Source: a virus. Taken from it: DNA of 64,000 nucleotides. Positions 1 through 64,000 of this stretch are shown here, one piece after another. The stretch is taken from IMG/VR virus record IMGVR_UViG_3300045256_000135, positions 62,001 through 126,000 of that record; one strand, written 5' to 3'. The stretch's first letter is position 1; each line of letters starts with the position of its first letter. The position numbers and the translations under genes were made by a program. The notes below the pieces were generated by a model, which had not been told where the DNA came from, ran no database searches, and saw only the letters and a list, made by a program, of their open reading frames with translations.

Positions 1-73
1 ATTAGTACTTCTCAAGAGAGCAACTTTGATCCTAGCACCGATTACCGGTGAGAAGACGTATGTTTCAGTATGA
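1..73 (+). CDS. 3' end of an upstream gene (partial, frame uncertain)
   Basis: The window opens inside coding-looking sequence with no start codon. One frame runs from base 2 to a TGA at 71-73 and overlaps the next ATG as ATGA, the coupling style seen repeatedly in this genome. A second frame, from base 1, stops at 49-51 with a polar ending. I slightly favour the first because of the ATGA overlap. Too little remains to suggest a function. Confidence 0.3.
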   Translation, partial: LVLLKRATLILAPITGEKTYVSV

Positions 74-270
74 TCAAGGTACTGAAACACCATCTGGTTG
101 ATTGGATCAGTGGTACGGCGACGGTGGTGTCTGATAGAACAACGAAGCTGTCGGCTACTTGCTCCAAGTGTTCTGATCAAACCCTGCGATTCTATTGCTG
201 CTTGAAGATTGCTGAAGAGTATGGTTGGCGGAATTATGCATATCTCCACTCTGCCTGTGATCGAAAGTGA
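70..270 (+). CDS. Small hypothetical protein with CxxC motif
   Basis: This 66-residue protein starts at an ATG that overlaps the previous stop as ATGA. The middle carries a CSKC pair followed by a YCC motif and a later cysteine, suggesting a small metal-binding fold, but I recognise no family. No convincing ribosome binding site lies at the usual distance, so translation may depend on coupling to the gene before it. The 3' end overlaps the next small gene by 35 bases. The chain of overlapping genes in the same direction is the main support. Confidence 0.5.
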   Translation: MIKVLKHHLVDWISGTATVVSDRTTKLSATCSKCSDQTLRFYCCLKIAEEYGWRNYAYLHSACDRK

Positions 271-478
271 GTTTGTCACCCACTGGTGCCCTCTTTGTGG
301 TGGTGTCAGTCACCCCGCCACGGGATGCGCCTACACACCTACATTCATCGTCTGCTGGCGATGCACTAGAGCCGCTTGCACGTGGATCGAAAGCTGGACC
401 AATTCAAAGGGGCGGAGACGAGGCTTGTCGTTTTATCAACATGCCGGAGCTCGCGATGTCGAACACGAAGCGGTATAG
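236..478 (+). CDS. Small zinc-finger-like protein
   Basis: An 80-residue protein with a WCPLCGG knuckle near residue 17, a single cysteine, and a CWRC knuckle with another cysteine shortly after, which is a plausible zinc ribbon. The ATG at 236 is preceded by a GGCGGA stretch about five bases upstream, so I prefer it to the upstream TTG and downstream GTG in the same frame. The end is basic (KGRRRG). It overlaps both neighbours. A nucleic-acid-binding role is possible but is inference from the fold type only. Confidence 0.55.
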   Translation: MHISTLPVIESEFVTHWCPLCGGVSHPATGCAYTPTFIVCWRCTRAACTWIESWTNSKGRRRGLSFYQHAGARDVEHEAV

Positions 479-719
479 ATTGACAGCTGAAGGTCGTAGG
501 CAGGTGTTCGAGATTCGACAGCGTCTGAAAAACAACGACCTTGAATGGCCTCCGACTGTTGATCAATTGCATCTGTTCTTCGACCTCATACCGGAAAAGG
601 TTCGGTACGACATCGAGTCAGAGGCCAAGTCGCTTGGGCTGAACGCGGATCGAGTCAAAACGTCATACCTTCGGCAGCTGGTTGATATTGCTATTGCATC
701 CGAGGAACGCCTGCATTGA
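456..719 (+). CDS. Hypothetical helical protein
   Basis: An 87-residue, charged, mostly helical protein. The ATG at 456 has a GGAG motif nine bases upstream; an in-frame ATG at 441 is an alternative start. The longer frame from a GTG at 267 is rejected because its first part overlaps the zinc-finger gene and has no natural protein character. The stop lies 11 bases before the exonuclease gene, suggesting co-transcription. No family recognised. Confidence 0.65.
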   Translation: MSNTKRYRLTAEGRRQVFEIRQRLKNNDLEWPPTVDQLHLFFDLIPEKVRYDIESEAKSLGLNADRVKTSYLRQLVDIAIASEERLH

Positions 720-730
720 AAGGCTAGAAC

Positions 731-1327
731 ATGATCTACACACTCGACTGCGAATTCTTCGAAGACGGTTACAAGCGAATCGACCTCATCTCGATTGCTC
801 TTGTCTGTGAGGACGGGCGTGAGTTCTACGCTGTAGCGTCTGATGGCTGGGACCCCCGGGGTGTATCTGATTGGTTGAAAGCGAACGTATTACCGTTTTT
901 GTCACCTGACGGTCAAAGAGTTGATCTCTTCGATGGGATCATTGCGTCTGAAGCAGCCAAGGTGATACCGTTCCGCTCCAGGGAGCAGATCAAAGAGGAT
1001 CTGTGGAAGTTCGTCAAACCCGAAGCTCCACCCGTTGTCAAAGAGCTCGAGTACATCAGAGGACGATCCTTCCACAATCAGCCAGAGTTCTGGGGATACT
1101 TTGCAGACTACGACTGGGTTTTACTGTGCCAGCTTTTTGGTCGCATGCTCGATCTTCCATCACATTTTCCGAAGTATTGTCGAGATATCAAACAGAAGAT
1201 GGATGACCACCAGATCGAGAAGGTTGGTATGCCGAAGCAAGAAAGCGGGCATCACAACGCTTTGATGGATGCTCGTCACATGCAAAAGATGCTCCTGCGT
1301 CTCGCAGAGATGGAAGAAGCTCGTTAG
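731..1327 (+). CDS. RNase AS-like 3'-5' exoribonuclease (DEDDh family)
   Basis: This 198-residue protein resembles the RNase AS / Rv2179c family of DEDD 3'-5' exoribonucleases, which trim poly(A)-containing RNA in mycobacteria. Visible motifs are an N-terminal D6-x-E8 in the strand LDCEFFEDG, the central YFADYDWVLLCQLFG block with the next aspartate at about 126-128, and H175-x4-D180 in GHHNALMDAR. These supply the full D-E-D-H-D two-metal site. Length fits the family. It lies in a run of small genes just upstream of the packaging genes. A role in host or phage RNA turnover is inferred; the substrate is not knowable from sequence. Confidence 0.85.
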   Translation: MIYTLDCEFFEDGYKRIDLISIALVCEDGREFYAVASDGWDPRGVSDWLKANVLPFLSPDGQRVDLFDGIIASEAAKVIPFRSREQIKEDLWKFVKPEAPPVVKELEYIRGRSFHNQPEFWGYFADYDWVLLCQLFGRMLDLPSHFPKYCRDIKQKMDDHQIEKVGMPKQESGHHNALMDARHMQKMLLRLAEMEEAR

Positions 1328-1336
1328 GAGGACACC

Positions 1337-1636
1337 ATGGCAGATTATCGAAATGGCTTACACCTGATCCCGGAGCACATGCACGACTCGGTTACACAGT
1401 GGATCGAGGAGGGTTTTCCGCATCCAAGAATGATGGGAACATTCTTCAAGGCGATTCTGTCGAACCAGTTCGTTGAGACAATATCTCAAGCTGACGAAGC
1501 AAACTACCATAGCTTGAAGGGTTGGGCAACGTTCTTGTACAACTACATGCCTTCACCTGCGTATGGATCGTATGAGAATCTTCTCAAGTGGTATAGTTTC
1601 CATCATCCTGAGTCGGAGCAAGTCAATGAAGGTTGA
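1337..1636 (+). CDS. Conserved small phage protein
   Basis: A 99-residue protein with an excellent ribosome binding site (AGGAGG, about six bases before the ATG). The start region LIPEHMHDSVTQWIEEG and the later phrase with an SNQF motif match the look of a small phage protein family of unknown role that often begins 'IPEHM'. The end is aromatic-rich (tyrosine, tryptophan, histidine). It overlaps the next gene by 11 bases. No function can be assigned. Confidence 0.75.
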   Translation: MADYRNGLHLIPEHMHDSVTQWIEEGFPHPRMMGTFFKAILSNQFVETISQADEANYHSLKGWATFLYNYMPSPAYGSYENLLKWYSFHHPESEQVNEG

Positions 1637-1829
1637 GATTCAGATTCAGCATGCTTACTCAGACAGTAAGCCAAACGAAACCCGCCCTGTCATGGTCATC
1701 AGTGACACACCTATTCACGACGGAGCTTACCCAAAGCTTCAGATTGAACTTGAAGGCAAGAAGATCGTGCTCAATATTCGTGATCTGAAAGCAGCGATCG
1801 AAGCGATTGAGCACGTCAATAACGCTTAG
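1626..1829 (+). CDS. Small hypothetical protein
   Basis: A 67-residue protein. The ATG at 1626 is chosen because a GGAG motif sits just upstream and because the longer in-frame reading from 1563 lies wholly inside the preceding gene. The sequence alternates polar and hydrophobic residues at the start (beta-like) and ends in a helix. No cysteines and no known motif. Last gene before the terminase and part of the same run. Confidence 0.7.
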   Translation: MKVEIQIQHAYSDSKPNETRPVMVISDTPIHDGAYPKLQIELEGKKIVLNIRDLKAAIEAIEHVNNA

Positions 1830-1877
1830 TCCAACGTCAGTTCGTAGACGCTTCTTTTAGAATCGTTACGAACTGCT

Positions 1878-3974
1878 ATGTCGAATCTGTCCGACCTAGA
1901 GACGAAGCTTAACGCGAAGATTGATGCTCACGTCTATCAGACAGCCGATGACGAATTTATTGAGGATGGTGTTGACCTTAGAGTCAGAGCACCAAACGCA
2001 GTGGAGTGGATCGCTGGATCGAAGTTCCTAAACGTCGAGTCGATCTGGCAGTTTACTCGTCAGTACGAGTTAGTCCGTGATTTCTTCCAGCTTCGTTGTC
2101 CCATTTGCAACAAAGGCGATGGAGACTGCTGGGGTAAAAGTCCAACACAGCTCCAAGACGAAGTCAGGCTGGTTTGGTCTCCAGCGTACAGTGAAGATGT
2201 CTGTCCGAAGTGCAACACCACCCGGACAGAATTCAACCATGACCAACTATTGCGCTCCTTTGATACGTTCATTGGGGTCGCAGGAATGCGGTCTGGCAAG
2301 AGTGTCATGGCAGGGATGCTAGGGACTTACATCCGACACGTCTACACGACGTTTGGGATTAAGGACAAAGGCAGCATCCACAAGATGTTTGGCCTTTTGC
2401 CAACGCAAAACCTAGAACTGGCATTCGTTGCAACTACCGCAACTCAGGCTAAAGAGACAATCTGGGCTAACTTTCAGAAGCAATGCACAGCCTCGCCCTG
2501 GTTTAAGCGCTACGCTGCTTGGATCACGAGGAAGATGAACCGACAGCTGGTTAGCCCTGGTCAGCGTCCCTGGATCTACAATGAGCTCACAGACTTCATC
2601 CAGGACGACTGGCTGATGTTTAACTGTGCATCATTGAACAGCAACTCAGGTGGTCTAGCAGGGCGAACGAGAGTTGGGTTTCTCGCTGACGAGCTTTCAC
2701 GCTTTGGTGTGACAGACTCAAAGATGGGCGCTGATGAAATCTGGGCTGTGTTCGATCACTCTCTGAAGACGATTCGGGGTGCTCGTATTCAATTCCAGAT
2801 GAAGGAGCCATGGCTTGGCACTGCGATTACCGTAAGCTCACCCATCAGCATCGAAGACAAGACGATGCGTCTGTACAATGAAGCGAAGGAGTTGAAGAAC
2901 TACTTCGCGTGGAAGTACCCCACTTGGGAGTTCAACCCGTTCCAGCCTCGCTCCAACTTTGAATCAGATTACAAAGCGGATCCAGTGATGGCGGAGCGTG
3001 ATTTCGGTGCCAGCCCGCCCAACGCCACGAACCCTCTGATTCAGGACCCTCTTCGGTTTTGGCTAAGCGTAGCCAAGTCGTCCACCCCCACAGCTATATT
3101 TAGAGCTACGCATCCCATCGACAAGTCTGGGCGTGAGTACGTAGGTGCTGAACTTGAGCACTCGATCGTTGAACGTCAACGTCCGTTGTACATCTTTGGC
3201 GACGCGGGCAAGAGTTTTGACCAGTTCGCTCTAGTCGCTTGTTCGGGTGTTTGGGCGCCGGCGTTCAACGAGCCTGCTGATCAATTTGCAGTGCCACTGC
3301 AGCCAGTTCAACTGGATCCATTGTACATCGAGCCACAGAACAACTCAGACCCTGAGCAGATGACATTGATGACCGTCCATGAGTGGTCTCTGCGGATCAT
3401 TCCAGAAGACGGTAACCCAGGCAAGCGAGAGGTTTGGTACGAATCTGTTGTGGACATTCTCAGGAAGTTGATGAAGTATCGAAAGATCGCCATGGTTGCT
3501 TTCGACTCATGGAACTCAGCTTCAACCTTGCAAACCATCTCAAACATGGGTATCCCAACCACCCAGGTTAGCTTGAACGTATCAGACTTCTCGAAGGCTG
3601 TTCAAGACGCAATGTTGGGTAGAGCTAAGCTGCTCCCACCACGACCATCTGACAAACTGTCTCTTGATCCATCGAATGGTTCACTGATTCTGGGCATCAA
3701 GCCACAGGATCTATCTGCAGAAGGTGCAACGCTTTACGAGCTGTTGAAGCTTGAGAGATCGAAAGATCTCAAGCAGGTTTTTAACCCATTGAAAGGCAAG
3801 GTTAGGGGAGCAAACTCTGACGACCTTGCTAACTGCTTTGCTGGTGCGCATCGCTTGGTTCAAGAAAGCATCGGTAAGATCACTAACACAGCCATGGAAA
3901 TCAGACGGTCCAAAGAAGAAGCTGGAGCTAGCAAGTTTGTTGGTGGCTTAGCAAGAGGTCCGCGATGGGGTTGA
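1878..3974 (+). CDS. terL: Terminase large subunit (ATPase-nuclease)
   Basis: A 698-residue packaging motor that translocates DNA into the prohead through the portal and cuts concatemers. The ATPase half has a Walker A at about 135-142 (AGMRSGKS) and a Walker B with acidic pair D271-E272 (FLADELSRFG). The RNase H-like nuclease half shows aspartates at D442 (FGDAGKS), D543 (AFDSW) and D648-D649. An N-terminal CPIC...CPKC set at 74-112 forms a probable zinc ribbon, an addition not found in most TerL proteins. No small terminase subunit is recognisable next to it. The 3' end overlaps the next gene by ten bases. Confidence 0.96.
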   Translation: MSNLSDLETKLNAKIDAHVYQTADDEFIEDGVDLRVRAPNAVEWIAGSKFLNVESIWQFTRQYELVRDFFQLRCPICNKGDGDCWGKSPTQLQDEVRLVWSPAYSEDVCPKCNTTRTEFNHDQLLRSFDTFIGVAGMRSGKSVMAGMLGTYIRHVYTTFGIKDKGSIHKMFGLLPTQNLELAFVATTATQAKETIWANFQKQCTASPWFKRYAAWITRKMNRQLVSPGQRPWIYNELTDFIQDDWLMFNCASLNSNSGGLAGRTRVGFLADELSRFGVTDSKMGADEIWAVFDHSLKTIRGARIQFQMKEPWLGTAITVSSPISIEDKTMRLYNEAKELKNYFAWKYPTWEFNPFQPRSNFESDYKADPVMAERDFGASPPNATNPLIQDPLRFWLSVAKSSTPTAIFRATHPIDKSGREYVGAELEHSIVERQRPLYIFGDAGKSFDQFALVACSGVWAPAFNEPADQFAVPLQPVQLDPLYIEPQNNSDPEQMTLMTVHEWSLRIIPEDGNPGKREVWYESVVDILRKLMKYRKIAMVAFDSWNSASTLQTISNMGIPTTQVSLNVSDFSKAVQDAMLGRAKLLPPRPSDKLSLDPSNGSLILGIKPQDLSAEGATLYELLKLERSKDLKQVFNPLKGKVRGANSDDLANCFAGAHRLVQESIGKITNTAMEIRRSKEEAGASKFVGGLARGPRWG

Positions 3975-6900
3975 AACCAAAGCCAAAACCAGCTTCAGTG
4001 GTTAATACGGCGAATGTTCAAAACCTTCAGTTCTCAGCTCAGGAGGTACAGGCGTTTCTTGCGTCTGATCTGGGCTCAGCTCTTGCTTCAAAGATGTTCA
4101 GCCATGGGGTACCACTACCAGCTCCGATAGAGCTAGAGACACCTGATGGGTCTAGCTACTATCAAGCGCAGGCTTTGTTAGAAGCATGGAACACACTCCC
4201 GTGGTTGGCGACACAAGTGAAAGGATTTTCTCAGACTGCTGCAAAAGGTCCCGGTGCTCCAGGATGGTGTGAACATCACAAGCAAAACCACCACAAAAAC
4301 ACCAAGTGCCCGTTTATGACGGGTGGTGGCGTTTCAGAAGTGCCACCAGAGGAGACAAAACCCACCCAGTCTGCAGCTTTCGCTGAGAAAGCTAAGGTCC
4401 TCAGTGCTATCTATGCTCCGCTCTCAAAGTATGATTGGAACGGGCACCTGGTAGAGACAGTCAAGGCAGTTACTGATTTCCTAACCTCCACCGAGGGCCA
4501 TACTCTAGTTAACGGAGACGGTTTAGAGTTCGAAGATCTCGCCAACTTTCTTTCCGAACCTCTAGGCGAAAGCTTGGAGTTTGGATCAGCGCTAGTCGAT
4601 ACATTACTCGCCGCTGGTCTTTTAAAATCGAGTGCAGGACTTGTGACAGCTACTCCAGCTTTGGCTGGACCTGTAGCCAAGTGGAAGAACGCTATTGAAG
4701 CTGAGGATGCTGAGGTAGCTACTTCGACCAAGCCCGAAGCACCACCAGAGCCTGTTGGGAAAAGCTTAGACAAGCTCACCACGGCTGAGAAGCAGGCTGT
4801 AGCCGACCAAGTCTTCACCAACATCACGAAGGGCTGGAACCCCACCTACCCCGACGCAATTAAGAAGAAGATCACTTGGTTGCTGACCAAGTCAAACGCC
4901 CTTCTTAGCGACGATACTTTGTCCAAGAATCAGTGGGTTGACGAGATATCAAATCAGACAGGGAATACTACGCTTTTCTGTCAAAAGCTTGTAAACGCGT
5001 TTATTGACGTTGGGATTCTAGTTCCAGACAAGCTGAACGGGTTGAAGGTCAACAAGCACATTGAAGTGTCTGATTCAGCCGATACGACGAAACCAAAGAC
5101 CAACCAGCTCGATAAGTCTTCCCTAACGAAAGCTAACCCGCATTACCTTAACTCAACCAAGCCCGAATCCTGGCTGCTTGAATCCCTTGTGGCTAGCCCA
5201 CCACCGTGGCCTCTTGACAAGATTGATCTGATCAAGCGAGTTCGGAACTACACTTGGTGTTTTCAGACATCGTATCAGCTCGGGTTGAAGGAAGCGAAAG
5301 ATCTTGTTGAAGCAGCAATTGCTGCAGGTCTCTTTCAACAGACTGACGTGGCGCATTCGAGCTATCCAAAGTTTACGCTGAAGCCTTTGGCACCCGATGT
5401 AGCAAAGCAGATTTCTGCGAATGTTAAGCAGCCAAAGCCAAAGCCAGATCCGATACAGACTCCGTCAGATGCACCTCAGTCCAACACACCAGCACCGTTC
5501 ACCACTTATGAGACCACCAAGAAGTCAGTACCAAATGCTACGAAGACGAATCTGAAGAGCCAAGCAATCGCTGATTTCGGATGGAACACAAATGGGAAGG
5601 GATCTAAGGTACTTGACACCCTGCTCTCTGGTGGACAGCACACTGTTGATAGTCTCCTCAAGAAGCTCTCTGCAGATGGTACGACTACTACCAAAGGAGT
5701 AGTTGTAAGCATTGTAGACGATCTGATCAGCAAAGGTTACGCGAAGCTTCAAGATGGGAAGATTCGCGCAGCAGAGCTAAAGTCTAAGCCTTGGTTGAAT
5801 CAGCCTCAGCAATTGCCAAAAAAGGGCAAGGGCCTGCATGTTGCTCCAGTGCAACCCAAGCTAACTGGGAAGACTCCTAAGACTGTGTACCAAGACGCAG
5901 ATGGACAAACGTTCCTTTTCAAGCAAGGGGAGCCAAACTCTCAGGCTGCTGATAAGGCGTCCAAGGTGTTTCAGAAGCTTCTGCCAGAGTTTGCGATTAA
6001 AGTTGAAGCCACAAAGATCGATAACATCGTTGGTTCAGTACAACCATACATGGATGCTGATGCACCTCCCGCAGTAGACAAGATGTCACCTGCTCAGAGG
6101 AGAAGCTTGCAGCAGCAGCAAGTGGTTGACTGGTTGATTGGAAACTACGATAACAAGCCTGACAACTTCATCCTGGTTGGCGATAAGGTGCTTGGGATCG
6201 ACAAAGATCAATCGTTCAAGGACTATGAATTGGTCCCAGCCCTCGAAGTGGAGCAGAAACACACGGGTAGCGGATCTATCTACAAGCAGCTAAACCAGTT
6301 CTTCAAAGACAATCCGAAAGAGCTGGATCCCAGTGCGTACCAAGACGTCGTAAAGAAGATCTCAAATCTGTCGGATGAGGAATGGACACAGCTTGTGCCA
6401 CCTTCAGCACTGGAAAGTGCCAAGGCGAGAAAGCAGTCGATCAAAGCTGATTTCGAGAAGCTAGTCAGTGAGCTGAAGGGTGAGCCAACACAGCTTGGTA
6501 CAACATCGCCACAAGAAGCTCCAGCTGTCTTGCCAGTACCTGAAGGTGGCAAGAAAGTGCTCCCGTCGGCTGAGCTACCATCAGTAGCCGAGCTTAAGCA
6601 CGAAGGTTCTGGAGCACATCTTGGTGGCGCGAAGCCAAAGGACATCTACTCTGACAAGAGCGGCAAGAAGTACCTGTTCAAGCCTGCTGCCGAACCGTGG
6701 AGACGTGCTGTTCAGCAGGCTGTTTCAGATCTTAGCAGTATGATTGTTTCGCCAGCAGAGTTTGTACCCGTGAAGGCTGACCATGCTGGTACACTTCAGC
6801 CATTGGTACCGAATGCTACACCATTGATCGGCAAGGCTCCCAAGTCTCTAACGCCGGCGCAGAAGTCGGGTGTGCAAAGAGAACGCTTGTTGGACTGGGT

Positions 6901-7345
6901 CTTCGGAAACCACGATAGCCATGGCAATAACATGATTCTCTCAGGCGACACTGTGCTCGGGGTCGATAAAGAGCAGGCTTTCAAGCACCTAGGCAGTGAT
7001 AAGCTAGACGTTGACTACCACCCGAATGCAGAGTTTGGTGAGAAGCCACCGTACTACAACCAGTTCTACAAGGATTATGCGGACAAGAAGATTGATCTGA
7101 ATCTGAACGAGCTTCTTCCGTATATCAAGAAGATCGAATCGATTCCAGATTCGACTTGGGAAACTGTAGTTCAACCCTACGTCGAGGGCCTTGCTAAGGA
7201 CACACCAAACGCTGGTGTGAAATGGAAGCAGAAGCTGACAAAGCAAATCCTCGAACGGAAGAACAACGTACGCAAGGATTTTGAGCAGTTCTTTAGTGAG
7301 CTTCGAAAGAAGCGGGGCGAAGGCCCATTCAAGTTTGGTGAATGA
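3965..7345 (+). CDS. Giant multidomain protein with two kinase-like domains
   Basis: An 1126-residue modular protein between terL and portal. A C-HH-HH-C motif (C102, H104-105, H109-110, C115) lies near the N terminus in a segment shared with the 9859 gene. Residues about 130-620 look like several winged-helix-like modules separated by proline/lysine linkers. Two similar C-terminal domains (about 630-830 and 885-1100) resemble HipA/PI3-4-kinase-like folds: the first has D729, N734 and D746; the second has D984, H986, N989 and D1001. The second keeps the D-x-H-x2-N loop, while the first lacks the histidine. Probably a virion-packaged effector or internal head protein; activity and target are inference. 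Confidence 0.8.
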   Translation: MGLKPKPKPASVVNTANVQNLQFSAQEVQAFLASDLGSALASKMFSHGVPLPAPIELETPDGSSYYQAQALLEAWNTLPWLATQVKGFSQTAAKGPGAPGWCEHHKQNHHKNTKCPFMTGGGVSEVPPEETKPTQSAAFAEKAKVLSAIYAPLSKYDWNGHLVETVKAVTDFLTSTEGHTLVNGDGLEFEDLANFLSEPLGESLEFGSALVDTLLAAGLLKSSAGLVTATPALAGPVAKWKNAIEAEDAEVATSTKPEAPPEPVGKSLDKLTTAEKQAVADQVFTNITKGWNPTYPDAIKKKITWLLTKSNALLSDDTLSKNQWVDEISNQTGNTTLFCQKLVNAFIDVGILVPDKLNGLKVNKHIEVSDSADTTKPKTNQLDKSSLTKANPHYLNSTKPESWLLESLVASPPPWPLDKIDLIKRVRNYTWCFQTSYQLGLKEAKDLVEAAIAAGLFQQTDVAHSSYPKFTLKPLAPDVAKQISANVKQPKPKPDPIQTPSDAPQSNTPAPFTTYETTKKSVPNATKTNLKSQAIADFGWNTNGKGSKVLDTLLSGGQHTVDSLLKKLSADGTTTTKGVVVSIVDDLISKGYAKLQDGKIRAAELKSKPWLNQPQQLPKKGKGLHVAPVQPKLTGKTPKTVYQDADGQTFLFKQGEPNSQAADKASKVFQKLLPEFAIKVEATKIDNIVGSVQPYMDADAPPAVDKMSPAQRRSLQQQQVVDWLIGNYDNKPDNFILVGDKVLGIDKDQSFKDYELVPALEVEQKHTGSGSIYKQLNQFFKDNPKELDPSAYQDVVKKISNLSDEEWTQLVPPSALESAKARKQSIKADFEKLVSELKGEPTQLGTTSPQEAPAVLPVPEGGKKVLPSAELPSVAELKHEGSGAHLGGAKPKDIYSDKSGKKYLFKPAAEPWRRAVQQAVSDLSSMIVSPAEFVPVKADHAGTLQPLVPNATPLIGKAPKSLTPAQKSGVQRERLLDWVFGNHDSHGNNMILSGDTVLGVDKEQAFKHLGSDKLDVDYHPNAEFGEKPPYYNQFYKDYADKKIDLNLNELLPYIKKIESIPDSTWETVVQPYVEGLAKDTPNAGVKWKQKLTKQILERKNNVRKDFEQFFSELRKKRGEGPFKFGE
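4262..4330 (+). repeat. 69-bp dispersed repeat, copy 1 (encodes C-HH-HH-C motif)
   Basis: This 69-base segment matches bases 10042-10110 at 68 positions (a single A/G difference in the glutamate-histidine stretch), while flanking bases have diverged. It encodes the WCEHHKQNHHKNTKCPF motif followed by MTGGG. The identity exceeds what protein conservation alone needs, suggesting recent duplication or gene conversion. Confidence 0.9.
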
Positions 7346-7346
7346 C

Positions 7347-9866
7347 ATGCGGCATATTTTCCCCAACAAAGAGCTGAGTTTTGAGGACGCATATGTCCCG
7401 TCTAGAACCATTTGCGGTGCCCTAGCCACAATCGGTGGTGATGGACCCACTTGTTCAGCGTGCTTGAGAAAACAAGCAGCTGTGAACATCATAGACAGAC
7501 CAGAACCCGGGGTTGGGAGCGAGTCTGGTGCTGGAGACGCTTCCGTTCTGAAAGAAGATGCTTTCTCATCAGTGCCATTGATCAATCGTCCAGAGGAGAA
7601 CAGCAACCCAGCTGGCTCTGCAGAGAGAGACTTTGGCATGCGTAGACGGACAGAAGGTAGTGGTTTTGGGAACAACCTCACTGATCTAACTGTTGCAGAG
7701 GCTCTTCACTACACCGCATCACCAGAAGGTGAATTTGCTGTCAGTGATGACGAGTTCATAGCCAAGTTGAACGATGGTATCGGGCTGGAGTACTCACAGC
7801 ATCTTCGCTATCTAACGTATGCTTCAACCCTACGGCTCGCCTTTAGAGAAGCTCTTGCTGAGGAGTTTGTAGAGCATGCGGATAAGGAGTCCGAGCATGC
7901 TCAGATTCTCTCTCGAAGAGTGGTAGCTCTCGGTGGCAAGCTGGACTTTAAAGTAGCTGAGCCGGTAGTGTTTGACCCCACCGACCCGAATGTGCTCGAG
8001 AAGATTCTTGCTGAGCTTTGGCAGCGAGAGCAATCTGGGCTAACGTACTACCGAGAGCTTTTGCAGATGTGTGGCAAGTCGGTCTTTAGTCACACAGTCG
8101 AAGAGATTCTTGTCACTGAACTCGAACACAATGATGACATCAAGCGATTTGGGTACTCGCCGAATGAATCGAAAGTGGCGACTCGAAGACTGGCTGAAGT
8201 CGTAAATCAAGCACCCCTGTCACAGCCAGAACAGTGGAAGCAGAGCTACCACGATGAGAACGCGTTTGAAGGCTTGGACAAGATGGGTGATTGTGCGACA
8301 TGCGGAGAAAGTCTACATGGCACTGATATACACGACTGTCCGATGTGTTCAAGTCGCCAAGCTATACTTTCTAAGTACGCATGCTTCCAATGTGTAACGT
8401 CAGGTAGATTGGTTATCTGTGGTTCTTGTTCAACAGTCTATAACATCGAGCCGATCTACTGGAACAATCGTCGAGTAGCAGCTTGGATCAAGCGAGCAGA
8501 CGCTGTAAAGCGAAAGATGCTCTTCGGTGGTCTCCCCATCCACATCGAATACAACGCGGGTGATACTAAGACGTACGAAAATGGCAACTCACGGCAGTAC
8601 CGAAACGACTATGGCTTCATTCCCGGCACTGTTGGAGCTGATGGCGAGCCTATTGACGTGTACATGGGGCACTACCCGAGCCACCAAGCGCACGTGGTGA
8701 GCCAACTCAAGCCAGACGGAAGCTACGACGAGGACAAGGTGATGCTCGGATTTCAATCACCTGAGCATGCAGAGGCTGCATATCGTCAGCACTACCCCAA
8801 CAACGGGGAAGGCCATTTCGGTGGGATGAAGTCTCTTGGCATGGAGCAGTTCATCTCCGACTACTGCCAACCATCACGTGAGGACCCCTGGAAGCCAAAG
8901 CTGATCATCAAGCAGGTGCCTCTCGAGGTGATCACTGCTCAGAAAGTCAAGGTCAAGAATCCACAGACTGGGTGGGTTGGCTGGGTAAACCCAGAGAACG
9001 CTGATAAGTACGAGCCTGCAGTTGATTCAGATTCACCATCTGACACACCCAACGAGTTCTCGATCGACCCAAGTCCCAACGATGTAGACGAGGCTGTAAA
9101 GCAGGTTCAAGAGAGATCTAAGCTTGCTCCTGATCAGTTCAGAGTCAACCCATTGCCTCAGGATGTTGAAGCCGCAGTGAACGAAGCTCTGAATAGGCTA
9201 GACAGTTTCGTTAAGCAAAACCCAGATTTTGCACTTGCTCCAGATCAGGTGTCTGTAACGCATCTTGACCCTAGCCAAACCTCTGGTAATCCGACGGTTG
9301 ACAAGGTATCAGATGCAATTGTTGCTTCAGTCGAATCGCCTGAAGTAGCTAAAGAGGTGCTTCCAGCTGTTGTTCAGTCTATCTCAAAGAGTTCTCCAGT
9401 AGCTGGAGAAGCTGTCAGTGCTCTAGCAGAGACGTTGGCAAAGGCGCCAACACCAGAGGACGCACAGTCAGCGCTGAAAGAAGTGCTAGCGGACACACCA
9501 ATCGCTTCTCGTTACAGCAAGACTGAGACCTTACCACAGGCTAAGCCTAAGCAGAAATTGCCACAGGTTGCTCCACCAAAGGCGCCATCACAAAGTCAGC
9601 CGATGCAACCCCAGATCAAACCGAAGCCAGACTCTGTCGATATGTCGGAGGCCATCTCACCAGTAGAGCAAGAGTGGCAAAAGGAACGTGGTAAGCTCAA
9701 GGAGCTTTGGTCTCAGATGTGGCGTCTTATCGGCGGGCCTGGATATCAACCTGGCCCTTACCTGAAGGAATCAGCAAAAGAATACGAGATGCCAGACCAC
9801 GGTCCTTTAGGCAATGATGGCGAGATTGATCACCCAGTGGAAGACAAGGTGACCACATATGCTTGA
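7347..9866 (+). CDS. Multidomain protein: ferritin-like and pyrophosphatase-like domains
   Basis: An 839-residue protein starting at ATG 7347, just after the previous stop; the longer reading from 7281 overlaps the kinase-like gene. Residues about 135-270 look like a four-helix ferritin/bacterioferritin fold with possible diiron ligands in each helix: E148, E181-x2-H184, E228 and E258-x2-H261. Cysteine pairs at about 316-370 form zinc ribbons. Residues about 388-502 resemble the inorganic-pyrophosphatase-like domain found in phage polyvalent and MuF-associated proteins (YGFIPGT, DVYMG, YDEDKVMLGF). The rest is a long acidic, proline-rich, helical tail. Likely packaged in the head; the enzymatic roles are inferred from motifs. 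Confidence 0.8.
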   Translation: MRHIFPNKELSFEDAYVPSRTICGALATIGGDGPTCSACLRKQAAVNIIDRPEPGVGSESGAGDASVLKEDAFSSVPLINRPEENSNPAGSAERDFGMRRRTEGSGFGNNLTDLTVAEALHYTASPEGEFAVSDDEFIAKLNDGIGLEYSQHLRYLTYASTLRLAFREALAEEFVEHADKESEHAQILSRRVVALGGKLDFKVAEPVVFDPTDPNVLEKILAELWQREQSGLTYYRELLQMCGKSVFSHTVEEILVTELEHNDDIKRFGYSPNESKVATRRLAEVVNQAPLSQPEQWKQSYHDENAFEGLDKMGDCATCGESLHGTDIHDCPMCSSRQAILSKYACFQCVTSGRLVICGSCSTVYNIEPIYWNNRRVAAWIKRADAVKRKMLFGGLPIHIEYNAGDTKTYENGNSRQYRNDYGFIPGTVGADGEPIDVYMGHYPSHQAHVVSQLKPDGSYDEDKVMLGFQSPEHAEAAYRQHYPNNGEGHFGGMKSLGMEQFISDYCQPSREDPWKPKLIIKQVPLEVITAQKVKVKNPQTGWVGWVNPENADKYEPAVDSDSPSDTPNEFSIDPSPNDVDEAVKQVQERSKLAPDQFRVNPLPQDVEAAVNEALNRLDSFVKQNPDFALAPDQVSVTHLDPSQTSGNPTVDKVSDAIVASVESPEVAKEVLPAVVQSISKSSPVAGEAVSALAETLAKAPTPEDAQSALKEVLADTPIASRYSKTETLPQAKPKQKLPQVAPPKAPSQSQPMQPQIKPKPDSVDMSEAISPVEQEWQKERGKLKELWSQMWRLIGGPGYQPGPYLKESAKEYEMPDHGPLGNDGEIDHPVEDKVTTYA

Positions 9867-12800
9867 CGTTAAGAAGGCCTTGGGTATGACGCCAGATTCG
9901 TGGGTTCTGGACGAGAACTATGAGGTTGGTGACAACGCTCCCCACGAGAGGACAGATCTCGCCGTTGGAAGAACTGATCTCGATGAACTCTCGGTTCGGA
10001 CCGCGTTTGATCTGACAGCGGCAAAGGGCCCAGGCACCCCCGGATGGTGTGAGCATCACAAGCAAAACCACCACAAAAACACCAAGTGCCCGTTTATGAC
10101 GGGTGGTGGCACTTCTGAAACTTCTGCCCCACCCGAACACTCCAACCACAACAAGGCTAAGGAAAGTATCAAGGCGACGATATTTGACGCCTGCAAGAAA
10201 CTTGGCCTTGGCTTGGCACCATCAGCCGATTTGTCGGGATTCATTGCCACTCTCCAGGATCTTGGAGAACCTACTTGGCACACTGCGAAGAGTACGTTCA
10301 TTGCTACTATCAAGGGGGAGATGCAATGCTCCACCGAGCAGGCTGAGTCTATTTTTAAACAGTTGACTGAAACTGGTCTCTTCAAAGAGCAAAATGGAGA
10401 AGTTGTGTATGACCCAGGTGGGGAATCAACCAGTCCAACTCCACAGAAGGGTTTGAAGCCGAAAAAAATCGAAGCACCGCTGGATAAGTCGAAGTTCTCA
10501 CCTGGTGACGTAGCTGCGTTAGTTGATAAACTAGACCTGGCTCCTGGATCAGCTGAGTTGGGGTTTGTCAAGGCTTTGTCAAATGCTGGGGTCGATGGTC
10601 TGACCAAGACTGAACTCCTCGAATCTTCACATCTAGACCCGCAGGAAGCGGAAGCCGCGCTTAAAACTCTGTTAGCTGATGCTGGTAAAGCGATCACCAC
10701 AGATGGGTCTGGCAACGAACAGAAGATCTATTTCGGTGACTTCTCCGGCAACCCCAACCCGAGAGCGAACACCGGATGGACTGCTCAAGATCCTTTGGTC
10801 GTAACTAAAGCGATGGGTTGGAATGTTGGTGGCAAGGGTGAGGCAATGCTCCGGACCCTCGCCAAGGCAGCAGAAGACGGTATGACGGTAGAACAGCTTA
10901 TTACCGCCATGCCAAAGCCGAAAGCCGGTTCTAACAAGCCAAATGCTGCCTTGGCTAAGACTCTGTTAGATGCAGTCGTTGACAAGGGTCTTGCAAGCTA
11001 TGATGCAAAGACGAAGAAGTACACGCTTGGGGTTGACAAAGCAAAGCTTGAGGCTGACAAGCTGAAGAAACTGAAAGAAATTGAGGAGAAAGCCAAGCAA
11101 GATGCTATTGCAGCAGCTGAGAAGGCTAAGCAGGATCTGATCCAAAACAAACTGAAGTCTCTGACTTATCCGCCAAACACTTATGCAGCTGGTTCTGTGC
11201 CAAAGCCACAGTATGCGTCGAAACCTGCTCCACAAGGTGTTCCAGTAGACGTGCATCAAATAGCTCAGTTTTTGGGCAAGGACCTGCACAACGCTGAAGA
11301 GCTGAAACAGTTCGAGAGTTCGTCGGAGGGACAGCTGCTCAAGAAAATCAGTAACGGGGTGATGAACGCGAAGCACCTCTGCTCAACAAGTGAGAACCGA
11401 AAAGCGATGCTAAACCTCGTCAATTCAGGAGTTATTGACTGCACAAGTCCAGCTGCCCTGTTTGACGAAACGGTTAGCGACGCTGTTCTTGGAGCTACGT
11501 TTTTCTCGAAGAAGAAGCTACCGGGTTCAGCACAGGTAGCCAAGTTCATGCCAGCTCCATCAAAGACTGAGTTGAGCTATGCTGACGGGCAGATCACTCG
11601 CAAGGTGATAGTCTCAGAGGAGCTGGAGGACTCGATTGCTGCAGCGCAGGAAGTTACAACGATCGACGCTAACGCGATCAAGTTTATGTCTACTGAACCC
11701 GGTCGCTGGTGGCGTGAATCTGAGTTGGCTGAGCTACTTGGGAAGAAGGTGAAGCTGTCCTCAGACTTGTTAGAGAGCCGAGGTGAAGGAATACGAGTGA
11801 AGTGGCGGTCTTTGATGGCGTATAGCCTCAAGACAGGAACGAAGTGCCCAAAGTGTCACGTCAACCATCGTGACGGACATTTGTGCCCAGGTGCCCCACC
11901 ACCGAAGACCAAGCCTAACGCGGTGATGCCGTCATTCGATACTTTAGCATTAACGCCTGCAAAGCCTGCGTACAGTACCTATAGCCAAGCAGTAGCAGCT
12001 GCTAAAGCGCCAATGTCCTTTCCGCAGAAAGTTGAAGTTGCTGTCAAAGCTGCTAAAGAGATGCAAGCAAGTCCAGGAACGATGACGCACAAAATCATCT
12101 CATTGCTTGTTCAGCCTCAGAACCCAAGCACGATTGCTGCAGTTCTTCAAAATGCAGGGTTCAAGCAATCACCCGCTTCTGTTTTGTCTAAGTTAGTTTC
12201 AAAGGGGATCGTGGTTCAACAACCTGATGGATCATATCTTCTTAGTGGTCTGCCAAACCAGACGTCGGAGCTTCCGACTAAACCCGGCGAGGAGCTGCTC
12301 AAAGCCACGTCGACTCAACCAGCTGAAGGTGTCAGTGAGATCAGAGCTCAGTATCCAGCTGATCACCCGATTCAGTTCATGTCAGAGAAGCATGCGAAGA
12401 TGTTCCACCAGTTGGTCGACTACTATCATCAATTCGCAGCACCAGAAACGAACGGAGCTGCCTTTGGAACCAACAACGTTGACGACATTAAGTTCAACGA
12501 AATGCTGAACGCAGCGTCCAGTCAGATTCCGAAAAAAGTACAACAGGTACTGAAAGCATTTGCTGCGAGTTGGATCGGAAATTCACAATCGTGGGCTGGA
12601 CAGATCTTTAATGGTGCGTTGGTTCAGATGAAGATCACTCAGCAGGAGTTTGCTGGAAAGAGTCCAGCAATTCAGTTGAATGGTTCGCATTCACACGAAG
12701 GTTTCGTGTTCAACAGCTCCGACGTCGAAGCTCCAATCAAAATGAAGGATGGTACACCTGGCCCAAGTATTGCAGAAGTGGTCTTGCATCAATACGCAAT

Positions 12801-13320
12801 GACACAAGCAGCGTGTAAGGCAGCTGGTATCACATCGTTCACGATTAGCAGAAATGTTGAGAACAAGTACGGTAATGCTGGTATCGTTAGTCAAATGGTG
12901 GCTGACTACGCTACGAATTCTAAGAACGGTGGCGGAGGTCAGCTAATCGCTAACCCATTGACCAGCTGGTCGCAAAAGAAGCTCGGAAGTTTCGGAAGCT
13001 TTACGATGCAAAAGAACACCCCGGTACATCTGATCTTCATGCACCACCAGCAGGAAGCTGGCTCGATTAACTTGTTTGGCAGTTACACCGACAACGAACT
13101 CGAGTTGGTTGCAATCTCTCAGAAATGCTCTTCGGTTGCACCTATAACATCAACATCAGGTGTTGTGAAGTTTGCTCAAATCTCGGTTGCTGATTCTGTT
13201 GACACCCAAGAGCCTGATAAATCGTTGCCTACAGGGCTAGGTAAATACGTGTATAGAGCCAAGGATCTGTGGTGGTGGATCACCAACAACAGCGTTGAAC
13301 CTGTTTACTACGTAGGCTGA
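9859..13320 (+). CDS. Giant multidomain protein with C-terminal ADP-ribosyltransferase-like domain
   Basis: An 1153-residue modular protein that overlaps the previous gene by eight bases. It carries the same C-HH-HH-C segment as the 3965 gene (C64 to C77), winged-helix-like modules (about 105-390), a lysine/alanine-rich coiled coil (about 393-430), and a CPKCH...CPG zinc motif near 661-676. The last third looks like an R-S-E type ADP-ribosyltransferase: R998 at the end of a strand, TSWS at 1035-1038, and E1080-x-E1082 in a late strand. These match the three hallmark motifs of the family in order and spacing. A virion-delivered effector is the likely role; the target is unknown. Confidence 0.78.
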   Translation: MLDVKKALGMTPDSWVLDENYEVGDNAPHERTDLAVGRTDLDELSVRTAFDLTAAKGPGTPGWCEHHKQNHHKNTKCPFMTGGGTSETSAPPEHSNHNKAKESIKATIFDACKKLGLGLAPSADLSGFIATLQDLGEPTWHTAKSTFIATIKGEMQCSTEQAESIFKQLTETGLFKEQNGEVVYDPGGESTSPTPQKGLKPKKIEAPLDKSKFSPGDVAALVDKLDLAPGSAELGFVKALSNAGVDGLTKTELLESSHLDPQEAEAALKTLLADAGKAITTDGSGNEQKIYFGDFSGNPNPRANTGWTAQDPLVVTKAMGWNVGGKGEAMLRTLAKAAEDGMTVEQLITAMPKPKAGSNKPNAALAKTLLDAVVDKGLASYDAKTKKYTLGVDKAKLEADKLKKLKEIEEKAKQDAIAAAEKAKQDLIQNKLKSLTYPPNTYAAGSVPKPQYASKPAPQGVPVDVHQIAQFLGKDLHNAEELKQFESSSEGQLLKKISNGVMNAKHLCSTSENRKAMLNLVNSGVIDCTSPAALFDETVSDAVLGATFFSKKKLPGSAQVAKFMPAPSKTELSYADGQITRKVIVSEELEDSIAAAQEVTTIDANAIKFMSTEPGRWWRESELAELLGKKVKLSSDLLESRGEGIRVKWRSLMAYSLKTGTKCPKCHVNHRDGHLCPGAPPPKTKPNAVMPSFDTLALTPAKPAYSTYSQAVAAAKAPMSFPQKVEVAVKAAKEMQASPGTMTHKIISLLVQPQNPSTIAAVLQNAGFKQSPASVLSKLVSKGIVVQQPDGSYLLSGLPNQTSELPTKPGEELLKATSTQPAEGVSEIRAQYPADHPIQFMSEKHAKMFHQLVDYYHQFAAPETNGAAFGTNNVDDIKFNEMLNAASSQIPKKVQQVLKAFAASWIGNSQSWAGQIFNGALVQMKITQQEFAGKSPAIQLNGSHSHEGFVFNSSDVEAPIKMKDGTPGPSIAEVVLHQYAMTQAACKAAGITSFTISRNVENKYGNAGIVSQMVADYATNSKNGGGGQLIANPLTSWSQKKLGSFGSFTMQKNTPVHLIFMHHQQEAGSINLFGSYTDNELELVAISQKCSSVAPITSTSGVVKFAQISVADSVDTQEPDKSLPTGLGKYVYRAKDLWWWITNNSVEPVYYVG
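10042..10110 (+). repeat. 69-bp dispersed repeat, copy 2
   Basis: Partner of the copy at 4262-4330, 5.78 kb away, with 68 of 69 bases identical. It sits at the matching place in the second giant protein, directly after an AAKGPG stretch that is conserved as protein but not closely as DNA. Confidence 0.9.
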
Positions 13321-13322
13321 GA

Positions 13323-15719
13323 ATGACTACCAAAAGATGGAATTCTGACATCATTATCCCAGGTTCGAGCTATGGTGACGTTCGGCGTCAAGCTTCAGCT
13401 CCTCTTCCTAGTCAGGATCCAACGATCCACGGGATGACAGTCAATCAAGCTGCTGCTTTGAACAGCAGGTTTGACGAGATGATGCCTCGTCTAGCTTCTG
13501 CAAACCCGCACACCACTAAGCGAGATTTGTTCAGTGGCGATCTTCCGAAGGGAGCAACTTGGGCTCCACGCACTGCCAACTTCGGTGGGGGCGCGATGGG
13601 GGTTTCTGGCCTAAACAACAGTGGAGGGGGCGGTCGCAATATGATGACCGTCCAGAAGCCCTACCAGCCTGAGTTTGCTTCCTCTGATCGACAGAACTAT
13701 CCTGTTCACCGCATCCTAGCTAATCGTTACTGGCGTTTGTTTATCAAGCTTGACCCCGTCATTGGTACGGGTCTTGACATGTACAGCGAGATGCCTTGGA
13801 GCGATTGCAAGCTCACCGGAGAAGGTGTCGAGGGTGAGGTGCGATCTGTTTACGAGGCGATGTGGGAGAAGTGCTCTGTTCTGAGCGTTCTTCCAGCGAT
13901 CGTAAGAGAGTTTCTTGGCCTTGGTGAGTGCATCCCCCATTGCTTCTTTGACAACAGTGAAGGGATCTGGACCTACATTGCTCTTCACGATCCTGATACG
14001 CTTGAGGTCATTGACGCTCCATTCATCAGAATGGATCCAGTTGTCGAGTTTGTTCCGGACGACCGTCTTCGGTCGATTCTGACCAGCACTGACCCAGAGC
14101 TTGCTGTTATCAGATCGAAGATGCCTCCCGAGTTACTAGCTCGTTTGCAGAGCCGGCAAAACATCCGGATCAACACTGAGACGAATGCAACGTTTCTTGC
14201 GAGGAAGTTGCATCCGTATGAGACTCGAGGAACTTCGATCCTCTCAAGAATGTGGCGTGTCCTCATGTACGAGGATGCGATTTTCGAAGCATCACTTGCT
14301 ACCGCTCGGCGCCATGCTGGGCCTTTGAAGATCGCCAAGTTGGGAAATCCACAGACCAACTGGATTCCTGGACCTGAGCACGAACGTCGGTTCATGGAGC
14401 TTGTTGCTCAAGCAGAGATGGACCCGCATGCCTGGATTGTGTATCACTACGGCCTCTCGTTGGAGGCGTTTGGTACCACCGATCGTGTTCTGACCATCAA
14501 CAAGGAGTGGGAGATCATCGAGAGGATCAAGCTGGCAGCGCTTGGCATCTCTCGAAGCTTCCTCAGTGGTGAGCTTACTTATGCATCCGCTACTGCTGGT
14601 CTGCAAGTGTTTCTCCGTCGAGCACTCTCGATGCGAAACTATCTTGAGTCCGCCTGGCTGAAGCCAAAGTTCTTCAAGCCAGTTGCTGAGATCAATGGTT
14701 TCTACAAGCCAACTCCAGCAGAGGTAGCCCATCGAACCAAAGTCAAGCGAACAGCTCAGCAAGCTAGAGACGAAGGACGTCTCATCATTCCAAAGATTGA
14801 GTGGGCTAACAAGCTCAGTCCCTCGATTGAGAATGATCTGCTCAATGCCTACAACACTCTGGAGAAGCAATTGGGCGTTCGGATCTCGAAGACCAAGAAG
14901 ATGGCAGTAGCCAACCTCTCATTCGAAGAGGAGTTGAAGCGGTCGCTAGAAGAGGACAAGTTCGAGGACGATGTTCGCAAGCTGCACGGGGTTGATGATA
15001 AGAAGACTGACCCGGCTGAGATTCAGAAGATCATCGACAACACAGACGAGACAAAGGACGATGATTCTAAATCAGAGGGGAAGCCAGATGCTGGTCCTGA
15101 CAACACACACGGTGGCAAGCACCCGCCAAACCCAATGCTGAAGCAAGACCAGCAGTATCAGGAGTCCGAGAAGGTTAATCCTCCAGCTCTCGAAGGGCCA
15201 CAAGCTGATCCGGTTGACAACCCTGGACCTGTAGACAAAGGGTTGGGTAACGACTCAACTGACAAGTTCTGGGGTGCAAACCGAAAGTTCGGCGTCTGGG
15301 AGCAAGATGACATCGAGGGGCTGATCGATCTTCTTGAAAGTGGAGAGACTGAATCTGCCTTCTGGTCAAAGCTCACGCCGAAAGTTGTGAAAAAGCAGAT
15401 CAAGCACCCCGATGGGTCGTATGTCTTTACGAAAGTCCTCGAAGGTTACGCTCCGTACAAGGCACTTCAGAACGGAGACCAAGATTCAGCTTGGGAGCAG
15501 ATTGAAGCCTTTCTTGACGAGGAGGGTTTCCCGCCAAAAGACATAGCTGATCTGCAGAAGATACTGTACCATGAGGGCACGTTTGAGTCGCCACATGAGA
15601 AGTTTCTCGAAGCTTTACCTGAAGATCCGAGCCAGCTCTCTGATGAAGCATTCGGCAAGCTATTCGCCGAAAAGGTTGAAAACCACCCTTTAGCCCAGAG
15701 GGCGCGGAGAGCTCGGTAA
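13323..15719 (+). CDS. Portal protein
   Basis: A 798-residue portal, the dodecameric ring through which DNA is packaged and which joins head to tail. Position between terL and the MuF-like gene, size, and sequence features all fit: a glycine-rich N-terminal segment, a typical core with YWRLFIKLDPVIGTG and GLGECI, and the ERIKLAALGISRSFLSGE block. The C-terminal third (about 530-798) is acidic and proline-rich and probably forms an extension. The last codons contain a slippery CCCTTTA followed by a stem-loop over the stop codon, so a fraction of ribosomes may continue into the MuF frame (see the separate feature). Confidence 0.92.
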   Translation: MTTKRWNSDIIIPGSSYGDVRRQASAPLPSQDPTIHGMTVNQAAALNSRFDEMMPRLASANPHTTKRDLFSGDLPKGATWAPRTANFGGGAMGVSGLNNSGGGGRNMMTVQKPYQPEFASSDRQNYPVHRILANRYWRLFIKLDPVIGTGLDMYSEMPWSDCKLTGEGVEGEVRSVYEAMWEKCSVLSVLPAIVREFLGLGECIPHCFFDNSEGIWTYIALHDPDTLEVIDAPFIRMDPVVEFVPDDRLRSILTSTDPELAVIRSKMPPELLARLQSRQNIRINTETNATFLARKLHPYETRGTSILSRMWRVLMYEDAIFEASLATARRHAGPLKIAKLGNPQTNWIPGPEHERRFMELVAQAEMDPHAWIVYHYGLSLEAFGTTDRVLTINKEWEIIERIKLAALGISRSFLSGELTYASATAGLQVFLRRALSMRNYLESAWLKPKFFKPVAEINGFYKPTPAEVAHRTKVKRTAQQARDEGRLIIPKIEWANKLSPSIENDLLNAYNTLEKQLGVRISKTKKMAVANLSFEEELKRSLEEDKFEDDVRKLHGVDDKKTDPAEIQKIIDNTDETKDDDSKSEGKPDAGPDNTHGGKHPPNPMLKQDQQYQESEKVNPPALEGPQADPVDNPGPVDKGLGNDSTDKFWGANRKFGVWEQDDIEGLIDLLESGETESAFWSKLTPKVVKKQIKHPDGSYVFTKVLEGYAPYKALQNGDQDSAWEQIEAFLDEEGFPPKDIADLQKILYHEGTFESPHEKFLEALPEDPSQLSDEAFGKLFAEKVENHPLAQRARRAR

Positions 15720-15739
15720 AACCGAGAGTTCTCCACGCC
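15686..15739 (+). promoter_or_regulatory. Candidate programmed -1 frameshift signal, portal to MuF
   Basis: Portal codons CCT TTA preceded by C form the heptamer C_CCT_TTA at 15686-15692. After an 8-base spacer, bases 15701-15739 can fold into a stem of 6 + 5 + 4 base pairs with an AAA loop; the portal TAA lies in and next to that loop. The -1 frame is open from 15680 straight through the 95-base gap into the MuF gene. Slippage would give a fusion of about 1461 residues (790 portal codons plus 671). Heptamer, spacing, structure and open frame are seen; use by ribosomes is inference. Confidence 0.55.
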
Positions 15740-15814
15740 GAAGACACCTTCCTGATTGGTGAAGGGAACGGAACGCGACATAGAGCACGACCTGGTACTA
15801 GAGCAGCTGACTTC

Positions 15815-17707
15815 ATGTTCTCTCGAAGTGGTGATATCCGCACCGAGAAACAAGTTCAGCAGTTGATCCATGGTGTCAACTGCACTTGCCACAAAACTGC
15901 GATAAAGACACCTGACTTTCTAGCTCCGAAGAACTACGAGAGTCGGGAACACTGGCAGAAGCGATTGCACCTAAGCAAGATCCCGCTTGATGCAAAACGC
16001 TACATCAAACAGCTTGAAAATGACGTTATTGACGGTAACGCCAAGTCGTTTGAAGCCTTGTGGAGCAAGATTGAGAAGGTTCTCGAAATGCCTGGTGGGT
16101 TGAGCCAGTCCACGTTAGTTGGCCTGATTGATTCAGCTCTCGCAACCCAACTCAATCATGTGGATCGCGGTGCTATCGATAATGCACTGACCGGTCTGTA
16201 TAGCTCTGGCAAGGAGCATGCGTACAGCCTGACAGACTTTAAAGCGAAGAAGATCAAGCGTCTGAAGAAACTGTCCTCTAAGCAGGCCTTCTTGAAGGAG
16301 GCGGTAACAATTGACACGGTTGAGGACAAACTTATGCTCCAGCATCTGAAGGAGACTGCTCTTAAGAATGTCAAGAGCATAGCGAACAAAGAGCTTAGGG
16401 ACAAAATCCTCGAAGCTCTAACTGCTGCTGGGTCTGAGAACGAGAATCCGCTTGAGCTCGCGAATAAGATCATCCAGGAAGAGTCAGAGAAGCTCAAGGA
16501 AAAGGGCAAAGAGCAGTTCAAGAAGATGCTTGAAGAGCTTTATGGAAAGCAGCAGTATCAGATTCAGCGCATTATGCGTACAGAGTCGATGAATGGCTTC
16601 GTACTAGCACAACTTCAAGGTTACAAAGAGCAAGGCATCGTAGCTGTTCGTTGGAAAGCGTTACAGAACGATCCAAAGGTATGTAACCTCTGCAAAACAC
16701 TTGACGGGAACACGTTCGAGATTGAGTACCTACTGTCTGAGGGTGGACGTTATCCTTTGACGTTTATGAGTCACCCGAACTGCAGGTGTGGGTTTGAGCC
16801 TGTTATAGCATTCGTGTCTTTCGATGATTTCGAAAAAGAGTATGCAAAGACACACCCGGATCAGTTCATTCAAGGTGAGCCTATCTTCAACGAAGAACTG
16901 CTCGGTCTAGAAGACATTCTGAAAGACTTCAAGGCTGGTTCGACGAAGTTTGATCGTGTTCCAGTTGAGCATGCCGAAGAGTTGGAGTCGTTTGCCAAGA
17001 AGGTTGACAACTCACCACTGGCTGACTCAGCACCACCACAAGTGAAGTTTGTGCAGGATGTGTTTGAGACTGATGCGTATCAACAGCGAGGCCGAACTGA
17101 TGAATCGAAGAAAGGTCAGGTCGACTCTTGGTATGATCCGGAAACAAAGACGACCTGGGTCTCTTCATACGCTACGCAATTCTCTTCCCCAAGTGAGGTA
17201 ATGGCTCGTGACTGGGCATCAAGAGTCTGGAGAGATAATGGCACAGTCAGGAAGTGGTTTACGTCACACTTTGATGGTGAGACTGTCTCCGACAGAAAAG
17301 TGTCCCCAGCAGCACTGGAGATACTCCAGCAAACCTTCAAGCCATTTGCTCTAGCGAGCACCTACTACCTAGAGTCTGGAGACGCTCTGGGGTTGACAGC
17401 AAAGACTCGAGCCCTACCAGAGGATCAATTGCGAGAGATACTAAGTAAGCTTGGGCTCTCGAAAACTGATGTAAGCTCGGTTTTAAAGGGAAGAGATAGC
17501 CATACACTGTGGTCGATGACTAGTGGAGAGGTAGTAGACACAGAAGAAACGAACAAATTCGTTTCTGAGCACTCACGTAACTCAGCCCTTCAACTGTTCG
17601 TAGACTCGTTTGTGAGTTACGTAACGTCTCCTTACATACTAGAACACAAAGATCCCAAAGCGTTTGAGTTTCTCAGAGACTCTGTGTTCAAGGGCGAGGC
17701 ATTCTGA
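15815..17707 (+). CDS. MuF-like head morphogenesis protein
   Basis: A 630-residue protein with a MuF domain at about 253-330: RTE motif, an aromatic WKAL segment, CNLC, DGNTFEI, and the closing HPNCRC signature. MuF proteins bind the portal and enter the prohead, and often carry a C-terminal extra domain. Here the C-terminal half (about 350-630) shows no toxin fold I recognise. ATG 15815 is the first start codon, but upstream sequence is open in this frame for another 135 bases without ATG, GTG or TTG, and the start has only a weak ribosome binding site. Together this suggests it may be made partly as a portal fusion. Confidence 0.88.
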   Translation: MFSRSGDIRTEKQVQQLIHGVNCTCHKTAIKTPDFLAPKNYESREHWQKRLHLSKIPLDAKRYIKQLENDVIDGNAKSFEALWSKIEKVLEMPGGLSQSTLVGLIDSALATQLNHVDRGAIDNALTGLYSSGKEHAYSLTDFKAKKIKRLKKLSSKQAFLKEAVTIDTVEDKLMLQHLKETALKNVKSIANKELRDKILEALTAAGSENENPLELANKIIQEESEKLKEKGKEQFKKMLEELYGKQQYQIQRIMRTESMNGFVLAQLQGYKEQGIVAVRWKALQNDPKVCNLCKTLDGNTFEIEYLLSEGGRYPLTFMSHPNCRCGFEPVIAFVSFDDFEKEYAKTHPDQFIQGEPIFNEELLGLEDILKDFKAGSTKFDRVPVEHAEELESFAKKVDNSPLADSAPPQVKFVQDVFETDAYQQRGRTDESKKGQVDSWYDPETKTTWVSSYATQFSSPSEVMARDWASRVWRDNGTVRKWFTSHFDGETVSDRKVSPAALEILQQTFKPFALASTYYLESGDALGLTAKTRALPEDQLREILSKLGLSKTDVSSVLKGRDSHTLWSMTSGEVVDTEETNKFVSEHSRNSALQLFVDSFVSYVTSPYILEHKDPKAFEFLRDSVFKGEAF

Positions 17708-18147
17708 TGGCTGACCACCCGCTACTAACGAAAGCGATCCAAAACCAGCGAATGTCGTTCGACGACTTCTGCAAAGTTGGCAATCTGGTGCATCCTAGTT
17801 GGTTTGTGGAGCACAGTGTGGTTGTCATGCCTCGAACAGCGTTATACCATCACGAGCGTGGTAGGAAGTTCAGGCCTACGAAATCTGAAGCCCAGTCTGG
17901 CAGGTTTAGCTGTCCGAAATGTCAGAAGGTGCTTGTCAAAGTGCGATTCAGAGCTGGGGAATTTGGATACACGTGTCCACGCTGCAACTGGAGCATTCAT
18001 CGGGATGATATCTGGTCACCACAGCAGAAGGAAGTGCCTGTAGCTAGAGAGCCAGGTGACATCACAGATCTGAACGATGCTTCAAACACAATTGGGATTG
18101 ATATCAGCATGGAAGAGCTTGACAATGAAGGGATTCCGGTGGTTTGA
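17707..18147 (+). CDS. Zinc-ribbon head-region protein
   Basis: A 146-residue protein that begins within the previous stop (TGATGG overlap). A CPKC pair near residue 70 and a CPRC pair about 25 residues later form a classic zinc ribbon; the remainder is acidic. The position between the MuF-like protein and the protease suggests a minor head or assembly role, but this is context only. No close family recognised. Confidence 0.75.
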   Translation: MADHPLLTKAIQNQRMSFDDFCKVGNLVHPSWFVEHSVVVMPRTALYHHERGRKFRPTKSEAQSGRFSCPKCQKVLVKVRFRAGEFGYTCPRCNWSIHRDDIWSPQQKEVPVAREPGDITDLNDASNTIGIDISMEELDNEGIPVV

Positions 18148-18479
18148 TGCAATTCGCAGTGATTGTCAACAACGTCGGAAAACCTTTTGCGATCTTTGTG
18201 CATGATCCATCTGTTGGAAGGGTGGTGTTTAAGGGTCCAACAGGTTCTGACTTAGCTGCCTCATTCGCATTTAGCGCCACCAAACCAGTGGTCCGAGGTA
18301 CTGTCGTTGGTGGGTCGATTATCAGAAAGAAGATTCCGTCGAACGATCCCAGTTACCTCAGAGAAAAGCTTGATGACATGATTTTCCCGCCTTACCGTGT
18401 TCAACAGGTCAGCGACATATCCAGTTCGAAGGCTCTGGATGATGTTGCAGACGATCTAGAGAAAGAGTGGCTCGTATGA
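18147..18479 (+). CDS. Hypothetical head-region protein
   Basis: A 110-residue protein whose ATG overlaps the preceding stop (TGATG). The first half is strand-rich (FAVIVNN, FAIFVHD, RVVFKG) and the second half helical and acidic. No cysteines, signal peptide or known motif. It sits in a tightly overlapped trio upstream of the protease gene. Function unknown. Confidence 0.75.
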   Translation: MQFAVIVNNVGKPFAIFVHDPSVGRVVFKGPTGSDLAASFAFSATKPVVRGTVVGGSIIRKKIPSNDPSYLREKLDDMIFPPYRVQQVSDISSSKALDDVADDLEKEWLV

Positions 18480-18652
18480 GTTTCAAAAAGACCGGAATTG
18501 CTCCAGTGATTGGTGATCCAATCCAACAGTCACCAGCAACTGAAGTGCACACGTGCATCAATACAGCAACGACCAACGACGGCTTGCCTCCGCCGCCATG
18601 CAAGGCGTGCCAGTCACAATTTCGTCAGAAATTCACTACACCGCAGAAGTAG
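18476..18652 (+). CDS. Small hypothetical protein with PPPPCKAC motif
   Basis: A 58-residue protein starting at ATG 18476, which overlaps the previous stop by four bases. It has a lone cysteine in HTC, then a proline run leading into CKAC, so it may bind one metal ion. The end is basic. Very short, but the ATGA overlap and lack of competing frames support it. Confidence 0.6.
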   Translation: MSFKKTGIAPVIGDPIQQSPATEVHTCINTATTNDGLPPPPCKACQSQFRQKFTTPQK

Positions 18653-18658
18653 TCTGTT

Positions 18659-18696
18659 ACATCGAGTAAGAGCAGTGCTCGCCGTATACTCGATGT
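18659..18696 (+). promoter_or_regulatory. Nested stem-loop upstream of the protease gene
   Basis: Arms ACATCGAGTA (18659-18668) and TACTCGATGT (18687-18696) are perfect 10-base inverted repeats, and the loop contains a second small hairpin (GAGCA-G-TGCTC). No T-run follows, so this is not a normal intrinsic terminator. It lies in the 104-base gap before the protease gene and may be an mRNA processing or stability element. I see no convincing promoter in the gap. Confidence 0.55.
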
Positions 18697-18756
18697 GGTT
18701 TCCTGAATCGAGAAATAGATTCGTACTGACGAACTGTATCTTCTTTGAAGAAGTTC

Positions 18757-19674
18757 ATGTTCGTCAAGACTGCTAAAGCTGATGTACTCGCGCATTGGGA
18801 GGGACAGGGTGGCACTCTGTCCCGTACAGCAGGGTTAGAAAAGACAGCATCACACTTCGTTCAGAATGCTGGACGTATCGATGTGACATCAGCTCTAGCT
18901 GATGTAGCTGCATTCTACAACATCAGCTCAAATCCGCAGGACTACTTCTTCATTCCAGTACGTGCCAATTCAATCGACGTTCCAAACGAGAACGGCGATT
19001 GTTTCATGAATGGTGAGATGCTTCGATTTGATCCCAAGCTGGGTCGTCGAGTGTATCAAACCTACATGCTGAAGCCTCACCACGTCAACCACAGAGCTGA
19101 TAACCCACTTATGGCTCGTGGATTTATCGTTGACGTGCACTACAATAATCAGAATGCAATGCCTGATGAGTGGCGGAAGAAGTACGCCGATGCCACAGGT
19201 GTTGATCATCCACAGGACTTGTTCATCGAAGCTCTGCTTGCTGTTGATTCGACCAAAGACAAGCATTTAGCTGCCGGACTAAAGAGTGGACAGATCAAAG
19301 CATTCAGCATGGGCTGTGAATGCGCTATGACAGAGTGTTCAGTTTGTGGCAATCAAGCTACGAACAGGATGCAGTTCTGCGCTCACATTAGAACTGGCAA
19401 CAAAAACAAGCTGTTCTTTTCAGAGAAACTCGGTCGTAACATCAAAGCATTTGAACGTTGCTATGGTGTTTGTTTCTCTGAGTTGTCAGCCGTCGATACT
19501 CCGGCTGATCCAAGAGCTTTTGCCTCTGGTGAAGTTTTCCAACTGCATGCTAGCTCCCAGGTTGATCGGGAAGAGCTACTGCAGATTGTCGCATTCGCAA
19601 AGAAACACAAGGACTCCATGCCGAAGACTCTACAGGGTTTTTTGGCGGAGGTTCTGAATGACTATGCTGAATAA
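18757..19674 (+). CDS. Prohead protease-like protein
   Basis: A 305-residue protein placed where the head maturation protease is expected, before the scaffold-like and capsid genes. The pattern resembles large-phage prohead proteases: NENGDCF near the start, the PHHVNHRADNP block with a candidate catalytic histidine, and S184 in AFSMGC, followed by a CSVCGN...C-x2-H zinc-like insert. ATG 18757 is preferred because GAAGAAG precedes it; a TTG at 18745 is the alternative. It would cleave scaffold and capsid N termini during expansion. The family assignment comes from motif and position, not from a search. Confidence 0.7.
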   Translation: MFVKTAKADVLAHWEGQGGTLSRTAGLEKTASHFVQNAGRIDVTSALADVAAFYNISSNPQDYFFIPVRANSIDVPNENGDCFMNGEMLRFDPKLGRRVYQTYMLKPHHVNHRADNPLMARGFIVDVHYNNQNAMPDEWRKKYADATGVDHPQDLFIEALLAVDSTKDKHLAAGLKSGQIKAFSMGCECAMTECSVCGNQATNRMQFCAHIRTGNKNKLFFSEKLGRNIKAFERCYGVCFSELSAVDTPADPRAFASGEVFQLHASSQVDREELLQIVAFAKKHKDSMPKTLQGFLAEVLNDYAE

Positions 19675-21544
19675 GGAACTCGAATCCAAGATCGCCGCTT
19701 TTGAAGCAAGTCTTTCTGACGAAGAAAGAGCAAGATTCTCTGACCTCGGGAACGGGAAAATGGCAAACACGAAGACTACTAAGGTTTCTCAGCAAGTTCC
19801 TCCGGTTCCTCCGCAGGAAGACGAACTTCAAGCAGCAACCTCGGCTACTTCTCAGCCAGTTGCTCCCAACCCATCGATGCCGCAGCCTGAGGCACCGGTG
19901 GAAGCTGCTACGTCTGCTAATTCACAGATGCAAGCTCCACCCGCTCCCGCCCCTCCAGCTGGTGTTCCAGAAGCTCCAGTGCAGGCAGCAACCTCTGCTA
20001 ATTCTCAAATGAATCCAGCCCCGGCTCCAATGGAGCCACCCGGCGTTGAAGCAGCTACATCCGCAACATCTCAGCCTGTGACTCCTCCGGCCCCTCCCGC
20101 AATGGGAGACATGGACGAGGTCGAGGCACAGGACATCTCTAATTATGTTGATGAGCATAAGCCTGAAGCTCAACAGCAGATGTCCAATGATGAGATGGGC
20201 ATTCGCCCGCAAGCGCGCTATGCTTCAGTCTATGGCCACTTGAGAATCAGAGCCAACAGTGAAGGCAATCTCGAGGTCATTGATCCTCAAGATACCTCGA
20301 AGACTGCGCTTCTGACCGTTCGTACAAACAATGCAACTAAGCGTTCGAAAGTTGCGTTGCAAGGTTGTGCGGTCAGAGTTCTGCAGGGCATTGCCAAAGA
20401 TGGATTGGTAGTAACCGCGCGGAAGTGGAAGGCTCTTGTCAAGAAGGCAGACGGTGGGGTGGTTGACTATGGTGACACCAACATGGTTGACGCACCGTCT
20501 TACGACAAGAGCTCGATCACTGAGGACGGTGCTTCAGTTCTCAAGAATGAGAACTATGATGCCAACGGCGTCACTAGCACCACGAAGGAAGACGGACTCA
20601 CTGCCAAAGAGAAGCACCCAGCTCGCAATGTTCCAGGTCTTGGTGGTCCATTGAAGACTGCTCAGATCAGTGGTGGTTCACTCTCAGATCGGGAAACTAA
20701 CCTAGCCGATGAGAACAACGATCGCAGTGAGAAGTCGTTGTCCTCTACTGAGGGGCGAGAGTCAAACATGGCAGAAGACTACACGCCGTTTAAGATGTCT
20801 GATACCTCTCTGGAAGATGCAGAGAATGTTCTTGCGGACCCTGAGTATCAGAACAAGGCTGCAGCATCCTTCATTGAAGAAAAGAATGACAAGCCGGAGT
20901 CTGGCCTCAGTGAGGAAGACGAAGCTAAGATTGCTGCATACTACGACAAGAAGGCTCAGAAACTCGCGGCCGAGAAGGTCAAGGAATTCTCAGCTCGACT
21001 TGCTCGGTGCATTCGAATGGCTGCTCGTCGTCAGGCGCTCAACCTTGAATCGAATCAGATCAAGATTGCACTCGCTGACGTGCTCATGAGCCCAGCATTC
21101 ATGAGCCGCCATGAAGAGTACGTTCCGATGGATGAGCGTACTGCAACGTTCGTAATTGAGCGCGCACTAGACCAGAAGGCAGCTGTATCCTACATTGACT
21201 CTCTGTTTGAGAGAGCTGCTTCGCTCATGAAGATGTCTGATGAATCCCTCGCTCAGCTTGAGGCAGATCTCAAGCGATCGTTGCCAGTGAACGTAACAGC
21301 TCAGTTTGGCACTGATGACGGCTTCCCTGAAGAGGAAGAGGTCGAGGTCGAGGAGGAAACTCCTGAAGCGAAGGCTGCCTCCCGCCGCCGTAGTGCTGAT
21401 GAAGGCAACTTCGACATCTCTCCTGCCTTTGGTAAGACCTCGGAAGAGGAAGACCTAAATCCAAAGCGTAGACAAATTTCGGCAGCTCTCAACGGTACGA
21501 GAGCTGCTTCACGCCACTCAGCGTTCTTCCCACAGGGGCGCTGA
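19658..21544 (+). CDS. Scaffold-like or internal head protein with AATSATSQ repeats
   Basis: A 628-residue acidic protein with a good ribosome binding site (GGAGG six bases upstream), overlapping the protease gene by 17 bases. Residues about 59-140 carry four copies of an AATSA(T/N)SQ repeat separated by proline/alanine linkers. A strand-rich domain follows at about 190-270, then a long charged helical region, and an acidic run with basic end (RRR, KRRQ). Position between protease and capsid genes is typical of a scaffold or core protein. An alternative is a capsid-associated virion protein. Confidence 0.6.
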   Translation: MTMLNKELESKIAAFEASLSDEERARFSDLGNGKMANTKTTKVSQQVPPVPPQEDELQAATSATSQPVAPNPSMPQPEAPVEAATSANSQMQAPPAPAPPAGVPEAPVQAATSANSQMNPAPAPMEPPGVEAATSATSQPVTPPAPPAMGDMDEVEAQDISNYVDEHKPEAQQQMSNDEMGIRPQARYASVYGHLRIRANSEGNLEVIDPQDTSKTALLTVRTNNATKRSKVALQGCAVRVLQGIAKDGLVVTARKWKALVKKADGGVVDYGDTNMVDAPSYDKSSITEDGASVLKNENYDANGVTSTTKEDGLTAKEKHPARNVPGLGGPLKTAQISGGSLSDRETNLADENNDRSEKSLSSTEGRESNMAEDYTPFKMSDTSLEDAENVLADPEYQNKAAASFIEEKNDKPESGLSEEDEAKIAAYYDKKAQKLAAEKVKEFSARLARCIRMAARRQALNLESNQIKIALADVLMSPAFMSRHEEYVPMDERTATFVIERALDQKAAVSYIDSLFERAASLMKMSDESLAQLEADLKRSLPVNVTAQFGTDDGFPEEEEVEVEEETPEAKAASRRRSADEGNFDISPAFGKTSEEEDLNPKRRQISAALNGTRAASRHSAFFPQGR

Positions 21545-21582
21545 CTAAGCTTGATTGATGTGGAGAAAGGAGTGAAACGAAC

Positions 21583-22374
21583 ATGCCTATTGTTTTGAAT
21601 CCAAATGATCCCCGCGTTCAGGCATACAGATCTGATCCGTTTCCGACCGGCATCGACCTTCGCCGTTCGGTAATCAACAACGATCCAGGGCAGTTTGTCG
21701 TTGACCCAACAGCAACGTTCCGTGCTGGTATGGTTATGGCGATGAACTCATCTGGTCAGTTGGCAGTCTGCGATGGCCTCGGCGTTGCACCGCTCAACGT
21801 TCCCTTTGGCTTTGCCAAGTGGAACAAGTTGACCACCCTGGTTGGCGCAGCTTCGGATGAACCCGTCGTACTCACAGGAGTCGTCGCGTCTGCTCTGAAG
21901 CACTCAAACCTCACCCCCGCCGCTGCTGGCATTCGTGTTTCGTCAGCACCGAACGGAGGTACGGTCTACACAGAAGGTGGTGGTGCTGACTACACCGTCA
22001 ACTACACCAACGGTACTGTCGTCCGCACTGCCGGCTCGACCATCCCGTCTGGTGCAACTGTGTACGTCACGTACAACTGGTTGATTCCTGAAGCTGACCT
22101 GGACTTCCAGGGCCGCAACTTCTGGAACTCGCTGGACGACGTGACGGTCGCTCAAGGTCGTCTCGCAGTTATCACTAACTGGGCGGTGCTTTATACACTT
22201 GCCTACGACCCCTCGATTACCTTCACTGTTGGTGCGAACCTCACGGTTGACACTGCGGCGAAGGCTGGCCTGCTTACCACTGCTGCGGGCGGTCGCCCAA
22301 CGTTTGGTAAGTGCATTCAGGTTCCCACGGCGGACGACCCCTTCCTGGGAATCGTTTCGTCCGGACACTACTGA
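21583..22374 (+). CDS. Probable head decoration protein
   Basis: A 263-residue, strand-rich protein immediately upstream of the capsid gene, with a strong AAGGAG ribosome binding site. The VVDPTATFRAGMVM and GFAKWNK stretches resemble small capsid-stabilising or decoration proteins that follow the protease in many phages. Codon choice shifts to C-ending codons, as in the capsid gene, which suggests very high expression. No catalytic motif. Confidence 0.65.
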   Translation: MPIVLNPNDPRVQAYRSDPFPTGIDLRRSVINNDPGQFVVDPTATFRAGMVMAMNSSGQLAVCDGLGVAPLNVPFGFAKWNKLTTLVGAASDEPVVLTGVVASALKHSNLTPAAAGIRVSSAPNGGTVYTEGGGADYTVNYTNGTVVRTAGSTIPSGATVYVTYNWLIPEADLDFQGRNFWNSLDDVTVAQGRLAVITNWAVLYTLAYDPSITFTVGANLTVDTAAKAGLLTTAAGGRPTFGKCIQVPTADDPFLGIVSSGHY

Positions 22375-22390
22375 TAGGAGTTAGACAGCG

Positions 22391-23605
22391 ATGCTTCGCG
22401 ATAATCCGTATCGTCGGATGTCAGGGCCCGCTCCGGCTCCTGCTCCAACTGCACCAAGCTTTGCTAAGAGCGCGTCAGCGAAGGCGCCTCTCAAGGCAAA
22501 CCCCAACAGCAAGCAAGCTTCTCAGCTTGCTGGCCAAGATGGCGAGTTCAACCCGGCCGGGTTCGGCGGGTGGCGCTCAGCGGTTCGCTCCGCAGTTCCA
22601 TCTGGTCACAAGATGTTCGACAAGAAGGGCTCGATCAATGCTGTCGACAAGCGCGACGCATTGACTCAGATTGCTCACCTTATGCAGAACATGGTTAAGT
22701 CGGCTGGTATGAGAGACTTCTCTCGTACTGCTGAGAACCGTGAAGCTAAGGCAGAGAAGCTGAAGGTCCTTGCGGCTGCGATGAACGATCCTTCGGGTGA
22801 GGGCTTCGCAATCGTTGGTCAGGAGCTTCTGCTCCCGATCAAGTCGATCATCGACTACGAAGGCTGGGCACGGAAGATCTTCCGTGTTCGTCCGCTAGCC
22901 CAAGGTGAGCTCTTCCGCCTCGCCAAGGACGTTCGCGCTTCAGCGTTCGTCATCGGCCAGGACGGCCAGGGTATCGAAAGCCGTCTCTTCGGTAAGTACA
23001 TCACCCCGTCTGAGTTCAAGATCACTTCGTTCCCCACGGTGGACATCGAAGAGATCTACCAAATGAACTACGACGTTCTCGACCGCGCTCAGGACACTGC
23101 GCGCCAAGAGATCGAGCTCAATGAGGACAAGCGCGCCCTCATGCTCATTGATCGCGCTTCACAGGCGGTCAACACCACGACGATCTTCGGTACGCTCGGT
23201 ATCGGCGCATTCGAAGATACTCGCTATCAGGTTGAGCGTCACCGGCTCATCGTTGAGAAGTTCCTGATTGCTCGTGCAGAGCTGTCGGACATCGTCAAGA
23301 CGATGAGCACGGTCGTTGACCCTGTTACTGAACGTGAACTGATCCTTGCGGGCTACATCGGCAACGTGTTGAACGCAAGCATCATCACCACGGCAGGCAC
23401 GGGTGTCGAAGAAGTTGTGCCAGCAGGCGTCATGTACGCTGTAACAGCTTCTGACTACCTCGGCGAGATGGGTATCCGTATTGAACTGTTCTCTGAGCCG
23501 TTCAATCAGTACTCTGAGCGTCGTCTCGTGAAGGGCTGGGCGTTCGGTGAGCTTCTCGGATTCGCAATCCCAGAAGCCCGCGCGTGCGCGAAGGCAAGCA
23601 AGTAA
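22391..23605 (+). CDS. Major capsid protein (HK97-like fold)
   Basis: A 404-residue protein that fits the major capsid protein by size, position and sequence. An alanine/proline-rich N-terminal arm of about 60 residues is followed by a helical delta-like region, then the GEGFAIVGQELLLPI segment, a long E-loop-like stretch, and a C-terminal domain ending in IRIELFSEPFNQY and a GELLGFAIPEA strand. Codon use is strongly biased towards C-ending codons, as expected for the most abundant virion protein. A strong terminator lies 20 bases after the stop, isolating this transcription unit. Confidence 0.9.
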   Translation: MLRDNPYRRMSGPAPAPAPTAPSFAKSASAKAPLKANPNSKQASQLAGQDGEFNPAGFGGWRSAVRSAVPSGHKMFDKKGSINAVDKRDALTQIAHLMQNMVKSAGMRDFSRTAENREAKAEKLKVLAAAMNDPSGEGFAIVGQELLLPIKSIIDYEGWARKIFRVRPLAQGELFRLAKDVRASAFVIGQDGQGIESRLFGKYITPSEFKITSFPTVDIEEIYQMNYDVLDRAQDTARQEIELNEDKRALMLIDRASQAVNTTTIFGTLGIGAFEDTRYQVERHRLIVEKFLIARAELSDIVKTMSTVVDPVTERELILAGYIGNVLNASIITTAGTGVEEVVPAGVMYAVTASDYLGEMGIRIELFSEPFNQYSERRLVKGWAFGELLGFAIPEARACAKASK

Positions 23606-23624
23606 GCTCTACAGAGCTGAAGGT

Positions 23625-23665
23625 AAAGAGAGGGCTGGTTGGAAACAACTAGCCCTCTCTTTTTG
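23625..23665 (+). terminator. Strong intrinsic terminator after the capsid gene
   Basis: A 16-base-pair stem (one G-T pair) with a GGAAAC loop, built from AAAGAGAGGGCT and AGCCCTCTCTTT arms, ends in TTTTT. It closes the head operon directly after the capsid gene. Confidence 0.95.
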
Positions 23666-23700
23666 TGTCTGGTATATTTGACGTAACCTTAGTTCTAGAT

Positions 23701-23726
23701 TGCACAGCTATCCTATTAGCTGTGCA
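23701..23726 (+). promoter_or_regulatory. Perfect 10-bp stem-loop in the intergenic region
   Basis: TGCACAGCTA and TAGCTGTGCA form a perfect stem around a TCCTAT loop. It is followed by AAAATC rather than T-residues, so it is not an obvious terminator on the + strand. It may be an mRNA processing or stabilising hairpin, or a protein-binding site between the terminator and the next promoter. Confidence 0.55.
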
Positions 23727-23780
23727 AAATCGACATCTAATAGACAAGGTGACTATTTTCAACGAACTTGTTCGAGGGCC

Positions 23781-23808
23781 TTGATTTCTCGTACCGAATC
23801 ATTATGAT
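23781..23808 (+). promoter_or_regulatory. Probable sigma70-type promoter for the small-gene cluster
   Basis: TTGATT (23781-23786) and TATGAT (23803-23808) are 16 bases apart, close to the bacterial housekeeping consensus. It lies between the capsid terminator and the first small gene, exactly where a new transcription unit needs a start. The ATG at 23815 would be nearly leaderless, whereas the next gene has a proper ribosome binding site. Confidence 0.5.
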
Positions 23809-23814
23809 CATTGT

Positions 23815-23913
23815 ATGGAACTCTGGAAGTTGATCCTGCTGATGGTAGTCTTCTCGGCTATCGGATTCTCGAGCGGATGGAGCTTTTGCAAGCGCTACCA
23901 TGGGGGACGATGA
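23815..23913 (+). CDS. 32-residue single-span membrane protein
   Basis: A very short reading frame encoding one hydrophobic helix (about residues 5-24, LKLILL-like start through GFSSGW) flanked by a charged N terminus and a basic, arginine-ending tail. The stop codon overlaps the start of the next gene as ATGATG, the coupling style of this genome. It would insert in the inner membrane. Small phage membrane proteins of this size may alter the host envelope or act in lysis, but nothing here fixes the role. There is little room for a ribosome binding site after the predicted promoter, so it could be leaderless. Confidence 0.5.
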   Translation: MELWKLILLMVVFSAIGFSSGWSFCKRYHGGR

Positions 23914-24110
23914 TGACGGAAGATGAAATCAAGGCGTTGATCATGGAGACTATGATGGAACGCTTGGAGATCGAACTGAGCCTGGATTACGACAGACTAA
24001 AACCGGCACTCAGAGTCAGAGTCGGAGTTCGATTCGACGGTCGCGTCATCTGGAGCAAGGAAGACGGCTCTTCGGTTGACCTTGCTCAACTCAAAGGGGC
24101 ACTGGAATGA
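23913..24110 (+). CDS. Small hypothetical acidic protein
   Basis: A 65-residue protein with start ATG 23913, five bases after a GGGGGA ribosome binding site; the adjacent ATG 23910 is possible. A methionine-rich helix (IMETMMERLEIEL) is followed by strands (ALRVRVGVRF). A longer reading from a TTG at 23811 is rejected because it covers the membrane-protein gene. It couples to the next gene through an ATGA overlap. Function unknown. Confidence 0.65.
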   Translation: MTEDEIKALIMETMMERLEIELSLDYDRLKPALRVRVGVRFDGRVIWSKEDGSSVDLAQLKGALE

Positions 24111-24460
24111 CTCGAGACCAAGAACTGGCCACGCTAATCATTGATTGGGTCGAAGACCATCTGATGCGACAAGGTCGAGCTTCAGAGCTTCACCAACGCA
24201 ATGGAATCATCAATGCGTACCGAGGAGAGGGCGATACCAAGTGTGCCATTGGGTGCTTGATCTCTGATCAAGACTATGACCCGAAGATTGAGGGAAAGAC
24301 GGTAGAGCAGATTTTCTATCTCATGCCGTTCCATTGTTCAGAAGCTATCGAAAGTCTGCTGGTCCGCCTTCAGTCTCTCCACGATATTGATGATATCACA
24401 AGGTGGCCTATTGAGTTCAGTGAACTTCGAGACTGGGTTGAGTCAGGTTTTACGGATTGA
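24107..24460 (+). CDS. Conserved small phage protein (CAIGCLI motif)
   Basis: A 117-residue protein that overlaps the previous gene by ATGA. The KCAIGCLISDQDYDPKIEG segment resembles a widespread phage hypothetical family with a CA(I/V)GCLIP...YDP..EG core. The cysteine pair may bind metal. The rest is helical. No function is known to me for this family. Confidence 0.75.
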   Translation: MTRDQELATLIIDWVEDHLMRQGRASELHQRNGIINAYRGEGDTKCAIGCLISDQDYDPKIEGKTVEQIFYLMPFHCSEAIESLLVRLQSLHDIDDITRWPIEFSELRDWVESGFTD

Positions 24461-24469
24461 GAGGGTACA

Positions 24470-24667
24470 ATGACAAAGGGTAATCACGAATTCTACACCA
24501 CTTGGCGGGAGCGGGTCTACCTCGAGGTAGGCTTCCTTACTCGGGCTGAAATCGACCGTCTTCACGAGTCAAAGGACATCAACCAAGACATGACCATGCA
24601 CCAGGTAGCTATCAAGGCTGGGGAGGTGTTGGGTCTTTCAGAAGTGGAGGAGTTCGATGGCGAGTAG
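24470..24667 (+). CDS. Small hypothetical protein
   Basis: A 65-residue, charged, largely helical protein nine bases after the previous stop, with GAGGG upstream of the ATG. It contains a RAEIDRLHES helix and an acidic C terminus. It overlaps the next gene by 11 bases. No motif recognised. Confidence 0.65.
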   Translation: MTKGNHEFYTTWRERVYLEVGFLTRAEIDRLHESKDINQDMTMHQVAIKAGEVLGLSEVEEFDGE

Positions 24668-24887
24668 TATGACTGCGGACGAGATCATACACAGGCTCAG
24701 CTTGCTTGGTGTGAAAGCACAACTCTGTGGCTGTGGCTGTTCTTCTGTCGAAATTGATCCGAGGTCTCTTAACACGGCGATCTGCAAAGAGTGCTGTGTA
24801 GCATACACACCGGATGAGGTGCTTGACGACGGGTTTTGCGAATCTTCTTGCCGGGCTTCGTATCTGCACCGTTCCGCACGAGGCTGA
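24657..24887 (+). CDS. Small cysteine-rich protein
   Basis: A 76-residue protein with GGAGG about seven bases before the ATG. It has seven cysteines: a CGCGC cluster, CKECC, and two cysteines near the end. The spacing could bind one or two zinc ions, or form a redox protein. It is one of several cysteine-rich small proteins in this cluster. Function unknown. Confidence 0.7.
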   Translation: MASSMTADEIIHRLSLLGVKAQLCGCGCSSVEIDPRSLNTAICKECCVAYTPDEVLDDGFCESSCRASYLHRSARG

Positions 24888-24888
24888 C

Positions 24889-25224
24889 GTGAACCTGTTC
24901 ACATTCCGAGAAGAACACGAAAGCGCACCAGAGATCAAAAGCTGTGGTCGTAGAGGGTGGCGGTGGGCACTAGCACTTGGCAGAGGTCAGCGCTACGTGT
25001 CAATTGGACTTCAGCGTCAGGTGATCTTTCACGATGTTGGGAAGGTCTGGCACCCAGCTGGAGAATACTTCGATCTGGTGTGTCGATGGGATCGATTCAC
25101 CATCGCCTCGGATCACATCTATTACGATGGTCCGCACTGTGCGTTCCAGTTCGGATTCTTGCAAGCGTGCTGGAGTTACTGGAACTGTGAGAAGTGCTAC
25201 CCCACTACTGAGGAGGGGACATGA
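24889..25224 (+). CDS. Small hypothetical protein, GTG start
   Basis: An 111-residue protein. The GTG at 24889 follows the previous stop by one base and has GAGG six bases upstream; the longer in-frame reading from 24814 lies inside the preceding gene. It is rich in tryptophan, tyrosine and histidine, with a C-terminal NCEKCYP motif. The WRWALALGRG and HDVGKVWHPAGEYFDL stretches look like a compact beta fold. No family recognised. Confidence 0.65.
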   Translation: MNLFTFREEHESAPEIKSCGRRGWRWALALGRGQRYVSIGLQRQVIFHDVGKVWHPAGEYFDLVCRWDRFTIASDHIYYDGPHCAFQFGFLQACWSYWNCEKCYPTTEEGT

Positions 25225-25451
25225 CTGAGTACAACGATGGTTGGCGGAGATGTGAGAACTGTGATGACAGCTACACGTGGGATGGTGATCCTGCGGAAGT
25301 TTGCTCAGCATCGTTGTGTGAGAATTGCACTAGACTGGTGCAGAGAGTGGCTCGGTATCTGTCGGAGGACGTTGGGTGTCGAGACTTGATCCAAGCCTAC
25401 GATGAGCGAATCGAGTCTCTGAAGAACGGCCGCTGGTGGAACGAGACTTAG
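25221..25451 (+). CDS. Small zinc-ribbon protein
   Basis: A 76-residue protein overlapping the previous gene by ATGA. An RRCENCDDSY motif and a later CENC pair make a likely zinc ribbon at about 10-37, followed by a helix. It ends the small-gene run. Possibly a DNA- or protein-binding regulator, but this is inferred from the fold class only. Confidence 0.7.
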   Translation: MTEYNDGWRRCENCDDSYTWDGDPAEVCSASLCENCTRLVQRVARYLSEDVGCRDLIQAYDERIESLKNGRWWNET

Positions 25452-25487
25452 GCTTTCGTTATCACGCACTCTATCATCATGTTTGAC

Positions 25488-25511
25488 CTTACAGGGACTA
25501 AGCTCTGTAAG
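25488..25511 (+). promoter_or_regulatory. Small inverted repeat in the 106-bp gap
   Basis: CTTACAG and CTGTAAG form a perfect 7-base stem around a 10-base loop. The gap between 25451 and 25558 otherwise shows no clear promoter, and no strong T-run follows the stem. Confidence 0.4.
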
Positions 25512-25557
25512 AGGTGGGATCAATCCTGACGACTGATCTTTCTGCGTCGAACAATGA

Positions 25558-26379
25558 ATGTACGAACAGGTTTCTGTTCTCGATAGCACTGGTAAACCAG
25601 TCTCCCCTTGTTCTCCAGCTAGAGCAAGGATCCTAGTCAACTCGTCAGAGGCTGATTGGGTAACGACTGATCCACCCGTTCTTCGTCTACGGCGAGCTGT
25701 TCGTACAACCCCAGAGGTATACACCATGATTTCGAATTTCACCGACTACTTTCGTGAAGAGAAGGACATCTGGATCCAGAACATCTCTAGCAACCAGGTG
25801 ACTTGTCAGTTTGAGATTAGCACGGGCAACTACCAGTCAGTGCTGATTCAAAAGTCGCGAGATCCGATCAATCTAACTCAGCAAATTCCGTTTCAGATCA
25901 TCAAGAATTCACCAGATTTCAGAAAGCTGGCGAATCGTCGACCGCCGGTGTTTCGGGTGATGACTGAAGATGAAGTCAAGGCATACTACCTCCAGAAGGC
26001 TGGAAATGCTGGTGATTGGCGTGAAGCGTATGAAGCAGCTGAAGAGAAACGGTTGAACGTTGCTAACCGCGTCATTCCAGAGAACACGACAGTACTCCCA
26101 GCTACTGAGGTCAAGCCTGAGGTGGTCGAGCGTGTTTCGGAAGAAGACGTTATTCATCCGAAAGTGGTGTACCTTATGATCCAGGTTGATGGACAAATTC
26201 CAGACGCCGAGAAGATGAAAGCACACGAACTGCTCACAGAGCTTCAGTTGATCGAAGACGAACTGAAGACGGATGACCTCGACTACATTCTTGCGAAGGG
26301 TTTCTGGAAGTCCGTGAAGACCTGGGCCAAGTCAGTGATGGCAAAGAAGTCTGCCAATACAGCTGAAGGCGACGGCTGA
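25558..26379 (+). CDS. Hypothetical virion-region protein
   Basis: A 273-residue protein starting at the ATG immediately after an in-frame TGA. It has no clear ribosome binding site; an internal ATG at 25726 has AGAGG upstream and is a possible second start. The first 110 residues look like beta strands (VSVLDSTGKPVSP, VLRLRRAV, TCQFEISTGNYQSVLI). The C-terminal part is helical and basic at the end (FWKSVKTWAKSVMAKK). It is followed by a strong terminator, so it is the last gene of its unit. Function unknown. Confidence 0.7.
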   Translation: MYEQVSVLDSTGKPVSPCSPARARILVNSSEADWVTTDPPVLRLRRAVRTTPEVYTMISNFTDYFREEKDIWIQNISSNQVTCQFEISTGNYQSVLIQKSRDPINLTQQIPFQIIKNSPDFRKLANRRPPVFRVMTEDEVKAYYLQKAGNAGDWREAYEAAEEKRLNVANRVIPENTTVLPATEVKPEVVERVSEEDVIHPKVVYLMIQVDGQIPDAEKMKAHELLTELQLIEDELKTDDLDYILAKGFWKSVKTWAKSVMAKKSANTAEGDG

Positions 26380-26387
26380 TCTAGCCT

Positions 26388-26433
26388 AAAGAAACAGAGG
26401 GTTGCATACAGCTTCCCTCTGTTTCTTTGTTTA
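26388..26433 (+). terminator. Strong intrinsic terminator
   Basis: A perfect 14-base-pair stem (AAAGAAACAGAGGG with CCCTCTGTTTCTTT) and a 13-base loop, followed by a T-rich tail. It ends the 23.8-26.4 kb unit. Confidence 0.92.
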
Positions 26434-26458
26434 CGTTTTCGAAACGTTGCACAATAAT
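26430..26458 (+). promoter_or_regulatory. Possible promoter of the accessory virion block
   Basis: TTTACG and AATAAT are spaced by 17 bases directly after the terminator and 18 bases before the next ATG. The -35 match is weak. An inverted repeat CGTTT-TCG-AAACG lies between the two boxes and could be a protein-binding site. A new start of transcription is expected here because of the terminator. Confidence 0.35.
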
Positions 26459-26475
26459 CTTGGCTGAGGAGTCAC

Positions 26476-26943
26476 ATGTACCCGATTATCAAACGCTACC
26501 AAGTACTGTTAGAAGCCACCGGCGTTAATCCCGGGTCAAGTGCTGACGTTCCCTTCAACTGTGACGATGTCTCTACTCAACTTTTGGTTAGAGTCTACTC
26601 ACTTGATCCAGCCCAAGCGTTGGGCACGGGAACTGCTCAAGTGTACAGAAACGGTACTGCTCTTGGCTCAGCTACCGCGTTTGCTGGCACCATGATCACA
26701 GTTGCGGCAGATCCCTTTGCCTTCGCCGGCGCTAACTCGGAGCTGGTAGGACTGTTTCCGCCAACCGTGAACAGTGCTAAGTCTGACGGGTACATTCGCC
26801 TGTCTGGTGGTGCAATGGTGATGGATCAAAGCTCTCAGATCCCGCCTACGCCACCTCTACCAATGTTTGTTCGAGTTACGAATGGCAACGCATCAAAACT
26901 AGCGATTGCTGTGGTGTGGACTGGGCTCATCTGGAGGCCATAA
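26476..26943 (+). CDS. Hypothetical beta-rich virion-region protein
   Basis: A 155-residue protein with TGAGGAG upstream of the ATG. It alternates strands and loops (YQVLLEATGVNPGSS, LLVRVYSLD, AIAVVWTGLIW), which resembles a jelly-roll or Ig-like virion protein. No cysteine pair, signal peptide or catalytic motif. It overlaps the following membrane-protein gene by a single base. Confidence 0.7.
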   Translation: MYPIIKRYQVLLEATGVNPGSSADVPFNCDDVSTQLLVRVYSLDPAQALGTGTAQVYRNGTALGSATAFAGTMITVAADPFAFAGANSELVGLFPPTVNSAKSDGYIRLSGGAMVMDQSSQIPPTPPLPMFVRVTNGNASKLAIAVVWTGLIWRP

Positions 26944-27236
26944 TGCTAGACACTATTGAGAAGCACTGGATCGCGATTAACATTGCGTGGGTGATCCTCA
27001 CTGGACTCCTCACTGTGGTTTTCAAGAAGCCATCTGATGCGTTTGCTCAGAAGTGGCCTCGGATTGCAGCAATTCGACGTATTCCGAGTGATGCCGGGCT
27101 CAACGTCCCCAACCTGATGAAGAACCTGTTCATCTTGGTTGCTGGACGCCCTCCACTGACGTTTGGTGCAAAAGCTCCAGAACAAGCTAAACCGTCAGAG
27201 GTTGTTGAACAACCAGTTCAAGGTAAGACCGAGTAA
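26943..27236 (+). CDS. Small membrane protein (holin candidate)
   Basis: A 97-residue protein with one clear transmembrane helix at about 10-28 (AINIAWVILTGLLTVVF) and a second, weaker hydrophobic stretch (NLFILVAG). It has a soluble proline/glutamate-rich tail. It starts in the stop of the previous gene and ends in the start of the next membrane protein. Size and context would allow a holin, but no endolysin gene is adjacent and the sequence does not identify a holin family. Call it a membrane protein with a tentative role. Confidence 0.7.
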   Translation: MLDTIEKHWIAINIAWVILTGLLTVVFKKPSDAFAQKWPRIAAIRRIPSDAGLNVPNLMKNLFILVAGRPPLTFGAKAPEQAKPSEVVEQPVQGKTE

Positions 27237-27766
27237 TGGACATGGGTGCTGAGTTAGTGGGTGGTCTGGCAGCAGTAGGTCTGGCTGTTGGTGGCTACCT
27301 ACTCAAGCGAGAGATGGCTCGCATTGACAAAGCAGTTGAGCAGCTGTCTGACGTTGTCAAGGCACTGGACACCTCTGTTAAGACGAAGCCACTTGAAGCA
27401 GAGCTTGCCAGATCTCAGTTGGAGCTGAGATTTGACAATCTAAAGACAGCACTGGAGTCAAAAAACGCAACGGACATTGCTACAGCAACAGCTGCAGTGC
27501 TTAGCCAGTTAGAGAAGGTAAAAGCAGAGCTAGCATCAGCTCAAAGAGCTTCATCAAACGACCTTGAGTCTAGTGACGAGAAGTTTGAGAAAAGACTTGC
27601 TGAGCTAGAGCGTCTGTTCAATGAGTGGCGACTGACAGCGGCGGAGAAGTTTGTGTCCAAGACTGACTTCATCCGAGAGTCGACCGTCATTGAGAGCCGG
27701 ATTTCCAATACTAAGCGTTCGGTAGAGAACTTGGACGATTTGTTAAAAACCTACCTAAGGAAATGA
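27236..27766 (+). CDS. Membrane-anchored coiled-coil protein
   Basis: A 176-residue protein. An N-terminal hydrophobic segment at about 6-23 (LVGGLAAVGLAVGGYLL) is followed by positive residues and a long coiled coil (about 30-175). This layout resembles an inner-membrane spanin subunit or another envelope-spanning phage protein. It follows the small membrane protein directly, so the pair could form a lysis unit. No outer-membrane lipoprotein partner lies next to it. Tentative. Confidence 0.7.
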   Translation: MDMGAELVGGLAAVGLAVGGYLLKREMARIDKAVEQLSDVVKALDTSVKTKPLEAELARSQLELRFDNLKTALESKNATDIATATAAVLSQLEKVKAELASAQRASSNDLESSDEKFEKRLAELERLFNEWRLTAAEKFVSKTDFIRESTVIESRISNTKRSVENLDDLLKTYLRK

Positions 27767-27770
27767 CACA

Positions 27771-27965
27771 ATGGCGGCAGAACGTGAGGGGTTGCTTGTT
27801 ATCACAACGAGTAAGGAACCGGGTTCCAGCGTTCGTAGGAAGACTCGACACGAGCTTTTCCTCTCTGATGAGTCACCATTACAACCAGCAGAGATTATGC
27901 TGAACGACATTGACGATCTGTTGTTCAGAATGACAACTGCTCTGCAAACCGGTAAGCATGGCTAA
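27771..27965 (+). CDS. Small hypothetical protein
   Basis: A 64-residue protein five bases after the previous stop, with AAGGA upstream. It begins with a strand (GLLVITTSKEPG), has a basic segment, and ends in an acidic helix (EIMLNDIDDLLFRM). It overlaps the next gene by eight bases. No family recognised. Confidence 0.65.
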   Translation: MAAEREGLLVITTSKEPGSSVRRKTRHELFLSDESPLQPAEIMLNDIDDLLFRMTTALQTGKHG

Positions 27966-29049
27966 GCTTCAGTTCAACCCACTCGCAACATTGGTAGCCA
28001 AAGGCATAACCAGCATTGTGTCTGGGTTGAAGAATGCTTCACCAGGCACAATCGAGTCAGTTAGGGCTACTAACTCATGCTGGGTTGCAGTTAATGGTGA
28101 TGACACCCTCGGCGATGGATCTATTTCGAATCCTTTTGCCACGATAACGAGGGCAGTCACGTTGCTTGGGAATGGAACACAAGCAAAGGTGATCTTTCTG
28201 GGGCCTGGTTCCTTCTTGAACTCAACTCTTCCGGTTACCAACACTACGTTTATAGGTTGTGGGTCGTCTAACACAATCCTGACAACGGTGGGTGGTGGAT
28301 GGAGTGAGACGTCAGGTCCGCTGCACTTTGAGTTTGTTGACCTGCAGTTCTCTGGCACGTTCACTGGCAAGAATGGCGGGAATTTTGAGGCGTGGTTCAC
28401 CCGTTGCCAGGTTGATGGCACCTTTAACCTAGTGGGTGACGCCAAGTTTACAGAATGTGCACTAGCACCCACACTTGTACTCAACAACTCAACCCCAACC
28501 CTACTGCAAACGCCTGGGTTCTCGACTGTCACCATCTCACTTAACTCGGGTGCGGGAACAAACGGAAACGTAGCATCTATCGAGATTGATGGTGGCGTAT
28601 GGCTAAACATCACATTTGGATCAGTTTCTAACGATAAGCCGCTCAATGTTCGAAATGCGGTGATCGCGGAGCTAGTTACTACTGGGCTTGCTGTAGCATC
28701 AATTGCTGTTGGCACCACGGTATATTCGTTGGTAGCTCAAGATGCTGGCTCACAGATTGTTGATGCGAGTCCATATTATTCATCCAAAACCTACAGCGGC
28801 TTGGGTGAATTTGTCTGGGAACAGATCCAACTTACTAAGACGATGCCAGCTAACGCTGGTGAGACCGACGTAACGCTACCAATGCCAAGGCGAAACGCGG
28901 CTACTAACTACAAAACGTATGCCGCAACGACTTTGAATGGAGTCGACATAAGCTACGTCTCAAGTACGCCCACCACAATCACAGTGCACGTGAAGCCACC
29001 TTCGCCAACTCACGCGTCCTACAGCTTCTCGATCCTGGTGCTAACATGA
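27958..29049 (+). CDS. Parallel beta-helix virion protein
   Basis: A 363-residue protein. Residues about 40-65 carry the pattern V-x-x-GDDTLGDGSISNPFATI, the typical cap of pectate-lyase-like beta-helices in tail spikes and other surface proteins. The following 150 residues have the short asparagine/glycine-rich repeats of a beta-helix. The last 90 residues look like an Ig-like domain ending in a hydrophobic strand. It is probably a spike, fibre or decoration. No lyase catalytic site can be named from sequence. Confidence 0.7.
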   Translation: MAKLQFNPLATLVAKGITSIVSGLKNASPGTIESVRATNSCWVAVNGDDTLGDGSISNPFATITRAVTLLGNGTQAKVIFLGPGSFLNSTLPVTNTTFIGCGSSNTILTTVGGGWSETSGPLHFEFVDLQFSGTFTGKNGGNFEAWFTRCQVDGTFNLVGDAKFTECALAPTLVLNNSTPTLLQTPGFSTVTISLNSGAGTNGNVASIEIDGGVWLNITFGSVSNDKPLNVRNAVIAELVTTGLAVASIAVGTTVYSLVAQDAGSQIVDASPYYSSKTYSGLGEFVWEQIQLTKTMPANAGETDVTLPMPRRNAATNYKTYAATTLNGVDISYVSSTPTTITVHVKPPSPTHASYSFSILVLT

Positions 29050-29690
29050 TCACGTACCACCCAAGTGGCCGAAACACACTGTTTAGAATGCTTTTGGTCT
29101 CCGGTAGTGGGACGGGGCTAACTGGCCAAACGCCAACAATCTCGATTCAACGTAGATCTGATAGCAAATGGTGGGATGGTTCTGCTTGGCAAAACGCGAA
29201 GCAGGCTATCACCATGACTCAGACGGATGCAGTGAATCTTCCAGGCGACTACAGCTATGCGTTTAACCAAGCTTCAGCTGGTGGTGGCACCGAAGAGTAT
29301 CTTGTTCGTTACGAACAAAACGGAGTTGCTCCTAACATCGGAATAGATGAAGAGCAACACGTGTTTATACCTTTTGCTTCGACTCTGGTGCCTGAGAAGA
29401 AGCTTGGTATTGTCATGTCTGATGACGGAATTAACGTCAAGATCAGCGTCTGGATGGAGGAAGGTGGTCTGAGAGCGAACAACTACAATTCCATGGCCGC
29501 TCAAGTGAAGGACCCTTCAGGGAACCTGATCGTTGATCTAGGTACTGCAACCACCCAGAGCGTGGATGGTGTGTTCTCGTTTTTGACGACTGACTCTGCG
29601 ATTGTTCGGAACACGCCCTATCTGGTAACGGTACAAGCTACTCGAGGTGCGTCCGTCGATCTCGTACAGCAAGGTTTCGTTAGAGTTTGA
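29046..29690 (+). CDS. Virion protein with two Ig-like domains
   Basis: A 214-residue protein coupled to the previous gene by ATGA. Two strand-rich halves are visible: one with the WWDGSAWQ motif (about 45-55), common in small phage structural proteins, and a second with LGIVMSDDGINVKISVWMEEGG. The end is a hydrophobic strand. It probably partners with the beta-helix protein before it. No enzyme motif. Confidence 0.65.
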   Translation: MITYHPSGRNTLFRMLLVSGSGTGLTGQTPTISIQRRSDSKWWDGSAWQNAKQAITMTQTDAVNLPGDYSYAFNQASAGGGTEEYLVRYEQNGVAPNIGIDEEQHVFIPFASTLVPEKKLGIVMSDDGINVKISVWMEEGGLRANNYNSMAAQVKDPSGNLIVDLGTATTQSVDGVFSFLTTDSAIVRNTPYLVTVQATRGASVDLVQQGFVRV

Positions 29691-29712
29691 CTTTACCTAA
29701 GGTTGGTTTCAG

Positions 29713-29746
29713 ACAGCTAACTAGTTAGCTGTAGGTTCTAGAACCT
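29713..29746 (+). repeat. Two adjacent perfect palindromes
   Basis: Bases 29713-29732 are a perfect 20-bp palindrome centred on CTAG, and 29733-29746 are a perfect 14-bp palindrome (AGGTTCTAGAACCT), also centred on CTAG. They touch without a gap. No T-run follows. They occupy the only non-coding gap in this stretch (79 bases) and could bind a dimeric protein twice, or form cruciform RNA stems. Confidence 0.8.
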
Positions 29747-29769
29747 AACTACAGACAGGTATACACACG

Positions 29770-29973
29770 GTGTTAGTGGCTCCCACAAGTTCCTGGACAG
29801 TGTTACGCACCATCGGAGGCGATTTCAGTGTTGTTGGCGATCTGAACGCTAGATACTGTGATGTTCAGTTGTCAACTCCTGCTGATCGCTGTGTACCAGT
29901 TCTGTCGGATGCTGATTGTGAGTGCCCTGATGGACCTTGTGACACCCAACCACCCCTTAGGACCATCACATGA
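29770..29973 (+). CDS. Small cysteine-containing protein, GTG start
   Basis: A 67-residue protein whose stop overlaps the next ATG as ATGA. The start is a GTG with ACAGG about ten bases upstream, a weak signal. It has a strand-rich front (TVLRTIGGDFSVVG), a valine/leucine middle and a DADCECPDGPCDT motif near the end with four cysteines overall. Possibly a small metal-binding virion protein. Its coupling to the next gene is the main support. Confidence 0.5.
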   Translation: MLVAPTSSWTVLRTIGGDFSVVGDLNARYCDVQLSTPADRCVPVLSDADCECPDGPCDTQPPLRTIT

Positions 29974-31163
29974 GTGTTGTAGTACGCAATAACGCACAGT
30001 TCATTCGGCGTGGTGCTGTTGGCCGTGTAACCGTACAGTTGGTTGATTGCGACGGAAACGCGATCAATGCTAGTTCTGTGAAGCTGAATGTTATTCGTGG
30101 TGACTGTGTAATCTACAGCGAGGACCTCAATCAGGTGTATGTGGCACCTAGGGTCCACCGCATCTTCAAAATCTCTGGAAGCGTAGGGCAGTACGCTATT
30201 GATTGGGGAGATCAAGAGTTTCCAGCGACTATCACTGGTAGTGCTGGAGTGTACCCAACTGGCTTTGTCGGTGGGGAGACACTACGTCTTCAACTGGATG
30301 ATCAGATTCAAACGATTGCTTTTCAAAACACCGATCAGACGTTGGACCAGTGCATTAATCGAGTGAATGCTACATATGGCCCGATTTTTGGTCAGTTGGT
30401 AGCTTTCAACGACAGTGGACAGATCCAGTTTAGATCAAAGCGGCTTGGGCGAATTGGATCTACTGGTGTTGTCAATCCTGGTACGTCCCCATCTGTTTCA
30501 ACAGCTTTTGGTATCCCTGTAAACACATCCGTCACTGGTACATACAGAGAGCAAGAGACATCCTGTACTGACACCCTGTTGTTTGAGTGGATTGCTACTG
30601 ATGCTCTGCATCCTTCTGAAGAAATTCGAGTGATGCAAGTTGTATATGTACTTCCGCCAGTGATCTTTCAGATCCTTCCACAATTTCGGCTAATGCTGGA
30701 CAAGAGCTTAAAGCTAGTTGACCCAGCAGCTGGAAACATGCTCGGGTACACCGATAGCATGCTCCTGCAATACCTGATTGGTGGGATTCAAACGATCAAC
30801 CAAGCACAGCCAAGTATCTTTTTCTCGTTGGACAACTACCCGTACCGAGACTTTGGGAGTTTACTGATGGAGGCTTCCCTATATTGGGGCCTTTTGTCAC
30901 AAGTGCTGTATGCTGTTGATACAGACGTGCCCAATTACTCGGACCAAGGTGCGAGCTTCGTTATCAACCACTTCCAATCGCTCAAGGGCGTGCTTGATTC
31001 AATGAGCCAAGCACTTGAGCGAAAGATCCCGTTGATGAAGCTCCACTTCGTTAATACTGGATCAGTGCTAACTCAGATGGGTCCGTCCTTCAGACTTGAA
31101 GCTCTCTTGGTTGCTGCACCTAACGGAAGTTTGTTCAGGAACACATTCATGGGTGGCAACTGA
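29970..31163 (+). CDS. Virion structural protein, unknown role
   Basis: A 397-residue protein. The N-terminal 70 residues look like an Ig/bacterial-surface-like domain (GRVTVQLVDCDGNAI). About 75-170 resembles a small ligand-binding or coiled domain with GGETLRLQLDDQIQTI. The C-terminal 200 residues are helical with a hydrophobic, aromatic stretch (FRLMLDKSLKLVD, YWGLLSQVLYAV). It fits the accessory structural block. No enzyme motif is seen. Confidence 0.65.
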   Translation: MSVVVRNNAQFIRRGAVGRVTVQLVDCDGNAINASSVKLNVIRGDCVIYSEDLNQVYVAPRVHRIFKISGSVGQYAIDWGDQEFPATITGSAGVYPTGFVGGETLRLQLDDQIQTIAFQNTDQTLDQCINRVNATYGPIFGQLVAFNDSGQIQFRSKRLGRIGSTGVVNPGTSPSVSTAFGIPVNTSVTGTYREQETSCTDTLLFEWIATDALHPSEEIRVMQVVYVLPPVIFQILPQFRLMLDKSLKLVDPAAGNMLGYTDSMLLQYLIGGIQTINQAQPSIFFSLDNYPYRDFGSLLMEASLYWGLLSQVLYAVDTDVPNYSDQGASFVINHFQSLKGVLDSMSQALERKIPLMKLHFVNTGSVLTQMGPSFRLEALLVAAPNGSLFRNTFMGGN

Positions 31164-32896
31164 TGACTGCAAGAGAAGAAAACAGTGTTGAGAAGTGGGA
31201 CGCAATCTGGGTGAGTGAAGGCTCTGAGACATGGAGAGCTACAGCACTAGATGCAGTGTATCAGAGAATTGTTCAGCTGATCCCTCGTGGCTCCAAGGTG
31301 ATAGATCTTGGTGGTGGCGTTGGTGTTCTTGGAAAGCTACTTCAAGAAGCCGGACACGACGTTGAGATTTGGGAGCAGTCAGGAGCAGCAATAGCAGCTG
31401 CTAAACAGGCTGGATTGAATGCTCAGCAAGTTGATTTTGTGACGGACCTACCCACCTTCCCAGAGGGATCAGTTATAGTAGCTACTGAGGTGTTGGAACA
31501 TTTTGACCGAGAGCTTAGATTCAAGATTCTAAACCAAGCTAGAGGTCATCTGTGCCTCTTTTCAGTGCCTAACGATCGGTTAGGACCAGAAGAGGAACCA
31601 CAGCATGCTGTGAAGTACACTGCTTTGAAGTTCCTACAAGATTTGCGAGAGCAGTGCAGTAAAGATGCACGTGTTGAGGTACTTGGTCCACCGAAAGATC
31701 GAAGACGCGTACCAGCGTTCTTACTTGGGGTGTGTGGTCAGCCAAAAGCTCACACACTCTCTATGACGATGCCAGTTCGAGATGAGGCTGAGGACATCGA
31801 AGAAGTCTTAGCCTCTTTTCGTGGCGTATCCGACGAGATCGTCATTGGGGTAGACCCGCGAACCAAAGATGACACGTTTGCAATTTGTGAGAAGTATTGC
31901 GAGAAGGTCTTTTACCTAACCGAGCTACTTGGTCCACCTGACGAGCAAGTACCTGAAGGTGGCTTCCATTTCTCTCATGCTCGCAATCAGTGCATCAATC
32001 GTTGTTCGAGCGAGTGGATCTTTATGACTGAAGGTCATGAACGGCTTGGTTCTGGACAGGATGCACTATTGAACCTCGGAAAGCTCTGCCCACCTGAGGC
32101 AATGGTTGGTTTTGTTTTGCGGACGGGGCAGGGTCAGCAGTGGGGGTTCCCGTGGCTGTTTAGGAACAAGCCTACGATTAGATTTCGAAGAGCGACACAT
32201 AATGACCTCGACTTTCCGCAAAGCTACCTCGTTGTACGATTGCCACAGGTTAAGACTATTCACCAGCGAGTCCACGAACGAGACATTGCTAGACAAAAGC
32301 AGAGAAAGGTTCAGAACAGAGTCACACTTATGCAGGACTGGATGGCAAACCAGTCGGAAATGTCGCTCTATTACTTGGGTTCTGAGTGGAGAGAATACGA
32401 CGACGAGCGAGCGATGTCGTATCTCAAACAGTTCATTACGATCAATAGATCGAATGGCCCAATGCGGTACAATACTCGTCTAATCCTTTGCAAGATGCTT
32501 GGTAATCTAGGTAGACTAGATGAAGCACGAGAAATACTCATACCAGCGGTTGGTGATGATTGGAGTAGGACTGAGCACTGGATCTGGCTCGGTGACATTA
32601 TGCACGTGCAAGAGCGGTACGAAGAAGCTCTGCAGTACTACCAGTATGGTGCTACGCGGATTGGTGATCCACCCTTCACTCTCTGGTGGATAGACCTATC
32701 ATTCTATTCGTACATTCCCGCACAAAGGCTTGCGATGTGCTATAGTGCTCTAGGCCGTTTGGAGGATGCACTTCAGTGGGCTAAAGCATCGAAGGACTTA
32801 CTACCACCCGATGTTCCAGAAGAGCTCGTTCAAGAGCACATTAAAAACATAGAGACAATTGAGGAGGCTTTAGCCAATGCATCTGCAAGACAATGA
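31163..32896 (+). CDS. Methyltransferase-glycosyltransferase-TPR fusion
   Basis: A 577-residue three-part enzyme. Residues about 40-190 form a class I SAM methyltransferase: motif I VIDLGGGVG (46-54) and ATEVLEHF (107-114). Residues about 198-400 are a family-2 type GT-A glycosyltransferase (SMTMPVRDEAEDIEEVL, DEIVIGVDPRTKDDT), but the usual metal-binding DxD position reads FMTEGHE (about 288-293). Residues about 430-570 contain TPR-like helical repeats. The gene lies among structural genes and overlaps both neighbours. It may modify virion proteins or host surface sugars; acceptor and donor are unknown. Confidence 0.82.
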   Translation: MTAREENSVEKWDAIWVSEGSETWRATALDAVYQRIVQLIPRGSKVIDLGGGVGVLGKLLQEAGHDVEIWEQSGAAIAAAKQAGLNAQQVDFVTDLPTFPEGSVIVATEVLEHFDRELRFKILNQARGHLCLFSVPNDRLGPEEEPQHAVKYTALKFLQDLREQCSKDARVEVLGPPKDRRRVPAFLLGVCGQPKAHTLSMTMPVRDEAEDIEEVLASFRGVSDEIVIGVDPRTKDDTFAICEKYCEKVFYLTELLGPPDEQVPEGGFHFSHARNQCINRCSSEWIFMTEGHERLGSGQDALLNLGKLCPPEAMVGFVLRTGQGQQWGFPWLFRNKPTIRFRRATHNDLDFPQSYLVVRLPQVKTIHQRVHERDIARQKQRKVQNRVTLMQDWMANQSEMSLYYLGSEWREYDDERAMSYLKQFITINRSNGPMRYNTRLILCKMLGNLGRLDEAREILIPAVGDDWSRTEHWIWLGDIMHVQERYEEALQYYQYGATRIGDPPFTLWWIDLSFYSYIPAQRLAMCYSALGRLEDALQWAKASKDLLPPDVPEELVQEHIKNIETIEEALANASARQ

Positions 32897-33359
32897 CGAG
32901 TTGATCGGTGGTTACGTTACACTCGAGCTGATTCGTGATGGGAAGAATGGCCCCGAGGTTATTCACACGGAGACTCAGCACAACCTCGTTGTCAATACGG
33001 GAAAACGTCAACTTTGGCGTCAGTCTATGGGATTGAATACCAAAGTGTGGAACTTTTTCCGCATTGGAACGTCGTCTGGTGCAGCCAACTCAGCTCAGAC
33101 CAACCTGATCAGTCCCGTAACGAACACACTGAAGACTGCTGATGCAAAAACGCTTCTTTCAGGTACGCGAACCGCTCAGTGGGTGATAAGCTACCCATCC
33201 GGCGCAGGCACCAAGAGCGTCACTGGTATCAAGGAGGTTTGTCTCTTCAATCAGAGAACCTCACCAGGTGGTTCTGCTCTAATGCGCACCACGTTCACCT
33301 CTGTCAATAAGACCACAGCGGACAAGCTTCGGATTACGTACAAGGCGAGAGTGACCTGA
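32877..33359 (+). CDS. Virion-region protein
   Basis: A 160-residue strand-rich protein with GGAGG nine bases upstream of the ATG, overlapping the previous gene by 20 bases. The NLVVNTGKRQLWRQ and RIGTSSGAANSAQTNL stretches resemble short phage tail or fibre-associated proteins. The last third is a strand and loop region (VCLFNQRTSPGG). It overlaps the next gene's start through TGATG. Function not known. Confidence 0.65.
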   Translation: MHLQDNDELIGGYVTLELIRDGKNGPEVIHTETQHNLVVNTGKRQLWRQSMGLNTKVWNFFRIGTSSGAANSAQTNLISPVTNTLKTADAKTLLSGTRTAQWVISYPSGAGTKSVTGIKEVCLFNQRTSPGGSALMRTTFTSVNKTTADKLRITYKARVT

Positions 33360-33550
33360 TGCTGGATAAGGTTGCAACCACTGATGAGATTACCACTGAG
33401 CTAGCTGAGTTGGTTCAACCGAACAACCCGTGCTACTCCTGTGGGAAAGAGACAGTTGAATACACGTATGAAGTCGATCCAGTAACTCAGCGACCAGGTG
33501 CAGTGCTTTCACGTATATGTTCGTCTGATTCCTGTAGAAAGATCCAGTGA
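33359..33550 (+). CDS. Small four-cysteine zinc protein
   Basis: A 63-residue protein with a CYSCGKE knuckle and a later C-x4-C pair, which together suit a single zinc site. It begins in the previous stop codon (TGATG) and is followed by the 649-residue protein. No other clue to function. Confidence 0.65.
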   Translation: MLDKVATTDEITTELAELVQPNNPCYSCGKETVEYTYEVDPVTQRPGAVLSRICSSDSCRKIQ

Positions 33551-33562
33551 TGGTGTGGTTGT

Positions 33563-35512
33563 ATGGCACTGCACACCAAAACGATTGAGTATGTTGTTCA
33601 AGGGCAAGCAGCGCAACAAGCTGCTAACACGCTCTTAACATTTAGCTCAATCAATATTGACATCCCTGAGACAGTGGGCAGGACGTTTAAGTCTTGCATT
33701 CTTGTTATAACGTACACATCGTTCAGGACAACATCAACGTCATCGACGACTGCTCCAACAGCTTCAATCAAGCTTGGTGCAGCTACAGCCACGAACTTCA
33801 CGATTGGCACTGACACTGGCAATGGTGTCACGTACATCGACTACAGGCCATTAGAGCATTGGTTAGATTGTACGTCACACTTTGTTAGCAACTACTCTGG
33901 TACTTCACTTGGCTGCGTAATTACGTTTCAGAGTCCTGTAGCAACTCAGTCCATTTGCGCTAAAGTCATCATCACATACGAGTATGATGACAGCAATACC
34001 ACCAGAGCGAAGACTGTTCGGATCCCTCTGGAGGGAAGTAAGATCGATCAAACAACGTCACTGGTCTCGGTTGGTAGTTCGACCGAGATACCAAATCTGA
34101 GTTCATTCTTACCTGAATCGTCGATTACGTACAAGGACATCTTCTTCGAGGTACAGATCGCAACTCGAAACAATGGCTCTGACGCAACACATTCAGTGTC
34201 GCTAGACGCAGAAGCAGCAACTGACTGGACTCTTATGCACACTGGTGGTAGCACATCAGGTGATGTTGGGTTCACAAAGTTCTTCTGGAAGCGAACTGAT
34301 ATGACTACTTCTGCAACTCACGACTTTAAGGCAAAGTGTAGTCAGGCGAGCTCTGGTTATGAAGTCGCAGTCGTACTGGTGGTGACCTACACGTACGATC
34401 ACTCATCATCGACCCGGATTCTGAATTCGATCATTGTACCGTTTGACATTCAGGGTTTTGGTATGCAGGAGATAACTGCACTAGCTAACGACCTTGTCTA
34501 TGGATGTGAAGTTTGGGTTGAGGAACCAGGTACGATTACCTTACTGCAAAGCGCAGTAAGAATCAACGCTGGTTATCAACGCACTGACAATGCTGGAGAT
34601 CAGCTTCGATTAAAGATCGGGTCACAGGTTGCGTATACGAATTACACTTCACCACTCCTAGCTGGATTTGTTACTGCTTGGGGTATAACTGCAACCCCGC
34701 TACAGCAACGAGTTGATTCAGGTGCTGCATCAGGACAAGCTCTGACACTGGCCAGGGGAAGGAACCTACTCAACTTCAGCCTGTACGCGAATGGTACATT
34801 CCTTTCGACGTACAATTTCATGGTTGTCACCTGCTCTGTTCTGTACCTGAACTACACATCTGACAAGCATGCTGGTGGTGACGGTATGCACAACCGAACC
34901 ATTCAGTGGTTGGGGCAAGCCGACATCTACAACGGTGTCATAGTTCAGTCTTCTGTAGGCTTCACACCGTCTGAATCCAATTGGTGGAACAACGGTTTTA
35001 CGCCACTGTTTAAAGTGAACGAGTTCGACGGGATCGAGTTACGCTTTCAGATTTTGCCCGGGGAGGGCCTGGGTGATGGGTGGCGAACTGCCGCATCGTA
35101 TGTTCTACCCAACTGGGCTCCACGGTATGAGACTCAACAAGCAACAAATCGACTAGCTTGGGATCGATACACTAACGACGCAGATACTTCTAGAAGCAAC
35201 CCATTTTCAACGAGAAACTGGAGAATGTCGGGGTCTCCGGTTACGGGCATCTCGCTAGCTCTCTCGTTTTGGATCACGTATCATTCGATTACCTATACGG
35301 TGAGTGGGAATGCATCTGGATATACTGGTGGTGGATCAGGTATTACAATAGGTGTACATCGATCTGATACTGGTGAGCTTGTTGGTACTTCTACCACATC
35401 AGCTGGTGGTAACTATTCGTTTACCTGGTACGACAATGTGGTTGATGTATACGCTGAAGCTCAACAGGACGCTACGCACGTAGGTCGTAGTGCAAATAAC
35501 GACGGAGTGTGA
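33563..35512 (+). CDS. Large beta-rich virion protein
   Basis: A 649-residue protein made almost entirely of strands. The first 270 residues show two related halves with an ITYTSF or VTYTYD type ending, suggesting tandem beta-sandwich domains. A central part has tryptophan-rich loops, and the last 75 residues look like a carboxypeptidase-regulatory/Cna-B type Ig domain (YTVSGNASGYTGGG, TSAGGNYSFTW). It fits a tail fibre or surface appendage. It has no catalytic motif. Confidence 0.65.
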   Translation: MALHTKTIEYVVQGQAAQQAANTLLTFSSINIDIPETVGRTFKSCILVITYTSFRTTSTSSTTAPTASIKLGAATATNFTIGTDTGNGVTYIDYRPLEHWLDCTSHFVSNYSGTSLGCVITFQSPVATQSICAKVIITYEYDDSNTTRAKTVRIPLEGSKIDQTTSLVSVGSSTEIPNLSSFLPESSITYKDIFFEVQIATRNNGSDATHSVSLDAEAATDWTLMHTGGSTSGDVGFTKFFWKRTDMTTSATHDFKAKCSQASSGYEVAVVLVVTYTYDHSSSTRILNSIIVPFDIQGFGMQEITALANDLVYGCEVWVEEPGTITLLQSAVRINAGYQRTDNAGDQLRLKIGSQVAYTNYTSPLLAGFVTAWGITATPLQQRVDSGAASGQALTLARGRNLLNFSLYANGTFLSTYNFMVVTCSVLYLNYTSDKHAGGDGMHNRTIQWLGQADIYNGVIVQSSVGFTPSESNWWNNGFTPLFKVNEFDGIELRFQILPGEGLGDGWRTAASYVLPNWAPRYETQQATNRLAWDRYTNDADTSRSNPFSTRNWRMSGSPVTGISLALSFWITYHSITYTVSGNASGYTGGGSGITIGVHRSDTGELVGTSTTSAGGNYSFTWYDNVVDVYAEAQQDATHVGRSANNDGV

Positions 35513-35513
35513 T

Positions 35514-35720
35514 ATGATTAAGCAACGTGTTCTCTTTTCTGGTGGGCCATTTGGTGGTGAGTTGGGTGACTGGGACGTGCCTCAAGGTATGACCACTTTG
35601 CCTAACAATCATGAGGATGTGCTTACTGCTGGTGATGGGCTCAAGTATCGATATCGGTTCATTGTAGATAACGCACACCCAGCTGGTGGCTATGCTATCT
35701 ATGTAGGAGCAGAGGGCTAA
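35514..35720 (+). CDS. Small virion-region protein
   Basis: A 68-residue protein. ATG 35514 follows the previous stop and is preceded by GGAG; the in-frame reading from 35490 overlaps the upstream gene. It is glycine-rich at the start (FSGGPFGGELGDWDVPQG) and ends with strands. It appears linked to the next gene by a TAATG overlap. No family. Confidence 0.6.
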   Translation: MIKQRVLFSGGPFGGELGDWDVPQGMTTLPNNHEDVLTAGDGLKYRYRFIVDNAHPAGGYAIYVGAEG

Positions 35721-36007
35721 TGGGCACACAGGGAAGCACTGTCATTGACTTTGGAGCTTTCCCAAGCTACGACGCAACCGTTGTTATCACGGGGCAAGGT
35801 GCGATTTCTGGAGGGTCCCTTGTCGAAGCTTGGATTGATCCAACCCAAGGTGCAACGACAGACCATACCGTTGATGAACATGTCGTTGAAGGAATCCAGG
35901 TGACATGCACTAATATTGTTCCTGGAGTTGGATTTACAATTCGAGCTGTCTTGTTAGGTTACGGTCCAACCTATGGGCAATATCGAGTGTCCTGGGTTTG
36001 GAACTAA
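35720..36007 (+). CDS. Small beta-rich structural protein
   Basis: A 95-residue strand-rich protein (TVIDFGAFPSYDATVVITG, AWIDP, VSWVWN) of the type found next to phage fibre genes, where such proteins may cap or trimerise fibres. It has no cysteine pair or signal. The AAGGAG before the next gene lies just past its stop. Confidence 0.65.
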   Translation: MGTQGSTVIDFGAFPSYDATVVITGQGAISGGSLVEAWIDPTQGATTDHTVDEHVVEGIQVTCTNIVPGVGFTIRAVLLGYGPTYGQYRVSWVWN

Positions 36008-36016
36008 GGAGCTACA

Positions 36017-37462
36017 ATGGGAATCACACTTGTTGACGGGCAGGGTGGAGCGAACTTAGCGAGGGTTGATAGCAACGGTTCGGTACAGACCCGCCTGTTC
36101 GGTGCAAATAGCCCCTTGGCTTTGCTCAATTCGAGTACAGCTGACCCAACCACAACCTATGGTTTGCCCATTATGGGCACTGACCATAGAGTTGCGAGAT
36201 TGGTTAGAGCAGACTCAGATCAATCGCTACGCGTTAATACTGCTACGACTCTGTACCTCTATGATGAGGCGGAAGGTGCAGCAGTAGACACCAACAAGTG
36301 GATTCAGTCTACCACTACCCAGACAATCACACAAGCAGGCGGAGTAATCACACTGAATGCTGGTAGCTCTGTGGCAACGACCACAGGGTCTATGCACACT
36401 TCGCATAAGCAGTTCCCTTATGTGAAGAAGGGCGGATTGATTTTTAGGGTTAGAGCTAGACCTACAGCACATTTTGCTAACAATCAACACCAGCTCGGGT
36501 TTGGTACGGCTACCTCGGTTACTGCTATAGCAGTAACAAACGGGGCTTTCTGGCGTAAGGATGGCACTGGACAATATGTACCAGTCCTATCCATCGGTGG
36601 GTCAGAGTTTCTTGGGAACGCTATCTCAGACGCAACTTTCAGAGCCTCAATACCGACCACGGATTACTGCATCTTCGAGATAGTATTAGAGCAGACAAGA
36701 GCCACGTTTAGGATTTTGCTTAGTGCTGGTACGTTGCTCAATGAGCAGATTATCGAATTCCCTGCGTCTGCTACAGTTCTGCAAGTAACTCACCTACCCG
36801 TATTTTATCAAAATGTTAATACAGGTGCTACTGGTACAGCTGTACAACTTCTGATCGACGGCGTTAGCGTTTGGGGTACTGATGGTTTTGTTGGACGCCC
36901 ATGGTCGCACGCCATGGCTGGTATGAACTATGGTGCCGTAACTAGCCCCACAGCTTATACCCAGTTGTCTAACTATGCGAACTCAGCAGCACCAACCTCG
37001 GCAACACTCTCGAACACTGCTGCTGGTTACTCCACTTTTGGTGGTCAGTGGCAATTTGCAGCAGTAGCCGGTGCAGAAACAGATTATGCATTGTTCGGTG
37101 TAGCTGTCCCAGCACCCTACGATCTGTATGTTACTGGCATCCAGATTGCAACGTGGAACATGGGTGCTGCAGTAGCTACAACACCAACCCTGTTGGCATG
37201 GTCACTAGCAATTAACTCTTCAGCGGTGTCGCTAGCTACCGGTGCTCCTTACACGCCAATGAGAGTGAATCTTGGCTCACAATCGCTCCCAGTTGGTGCG
37301 GCGATTGGTGCGAACGTACCTGACATCGTTAGAACTTTCCAGACACCACTTCACGTATTTCAGAGCAGATTCCTACACGTAATTCTGAAGATGCCTGTTG
37401 GCACAGCTACCGCTTCGCAAATCGTTCGTGGTACTGTGTCAATCGACGGCTACTTCGAATGA
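36017..37462 (+). CDS. Fibre-like virion protein
   Basis: A 481-residue protein with AAGGAG upstream of the ATG. The N-terminal 80 residues look like a virion-anchoring segment, followed by a lectin-like beta-sandwich (about 95-300) and an alanine/glycine-rich C-terminal domain with an LYVTGIQIATWN strand. No catalytic residues stand out. It is consistent with a tail-fibre or receptor-binding protein but not proven. Confidence 0.65.
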   Translation: MGITLVDGQGGANLARVDSNGSVQTRLFGANSPLALLNSSTADPTTTYGLPIMGTDHRVARLVRADSDQSLRVNTATTLYLYDEAEGAAVDTNKWIQSTTTQTITQAGGVITLNAGSSVATTTGSMHTSHKQFPYVKKGGLIFRVRARPTAHFANNQHQLGFGTATSVTAIAVTNGAFWRKDGTGQYVPVLSIGGSEFLGNAISDATFRASIPTTDYCIFEIVLEQTRATFRILLSAGTLLNEQIIEFPASATVLQVTHLPVFYQNVNTGATGTAVQLLIDGVSVWGTDGFVGRPWSHAMAGMNYGAVTSPTAYTQLSNYANSAAPTSATLSNTAAGYSTFGGQWQFAAVAGAETDYALFGVAVPAPYDLYVTGIQIATWNMGAAVATTPTLLAWSLAINSSAVSLATGAPYTPMRVNLGSQSLPVGAAIGANVPDIVRTFQTPLHVFQSRFLHVILKMPVGTATASQIVRGTVSIDGYFE

Positions 37463-37482
37463 TCTAGCGAGCGGGGTGAACT

Positions 37483-39519
37483 ATGTCACTCCTACTCGCC
37501 CAACCTAGTTCCAAGTTCTTTGACATTGTTGTCAGTGATACTGTCAGTATCACTGAAGACACTGGTGTTGTTCTTAATGGCAAGTTCAACCTGGTTCTCA
37601 GAGACCCAGGCGTTGCCTTTAATTTGGTACTGTCTCAGGGTACGGGGTCCCTGATTGATGTAACTGTATCTGACACAGTAACAGTTACAGATGCCGTAGT
37701 TCGCGAGGGCTTCTTCGACAGATCCCTTGCGGATAGTGCTTCTGTCACCGACTCAACCACGACCAATGTTGACTACAGCAGAGCTGGTAGTGATTCTGTT
37801 ACAGTTACTGATGTTGTAACGGCTGGTAGTGAGTTCGCTAGATCAGTTTCCGATACGATCAGCGTAACCGACTCGACATCCATCAACCTTGAGTATGGTC
37901 GTTCGATTTCCGATACGGTTACCGTAACTGACTCAACTACACTTTCAACCGAATACGCCAGATCAGTTTCTGATACAGTCACAGTCACTGACTCGATCAC
38001 TGTTGGTATTGAGTACAGCAAGTCTGTCTCGGACACAATCAGCGTAACTGACTCTACCACTGTTGGTGTTGAGTATGGTCGTTCAGTTGCTGATACAGTT
38101 ACTGTTTCAGATTCAACCGCGCTTAGCATTGACTATGGTAGAAATGTCCCCGACTCGGCCTCTACCACAGACTCAGTAGCAACAAGCTCAGACTATTCTA
38201 GAACTGCGTCTGATTCAATCAGCGTCACTGATTCAGTAGTAGTAGAAAAAGCACTGGACGTGTCGGTCTCGGACACAGTCAGTGTCACTGATTCGACATC
38301 GAGCACAGTTGAGTTTGGCCGAGTTCTTTCGGATAACGTTACGGTTACAGAAGCAACCGTTCGCGAACTCTTTGCCGATCGCTCGGGATCCGACACGATT
38401 TCGGTTACAGATTCTACGTCTGTAACCCGTGAAGTTTCAGCTAATGTCTCAGATACCATTGTAGTCACTGACTCAGCTACGACATCGGCTGAGTATGGCA
38501 GAGCACTTTCGGATTCAGTCACTGTAGCAGATCAAACCACCACCTCAGCTGATTACAGTAGAGTTGCCACAGATTCTGTGGCTGTTACAGATTCCGTAAC
38601 AGTTGATCTGATTCGGCAGATTGAGGTTTTAGTATCAGACACAATTAGCGTCTCTGATACGACCACTACTACAACAGAGCACAACCGCAGCCTCTCGGAT
38701 ACGGTTAGCGTATCTGATCAGGTGGTTAGATCGGCCGAATTTGGCCGTAGTGTAAGTGACTCTGTAGCTGTCACAGATTCTACGAGTGCTGCCAGAGAAG
38801 TTGGACCTACGCTATCAGATGTCGTCACTGTCTCTGATACTCTTACTACTTCGGTTGACTACCTTCGTTCTACGTCAGACTCTATTAGCGTAACAGATCA
38901 AGTAGCGGTTCAGACGAGTACAATCTTCTCTCTGAACCTGTCCGACACAATTAGTATCACAGATCAAGTAACAGTTCAGCTATACAAGCTGCTTAATGTC
39001 TCTGTCAATGACAACGTCGTTGTAACAGACTCTGTTAATACAGAGGTCACCAAGGCACTATCTGATTCGATCGTAATTAGTGATAGTCTAGACATACTGC
39101 TGTATCGAAGAATCGACATTCAGTTGTCGGATTCTGTTGTCGTTACAGACCAGGTATCGTTTGGCAATGATGTTATTGCCAATGACAACATTTCTGTAAC
39201 TGATTCTACAGTAGCAGAGCTACTAGCAGACAGAAGTGTTGCTGACACTATAAATGTCACTGACAGCGTCCAAGTAACTGGTGACAGAGACGTACGTCTC
39301 CTTGATTCGATTGATGTAACGGATCTAGTCGTTGTAGAGATGGCGTTCAACGTCATCCTCAGCGATTTGATAGCTATCAACGATAATATCAGTCTTGGGT
39401 ATGATCTTATCCCGCCAACCTACCCAGACACAGATAAACGACTTCTTTCTGAGAACTTCAGAGGTGGTTTCACCACTAGTACTGATACACCCCTAGTGAA
39501 TGTTAGGACGCGACGCTAA
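37483..39519 (+). CDS. Long repeat protein, about 30 copies of a 20-residue unit
   Basis: A 678-residue protein. After a short hydrophobic start, about 30 units of roughly 20 residues follow, each with a core like VSDTVTVTDST and an EYGR-type end. Each unit is acidic, rich in serine, threonine, valine and aspartate, and alternates hydrophobic and polar residues, which suggests a beta-solenoid or string of small beta units forming a rigid fibre. Acidic D/S/T clusters could bind calcium. A short unrelated tail with PPTYPDTD ends the protein. It is probably a virion fibre or spacer; not identified. Confidence 0.75.
   Translation: MSLLLAQPSSKFFDIVVSDTVSITEDTGVVLNGKFNLVLRDPGVAFNLVLSQGTGSLIDVTVSDTVTVTDAVVREGFFDRSLADSASVTDSTTTNVDYSRAGSDSVTVTDVVTAGSEFARSVSDTISVTDSTSINLEYGRSISDTVTVTDSTTLSTEYARSVSDTVTVTDSITVGIEYSKSVSDTISVTDSTTVGVEYGRSVADTVTVSDSTALSIDYGRNVPDSASTTDSVATSSDYSRTASDSISVTDSVVVEKALDVSVSDTVSVTDSTSSTVEFGRVLSDNVTVTEATVRELFADRSGSDTISVTDSTSVTREVSANVSDTIVVTDSATTSAEYGRALSDSVTVADQTTTSADYSRVATDSVAVTDSVTVDLIRQIEVLVSDTISVSDTTTTTTEHNRSLSDTVSVSDQVVRSAEFGRSVSDSVAVTDSTSAAREVGPTLSDVVTVSDTLTTSVDYLRSTSDSISVTDQVAVQTSTIFSLNLSDTISITDQVTVQLYKLLNVSVNDNVVVTDSVNTEVTKALSDSIVISDSLDILLYRRIDIQLSDSVVVTDQVSFGNDVIANDNISVTDSTVAELLADRSVADTINVTDSVQVTGDRDVRLLDSIDVTDLVVVEMAFNVILSDLIAINDNISLGYDLIPPTYPDTDKRLLSENFRGGFTTSTDTPLVNVRTRR
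37532..39400 (+). repeat. About 30 imperfect ~60-bp tandem repeats inside the gene
   Basis: The DNA shows diverged ~60-bp repeats encoding VSDTVTVTDST-like units. Later copies are more diverged in length and sequence. Variation at synonymous positions is high, so they are kept by protein selection rather than by recent duplication. Confidence 0.75.
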
Positions 39520-40547
39520 TGCCACAACGTAGAACATTGGTTGGCTACTGGGGACGAGATCTCCGTCAAAGAGTCAAGGCAGAGATGACTCTGGAGAAGA
39601 CTCGTACCTTGCTTCAAGACCAACTTCTTGGCGGCGGCATTAGAGCTGCACTATGGCAAAATGTGTGGGATGTTCGTTTTGGTGCTCCAACCATCGCTGG
39701 AACACTTCCATGCAGCTGTGTTACAGCTACTAATCAGCACGCTGATCGAAGATGCAATAGCTGCTATGGGATCAATTTTCAGCCAGGTTACACCAAGTTT
39801 GGGTTTGAAACCATCTGGTTTTCGAGTATTTCGCCTAATCTAACGTTGACTAACGTATATCTGAACGACATCCTCAAGCCAAACCGACTTGAATTGACTC
39901 AAACGGCTACCCACGGCTACATTGTCACCCCAGACATACCTTATGTGCGTTCGGTAACAAACTTGCCGTGGGAGTACAAGGTTGACTACATCACCAAGAG
40001 TGCTAGCAGCGCAGTTCAGGTGGCTTGGTCAGTGGACCAAGGAGCTACGTGGCAACCAATTGAGCAACTAGCTGGGTTCAACCCAATCTCTGGCAAGATC
40101 CGCTTCAAAGTCTCGCTTACTCGAACGAATGTGTCCATTCCTTCACCTAGTTTTGAGATTCTGAGAGCGCGATTCCCTCGAGTTGGTGTTACCGGACGAT
40201 TGGGACCCTGGATTTTGGTGCTCAAGTCGATCAGTCCAGATAAGCTTAGCGAGGACCTACGAGGGATTACGATCGACTCACAATCGAACAACTTCTGGAC
40301 AGCTCCGTTGTCGTTCTTTGACTGTGGGATTCCAGATCAGCTCGGAGTTGGTGGTGAGTTCAACCCAGGCAATCTAATCGCTGACCAAGCCTTCATTGAG
40401 TTCATGGACGGTGTTAGACAGGGTCCAGTCGACCAGAGGTGGAGCTTGGTCAACAACACCTACTCTGAACCGTTTGCTTACATGACCCGTCAGTACTTCT
40501 CAGCGAGATTGCAACAAGAGCGAGAGTACACCTCCTTGGTGTGGTGA
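39519..40547 (+). CDS. Neck or tail-region structural protein with CxC and CxxC
   Basis: A 342-residue protein. The CSCVTATNQ...RCNSCYGINFQPGY pattern (about 65-90) is typical of phage neck/tail-region proteins with a small zinc site. The remainder is mixed strand, with YKVDYITKSASS, RARFPRVG and a C-terminal aromatic segment. It precedes the HK97-gp10-like gene, in line with a head-tail connector or tail-completion role. The exact function is inferred from place. Confidence 0.6.
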   Translation: MPQRRTLVGYWGRDLRQRVKAEMTLEKTRTLLQDQLLGGGIRAALWQNVWDVRFGAPTIAGTLPCSCVTATNQHADRRCNSCYGINFQPGYTKFGFETIWFSSISPNLTLTNVYLNDILKPNRLELTQTATHGYIVTPDIPYVRSVTNLPWEYKVDYITKSASSAVQVAWSVDQGATWQPIEQLAGFNPISGKIRFKVSLTRTNVSIPSPSFEILRARFPRVGVTGRLGPWILVLKSISPDKLSEDLRGITIDSQSNNFWTAPLSFFDCGIPDQLGVGGEFNPGNLIADQAFIEFMDGVRQGPVDQRWSLVNNTYSEPFAYMTRQYFSARLQQEREYTSLVW

Positions 40548-41092
40548 TGAAAATCTCTGTCAGAATCAACAAGAGCAACGAGAAGGCTAAGCGGAAGCTC
40601 GAGAACCCAGAGTTCCGGAAGGCCTACATGGAGAAGATTCTGCAGGAAGTAGCACTTCAGGCACCCATGTACATCACCAGGTGGATCAAAGAGCACAACC
40701 CGTTTGTTAGTCGAACTGGTTCAGCTGCAAACAAGTGGTCTGCCAAGGTTGAAGGATCAAAGGTACGCGTAGGGTCACTAATGCCCTACGTTCAATGGTT
40801 GAACGACGGTGTCAGACCACACCAAATGACGTATCTGTTGAATTCAAAGCTTAAGCAACAGATTGCGTTTGGCAAATACCCGTATTTGGGCCGGCCAGCA
40901 GTTCCAATCAAGACGTCCTTTGGTACCGCGTTCCGAGTTCCGACAGAGAAAGCGATGGCTCAAGGCAAATGGAAGCACCCCGGCAGGAAGCCGACTAGGT
41001 TCTTTGAACAATCACTAGAGATGCTGATCAAAGATCTGCAAGAGGCGCATCCTGAGCTAACCTTCAAGATGGAGTTGACTGATGCCCATTGA
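40547..41092 (+). CDS. HK97 gp10-like tail-completion candidate
   Basis: A 181-residue protein starting at ATG 40547 within the previous stop; two upstream GTGs are alternatives. The VRVGSLMPYVQWLNDGVRPHQM stretch is similar in pattern to the HK97-gp10/neck family (V-x-VGS-x-x-x-Y-x-x-x-x-x-x-G). It starts with a basic helix. Such proteins join head and tail. Similarity is by eye only. Confidence 0.6.
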   Translation: MKISVRINKSNEKAKRKLENPEFRKAYMEKILQEVALQAPMYITRWIKEHNPFVSRTGSAANKWSAKVEGSKVRVGSLMPYVQWLNDGVRPHQMTYLLNSKLKQQIAFGKYPYLGRPAVPIKTSFGTAFRVPTEKAMAQGKWKHPGRKPTRFFEQSLEMLIKDLQEAHPELTFKMELTDAH

Positions 41093-42266
41093 TGACTTGT
41101 CTCTGCGGAGAAACATTCCCACACTGCCACTGGACCCAAAAGACCCAGGCAGATTCTCTCAACTGACCGAAGTAGCGAAGAACGCATTCGTAACGGAGTT
41201 GCAGCGCTACTTTGACTACAACCAGCCTTACTTCAATCTTCGCAAGATGGAGACTCCGACAATCGAGAAGTACAACCTGGGGTTTTCCGAGTTCGAATCG
41301 CCAATTGAGACGTGGGTGAAGATCATCAGACAGCATCCAGACACACTTGAGCACATGCCACTGGTTGCAGTCACGACGTCTCCAGGTAGCAATCTAAAGT
41401 TGGGGTTCAATACGCAGTTTGTTTCAGCTGTGCAAATGCCTGCTAGAGTTCGAGCAACCAAGACCGGACCCTACGCTTTAGTTGATGGCGACAAGATTGC
41501 GTTCAGAACAACACCGAACAACGTTCCGACAGTATCCACGGTGTTGTTCAAGTCCCAGCTATTCTCGAACATCGGGCAAGCAACAATCGAGGAAGTTCTA
41601 GCAGCTCTGAAAGCTCAGGTTTTGTACGTATCAGCTGACGTACCAAAGTACACATCTCCAACTGATGTCTTACGTGTGTTTGCAATCGGTGTACTGGCAC
41701 AAGCCTACCCAAACTCAATCACGGTACTCGGGCCACCCTATAGCACACAAAACGCTCTTGATCAGCTTGGGTTCGTAGCTGGGCAATCAGATCTCAGCAC
41801 TAGTCGGCCACCAGCAAATCGATACCAACAAGCTGCGAATCTTACCATTGGCATTGACATCGGAGCAGAATCAGAGAACACCAGAACTGAAATCACAGAT
41901 CTGTTGAACAACTGGCTGTCTTTGGTGATGGATGAGCGTGACTTTACGTTCTATGGTAGAACTGTCTTTGACGACGAGTTTCGACAAAGTGATGGGAGCT
42001 CCGAGAACTATCAAGTAGTGATGCTAGATCGACATTCGCTAGCTGGTGAAAGCGAAGTACCACGACAAGGTGGATCTGGCGAAGCGAAAGATTTGATCTA
42101 CGTGAATCGAATCTCGATTCCGATCACGATCCTGGATTACGTCGATAGATCTGTTGTTTCCGCGCCGCAATATCTTGATCAAGCAACGATTAAGAACAGT
42201 CCGTCGGATTCGGATGGTCTGCCAGCTGGGGACTACGTGAATAGTGGTGAGTCATCGAAACCGTGA
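41082..42266 (+). CDS. Tail-terminator or neck candidate
   Basis: A 394-residue protein between the gp10-like gene and the sheath, where tail terminators and connectors usually lie. It overlaps its neighbour by 11 bases. It has mixed strand and helix with FNTQFVSAVQMPARV and VNRISIPITILDYV stretches. No motif identifies it. It ends an operon; a likely promoter and leader stem-loop follow. Confidence 0.55.
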   Translation: MPIDDLSLRRNIPTLPLDPKDPGRFSQLTEVAKNAFVTELQRYFDYNQPYFNLRKMETPTIEKYNLGFSEFESPIETWVKIIRQHPDTLEHMPLVAVTTSPGSNLKLGFNTQFVSAVQMPARVRATKTGPYALVDGDKIAFRTTPNNVPTVSTVLFKSQLFSNIGQATIEEVLAALKAQVLYVSADVPKYTSPTDVLRVFAIGVLAQAYPNSITVLGPPYSTQNALDQLGFVAGQSDLSTSRPPANRYQQAANLTIGIDIGAESENTRTEITDLLNNWLSLVMDERDFTFYGRTVFDDEFRQSDGSSENYQVVMLDRHSLAGESEVPRQGGSGEAKDLIYVNRISIPITILDYVDRSVVSAPQYLDQATIKNSPSDSDGLPAGDYVNSGESSKP

Positions 42267-42271
42267 GCGTA

Positions 42272-42300
42272 TTAGAACTCGTTGTACGTTTACATAGAAT
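42272..42300 (+). promoter_or_regulatory. Possible promoter for the tail module
   Basis: TAGAAT at 42295-42300 is a good -10 box; TTAGAA at 42272-42277, 17 bases upstream, is a weak -35. The sequence lies between the neck gene and the sheath gene, and a strong leader stem-loop begins right after it. A phage-specific late promoter would not need a -35 match. Confidence 0.35.
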
Positions 42301-42331
42301 CTGAGAGTCTAGAGACTTGCTCTACTCTCAG
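42301..42331 (+). promoter_or_regulatory. Leader stem-loop upstream of the sheath gene
   Basis: CTGAGAGT pairs with ACTCTCAG, and inside AGAG pairs with CTCT, giving a 12-base-pair stem interrupted by a 2-base bulge, with an ACTTG loop. It sits at the expected 5' end of the message and 11 bases before the ATG, with AGAGGA just after it. It may protect the 5' end of an abundant transcript. Confidence 0.6.
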
Positions 42332-42341
42332 AGGATGACCC

Positions 42342-44786
42342 ATGCCCGTAGCTAGCAACGTGTACCTGGATCCCGGGGTATACCAAGAGGAAGTGATTAA
42401 CCCCAATGCCCTTGCACTTGGGCAGCTGGTTTCACTTCTGGCGGTAGTTGGCATTGCGCCGAGACTTCGCTATGTATACAACGAAGCGGTCCGTCGTGGT
42501 CAAGTGGCAAATGAGTCTGTTACCTTTGCGGGTAGCTCACCTCACACAGCTACGACGATTAACATCGCTACTAGAAAGCAGGATGACACAGTTCTGATTC
42601 GCAACGGAACTGATGTGATGCCGGATAACTCGTATCAGTGGCTACCCGCCACTGTTACGGGAATCAATGGCACATTCAACATTGCTGCCAACTCGTTCTT
42701 GACCATGAACATGGACAAGAAGGGTTGGATCTCGATCCCGATCACTGCTGGAGCTGCTCGAACAGCAGCGCAGGTATGCACTGACATCAATTCAGCTTTG
42801 GCTGCAAGCCCTCTGTATGGTGTTGCATACAACAACGTGGCGACTGTCTCTGGCTCGGCAGTTAAGCTGTTGTCTCCGAACAGTGCTTCACCGCAACTAA
42901 GCGATATTCGGTTCATTGCAACCCCCACTGATACTCCCACGTATGGAGCTGATGCTAAAGTCATCATCTTTGGTGGCTCCAACCCGTTCATTGCTCAGTC
43001 AACGCTCCAACTGTTTGATGCGTTCTGGACTGGCACAGATACGTTCACTATCAGCTACGTAGCGGTTGACACGCTACTCGATGCGTTAGCCAACACGAAC
43101 GTTCAAGAGATCAACCGTGTTGGTATGTTCGCGAACGTAACGAGTTTCCAGAATCTGGTTGATTACACACTGAACAGCAACTCAGTGGACTGGACTCTGA
43201 ATACGAGTGCGACACTCACTGGTCTGAACGGTACATTCAACATCACCGCTGGTAACAACATTCTGCGGTGTTCGTTCAACGGCCTGGGTGTAGTTAACGT
43301 CACCCTACCAATTGGTGCAGCGATTACTGCAGCTCAGATCGCAACTGCGATTAACCAAGCGCTAATTGCTAGCAGCTTGTACGGCCCACTGTATGGTGCA
43401 GTGGCTTCAGTATCAGGTTCAGCTGTTGCTCTGACACTTCCAAGTCCGTTTAAGGACATGCCAGTTGCTCAGGGTACAAACAGCACCATCGAGTTCTATG
43501 CTGTTGCGGCCAACGCTGTAACCACGGTCTTTGGCATCTCGACACTAAGTCTGCCATTCCAAGCAAATGGTTCTGCCGACCAGCCTGTGGTTGGAGCTAC
43601 CTACTTCGTGTCATACGACTATACGAGACCAGCGACGGACTACAACTCGTCGGATCCAACCACGCACCTGTTCTACAACTCCGACGATGCTCTGGCGTAT
43701 ACCGGACCTCTGACGAAGACCAACGCGGCTCAAAATACTCTTGGCATTGCTGCCAAGATTGCGTTTGAGAACAATGCTCAGCGATTGCTTCTCATCCAGG
43801 CTAATGACTCAACCACGCCTGGGTTCCCTACAATCAATCAGATGAAAGCAGCTATTGACTCAGCTGCAAACAATTCTGGGATCACGGAGCTAGTGGTACT
43901 AGACACCAGACTTGGTGTACAGACCTATCTAGTAACTCACGTTACTAACCAAAGCTCGATCACAGAGAAGAACTACCGCAGAGGTTGGTTTGGCATGGCG
44001 CGGAACACCCCAGTTGGTGATAAGGACACCGCTGGGTCGTTTGTGTATACTGCTCAGAGAACTCTGCAGGTAACACCAGACTCACCCGGTCGCGGAAGAA
44101 TGTTACTTTCAGCGCCATCGAACGTGTCGAAGACAATCACTCTGAGTGATGGCTCAGAGAAGACAATCGCTCTCGATTCAACCTATCTCGCCGTAGCTAC
44201 TGCTGCTACAATGACTTCGTTTATCTCTCCAGCCACCGCTCTGTTGAGAAAGACGATAGTTGGCTTTGATCTTGATACATTCCAACTGTATCAGAAGGGT
44301 GAGCGCAAGACTCTCGCTGCAAGCGGTGTAAACGTCATCACTCCACTTGGAGGGAGACTAGTTCTGACAGATCCGGTTACCACTGAACAGGGAGCTGGTG
44401 GTCTGCCAGAGTTCATCGAGCCATCAGCAGGTGCTCAGAAGGACAATGCGGTTCGGGCGATTGACTCAGCATTGGATGCGAACATGGTGGGTCTGGTCCC
44501 ATCAGACCTAGCAGACTTCGTGAATGATATCAAGGGCTTTATCGCAGTTGCGATTAGAGCTCTGATCGAAGCTGGGTCCCTGGGGCGCTACACTGATCGA
44601 AACGGTCGGACTAGAGACATTGACCTCGCCACCGACATTCAAGTGTATCAGTCACCAACTGATCCAACCAAGTTCTTCTTCCGGTACTGGTTCAACATCC
44701 GCTACCCAGCCAAGCGTCTAATGGGTCAGTACTCGGTTGACAACCCGTTCGTTAACAACAACCAGAACTCAATCCAGACATCGTAA
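42342..44786 (+). CDS. Tail sheath protein
   Basis: An 814-residue contractile tail sheath. The N terminus VYLDPGVYQEEV matches the sheath start found in many myoviruses, and the C-terminal 200 residues (DIDLATDIQVYQSPTDP, FFRYWFNIRYPAKRLMGQYSVDNPF) form the interlocking handshake domain. Two similar insert domains (about 99-183 and 291-371, each with NGTFNI, GAA-type turns and SPLYG or SSLYG and VSGSAV endings) look like an internal duplication. It works with the tube protein just downstream. Confidence 0.93.
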   Translation: MPVASNVYLDPGVYQEEVINPNALALGQLVSLLAVVGIAPRLRYVYNEAVRRGQVANESVTFAGSSPHTATTINIATRKQDDTVLIRNGTDVMPDNSYQWLPATVTGINGTFNIAANSFLTMNMDKKGWISIPITAGAARTAAQVCTDINSALAASPLYGVAYNNVATVSGSAVKLLSPNSASPQLSDIRFIATPTDTPTYGADAKVIIFGGSNPFIAQSTLQLFDAFWTGTDTFTISYVAVDTLLDALANTNVQEINRVGMFANVTSFQNLVDYTLNSNSVDWTLNTSATLTGLNGTFNITAGNNILRCSFNGLGVVNVTLPIGAAITAAQIATAINQALIASSLYGPLYGAVASVSGSAVALTLPSPFKDMPVAQGTNSTIEFYAVAANAVTTVFGISTLSLPFQANGSADQPVVGATYFVSYDYTRPATDYNSSDPTTHLFYNSDDALAYTGPLTKTNAAQNTLGIAAKIAFENNAQRLLLIQANDSTTPGFPTINQMKAAIDSAANNSGITELVVLDTRLGVQTYLVTHVTNQSSITEKNYRRGWFGMARNTPVGDKDTAGSFVYTAQRTLQVTPDSPGRGRMLLSAPSNVSKTITLSDGSEKTIALDSTYLAVATAATMTSFISPATALLRKTIVGFDLDTFQLYQKGERKTLAASGVNVITPLGGRLVLTDPVTTEQGAGGLPEFIEPSAGAQKDNAVRAIDSALDANMVGLVPSDLADFVNDIKGFIAVAIRALIEAGSLGRYTDRNGRTRDIDLATDIQVYQSPTDPTKFFFRYWFNIRYPAKRLMGQYSVDNPFVNNNQNSIQTS

Positions 44787-44851
44787 TCGAACTGGAAATT
44801 GCAAGCTAGACACCCTTGAGTGGGTTGACGCCCGAGAGCCAGGAATGACAG

Positions 44852-45313
44852 ATGCCCGTTAATCCGCCGAACACACAAGTCCGTACCTCCCATGCGATTA
44901 CACTCAGAGCCAACGGTATCACAGTTGGCATCATCCAGAGCTGGTCGCCGAACCAATCGAGAACGATTACACCGATCTACGAGATCAATCAGGCAACGTC
45001 TGGTGAGCCGATTGAGAACGTTCCGGGTAACGTGGGTGGTCTGACCATCGGTGTTTCTCGATACGATTTGTACACCAAGCGGATGGAGCAGGCGTTTGGC
45101 ACTCCAGATTCCGCAATGCTTGGTGATCACAACAACCCGTTCACCGTGCTGGAAGTTTGGAGATTCCCAAACAATACGGTGGAATCGTTGCTTTACACAG
45201 GCTGCTGGTTCTCGTCAATCGGCAGACAGTACAGCGCAACTGATGCACGCGTTGTCCTTGCCAATGCACAGCTCTCGTACGTCCGCAAGATGTTCGTCCA
45301 GAAGGGTGCGTGA
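44852..45313 (+). CDS. Tail tube protein
   Basis: A 153-residue protein directly after the sheath, the usual place for the tube. It shows the beta-rich, mostly soluble pattern of tube proteins (HAITLRANGITVGIIQSW, EVWRFPNNTVESLLYTGCWF), with ATD and YVRKM at the end. AGGA lies about seven bases upstream. The hexameric rings form the conduit through which DNA and packaged proteins leave. Confidence 0.88.
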   Translation: MPVNPPNTQVRTSHAITLRANGITVGIIQSWSPNQSRTITPIYEINQATSGEPIENVPGNVGGLTIGVSRYDLYTKRMEQAFGTPDSAMLGDHNNPFTVLEVWRFPNNTVESLLYTGCWFSSIGRQYSATDARVVLANAQLSYVRKMFVQKGA

Positions 45314-45783
45314 TGAAGAAGTTGCTCTTTAGTTTCACTCTGATCTGTATGCTGGTCGTTCCAGAGGGGTGCTCTGATTGGGTTTCGAACTTCAAGAAGG
45401 ATCCAGTTGCTCAGACGCAATCCATTCTGACAACCGTACAGACTGTAGTAGACATCGCTACGATGATCTTCAAGCAGGCCTTGACGGCTCTTCCAAAGGA
45501 CAAGGTTGACGAACTTCAGAAGAAGTTTGACGATATTGTTCTTGTTATCAACAACTCGAAGACCCTGCTGATGGATGGTCTCGAAGTTGCTAAGACCGCA
45601 GGGACAAACCCAACCCTCGGAACGATTGTTGATCAGCTAACCAAGGGCGTTGTTGATCTTCAGGCCTTGGTCAACTCGATCAAGGCGACTACGGGGTCGA
45701 AATTCGGAGCTGGATCTGGACATGAAGACGATCTAGACAAGGCCGTTCACACATACCAGAAGTTCGCTGTTGAACTGAAGTGA
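45313..45783 (+). CDS. Secreted or lipoprotein-like helical protein
   Basis: A 156-residue protein starting in the tube stop codon (TGATG). The first 20 residues are a typical signal peptide: KK, then LLFSFTLICMLVV. Cysteine 20 (PEGC) resembles a lipobox but breaks the usual consensus. The mature part is helical with TILTTVQTVVDIA-like amphipathic stretches. Possible roles are superinfection exclusion, an outer spanin partner, or an envelope interaction. It is the last gene before a stem-loop terminator. Confidence 0.7.
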   Translation: MKKLLFSFTLICMLVVPEGCSDWVSNFKKDPVAQTQSILTTVQTVVDIATMIFKQALTALPKDKVDELQKKFDDIVLVINNSKTLLMDGLEVAKTAGTNPTLGTIVDQLTKGVVDLQALVNSIKATTGSKFGAGSGHEDDLDKAVHTYQKFAVELK

Positions 45784-45790
45784 TCTGAGA

Positions 45791-45820
45791 TCTAGGGTCG
45801 ACCTCTTGGTTGGCCCTAGA
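45791..45820 (+). terminator. Probable terminator stem-loop
   Basis: TCTAGGGTCGACC and GGTTGGCCCTAGA form a 13-base-pair stem with two G-T pairs and a 4-base loop. The following TTCACGTTT is only weakly T-rich. The 163-base gap it opens (45784-45946) also contains a palindrome CTCTCCGGAGAG over the ribosome binding site of the next gene. Confidence 0.55.
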
Positions 45821-45946
45821 TTCACGTTTAAACAGTCTCTAGTTGAAGCAGACTCCATACTGATATACATGCTAAGGGCGTTACAGAACTCCGTGTAGAG
45901 ACAAGTCTGGAAACGCTACGTAGGTAAATAGCTCTCCGGAGAGGAC

Positions 45947-46552
45947 ATGGAAAAGGAAATCAAGGACGCGAAGGTTAGTGAAGCTCTAAGCTTGATGGAC
46001 GACTTAGAGCAAGAGCTAGATTCAGGCTTTCTCGAAGAGATCGTGCAGGTCCGAGGGAGACTGTGGAAACTTCGTCTGTTGTGTGACCATGAGCAGGCTT
46101 GGGCGATGGGCTATGTGAAGGGTACAACGTTCTCAGCGATTGTACTCTCTCAGAAGACTCCCACACTTGCTATCGCGATCAGAGAGATTGGCAAGTTGAA
46201 CGCTGACGGGTCAAAGTCAATGTTCAGCATCCAAGACTTCTTTGTGAAGGAGTGGGAAGAGGTGACTAAGGGCAGTGCTGCTGAGATTCAGCGCGTGCTG
46301 AACTCCACCAACCCATATGCAGCGCAGTATTGGTTAGCGGAACGAATGTTTGAGTGGCTGTCAAAGCGCCCGCACGAGTTCACCACCGAGTTGTGGACGA
46401 AGTATCAAGAGCTCATGACTCGTCGGGAGAAAGCGGAAACAGCCATGGGAAAATCCTCAGAGGAGGGTGGGAACTCGTCCCAGACGAAGACGACGAGCTC
46501 GTCTCCCTCCTCAGAGACCACCCAGAGCTCCACTGGCGCTGGCAACAGCTAA
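45947..46552 (+). CDS. Tail assembly chaperone (short form)
   Basis: A 201-residue protein upstream of the tape measures, the usual position of lambda gpG-like chaperones, which bind the tape-measure protein so tail tubes assemble around it. It is acidic and helical. After residue 169 the zero frame turns into a low-complexity serine/threonine tail, while the -1 frame carries a real protein domain. GGAGAGG precedes the ATG and lies inside a perfect 12-bp palindrome. A weak TTGAAG / TATACA pair about 100 bases upstream is a possible promoter. Confidence 0.85.
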   Translation: MEKEIKDAKVSEALSLMDDLEQELDSGFLEEIVQVRGRLWKLRLLCDHEQAWAMGYVKGTTFSAIVLSQKTPTLAIAIREIGKLNADGSKSMFSIQDFFVKEWEEVTKGSAAEIQRVLNSTNPYAAQYWLAERMFEWLSKRPHEFTTELWTKYQELMTRREKAETAMGKSSEEGGNSSQTKTTSSSPSSETTQSSTGAGNS

Positions 46553-47100
46553 AGATCAAGGCACGCGTCTGTTCTGACAAGCACATCCTACTCTCGGATC
46601 CGAGAGTACGGGAGATGTCACGTACACGATGGCTATTCGAAGCTTGGCAGCTTCGAATGAAGGATGCGAAACACCAGAAAGAGGTCAATACCATCGGGAA
46701 ACAGGGACTTGAGGCGATTCGTGATATACTAATCTCATTACTCGGTTTGAATCTTGCGCCAATTCCCGATGGCACTGATGAGAAAGGTGAGCCAAAGTAC
46801 CGATGGCCTGGCGAGGGTGAATATACACCCATGTTGTTTGCTATCGCAAGGCCAGACTATGCTTCAACTGTGTCAGAAGCAGTCAAAACACTCATCCCGC
46901 AAGAGTTTGACGATCAGCCAGTTCAAGATTTCTCCGAGGACGATCTGGAGTTCTTTGACGAGCTTCAAGCTGACCCAAAGACAGCTTTTTGGAATTCAGA
47001 CGAGATGATCCAGCAACGGAAGGCGTACATCAAAGAGGATGCCTCGATTCCAGCAACCAAGCCTACGCGTGTGAAGATAGAGATAGACGATGACACTTGA
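45947..47100 (+). CDS. Tail assembly chaperone, -1 frameshift fusion
   Basis: This is the long form, joined as 45947-46453 plus 46453-47100 after a -1 slip on GGGAAAA. It gives 169 + 215 = 384 residues. The frame after the slip encodes a coherent helical domain (GGWELVPDEDDELVSLL, HPELHWRWQQL, RTRWLFEAWQLRMKD). It has no start codon with a ribosome binding site of its own at the junction. This matches the gpG-gpGT arrangement of lambda and many other tailed phages. Product amounts are not knowable from sequence. Confidence 0.85.
46447..46512 (+). promoter_or_regulatory. Programmed -1 frameshift signal with three-way junction
   Basis: The heptamer G_GGA_AAA (46447-46453) is in the right phase (codons GGA AAA). 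After six bases, GAGGAGGG (46460-46467) pairs perfectly with CCCTCCTC (46505-46512). Between these arms two hairpins fit end to end: TGGGA-ACTCG-TCCCA (46468-46482), and GACGA/TCGTC (46483-46503) around an 11-base loop. Together they form a three-way junction, a strong stimulatory structure at the usual spacing. The lambda G/GT site has the related heptamer GGGAAAG. Confidence 0.88.
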
Positions 47101-49477
47101 CGCAGAGATTGAGCTAGAGGGCTTTGCTGCGGGTACAGATGCAGCAACTGAACTCGGTAAAGCTGTCACCGAGTATGACGCGCTCGTTGCAAAACTCAAT
47201 GCTCAATTCACTGACTTCGAGAAACTGTTTGACAGACTGAACCAAACAGTTGACAAAGAAACTGCTAAGGTCGGCAAGAACAGCGAAGCTGAGAAGGGTA
47301 AGAAGCAGGAGCTTGATCGTAAGAAACAGCAAGAGCAACAAGAGGCTGAAGAGAAACGACTAAAAGCTCAGATGTCCAAGATGCTTGGGGGCGGCGTGAA
47401 CATGATCGCCTATCAAGCTCAACTGGATAAGCTGAAGGATCAGATGTCTGCTATTGAGCAGGCTGAGAAAAAGGGGTTGGTTACATCTGGTGAGGCAAGT
47501 GACGCGCTAAGCAAGTTGTCAAAGCAATACTCGAAGCTTGAGACTGAGGCTACAGCCTATGCTATTGTTGGTGGTGGCAACATCGGCAAGATGGCGGCTA
47601 AAGCAACTGCCACGCTTCAGTCTCTTCCGGGAGCAGCTCAAGGAGCGGTCAAGAATCAGATTTCAGGCATTGGTACTGGCTTGATGGGGTTGATGAGCGG
47701 ACTTCCAATCGCTGGTGGTCTGTTTGGGCTGATGCTTTACGGTGTTACCAATCGAGATCGGTTAAACGCCGACGCAGGAGAGCTTAGCAACATCTTCCTA
47801 GCTACTGGAAAACGAGCTACTAGTGAAGCGATGGGGTACTTTAGCAGTTTTCAAGAGCAGGCTCAGAAGTACTTGGGGATGTCGAAAGCGGACGTACAAA
47901 CGGTGCTAAACACCTTTGTCAGTGCTGGGATCTCTATTGACCAGATTATGACGAAGCAGCAAGGCAACCTAGGGATGGTCACGCATGACATTGCAACCCT
48001 TTCCCTAGCCATTGATAAGCACTTCGAGATGGCTTCTGGAACATCAGCACGCAATATTGTCACTTTGATCAATGACTTTGGCATGGAGGTAGCCAAAGCT
48101 GGATCAATGTACGAGAAACTTGCGTTTGCTGGCATTCAATCTGGAGTCGGGGTTCAGAATTTCGTCGGTCAGGTGATGCAGTCAGCAACTGCACTCAAGC
48201 AGTACGGTGTGTCAGTTGAAAGTGTAGCTGCATTGTTCTTGAAAGTGCAAGAACATTACGAGAGCCTTGGTATGCCTAAGCAGCTAGCCGGAAACCAGGC
48301 GAGCATCGCGATGGGCCAAATTACATCGGGTCTAGCAAACCTCTCGAACGGTGAACAGTCGTACTTAGGCGAGCGAATGGGGCTAGGTTCTGGGCTTGAG
48401 GCTAGAATGCGGTTCCGTGAAGGTATGACACGATTGACGGGTGGGGAGGGTGGCTCCCCCGACTTCTTGGAGAATCTGCTCCGTGAAAAATACAAGGCAA
48501 CGCTCGAAGCGACTGGTGGGGACAAGACACAAGCTCGATATATCCTCGAACAGACTGGAATGGGCTACGAAGGAGCTAAGCTACTGTCTGAAATTGGCGA
48601 TGATCTTGGCAAAGGTTTGAAGCTATCAGCTTTGACCAAAGAGCAGCGTGATGCTCTAAAAGACTCGTTCATGACTGAAGGGCAGAAGCAATCAGAGCTT
48701 CAAAAAGATCAAAATCGAATCATGGCTGACATGGCGAAGATGGGTGAGGGCACTCTGCAGGTGCTAACCAATCTTGCAGGATGGTTGATCATCTATTTCA
48801 AAGAGTTCCCTGTCTTGTTGATGGGTACCAGTCAAGAGAAGTCTGAGATCAAAGCTGTTGTAGCTGAGTTTCAGCAAGGCATGAAGACCGGGTTGGGCAC
48901 TGTTTGGGATGGTTTGAAATCACTTGGAGCTGACATGGAAGCAGCTTTGAAGCCGATCATCAAACCAATCTTTGATGCATTAGAGTTCGACCCAAATAAG
49001 GCAGCTGGTGTACCAACAATGGCTACCACCATGGGTGACAAAGCTGCGAATGCTGATGCAACCACTAAAGCAGTTGCAGCTCCCTTCATGGCATGGCATA
49101 CAGCCCTAGACTCTGGTGGCGCAGCACTGCAAAAGCATGCTACAGGAATTGCAAATGTGTTGAACCGGAGTGGCTTGATCAAAGACGATCCAGCCCACAA
49201 AGGGTCTACGACTCAGGTTGTGAAGAAACTCGGTGAGTGGTCACAGTTGGGTGGGCAGATCGATTATGATATCGCTGCTGGTTTGGGTTCGCAACAGGCT
49301 AGAGCGTCTCAGTGGGCAAAAGACACCACTGGTTCTGGTGTCTTCAGTGGTGATACCACTGCTACCGCCAGAAAGAAGGAAGAGGACGACTGGGCCAAAC
49401 GAACCACCACCGTGACGGTTGACGTGTACCCCACCTCAAAGCAGGATCAACGACCTACAACGAACACGGGGCAGTAA
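47090..49477 (+). CDS. Tape-measure-like protein 1
   Basis: A 795-residue protein. It has a charged coiled coil (about 30-170), a hydrophobic glycine-rich segment GLPIAGGLFGLMLYGV (about 204-219), long helical regions and a second hydrophobic stretch (about 557-580). The layout fits a tail tape measure, which sets tail length and helps form the membrane channel. It shares its hydrophobic core and general order with the next two long genes in the region, so it is one of three paralogs. It overlaps the chaperone gene by 11 bases. Confidence 0.8.
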   Translation: MTLDAEIELEGFAAGTDAATELGKAVTEYDALVAKLNAQFTDFEKLFDRLNQTVDKETAKVGKNSEAEKGKKQELDRKKQQEQQEAEEKRLKAQMSKMLGGGVNMIAYQAQLDKLKDQMSAIEQAEKKGLVTSGEASDALSKLSKQYSKLETEATAYAIVGGGNIGKMAAKATATLQSLPGAAQGAVKNQISGIGTGLMGLMSGLPIAGGLFGLMLYGVTNRDRLNADAGELSNIFLATGKRATSEAMGYFSSFQEQAQKYLGMSKADVQTVLNTFVSAGISIDQIMTKQQGNLGMVTHDIATLSLAIDKHFEMASGTSARNIVTLINDFGMEVAKAGSMYEKLAFAGIQSGVGVQNFVGQVMQSATALKQYGVSVESVAALFLKVQEHYESLGMPKQLAGNQASIAMGQITSGLANLSNGEQSYLGERMGLGSGLEARMRFREGMTRLTGGEGGSPDFLENLLREKYKATLEATGGDKTQARYILEQTGMGYEGAKLLSEIGDDLGKGLKLSALTKEQRDALKDSFMTEGQKQSELQKDQNRIMADMAKMGEGTLQVLTNLAGWLIIYFKEFPVLLMGTSQEKSEIKAVVAEFQQGMKTGLGTVWDGLKSLGADMEAALKPIIKPIFDALEFDPNKAAGVPTMATTMGDKAANADATTKAVAAPFMAWHTALDSGGAALQKHATGIANVLNRSGLIKDDPAHKGSTTQVVKKLGEWSQLGGQIDYDIAAGLGSQQARASQWAKDTTGSGVFSGDTTATARKKEEDDWAKRTTTVTVDVYPTSKQDQRPTTNTGQ

Positions 49478-50259
49478 TGGCGCTCGCAGATTTGGCTTCA
49501 GCACTGACTCAGTCACTTTTTAACAAAGGTGATGGTCTTCAACCGGTTCGAGTCCCAATGGTGTTCTCTTGCACTAGTTGGAGAGCACGGAACATACCAC
49601 CGCTTGCGTTTAGAGTCAACCCTCACCAAGTGGTATTCAAACAAGCGAAGCGTATCTCGAAGAAGAACACTCGAGGTGGGACCGTTTACTGGCACTGGGC
49701 CGACGATCAGGGATCCGACAACGACATCCTGGAGATGCAGTTTCGTGGTAGAACTGGTTCGATTCTGAACAAACCAAACGATGCTAGTGCAGCACCAGGT
49801 GGACCAGCATCAGCCAACTCTCCACTTGTCGGACTAACCAATCCAATCAGTCAAGACAACCCCACTCCAACTGCTGGTGCAACAAAACACTATCAGTGGG
49901 CTCGATTGTATCAGTTGACTAGCCTCCCGACTCTGGACAAAGAGCTGAACCAACTCAACCTGTCTACCGTAATCTACAGAAGCCCACTCTTTCCCAACCC
50001 TGTTCAGTTTACGGGGTTCTTCAACCAAGTCTTGGACTTTGACGAAGTTGCCGAACGTCCGTTTATGACTGAGTATTCGTTCACGTTTGTGGTTCAGAAG
50101 ACACAACCAAACCTAAACACGCTGACTGAGTACCTAGCGCAGGCTCTGCTGATCAACCCACAACAGTCTGCTGCAATCAACAATGCAGTAGCAACAGCTA
50201 ATGCACAACAACAAGCGAACACTGGAGCTGTAACAGGGTCAAACACGAGAAATGGCTGA
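49477..50259 (+). CDS. Probable distal tail/baseplate protein
   Basis: A 260-residue protein placed between two tape-measure-like genes. It begins with a helix and then strands (FRVNPHQVVFKQAKRIS, GGTVYWHWADDQG, ILEMQFRGRTG), followed by a proline-rich loop and a strand-rich end (YSFTFVVQKTQP). The RVNP...GG-x-x-x-W pattern recalls LysM-bearing or tube-initiator baseplate proteins of contractile phages. The exact role is not certain. It starts in the stop codon of tape measure 1. Confidence 0.6.
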   Translation: MALADLASALTQSLFNKGDGLQPVRVPMVFSCTSWRARNIPPLAFRVNPHQVVFKQAKRISKKNTRGGTVYWHWADDQGSDNDILEMQFRGRTGSILNKPNDASAAPGGPASANSPLVGLTNPISQDNPTPTAGATKHYQWARLYQLTSLPTLDKELNQLNLSTVIYRSPLFPNPVQFTGFFNQVLDFDEVAERPFMTEYSFTFVVQKTQPNLNTLTEYLAQALLINPQQSAAINNAVATANAQQQANTGAVTGSNTRNG

Positions 50260-52417
50260 CATCAAGCTTGAAGGTGCGGTCGACCGATTTAAGAAGCTCG
50301 GAAATGAGCTAGAAAAGCTAATCTCGAGCAAAATCTCGGTAAACGACTCCCTCGCTTCTGTAATTGCTAAGTACAATCAGCCGTCTCCAGCAGAGGTAGA
50401 AGTCCTGCGAACTGAGTTGGTCACAAAGCAAAGAGAGCTGAAAGAGTATGCTCCCTTGTTTGGTGATCGCAGTACTTTGAAGCAAGCGCTCGAATTGAAT
50501 CAGATTCACCAGAAGGTGGTGGATGTTCAAAAAGCAATGCGTATGGGCATTGTGGACATCGAAGCGGGTGAGGAGCAGCTAGCAAAGCTCAGACATGAGA
50601 TGAGTCTTGCTGAGCTAAAAGCACACTCTTTTAGCATGTCTGGCTTGACAGATGAACAGGGTGGTAAAAGTAGCGGTGGGCTTGGATCAAAGCTAGAGGC
50701 TGGAGCAACTGAAGGCATAAACGCAGCAATCACAAAAGTATGCTCAACAATCAGTGGCGAGGCTGCCGGAATTGCGGAAGGTTTACTCGGTTTGTCATCA
50801 GCTCTTCCGGTGGCCGGTGGTCTGTTTGGCTTACTGATGTACGGTGTTAAGGAGCACGATAGACTTCAGCAACAGTCTGGTGCTTTGCTGAACGTCGTGA
50901 GTGCTTACGGAGCAGAAAGCTATCGGAAGTCGATAGCTTGGCTTGACGGTTTTCAAGAGCGAGCCCAGAAATTCTACGGTATTAGTCGAGGAGCAGTTCT
51001 AAGCATCGTTTCGCAATACGTAAACGCAGGCGTAAGCTTGTCTGATTTTCTTTCGGTTTATGATGCTAGCTTAGGCGAAGTGGGGACTAATGCCGTCACA
51101 GCAACCCTAGCTCTGGATAGGACCTTCGAATTGGCAAATGGGTTCACTGCTCGCGGAGCCATTGCACAGATGCGTGCTCATGGCTACTCGATGCATGATG
51201 CCGTGTCTAGAATGGCCTTGATGGAGTCTGCCGTAGCAAAAGCAGGGCTTGGAGTTGAGCGAACTATCACTTGGGCTCTCCAAGCTGCTCAAAACGTGCG
51301 TAGGTTTGGTATAGACGCACAGCAACTAGTAGAAGCATCAATCGCGTTCAGCAGATCACGGAGAAACAAAGGCCTCGGCCAGCAAACTGGTGTTGCACAG
51401 GGTCTGTCCGAATTCACACAGGGACTCTCTTCGTTGTCGACCGCTCGTGAGCTGTGGATGGCGGAACAACTTGGGTACGGTAAGGGTCTACTTGGTCGAT
51501 GGGCTATGCGTGACATGTTGAAGAACGTTGATTCAACTCGTCTCTTGCAGATTGCTAAGATGTTCAGAGATGAAGCTGTCAGGTCTGGTGGAGATGAGAC
51601 TAATGCTCGATTCTTCCTTGAGCGGCAGGGTTTCGGGTTTGAAGGAGCTAGAGCTATCTACGAGCTGGGGGATTTGACTAACAAGGACTTGAAGTTGTCT
51701 GAGCTTGATGCGCAAGCTCTTGGAAACCTCCGCTCTGCATTTGTTGACGAGGGCAGTAAGGTTTCTGAAAATCAACGAAAACTGAACGCGATTTTGGCGA
51801 GTATGCGAACTGTTGCTCAAACCTCTATGAGCATCCTCAGTGACGCGGTTGCGTTTGTGATTGTTGGTGTAGAGTCGCTTCCGTATATCATGTTGGGTAC
51901 CGGTGCTCAGAGAAGGGCAGCATATGCTGAGCTAGAGAGGATCACAGGTGATCTGACCGGAAACGCAGCACTGTTTTGGTCTGGCTTGAAAAGCACCGGC
52001 GAAGGGATAGGCCAGATTCTTGAGCCACACATTCGACCAATTGTCAAAGCATTGGTGTTTGATCCAAAAGTCTCACTAGCACAAAGGGACGCTGCCATAC
52101 AAGCTGCTTCAGATACTGAGAAGCACACTAATCGAGTTGCCGCTTGGCAGAATCCAGTACTCAGACCGGTTGGTGATGCAATGCTATTTGGAGCAAAGAC
52201 AGTTAACCAGGGTCTAAAGGCAACAGGGGCTGATACAACTGACACGGACAAGTGGGGAATTGTCTCTGATCAGAGGATTCAAAAGACCGAACAAACGAGA
52301 GATGAGGCCGATAGCAATGGACCACATTCGATGGCACCAGTTATCAAGCGGCGGATGCACCCTGGAGCTGATTCAGCTGATTCAGTACGTGTTCAAGTGA
52401 CGGTTGCTTATGGCTGA
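50252..52417 (+). CDS. Tape-measure-like protein 2
   Basis: A 721-residue paralog of the protein at 47090, with the same order: coiled coil, glycine-rich hydrophobic segment (ALPVAGGLFGLLMYGV, about 184-199), helical middle with an FQERAQKFYGIS stretch, the RFFLERQGFGFEGARAI region and a second hydrophobic segment near 523-550. It overlaps the previous gene by eight bases. Either it forms a mixed tape-measure assembly with the others, or it has a different role in the tail tip. Confidence 0.78.
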   Translation: MADIKLEGAVDRFKKLGNELEKLISSKISVNDSLASVIAKYNQPSPAEVEVLRTELVTKQRELKEYAPLFGDRSTLKQALELNQIHQKVVDVQKAMRMGIVDIEAGEEQLAKLRHEMSLAELKAHSFSMSGLTDEQGGKSSGGLGSKLEAGATEGINAAITKVCSTISGEAAGIAEGLLGLSSALPVAGGLFGLLMYGVKEHDRLQQQSGALLNVVSAYGAESYRKSIAWLDGFQERAQKFYGISRGAVLSIVSQYVNAGVSLSDFLSVYDASLGEVGTNAVTATLALDRTFELANGFTARGAIAQMRAHGYSMHDAVSRMALMESAVAKAGLGVERTITWALQAAQNVRRFGIDAQQLVEASIAFSRSRRNKGLGQQTGVAQGLSEFTQGLSSLSTARELWMAEQLGYGKGLLGRWAMRDMLKNVDSTRLLQIAKMFRDEAVRSGGDETNARFFLERQGFGFEGARAIYELGDLTNKDLKLSELDAQALGNLRSAFVDEGSKVSENQRKLNAILASMRTVAQTSMSILSDAVAFVIVGVESLPYIMLGTGAQRRAAYAELERITGDLTGNAALFWSGLKSTGEGIGQILEPHIRPIVKALVFDPKVSLAQRDAAIQAASDTEKHTNRVAAWQNPVLRPVGDAMLFGAKTVNQGLKATGADTTDTDKWGIVSDQRIQKTEQTRDEADSNGPHSMAPVIKRRMHPGADSADSVRVQVTVAYG

Positions 52418-55019
52418 TTTGCATTCATTGACTGCAGCCCTGCAAGGATTCGGGGCTGGAATGGTCAAGCTGAATGGTTTGCTTGGAAAGTTCTCAGAGA
52501 CTCGAGAGAAGTGGCTAGAGAAACCTGTTGAACTTCCAGCACCTCCACAGCCAAAGCACCCTCTCGGTGATGAGCATCAAGAGCTTCTTGACATCAAGCT
52601 CGACGCTGGGAAGATTGGTGGACTACTCGAAGAGAGTTACTTCGAGCAGATGGCTACTATTCAGGTTCAGATCAGTGAGGTGAATGCTGCTGTTCGTTTG
52701 GGTGTGGTTGATAAGAAGCATGCGTCAGAGCTGCTAGCAGAGCTGGAAGAGAAGTATGCTACTCTTGGTCGTGAAGCAAAAGCGCACGACTTTGGTGGTG
52801 CTGGCGCAGTGGAGCTTCTTCGGCAGGTGTCAGACGCTCCAAACAAAGCCATGCAGTTCGTGAAGGATCAGTTTGCTGGAATCGCAACTGGCACTTTGGG
52901 GCTTGCAGCAGGTTTACCAATAGCTGGTGGTCTGTTTGGTTTGCTGATGTACGGTGTCACTGAAAAAGATCGTATGGCGGTGCAAGCTGGTGAACTGACG
53001 AACATTATGTCTGCGTCTGGTAGATCGGTATCGTCTAGTTTTCTGCAATTTTACGCCAGTTTCCAAGAGAATGCTCAGCAATTCATGGGCATGAGCAGAA
53101 GCGATGTTCAGTCGATTATCTCGACTCTTGTGCAATCAGGGGCAGTGCTAGATGGGTTAAGCACTAACTGGCACTCAGAGCTGGGGGTTGTTGGGCATGA
53201 CGTGATTACGATGTCTCTAGCGTTTGATAAGCTCTTTGAGGAGGCCACGGGGACAACGATCAGTGAGGCTATAGAAACCTCTCGAAACTACGGGGTAAGT
53301 CTAGAATCAGCCACGCTATCTATGATCAAGATCGGGTTCTCTGCAAGTAAGGCTGGAACATCGATCTCTGGCTTCATGAAATACGTGACGGATCTAGAGC
53401 CACAGCTTCGCTATTACAGAGCTGACGCTGAATCGATTGCAGCACTCACTATCTCTCTTCAGGAGGAGTACGAAAACGCGGGGATGGTAGCCTCTGTTGC
53501 AATGGCGACCGCAAAGCAAGGTATGCAACAGATTAGTCAGGGGTTGTCCAATCTTAGCATTGGTGTGAAGGCTCACGTTGGCGAGCAGTTAGGGCTGGGT
53601 GATGGCGTTGATGCCGCCTACGCTCTGACTGATTCGATTAAGAACGCTGATTCGCAGATGTTCTTCAGCACGTTGAAGCAGATCGCCTCACTCGCCGAAA
53701 AAGAGACAAAAGGTACTGGTACTGAGCTCCTGAGTCCAGACGATAAGATCCGCTATTACCTAGAGAACCAGCTTGGGATGGGTTTCGAGGGTGCTTTGGC
53801 TCTATCCAAGATTCTGAAAATGCAAAGCTCTCAAGCAAAGCTTGGAGAAGTTGAAGCGTCGGATTGGGCGTTGTTACGAGACTCGTTCAAGACTGAAGCA
53901 GAGAAGCAGTCCGAGCTAGAGAAGGACAAGAACGAGATTCTGAAGGGGATGGCGAACGTTGGGCAGGGCATGCTTGGCACGCTTCTCTCGTTTTCTGGAT
54001 TTGCGATTATTGCGATCAAGGGCCTGTTCTCGATGCAGTATGGTGATTGGAATGCCATGTTAGCCAATTTTGGAGGGCAAGCGTTGTCGGCTGGGCTAGG
54101 CGCTATTGACGTTGATATCACATCAATCAACTTCGTTCCGAGATCTGCTCAAAATCTGGCAGTTTACCAAAAAGAGCAGGAATTCTTCAATCAGATGGGT
54201 GACCAGTTCCACCAGGTGGTTACAGGTACCAGCATGATTGGAAATGGCATCGGAAAGATTGCGTATCCACTCATTGTACCGTTATTAAAAGCACTAGGTT
54301 ACAAGTCTGGCTGGACTTCAATTGTTGGACAAGCTGCGGGACAGACAATTGCAAACTTTGACGCCGCAGTAGCTAAGGCAGCTCCAGGTGTTTACAAAAC
54401 CCTTGCTGATGCTCCAAAGAAGTTGGTTCAAGCTGATGGCAAATACACTGCCTACGCACCAGCTGGTTCAACACTGGTTGAGACCAAAAAGATGCCTGTA
54501 ACCTACGAGCAAGTCAGGGCTGCGGTTGCTGAGGCGTTCAAGCAAGTGACTGGTGCTATGCCGTCAGAAGAGCTAGCTGACACATTAGCCGCGCAGGCGT
54601 GGTTTGAATCGGGTCAAACAGGTGGGCTCTACAACTACAACTTCGGCGGTGTGAAAGGAAAAGGCACAACGGGGCAAACTGCTCTGTTTGCAACCCATGA
54701 AGTGATCAACGGTGAGACCTTAGCTGTGAAGGACTTCTTTCGAGCATACGAAACCCTGCTCGATGGTGCCATTGACTACGTCAAGATCCTCAAAGGTCGC
54801 TATCAGTCTGCGATTGACGCTGCTCAGCATGGGGATGTTGAAGGGTACGTACACAAGCTGAAGGAACGTGGTTACTTCACTGGTGATGAAGCGAAGTACA
54901 AGCAGTTCATTTCGTCGATCATCAAAGCACACCAGAAACCCAAAGTTAACGTCACAGCAACGATGAACAAGACGCCAGACGGCAACGAAGTAAGAGTCGT
55001 TACGCAGATCTCTCATTAG
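52410..55019 (+). CDS. Tape-measure-like protein 3 with glucosaminidase-like domain
   Basis: An 869-residue paralog. ATG 52410 is chosen over a TTG at 52404. It has the shared core (GLPIAGGLFGLLMYGVTEKDRM, about 169-189) and the second hydrophobic segment (about 519-545). The end, about 700-847, is a separate domain resembling GH73-type or FlgJ-like N-acetylglucosaminidases: AQAWFESGQTGG with E733, NYNFGGVKG, FRAYETL, and a GYFTGDEAKYKQF end typical of this family. Such a domain lets a tail penetrate peptidoglycan. The last gene of its run. Confidence 0.82.
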   Translation: MADLHSLTAALQGFGAGMVKLNGLLGKFSETREKWLEKPVELPAPPQPKHPLGDEHQELLDIKLDAGKIGGLLEESYFEQMATIQVQISEVNAAVRLGVVDKKHASELLAELEEKYATLGREAKAHDFGGAGAVELLRQVSDAPNKAMQFVKDQFAGIATGTLGLAAGLPIAGGLFGLLMYGVTEKDRMAVQAGELTNIMSASGRSVSSSFLQFYASFQENAQQFMGMSRSDVQSIISTLVQSGAVLDGLSTNWHSELGVVGHDVITMSLAFDKLFEEATGTTISEAIETSRNYGVSLESATLSMIKIGFSASKAGTSISGFMKYVTDLEPQLRYYRADAESIAALTISLQEEYENAGMVASVAMATAKQGMQQISQGLSNLSIGVKAHVGEQLGLGDGVDAAYALTDSIKNADSQMFFSTLKQIASLAEKETKGTGTELLSPDDKIRYYLENQLGMGFEGALALSKILKMQSSQAKLGEVEASDWALLRDSFKTEAEKQSELEKDKNEILKGMANVGQGMLGTLLSFSGFAIIAIKGLFSMQYGDWNAMLANFGGQALSAGLGAIDVDITSINFVPRSAQNLAVYQKEQEFFNQMGDQFHQVVTGTSMIGNGIGKIAYPLIVPLLKALGYKSGWTSIVGQAAGQTIANFDAAVAKAAPGVYKTLADAPKKLVQADGKYTAYAPAGSTLVETKKMPVTYEQVRAAVAEAFKQVTGAMPSEELADTLAAQAWFESGQTGGLYNYNFGGVKGKGTTGQTALFATHEVINGETLAVKDFFRAYETLLDGAIDYVKILKGRYQSAIDAAQHGDVEGYVHKLKERGYFTGDEAKYKQFISSIIKAHQKPKVNVTATMNKTPDGNEVRVVTQISH

Positions 55020-55100
55020 TCTTTAAGAGTGGTTAAACCCACAGCTTACTATATAGCTACGTCAACCTGGAACAGTGTGTAAGACAGGTATGGAGAGAAC

Positions 55101-57581
55101 ATGTCTAGGGCTACTGGTGTAGAACAGGGCAAGGTACGGAACTTCTTCCCTGCCTACCGAGTGTTCATTGCTGGGGTCGAAGTAACAAGACTTTGCTCGT
55201 CAGTGCGGAACAGCTGGTCAGACCACAACCCAGCACAGGTGGTTGTCGAGCTTGTTAACCCAAACCAGTTGATGACTCTGACAGCGTACGACATGCTGCT
55301 GATTGCTGCGTACAAGCAACAAGCAGTGTCCCAGGCTCTCGCCGAACTGTCAGCAGAATTTAACTCGAGATTGTTGCGGCTTGGGTCAGAGAACGTATTC
55401 CAGAGAGCGCTGGGGGAGCTACAGGATCAGTTTCCCATTGATCCCCAGGACGTCTTGAACTACTATGCTGACATTGCGCGTCAAGATTTGATTTTTCCTC
55501 AGGTGGGGAATTTGCCACCTCCACTCGATATCTTCGCCGATCTGAAAAACACGATTCTAGCGAAGAAGCTTGAGTTGGTGTATCAGCAGGGCACAATTGG
55601 CATTGATGGTCAGCCCTTACCGAACGAAGCTTTCTTCAAGTACCCAATGGTTCAAGGGCAGTGGATCTGGCATACTGAGGATCCAGTAGTCGTTGCAGTT
55701 CGAGATGTCGCGGACCCGAGCAGGTGGTATTGGTTTGGTCGTGGAACAATCACGGACATCTCTGAAGACGAAGACGAGAACATGCAGTCGAAGCTCAACA
55801 TTACTGTTGAGGGTGTTCTCAAACCGTTCAGAAATTCCCGTGTAGCAAACTTCACTGGCGCAATTTTGTCACCACGAGAATTCAAAACTGCAGCTGGGGA
55901 CGTAACTACGATCAGTCCAGAGGATTACTCTCAGATCCAGAATGCAAGCTATACCAACTTTCTGCAAAACCTCACGATTCAACAGATCGTGGAGATCATG
56001 GTGTTTGGATCTCAGTCGGTGCTTGACGACTTGGGTCAGGCAGTGCGAGCTGTGCAGCAGGGTGATGAGCCAGAAGCTCTGCTGCAAGAACGCTTCGGTA
56101 TACCTGTAAACTCTGAGGGAGCTATCTCTGATCAGGCGATCTCTGCGTTTCAGCAACAACTGCGGAATCTGAATATCTCTGGATTAGGTGGATTCAAACG
56201 TTTTTCTCGGGTTTCTGGTGTGGACGTACGAATTCTGGGTGGCGGAAACGCAGACAATGCTTCGGACGTTGTTCTTGGTACTCAGACACCGTCTCTCAGT
56301 GAGTGGCACAAGCTGCTAGATAATGAGATCACTACTGCAGACTTCTACAACATGTACATTCCAGACGCTGTTCAGACCGGCGTTACGTCGAACACGTCTG
56401 GCAGGCCTGTGCCACCCCTACAGTGGTTGGCACAAGGTACAGTTCGAGGCAACCAGCTGAATTTGAACACACAAGTTGACCAAGGAACACTGCTAGAGCA
56501 GGTGATCACCGCAATCGGAACGCACCCAGAAAACTACCCAATTCGTCAACGTGTCCTAATGCTGCTCCCGGCAAACTTGGGCGCCAGATTGGGGCGGAAG
56601 GTGCTAGACCTAGAGATAGCAAACTCAGCTGGCTCTGTAGCAGAATTCTACGACAGATTATCCTTGCTTCAGCAGATTCTCAGCAGAATGGAGTTCTCGT
56701 TTTACGACACACCTCGAGGTGACGTAGTGATTGAGATGCCATTGTACGACTTTGAACCTAGACACTTTGCTAACACCAACGAGCTTTCTGATCAGTACAC
56801 TGAGGGTCCAACTGGAACAGGAAACGTCACCCAAACGTTTACCAATGTTGAGGAGCAACTTACAGCTGACGCTGCATTCCAAGAGCTTACGGCCATTGAG
56901 AAAGCGAATCTTGAGTCAGTTGTGCCAACCACGACTGCGTATGATCGAACCTTTCGGATCTTTCCGTTCGAACAGATCCGGATCAATATCACTCGCAGTG
57001 ATCAAGACGCAAAGACTGTTTGGGTGGCAACACCTAGATGGACCGAGGCAATTGCTAGAGATGGTTCACAAGCATCTCGACAAAGGGTTGCAGTTGCTCT
57101 GCCGAATTTGATCCCGTTGTACGGTATCCGCGTAGAGCAAGGAGACCCACCAGGCAATATTCGAACGGATGAAGCTGCACGACTCTACTGCTACCTGCAA
57201 CTGATGAAGTGCAATGCGGATATTGTCAGTCTTCGTGTGCCATGTTTGCCAAATTGGGGAGCATGGCTAAACCGCCCGGTGCAAGTCGACTCTCGCAACA
57301 TCATTGGATCGACCAAGTCAATCACGCACTCCATTGTCTGGCAGTCGGATTGTTCGACGGAGTATGGGTTCTGGCACTGCAAGTTTTGGGATGGACGATT
57401 TGTACCAACAGCTACAGGTCCTAGAAAGCTGTATTCTACGTTTGGTGGGGTGAACTCCCAACCCTTCAACTACTCGTATCTCCTGCAAATCGACAAGATC
57501 TCAGCAGCACTTGGAGCTCAACCTGGCCAAGCTGATGCAAATCTCAGTGCAGTCTTTGACACGATTAGGAATGGACGATGA
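55101..57581 (+). CDS. Baseplate hub protein
   Basis: An 826-residue protein following the tape measures, with GGAGAG upstream of the ATG. The start VFIAGVEVTRLCSSVRNSWSD and later FGRGTITDISEDEDEN blocks resemble hub proteins (T4 gp27 / gpD type), which form the ring at the tail tip. A large insert at about 280-470 and a C-terminal CDFG-less strand region follow. The spike gene follows with an ATGA overlap, as expected for hub-spike pairs. A 79-base gap before the gene shows a weak TACTAT box. Confidence 0.8.
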   Translation: MSRATGVEQGKVRNFFPAYRVFIAGVEVTRLCSSVRNSWSDHNPAQVVVELVNPNQLMTLTAYDMLLIAAYKQQAVSQALAELSAEFNSRLLRLGSENVFQRALGELQDQFPIDPQDVLNYYADIARQDLIFPQVGNLPPPLDIFADLKNTILAKKLELVYQQGTIGIDGQPLPNEAFFKYPMVQGQWIWHTEDPVVVAVRDVADPSRWYWFGRGTITDISEDEDENMQSKLNITVEGVLKPFRNSRVANFTGAILSPREFKTAAGDVTTISPEDYSQIQNASYTNFLQNLTIQQIVEIMVFGSQSVLDDLGQAVRAVQQGDEPEALLQERFGIPVNSEGAISDQAISAFQQQLRNLNISGLGGFKRFSRVSGVDVRILGGGNADNASDVVLGTQTPSLSEWHKLLDNEITTADFYNMYIPDAVQTGVTSNTSGRPVPPLQWLAQGTVRGNQLNLNTQVDQGTLLEQVITAIGTHPENYPIRQRVLMLLPANLGARLGRKVLDLEIANSAGSVAEFYDRLSLLQQILSRMEFSFYDTPRGDVVIEMPLYDFEPRHFANTNELSDQYTEGPTGTGNVTQTFTNVEEQLTADAAFQELTAIEKANLESVVPTTTAYDRTFRIFPFEQIRINITRSDQDAKTVWVATPRWTEAIARDGSQASRQRVAVALPNLIPLYGIRVEQGDPPGNIRTDEAARLYCYLQLMKCNADIVSLRVPCLPNWGAWLNRPVQVDSRNIIGSTKSITHSIVWQSDCSTEYGFWHCKFWDGRFVPTATGPRKLYSTFGGVNSQPFNYSYLLQIDKISAALGAQPGQADANLSAVFDTIRNGR

Positions 57582-59011
57582 GACCTAGAACACCGCAAGA
57601 CAAAAACCCAACTACTGCTGCAAGAAACGCGGATCAATTCTACTCTCGGGTCCAAAGAGCGGTTATCACAACCATCGATACGCAGCGAGGAGTTTGCTCG
57701 CTCGAATTCGAGAACACACCTGGAGAGCGGTCCGGTGTAACAGTTCCCATCGGTTGGCTCTCCTTGCCTCGCTCGAGAGCAAGGGCTGCTTGGAGCCGAT
57801 ACATGCCCCAACTCGGGGATGTGGTGCTGGTTGGCTTTGATTCAAACTCAGACGCCAGAATCCTTGGTTATGATGCGATTTCGTATGAGCTTTTGACCAA
57901 GCTACAGGAAGAGGAGAACATTACGTTCTTCGACCTTCAACCGGGTGAGTTTGACAGCAAAAGCTCAGGGAACGCGTATATCAAGGGTGATCGACTTGGG
58001 GTGCTTTTACTTGCTGGTGGTCTTCAGAGCATTGTACTGGACAAGCAGAGACGAGAGTTGGTCGTAAAAGCATCGACCCACAAAGAGGTTCTAGATGCGT
58101 CGATTTCTCGACTTGGTGTGGCAAAACGAACCTCCACCACGAATAGCTCTGACGTAGTAGCTAAGCGTGGGTTTGGGGTTCCTGCTGAACCTAATGGTGC
58201 AACAGCTTCAGCACCTAATCTATACGAGAAGACAGTAGATCTTCGCCAGGTAACCACTGGAGTCCCGTTTGGTACTCCGATGGCCTTTGAGTCTTTGGGC
58301 GATGTACTAGATCCCGATGTGGATGAGATTGAGCAAGGTAACTGGGGAGCTGCTGGCCCAGCTGGAGTCAAGCAGATGAGGGCCACCGGGCAGTTCGTCA
58401 GAGCACTACTTCGAGTATACGACTCAACCCCTAATGGCACAGCTCTGGGGACTCCAGGCCCCGTTGGCGGGTCTGCAAAGCGTCCATTCGAATATGCTAT
58501 TGACGTACTTGGTAATGTTGTCGTGAACCAAGGTCAGCTTGCGTCAGCGGGTGTATTCGCTTACCTACCTATAAGTGTAGAGCTTCAAACTCTGCTGTTC
58601 ACACTTCACACTGCTACCGCAAAACTTGGGGACAAAAACACCGCTACCGAGCCAGTTGTATGTGGCAACTTGTTCTTAGACGCTACGTCTACGTTCATGA
58701 CAGCACATGCTACATACATAGCTGCAGTTGAAGCGTGGTCAGCAGCAGTAACCGCATACAACGTTGCGGTTGGAGGTGCATTTGCAACAGCTGGTTCAGG
58801 AAGCGGCTTGATTACTCCAGCTATTGCTGCTACAATGGCTGCTGCCGCTACTGCGTATGGGTTAGCTGAAGTCAACTTCGCAGCTGCTACTACAACTTTC
58901 AATGCAGCTATTTCAGCGTATGTTACTGCAGTGACGAATGCTCTGTCTAAGGCAGTTTTTGTCTCGTTGAATCCAGGTGTTCTGCAACCTACGAGTGAGA
59001 AACAGATATGA
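57578..59011 (+). CDS. Baseplate spike protein (OB-fold)
   Basis: A 477-residue protein with a gp5/gpV-like OB-fold near residues 20-100 (SLEFENTPG, PQLGDVVLVGFDSNSDARILGY). The middle has a strand-rich linker, and the C-terminal 130 residues are alanine/threonine-rich repeats (AAAATAYGLAEV) that look like a long helical needle or shaft. No lysozyme motif is present, so this spike probably has no T4-like gp5 enzyme. Confidence 0.8.
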   Translation: MRPRTPQDKNPTTAARNADQFYSRVQRAVITTIDTQRGVCSLEFENTPGERSGVTVPIGWLSLPRSRARAAWSRYMPQLGDVVLVGFDSNSDARILGYDAISYELLTKLQEEENITFFDLQPGEFDSKSSGNAYIKGDRLGVLLLAGGLQSIVLDKQRRELVVKASTHKEVLDASISRLGVAKRTSTTNSSDVVAKRGFGVPAEPNGATASAPNLYEKTVDLRQVTTGVPFGTPMAFESLGDVLDPDVDEIEQGNWGAAGPAGVKQMRATGQFVRALLRVYDSTPNGTALGTPGPVGGSAKRPFEYAIDVLGNVVVNQGQLASAGVFAYLPISVELQTLLFTLHTATAKLGDKNTATEPVVCGNLFLDATSTFMTAHATYIAAVEAWSAAVTAYNVAVGGAFATAGSGSGLITPAIAATMAAAATAYGLAEVNFAAATTTFNAAISAYVTAVTNALSKAVFVSLNPGVLQPTSEKQI

Positions 59012-59511
59012 GCTTCTGCACGGATATCAAGCTGGGCAAGTTCGAGGTGTGTATTGTCAACACACTGTTAAATCTTAGTTCTACTGCACTGCAGCAACTG
59101 CAGAACCTTCTACGAGCTCAGATCCCGATTCTCGACGCCTTGATCTGTGAAGCAATCCTCAGTATCGGATCCGCTGATCTGCAAACCCAACAGCTCCGAA
59201 TACAGTCTGACATAGCACAGCAGGCGATCACCCAAGCGAAGTCAACACTCAACAGCATCCCTCTGGGTACTTTGGACACTGCATGTACTGATTGGGCGAT
59301 TGTGAATGGCTCGATCAACAGTCTGTTTCAGAATGAGATCTTTGCTCGTGCAGACCAATTACTGCAAGAGTTTAAGCGAGCCACCTCAATCCAAAGTGAA
59401 GCTTCAGCTCTGAAAGCCGAGTACGAGGAGCAGAAGCAGTTGCTGTTGGATTTCATCTCTCTGTTAGATTCGATCATTCTCGAAGCAAAGTGTCGAGAAG
59501 CTAAGGCGTGA
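59008..59511 (+). CDS. Helical baseplate-region protein
   Basis: A 167-residue, almost entirely helical protein that overlaps the spike by ATGA. It has a cysteine near each end and a long coiled coil at the C terminus (EEQKQLLLDFISLLDSI). The position between spike and gp25-like genes suggests a baseplate or assembly factor. No family recognised. Confidence 0.7.
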   Translation: MSFCTDIKLGKFEVCIVNTLLNLSSTALQQLQNLLRAQIPILDALICEAILSIGSADLQTQQLRIQSDIAQQAITQAKSTLNSIPLGTLDTACTDWAIVNGSINSLFQNEIFARADQLLQEFKRATSIQSEASALKAEYEEQKQLLLDFISLLDSIILEAKCREAKA

Positions 59512-59537
59512 AACAATCCTTTGGTGGAGGGATTGTT
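59512..59537 (+). promoter_or_regulatory. Stem-loop between baseplate genes
   Basis: AACAATCC and GGATTGTT form a perfect 8-base-pair stem with a 10-base loop directly after the stop codon. No T-run follows. It may be an mRNA processing site in the 45-base gap. Confidence 0.4.
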
Positions 59538-59556
59538 AACATTGTCTTAGCTGGGA

Positions 59557-59982
59557 ATGTCGCAAACGTTCAAGTTCCGCAATCAAGATGTAGTTCTCGA
59601 TGCAGCTGGCGCTCTCGAGATGGTCGCTGACTACGACAAACTACGTCAAGACCTATCGGAACTGTTCTCTATCGGCATCACCAACAATGGGTTTGGTGCC
59701 GGACTCATTGACCTTGTTGGCGCGTCAGATTCGTTTGATGACGGATATGCTAGCAACGTCGAGTTCACACTTCGTGATCGAATCGAGTCTGCAATTTCTC
59801 GGTTCCAGGTCCTGCAGAAGCGCAATTTGAACAATATGCCACCAGCAGAGCAAGTGGTAGGATTGTCGGATCTTAACGTACAACAAGACCCAACCAACCC
59901 CACTACCTACCGGTGGAAAGTAGTCCTGCGGACTCTCGCTGGTGAAGTCACGCGATCCGGCAAGCTCTCTATTCCTGGTTGA
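59557..59982 (+). CDS. Baseplate wedge protein, gp25-like
   Basis: A 141-residue protein resembling the gp25/W family of baseplate wedge proteins. It has ADYDKLRQDLSELF, the NNGFGAGLIDLVG segment and the NVEFTLRDRIESAISRFQVLQKRN helix, and a strand-rich end that fits the family's short beta-sheet. These proteins link the baseplate to the sheath. The ATG has a poor ribosome binding site. It is followed by the gpJ-like gene, as in other myoviruses. Confidence 0.78.
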   Translation: MSQTFKFRNQDVVLDAAGALEMVADYDKLRQDLSELFSIGITNNGFGAGLIDLVGASDSFDDGYASNVEFTLRDRIESAISRFQVLQKRNLNNMPPAEQVVGLSDLNVQQDPTNPTTYRWKVVLRTLAGEVTRSGKLSIPG

Positions 59983-59985
59983 ACC

Positions 59986-61419
59986 ATGCCCGTTCCCAAG
60001 ACAACTGCCACCCAGTTTGAACAGAAGATTGCGCTAGGTATTAACCAGCGTGATCAACGGCAAAAGACAGAATACGGTCCGATCCGAGACATCGTTTGCC
60101 GAGCTCCATCAGTTGTACTGGAAGCGCAGAATGAGCGAATCAGGTCTCTGTTTCAGCTGTTGTCCTTACAGCAGGTTGATTCACTTGATCCAGCAGATAT
60201 TGACGCGTTTGTGTACAACGAACAGGTGATCCGCAGTCAAGGAACGTCATCGTTCACAACTCTGACGTTCTTTAGAAAGACGCTACCAGTTTCAAACATT
60301 ACAGTCCCGACTGGGTTTCCGGTCGGAACTGATCGCGACCCGGTAACAGGAGCTCAGATCACGTATGTTACGCTTGAGCCTGTTACGCTTGTGGCACTAA
60401 ACGCATCTGCGTACTTTAACGGCGTGACTGGTCGATACGAGTTAACCGTAACTGCAGGGTCCGTAACCACGGGAACCAATACCACTGTAGCAGCTGGTGC
60501 TCTCAAGAACCCACTACGACCTCTGATTGGGTTCGATGGCGTGACCAATTCTGAGTCAACTGGTGGTCTTCCAGCAGAAACAAACCAACAAGTAGCTGAT
60601 CGATATGGACTTAGAGTTCGTGGTACAGAGATTGGTACACCACCAGGTCTTAGTAGATATGCTAGGCAAACGTTTGGTAGCATCCAAGACCTCTACCTTG
60701 TCTATGGGAATGATCCATTTCTAACCAGAGCAGCAAAAGACGCGGGTGCGGTTGACGTTTGGGTGCTAGGTAGCAGTCCGGTTCAACGGGTAATGACTGC
60801 TCCGTTTCCTGGGCGCTTGATCCCAATTGCATTCGATAAACAACCAGGGATCGACATTGTTTCGGTTCAGTCAGGTGTAACCTACACACAGAACGTCGAT
60901 TATCAATACTACAGCGACCCCGGTGTTTGGTCTAGATCAACACGTGGTTCAGACGGAGTCGTCTTCACATCCACAGGTGCAGCTCCCGCGATTGGGGATC
61001 CCGTTACAATAACGTATCGATACGACAATCTTATCATTGCTTTGCAGTCGTTTTTTACCATTCCAGAGTACTACGAAACAGGTCGTGATGCACTGTTCCG
61101 CAGAGGAATTGAAGTTGGCTTCTCAATCTCAGGCAATTTGAAAGTGAATGCTGGGAATCCGCTAGTAGTGCAGGGCCAGTCAGCTCAAGCACTTCTAGAC
61201 TACTTCAATGGCAACCAAATCCAGCGTGGCCTCAGATTGGGGCAAGCTGTCGAGCTGTTTGACCTTGATGCTGAACTAAGTCGTGTACCCGGCGTGGACA
61301 ACTTTACCTACACACAACTTGCTCCTTTAGGAGTAGTTGGTGTAAATCAAGACACTCCCATGCTTCCAAACCAATACGCAAGACTCAACATTGCTGACCT
61401 AACGATCACGTTGGTGTAA
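59986..61419 (+). CDS. Baseplate wedge/J-like protein
   Basis: A 477-residue protein. The DSLDPADIDAFVYNEQVIRSQGT start, the GGLPAETNQQVADRYGLRVRGTE block and the later VDVWVLG strand match the baseplate J-like / gp6 family, which forms the wedge of contractile tails. It follows the gp25-like protein by three bases. A single open frame without cysteines near the ends. Confidence 0.85.
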   Translation: MPVPKTTATQFEQKIALGINQRDQRQKTEYGPIRDIVCRAPSVVLEAQNERIRSLFQLLSLQQVDSLDPADIDAFVYNEQVIRSQGTSSFTTLTFFRKTLPVSNITVPTGFPVGTDRDPVTGAQITYVTLEPVTLVALNASAYFNGVTGRYELTVTAGSVTTGTNTTVAAGALKNPLRPLIGFDGVTNSESTGGLPAETNQQVADRYGLRVRGTEIGTPPGLSRYARQTFGSIQDLYLVYGNDPFLTRAAKDAGAVDVWVLGSSPVQRVMTAPFPGRLIPIAFDKQPGIDIVSVQSGVTYTQNVDYQYYSDPGVWSRSTRGSDGVVFTSTGAAPAIGDPVTITYRYDNLIIALQSFFTIPEYYETGRDALFRRGIEVGFSISGNLKVNAGNPLVVQGQSAQALLDYFNGNQIQRGLRLGQAVELFDLDAELSRVPGVDNFTYTQLAPLGVVGVNQDTPMLPNQYARLNIADLTITLV

Positions 61420-61420
61420 G

Positions 61421-64000
61421 ATGAGCACAGCCCTCATTACGATCAATCAGTCCGGTAAGCCTGCAGGTGTCTCCGATCAATCAAGAGATGACCTCGCTCT
61501 CTACACAGGACCAGGGACTGAGATTCAACTAAGCTATTCAGGGGTCGGAGCGACCACGTTTCAGTGGCTTATCATTGATCAGCCACCCGGAGCAACCGCC
61601 ACTCTTTCAACACCAACTCTCGCAACTACCAACTTGGTAAATGCAACGGTAGCTGGTAGCTACCTAATCCAACTGGTAGTCGATGGTGGTGGTTCTATTG
61701 GGCAGATTACCCGAAGAATTGCCGCAATTCAGATGAACACTCCAAGCTGGGTAACTCCAAGCTTGAACCGGCCACTCCGCATCCCCGCCACCTCCGAGAC
61801 CAACGAGTTTAACGTTGACTCAAGTCCTGGGTCAGGCACCAACCTTCGCGGTTGGGCTTTGGAGATGGACCACTTTTTCAGAACAATCGTCAACTTTGCG
61901 TTTGGCACGATTGTCTCAGTTAACGGTGTTCAAGTTGGCACAGAAGCATTTCGACAGATTAACTTCTCCTCAGCGTTCTCCGGTGCTGATGCTGGTTCTG
62001 GGCAGGTAGACATTGGCTTGTCTGGATCGGTAGGTGGGATCTCAAACCTCAAGAACAACAATGTTGCTGTTGCTGGTTCTCCCTTCACAACCCTAGATTC
62101 GATCACACCAGACATCGCCACATCGTTTACGTATCAACCCACGCTAAACGTACAGTTTGAGAATGGTAGTAGCAATACCGGAAGACTGATCGCGACTGCA
62201 GGTGCCCACCAAGATCTTTCGCACGCACCTGGTATCGTTAAGGATCCAACTGTAACGCAGGCTGGGCTAGCCACTACGGTTAACACGGGTCCGAATCCGA
62301 TGACAGTTGCTGTCGCCGCACTTAATGCAGGTGGCACGCCAATTAGTGTGGTAACAAAGGGTCGAGTCGTAACACCTACCCAACTCCCATCAGGGTTTAC
62401 TGTCTCGCTCGCATCTCCTGGTACTACGCGCACTTTATACGATGTGTACCTCAAGTCGACCGACCTAACCCTAGACTTGTACGTGTACGCACAGACACTG
62501 AGTGCTAATGCTCCAGCAGTTCTGATTAACACGTCTCCGAATTTTCCAACGGGTTCCTACACTCTTGCAGTTGATGGGGCTGGTTTGTGGACGTTTGGGG
62601 GTGGTGAAAGCGTACTACAAGACGTGACCCAAGCTCAAGAAGTGATGCGGCTGTATTTGCCGAACGCCGTTGACTGGGTTGAGATCTATCGTTACACCAC
62701 CTCCGGTGCTGTTTCTGATAGTTGGACGATCAATGCCTGCAACCCCAACCACTACCTACCAATCTTTAGAGCACCCTACTGGCTAAACCCAGCTGGTAGC
62801 GTTAGCACATGGGGTTGGGCACAAAGCGGAACCCAGCGAGTCATTGACACTCGTCCCTACGGTACTGAGGATCTAGCACATGCACAAGACTCAATTCTGA
62901 AGCGAATCGATCTTGTTGGTGCTGACCAATGTCTGGACTTCGGGGTTGTGTTTTCGCACAAGCGAACTCTCAATTCTGCAACAGACCAAGGTGTTGACAG
63001 CTTTGCACTTACTACAGCAGGCGGTGCAGCTCCAGCAAACGCTACAGGTATCACAGGCGGTGCTGTTTGGATTCGAGGCCGCCGCTATGAAGTGAAGAGT
63101 ACGACACTGTTCTCTTCGCTCGGGTTGCTTTCAACCTACGCTGTTGTGGGTGTGACCGTTGGGCCAAATCAAACTCCAGCGATCACTGCAGTAACTGCGG
63201 TTTCTCCGGCAAATCTTATCAGTTTCGTACGCGCTCAAGTGCTGAAGCTGAAGCTGAATCCAACAGGGCAAGACATTGAAGAGACTGTGTTTTGCCCGCT
63301 GTACTTTGGGTCGATTAACGCCAGCTCCGTTATGGTGGTAGACGAACGAATCGATCTGCGCAGAAACGTTGGCAGTCTCAATACGTGGACTGTCGGAACT
63401 CGTACCTACGATGCTCTGACTGCTATCGGCACTGCCCTTCAAGGTTCAGTTGCGTACAACGGCAACATGGTAACCGATTACTTCGGTCCAGAGTACGAGA
63501 GCGTAGCATCCGCTCTACTTTGGCACGGTGTGATCACAGGTTCGAACAACCTGGAGCGTAACGGTGGTACGCTAGATAACCCGCCAACAAAGATTGAAAT
63601 CATTCGCGACACTTACGAGACCTTCCCGATTACGCTGTGGAATAACGTCTCTATCAGGGGTTGTGGCTTCCCTGCCATCAATATCACTCCGAGAGGCAAC
63701 TCAGCCTATCATGGGGCTGGGTTTCTCTACATTGGTGGCACTACGGCGCTAGCTGCTGGTGTTGGTAATCAGCTCTGCTACAACGTTGAAGTCAGTGGTG
63801 TTCGAATTGTAGCTACTGCTATCACTGGCACTGCCGTTGGCACGGAGCTGCTAAAGCTTACCGCGCCGAAGTGGGACAACACCAACTACACAAACGTTAA
63901 GCAGCCCTACGCGAGCTTGAAGAACGTCAAGATTTCGAACGTAGAGTTTGCTGTCAGCAACGGTGCAGGTTATGTGGTTGGCTCGGGGCTTGCTGCCATC
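61421..64000 (+). CDS. Large fibre-like baseplate-region protein (runs off the window)
   Basis: The frame from ATG 61421 is open to the last base, at least 860 residues. It starts one base after the wedge stop. Residues about 25-100 look like a PKD/Ig-like domain (TTFQWLIIDQPPGATATLS, GSYLIQLVVDGG). A middle part (about 120-700) has strand-rich modules with a GWALEMDHFF start. The visible end (about 740-860) shows the short NV-x-I-x-N-type repeats of a right-handed beta-helix. It is likely a tail fibre or baseplate-attached spike; the receptor-binding tip would be past the window. Confidence 0.75.
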   Translation, partial: MSTALITINQSGKPAGVSDQSRDDLALYTGPGTEIQLSYSGVGATTFQWLIIDQPPGATATLSTPTLATTNLVNATVAGSYLIQLVVDGGGSIGQITRRIAAIQMNTPSWVTPSLNRPLRIPATSETNEFNVDSSPGSGTNLRGWALEMDHFFRTIVNFAFGTIVSVNGVQVGTEAFRQINFSSAFSGADAGSGQVDIGLSGSVGGISNLKNNNVAVAGSPFTTLDSITPDIATSFTYQPTLNVQFENGSSNTGRLIATAGAHQDLSHAPGIVKDPTVTQAGLATTVNTGPNPMTVAVAALNAGGTPISVVTKGRVVTPTQLPSGFTVSLASPGTTRTLYDVYLKSTDLTLDLYVYAQTLSANAPAVLINTSPNFPTGSYTLAVDGAGLWTFGGGESVLQDVTQAQEVMRLYLPNAVDWVEIYRYTTSGAVSDSWTINACNPNHYLPIFRAPYWLNPAGSVSTWGWAQSGTQRVIDTRPYGTEDLAHAQDSILKRIDLVGADQCLDFGVVFSHKRTLNSATDQGVDSFALTTAGGAAPANATGITGGAVWIRGRRYEVKSTTLFSSLGLLSTYAVVGVTVGPNQTPAITAVTAVSPANLISFVRAQVLKLKLNPTGQDIEETVFCPLYFGSINASSVMVVDERIDLRRNVGSLNTWTVGTRTYDALTAIGTALQGSVAYNGNMVTDYFGPEYESVASALLWHGVITGSNNLERNGGTLDNPPTKIEIIRDTYETFPITLWNNVSIRGCGFPAINITPRGNSAYHGAGFLYIGGTTALAAGVGNQLCYNVEVSGVRIVATAITGTAVGTELLKLTAPKWDNTNYTNVKQPYASLKNVKISNVEFAVSNGAGYVVGSGLAAI

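What the first reader, a model, noticed from the sequence alone, without database searches (positions are those of the whole stretch)
47090..55019. Three consecutive paralogous tape-measure-like proteins
The genes at 47090, 50252 and 52410 share the same order of elements and a near-invariant hydrophobic core (P[IV]AGGLFGL[ML][LM]YGV). Most phages have one tape measure. A 260-residue baseplate-type gene lies between copies 1 and 2, so this is not one broken gene. All are full-length. The tail might use a mixed ruler, or copies 2 and 3 may be tip or penetration proteins.
Basis: partly seen in the sequence, partly recalled or inferred. Interest (0 to 1): 0.76.

Follow-up and report, generated by a model that had tools for sequence, protein, structure and literature searches.

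The report
Three sister tape-measure proteins, one lysin-tipped
This uncultured tailed phage has three related copies of the protein that normally sets tail length, and here and in its relatives with two or three copies only one copy carries a cell-wall-cutting enzyme, which suggests that the tail's inner rod is built from several specialised chains rather than one repeated chain.

Summary
ORFs at 47090 (A, 795 aa), 50252 (B, 721 aa) and 52410 (C, 869 aa) are full-length paralogs (29-36% identity over 513-570 aa; BLASTP E 3e-67 to 2e-85). They fill the tape-measure slot of a contractile tail: sheath, tube, one -1 frameshift chaperone pair, then A, a tube-initiator-like gene, B, C, hub. The array is conserved in two other uncultured phages, and A, B and C each form an orthologous clade.

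I recovered 30 related phages. Eleven have one such gene, ten have two, nine have three, none more; no fused gene was seen. Three-copy phages are not one clade on a hub+initiator tree (p-AU 1.6e-5), and the third copies have different origins, so triplication probably happened at least twice.

The type differs: glucosaminidase (in C here), SLT-like, Hydrolase_2-like, M15 or M23. No other paralog and none of the 11 single-copy proteins has a detectable one.

Best reading: a hetero-oligomeric tape measure whose strands divided labour, one carrying the lysin. Paralogy and the lysin rule are shown; co-assembly in one bundle is inferred.

The parts
42342..44786 (+). Tail sheath protein (814 aa)
   Evidence: tblastn to annotated tail sheaths of Rhodococcus phage Finch, Gordonia phage Stormageddon and Bacillus phage G, E 4e-6 to 9e-9; 44% identity to Rctr197k
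44852..45313 (+). Tail tube protein (153 aa), by position after the sheath
   Evidence: Conserved family present in one to three copies in relatives; role by synteny
45947..46552 (+). Tail assembly chaperone, gpG-like (201 aa)
   Evidence: Position and -1 frameshift organisation
46447..46453 (+). Slippery heptamer GGGAAAA for -1 frameshift into the ORF ending at 47100 (gpGT-like product)
   Evidence: Read in frame (G GGA AAA); comparable heptamers in the same place in most relatives
46354..47100 (+). -1 frame ORF encoding the gpT-like extension of the chaperone
47090..49477 (+). Tape-measure paralog A (795 aa); slowest-evolving copy; no hydrolase domain
47705..47746 (+). Hydrophobic motif PIAGGLFGLMLYGV of paralog A
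49477..50259 (+). Tube-initiator/baseplate-hub-type gene (260 aa) between A and B
   Evidence: Single-copy homolog next to the hub in the relatives found with it; weak Foldseek matches are mostly tail tubes and CIS baseplate tube proteins, but the model is low-confidence
50252..52417 (+). Tape-measure paralog B (721 aa); no hydrolase domain
50807..50848 (+). Hydrophobic motif PVAGGLFGLLMYGV of paralog B
52410..55019 (+). Tape-measure paralog C (869 aa) with a C-terminal lysin domain
52917..52958 (+). Hydrophobic motif PIAGGLFGLLMYGV of paralog C
54576..54935 (+). Glucosaminidase (PF01832, GH73-type) domain of paralog C; keeps a Glu (WFESGQTGG) and the NYNFGGVKG motif
   Evidence: Pfam E 4.3e-10, 40.8 bits against a cut-off of 30.2; motif read directly
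55101..57581 (+). Baseplate hub-type protein (826 aa), directly after the array
   Evidence: Conserved across all relatives; role by synteny
59986..61419 (+). Baseplate J-like protein (477 aa), confirms the contractile-tail baseplate context
   Evidence: Pfam Baseplate_J E 1.4e-4, above cut-off

Best explanation
A, B and C are three tape-measure protein (TMP) paralogs produced by gene duplication and kept because they specialised. They most likely assemble together as one hetero-oligomeric bundle inside the tail tube, each C-terminal end near the hub. A is the most constrained strand and probably sets length. C ends in a peptidoglycan hydrolase that would leave the tube tip first and open the cell wall. 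The conserved hydrophobic segments would then help form the DNA channel in the inner membrane. Shown: paralogy, orthologous retention, tape-measure gene context, repeated triplication, and one lysin per set. Inferred: co-assembly, stoichiometry, and the reason for duplication, namely that a bundle of three or six chains in a narrow lumen can carry one or two lysin domains only if its chains are not identical.
For: Slot and context: sheath, tube, frameshift chaperones, array, hub, baseplate J. All-helical prediction with a well-predicted series of short helices at residues about 300-500, as described for TMP globular domains (PMC11329794). Weak but recurrent TMP profile hits in family members: phrog_28 4e-4, phrog_10613 2e-4, phrog_167 4e-6, PhageMin_Tail 5e-4, TMP_3 9e-4. 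A, B and C are orthologous clades in three phages; grouping by phage is rejected, p-AU 2e-6. In 30 phages copy number is 1 (11), 2 (10) or 3 (9), never more. ABC form a clade 100/99 with B+C 98/92; T2 is sister to T1 of the other three-copy group 99/95. Three-copy phages are not a clade on hub+initiator, p-AU 1.6e-5. Exactly one lysin-type extension per multi-copy set, none elsewhere. The shared core is 314-355 aa in all 58 proteins. Known TMPs are homotrimers or hexamers (PMC11329794, PMC11915804, PMC10966104), so three 1:1:1 chains would fit the same lumen.
Against: No virion proteomics or images exist for any of these uncultured phages. Pre-core lengths of T1 and T3 do not covary, and A, B and C differ by tens of residues. 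Ten phages have two copies, which does not divide a trimer evenly (though it does a hexamer). Curated TMP models do not recognise A, B or C of the window at their cut-offs. The multi-copy phages form one clade on hub+initiator (95/98), so the lysin rule rests on few independent lineages.
Confidence: 0.52

Rival explanations
1. Only A is the tape measure. B and C are derived copies that became tail-tip, penetration or ejection proteins and are not part of the tape bundle.
For: B and C lie between the initiator and hub genes rather than before the initiator. They evolve about twice as fast as A. C carries a glucosaminidase. Single-copy relatives keep only the upstream gene.
Against: B and C keep the full core, coiled N-terminal part and at least one hydrophobic segment. 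In the other three-copy group all copies lie upstream of the initiator. No baseplate or ejection family is matched.
Confidence: 0.22
2. The three proteins are additive rulers lying end to end, so the tail is about three times longer than in single-copy relatives.
For: Each is full-length and of similar size; copy number varies between related phages.
Against: All three share the same architecture rather than complementary ends. No TMP working in series turned up in the literature searches. Length cannot be checked here.
Confidence: 0.07
3. The paralogs are alternatives: each virion uses a homo-oligomer of one of them, giving variable tails or host-specific penetration.
For: Nothing in the sequence shows that the three proteins must meet in one particle.
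Against: One frameshift chaperone pair and overlapping genes in one apparent operon serve all three. All three are retained over deep divergence.
Confidence: 0.08
4. The family is not a tape measure but another helical, membrane-active virion protein, and the true tape measure lies elsewhere.
For: Curated TMP models do not score above cut-off; no solved-structure match; no similarity to the Stormageddon TMP by profile.
Against: In single-copy relatives it is the only large gene between the chaperones and the initiator/hub; weak TMP profile hits recur.
Confidence: 0.07
5. Assembly artefact or decaying duplicates.
For: None found.
Against: The same array occurs on independent contigs from other metagenomes with open frames, and the paralogs are too diverged for an assembly repeat.
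Confidence: 0.01

Closest known systems
Single tape-measure proteins of contractile tails (Mu gp42, Pam3, A-1(L) gp13, diffocin CD1366)
   Same: Gene position after the chaperones and near the hub; long helical chain with a domain of short helices and hydrophobic segments
   Different: One gene, homotrimer or six-fold bundle; here three diverged paralogs
Lysin-bearing tape measures (mycobacteriophage TM4; phiCbK gp95 with a CHAP domain)
   Same: A peptidoglycan hydrolase domain fused to a tape-measure protein
   Different: There the single tape-measure gene carries the enzyme; here only one of two or three paralogs does, and the enzyme type is exchanged between phages
Virus Rctr197k (KX853510), only relative found in the annotated phage collection by hub and initiator
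   Same: Same sheath, initiator and hub families and gene order
   Different: A single TMP homolog (669 aa) without a detectable hydrolase domain
lambda gpG/gpGT frameshift chaperones
   Same: Two-frame chaperone gene with a slippery heptamer directly upstream of the tape measure
   Different: One pair appears to serve three tape measures

Membership tests
Tail tape-measure protein | Large gene between the tail chaperones and the baseplate hub | tested here: met
   in single-copy relatives it is the only large gene there
Tail tape-measure protein | Preceded by a frameshift chaperone pair | tested here: met
   GGGAAAA at 46447 in frame with the -1 ORF to 47100; same organisation in L004, L005 and most others, though not detected in L018, L013 and L026
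Tail tape-measure protein | Mostly alpha-helical chain with hydrophobic segments | tested here: met
   AF2 secondary structure all-helical, mean pLDDT only 55; hydropathy windows at 198-219 of A, 178-199 and 521-550 of B, 158-183 and 518-540 of C
Tail tape-measure protein | Match to curated TMP profile above cut-off | tested here: inconclusive
   Window proteins none; relatives hit TMP families weakly, E 4e-6 to 9e-3, Pfam hits below cut-off
Tail tape-measure protein | Length sets tail length; protein is in the tube | not testable with these tools
   No cultured virion
Glucosaminidase (PF01832) | Profile score above cut-off with catalytic Glu region | tested here: met
   40.8 bits against 30.2; WFESGQTGG...NYNFGGVKG
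Glucosaminidase (PF01832) | Cleaves peptidoglycan | not testable with these tools
   Needs zymography
Tube initiator (Mu gp43 / Afp7-Pvc7 type) for the 260-aa gene | Tube-like beta domain | tested here: inconclusive
   pLDDT 49.7; top Foldseek matches mostly CIS baseplate and tail-tube chains, best E 7e-3
Homo-oligomeric TMP from a single gene | Single gene product | tested here: not met
   Three diverged paralogs

The most novel reading that the evidence does not exclude
An obligate hetero-oligomeric tape measure: three paralogous strands at fixed stoichiometry (1:1:1, or 2:2:2 in a six-chain bundle) in one tail, with a single exchangeable lysin warhead at the C-terminus of one strand, reached by repeated duplication in separate lineages.
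Probability: 0.42. Interest if true: 0.8.

Novelty: new variant of a known kind. Interest (0 to 1): 0.64.

Why it matters
Tape measures are treated as one gene per tail forming a symmetric homo-oligomer. A lineage with one, two or three copies, where one copy alone carries the wall-cutting enzyme, would show how a symmetric ruler can become an asymmetric machine with division of labour. It makes the open question of TMP stoichiometry testable: copy number never exceeds three in 30 phages. It also gives a modular site where phages have swapped at least five types of peptidoglycan hydrolase, useful for enzyme discovery. Annotation pipelines are likely to miss all of these genes, because current TMP profiles do not recognise the window's copies.

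Tried and rejected
Direct tblastn of A in 50,697 annotated phages: no match; single-protein scan of IMG/VR: none; genome-contig scans with sheath and initiator alignments: none, so no integrated copies or hosts were found. Profile search of solved structures gave only chance coiled coils; Foldseek of the TMP-A model gave no credible match. Profile comparison with the Stormageddon tape measure failed (E 0.18). Orthology of the two lysin-bearing copies (C and T3) was tested and rejected (p-AU 0.0075 and 0.0013). A+T1, B+T2 and B+T1 were rejected as well, A+T3 at p 0.02; monophyly of T1+T2+T3 was not rejected (p 0.155). The D1+D2 grouping is unresolved (72/41). The test of C+T3+D1 did not finish. 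Pre-core length covariation between T1 and T3 was tested and is absent. A hydrolase in the hub or following gene of five single-copy phages was sought and not found. Literature searches found no paralogous tape-measure sets; 'two tape measure proteins' in SuMu are database homologs from mass spectrometry. The submission format was corrected once.

Full report
WHAT IS THERE. Three ORFs at 47090-49477 (A, 795 aa), 50252-52417 (B, 721 aa) and 52410-55019 (C, 869 aa) are full-length paralogs. Pairwise BLASTP gives E 3e-76 (A-B), 2e-85 (A-C) and 3e-67 (B-C) over 513-570 residues at 29-36% identity. The hydrophobic P[IV]AGGLFGL[ML][LM]YGV motif is as reported. The 183-kb parent record contains exactly three members. 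The genes overlap their neighbours by 8 nt at the initiator-B and B-C junctions, as in one translation unit.

CONTEXT. The array sits in a contractile-tail module: sheath 42342-44786 (related to annotated sheaths), tube, a small lipoprotein, a chaperone gene with an in-frame GGGAAAA slippery heptamer at 46447 leading into the -1 ORF that ends at 47100, A, a 260-aa gene, B, C, hub, and further on a Baseplate_J protein. The 260-aa gene is a single-copy neighbour of the hub in the relatives. Its low-confidence model resembles tail tubes and baseplate tube proteins of contractile injection systems, so 'tube initiator' is a fair but unproven name.

CONSERVATION. Two other IMG/VR phages (L004, L005) carry the same order A, initiator, B, C, hub. 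A, B and C form separate orthologous clades across the three phages (98/99, 100/99, 90/98), and a tree that groups the window's three is rejected, p-AU 2e-6. The duplications therefore predate these phages. A evolves about half as fast as B and C.

COPY NUMBER. Searches with the sheath, initiator and hub reached 30 distinct phages. A profile of the family gives one copy in 11, two in 10 and three in 9. Whole-record searches agree for the records searched (two-segment hits in single-copy records lie in one gene). The copies are separate genes, never fused. In the second three-copy group (L021, L023, L024, L025, L031, L045) all three genes precede the initiator; I call these T1, T2 and T3, use T1 and T3 for the two-copy relatives of that group, and D1 and D2 for the two copies of L054 and L062. 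On a hub+initiator tree multi-copy phages form one clade (95/98), but three-copy phages do not (p-AU 1.6e-5). On the protein tree, A, B and C form a clade (100/99) with B and C sisters (98/92), while the third copy of the other group (T2) is sister to its T1 (99/95). Cross-group orthology A-T1, B-T2 and C-T3 is rejected. The third copy thus arose at least twice. Whether the first duplication was shared is unresolved (T1+T2+T3 monophyly p 0.155; D1+D2 support 72/41).

THE LYSIN RULE. In every multi-copy phage one paralog has a C-terminal extension that is, or is homologous to, a peptidoglycan hydrolase: Glucosaminidase in C of the window and L004 (E 4e-10, 4e-9); an SLT-like domain in L005 (Pfam 0.0097, below cut-off; phrog_196 1.6e-5); Hydrolase_2 in T3 of L040, L048, L027 and L066 (1.7e-7 to 1.3e-4; the last two below cut-off); Peptidase_M15 in L049 and L069; Peptidase_M23 in L054 (6e-10) and, below cut-off, L062. 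The remaining T3 proteins lack their own Pfam hydrolase hit but their extensions align with the L040, L048 or L046 extension by BLAST. The other paralogs and the 11 single-copy proteins showed no hydrolase (one search lists the families matched by 21 proteins together). The rule covers 19 phages but at most about three independent lineages.

MECHANISM. Solved tape measures are homotrimers (full-length diffocin, PMC11329794; Mu C-terminus, PMC11915804) or show a six-fold bundle (Pam3, A-1(L), PMC10966104). My best reading is that these phages build the bundle from different chains. A homo-oligomer would bear three or six copies of a globular enzyme; a mixed bundle needs only one or two. A, the slowest and with the longest pre-core segment, may set length; C may lead the exit. 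All of this about assembly is inference. Points against: no length covariation, two-copy phages, and no virion data. I put co-assembly near one half and tape-measure identity of the family near 0.9.

MEMBERSHIP. By position, chaperone context, helicity and hydrophobic segments the family behaves as tape measures. Curated profiles do not accept the window proteins, and only weak hits occur in relatives, so this is a divergent TMP family. The literature library held no description of paralogous tape-measure sets; subscription papers are mostly not covered.

Noticed in passing
window 45310-45783; L004 8008-8526; L005 8109-8564: A small predicted lipoprotein (signal peptide plus lipobox-like VPEGCS / LETGCT / LTCSGCS) sits between the tube and chaperone genes in all three phages of this group; an odd place for a lipoprotein, perhaps superinfection exclusion.
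   Followed up: partly
window 37483-39519; L005 102-2093: A 678-aa protein made mostly of 20-residue repeats (SDTVTVTDS..., period 60 nt) upstream of the tail genes; L005 has a different repeat (GIDSSEVIGKG...) in the same place.
   Followed up: partly
L028, L034, L036, L051, L011 (three copies); L013, L018, L022, L026, L027, L048, L066, L069, L070 (two copies): The tail tube gene is also duplicated: several single-tape-measure relatives carry two or three tandem tube paralogs, while the window has one. No simple relation with tape-measure copy number.
   Followed up: partly
L021, L023, L024, L040, L046, L070 T3 proteins, start of the C-terminal extension: A conserved CP[RK]C motif (mostly GNCPRCG..F) precedes the Hydrolase_2-like domain in T3 paralogs; possible metal site or hinge.
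   Followed up: no
window 46447-46453 and equivalents: The slippery heptamer of the chaperone varies by lineage (GGGAAAA, AAAAAAA, AAAAAAC, AAAAAAT, GGGAAAC, CCCAAAC) while the -1 organisation is kept; none was detected in L013, L018 or L026.
   Followed up: yes
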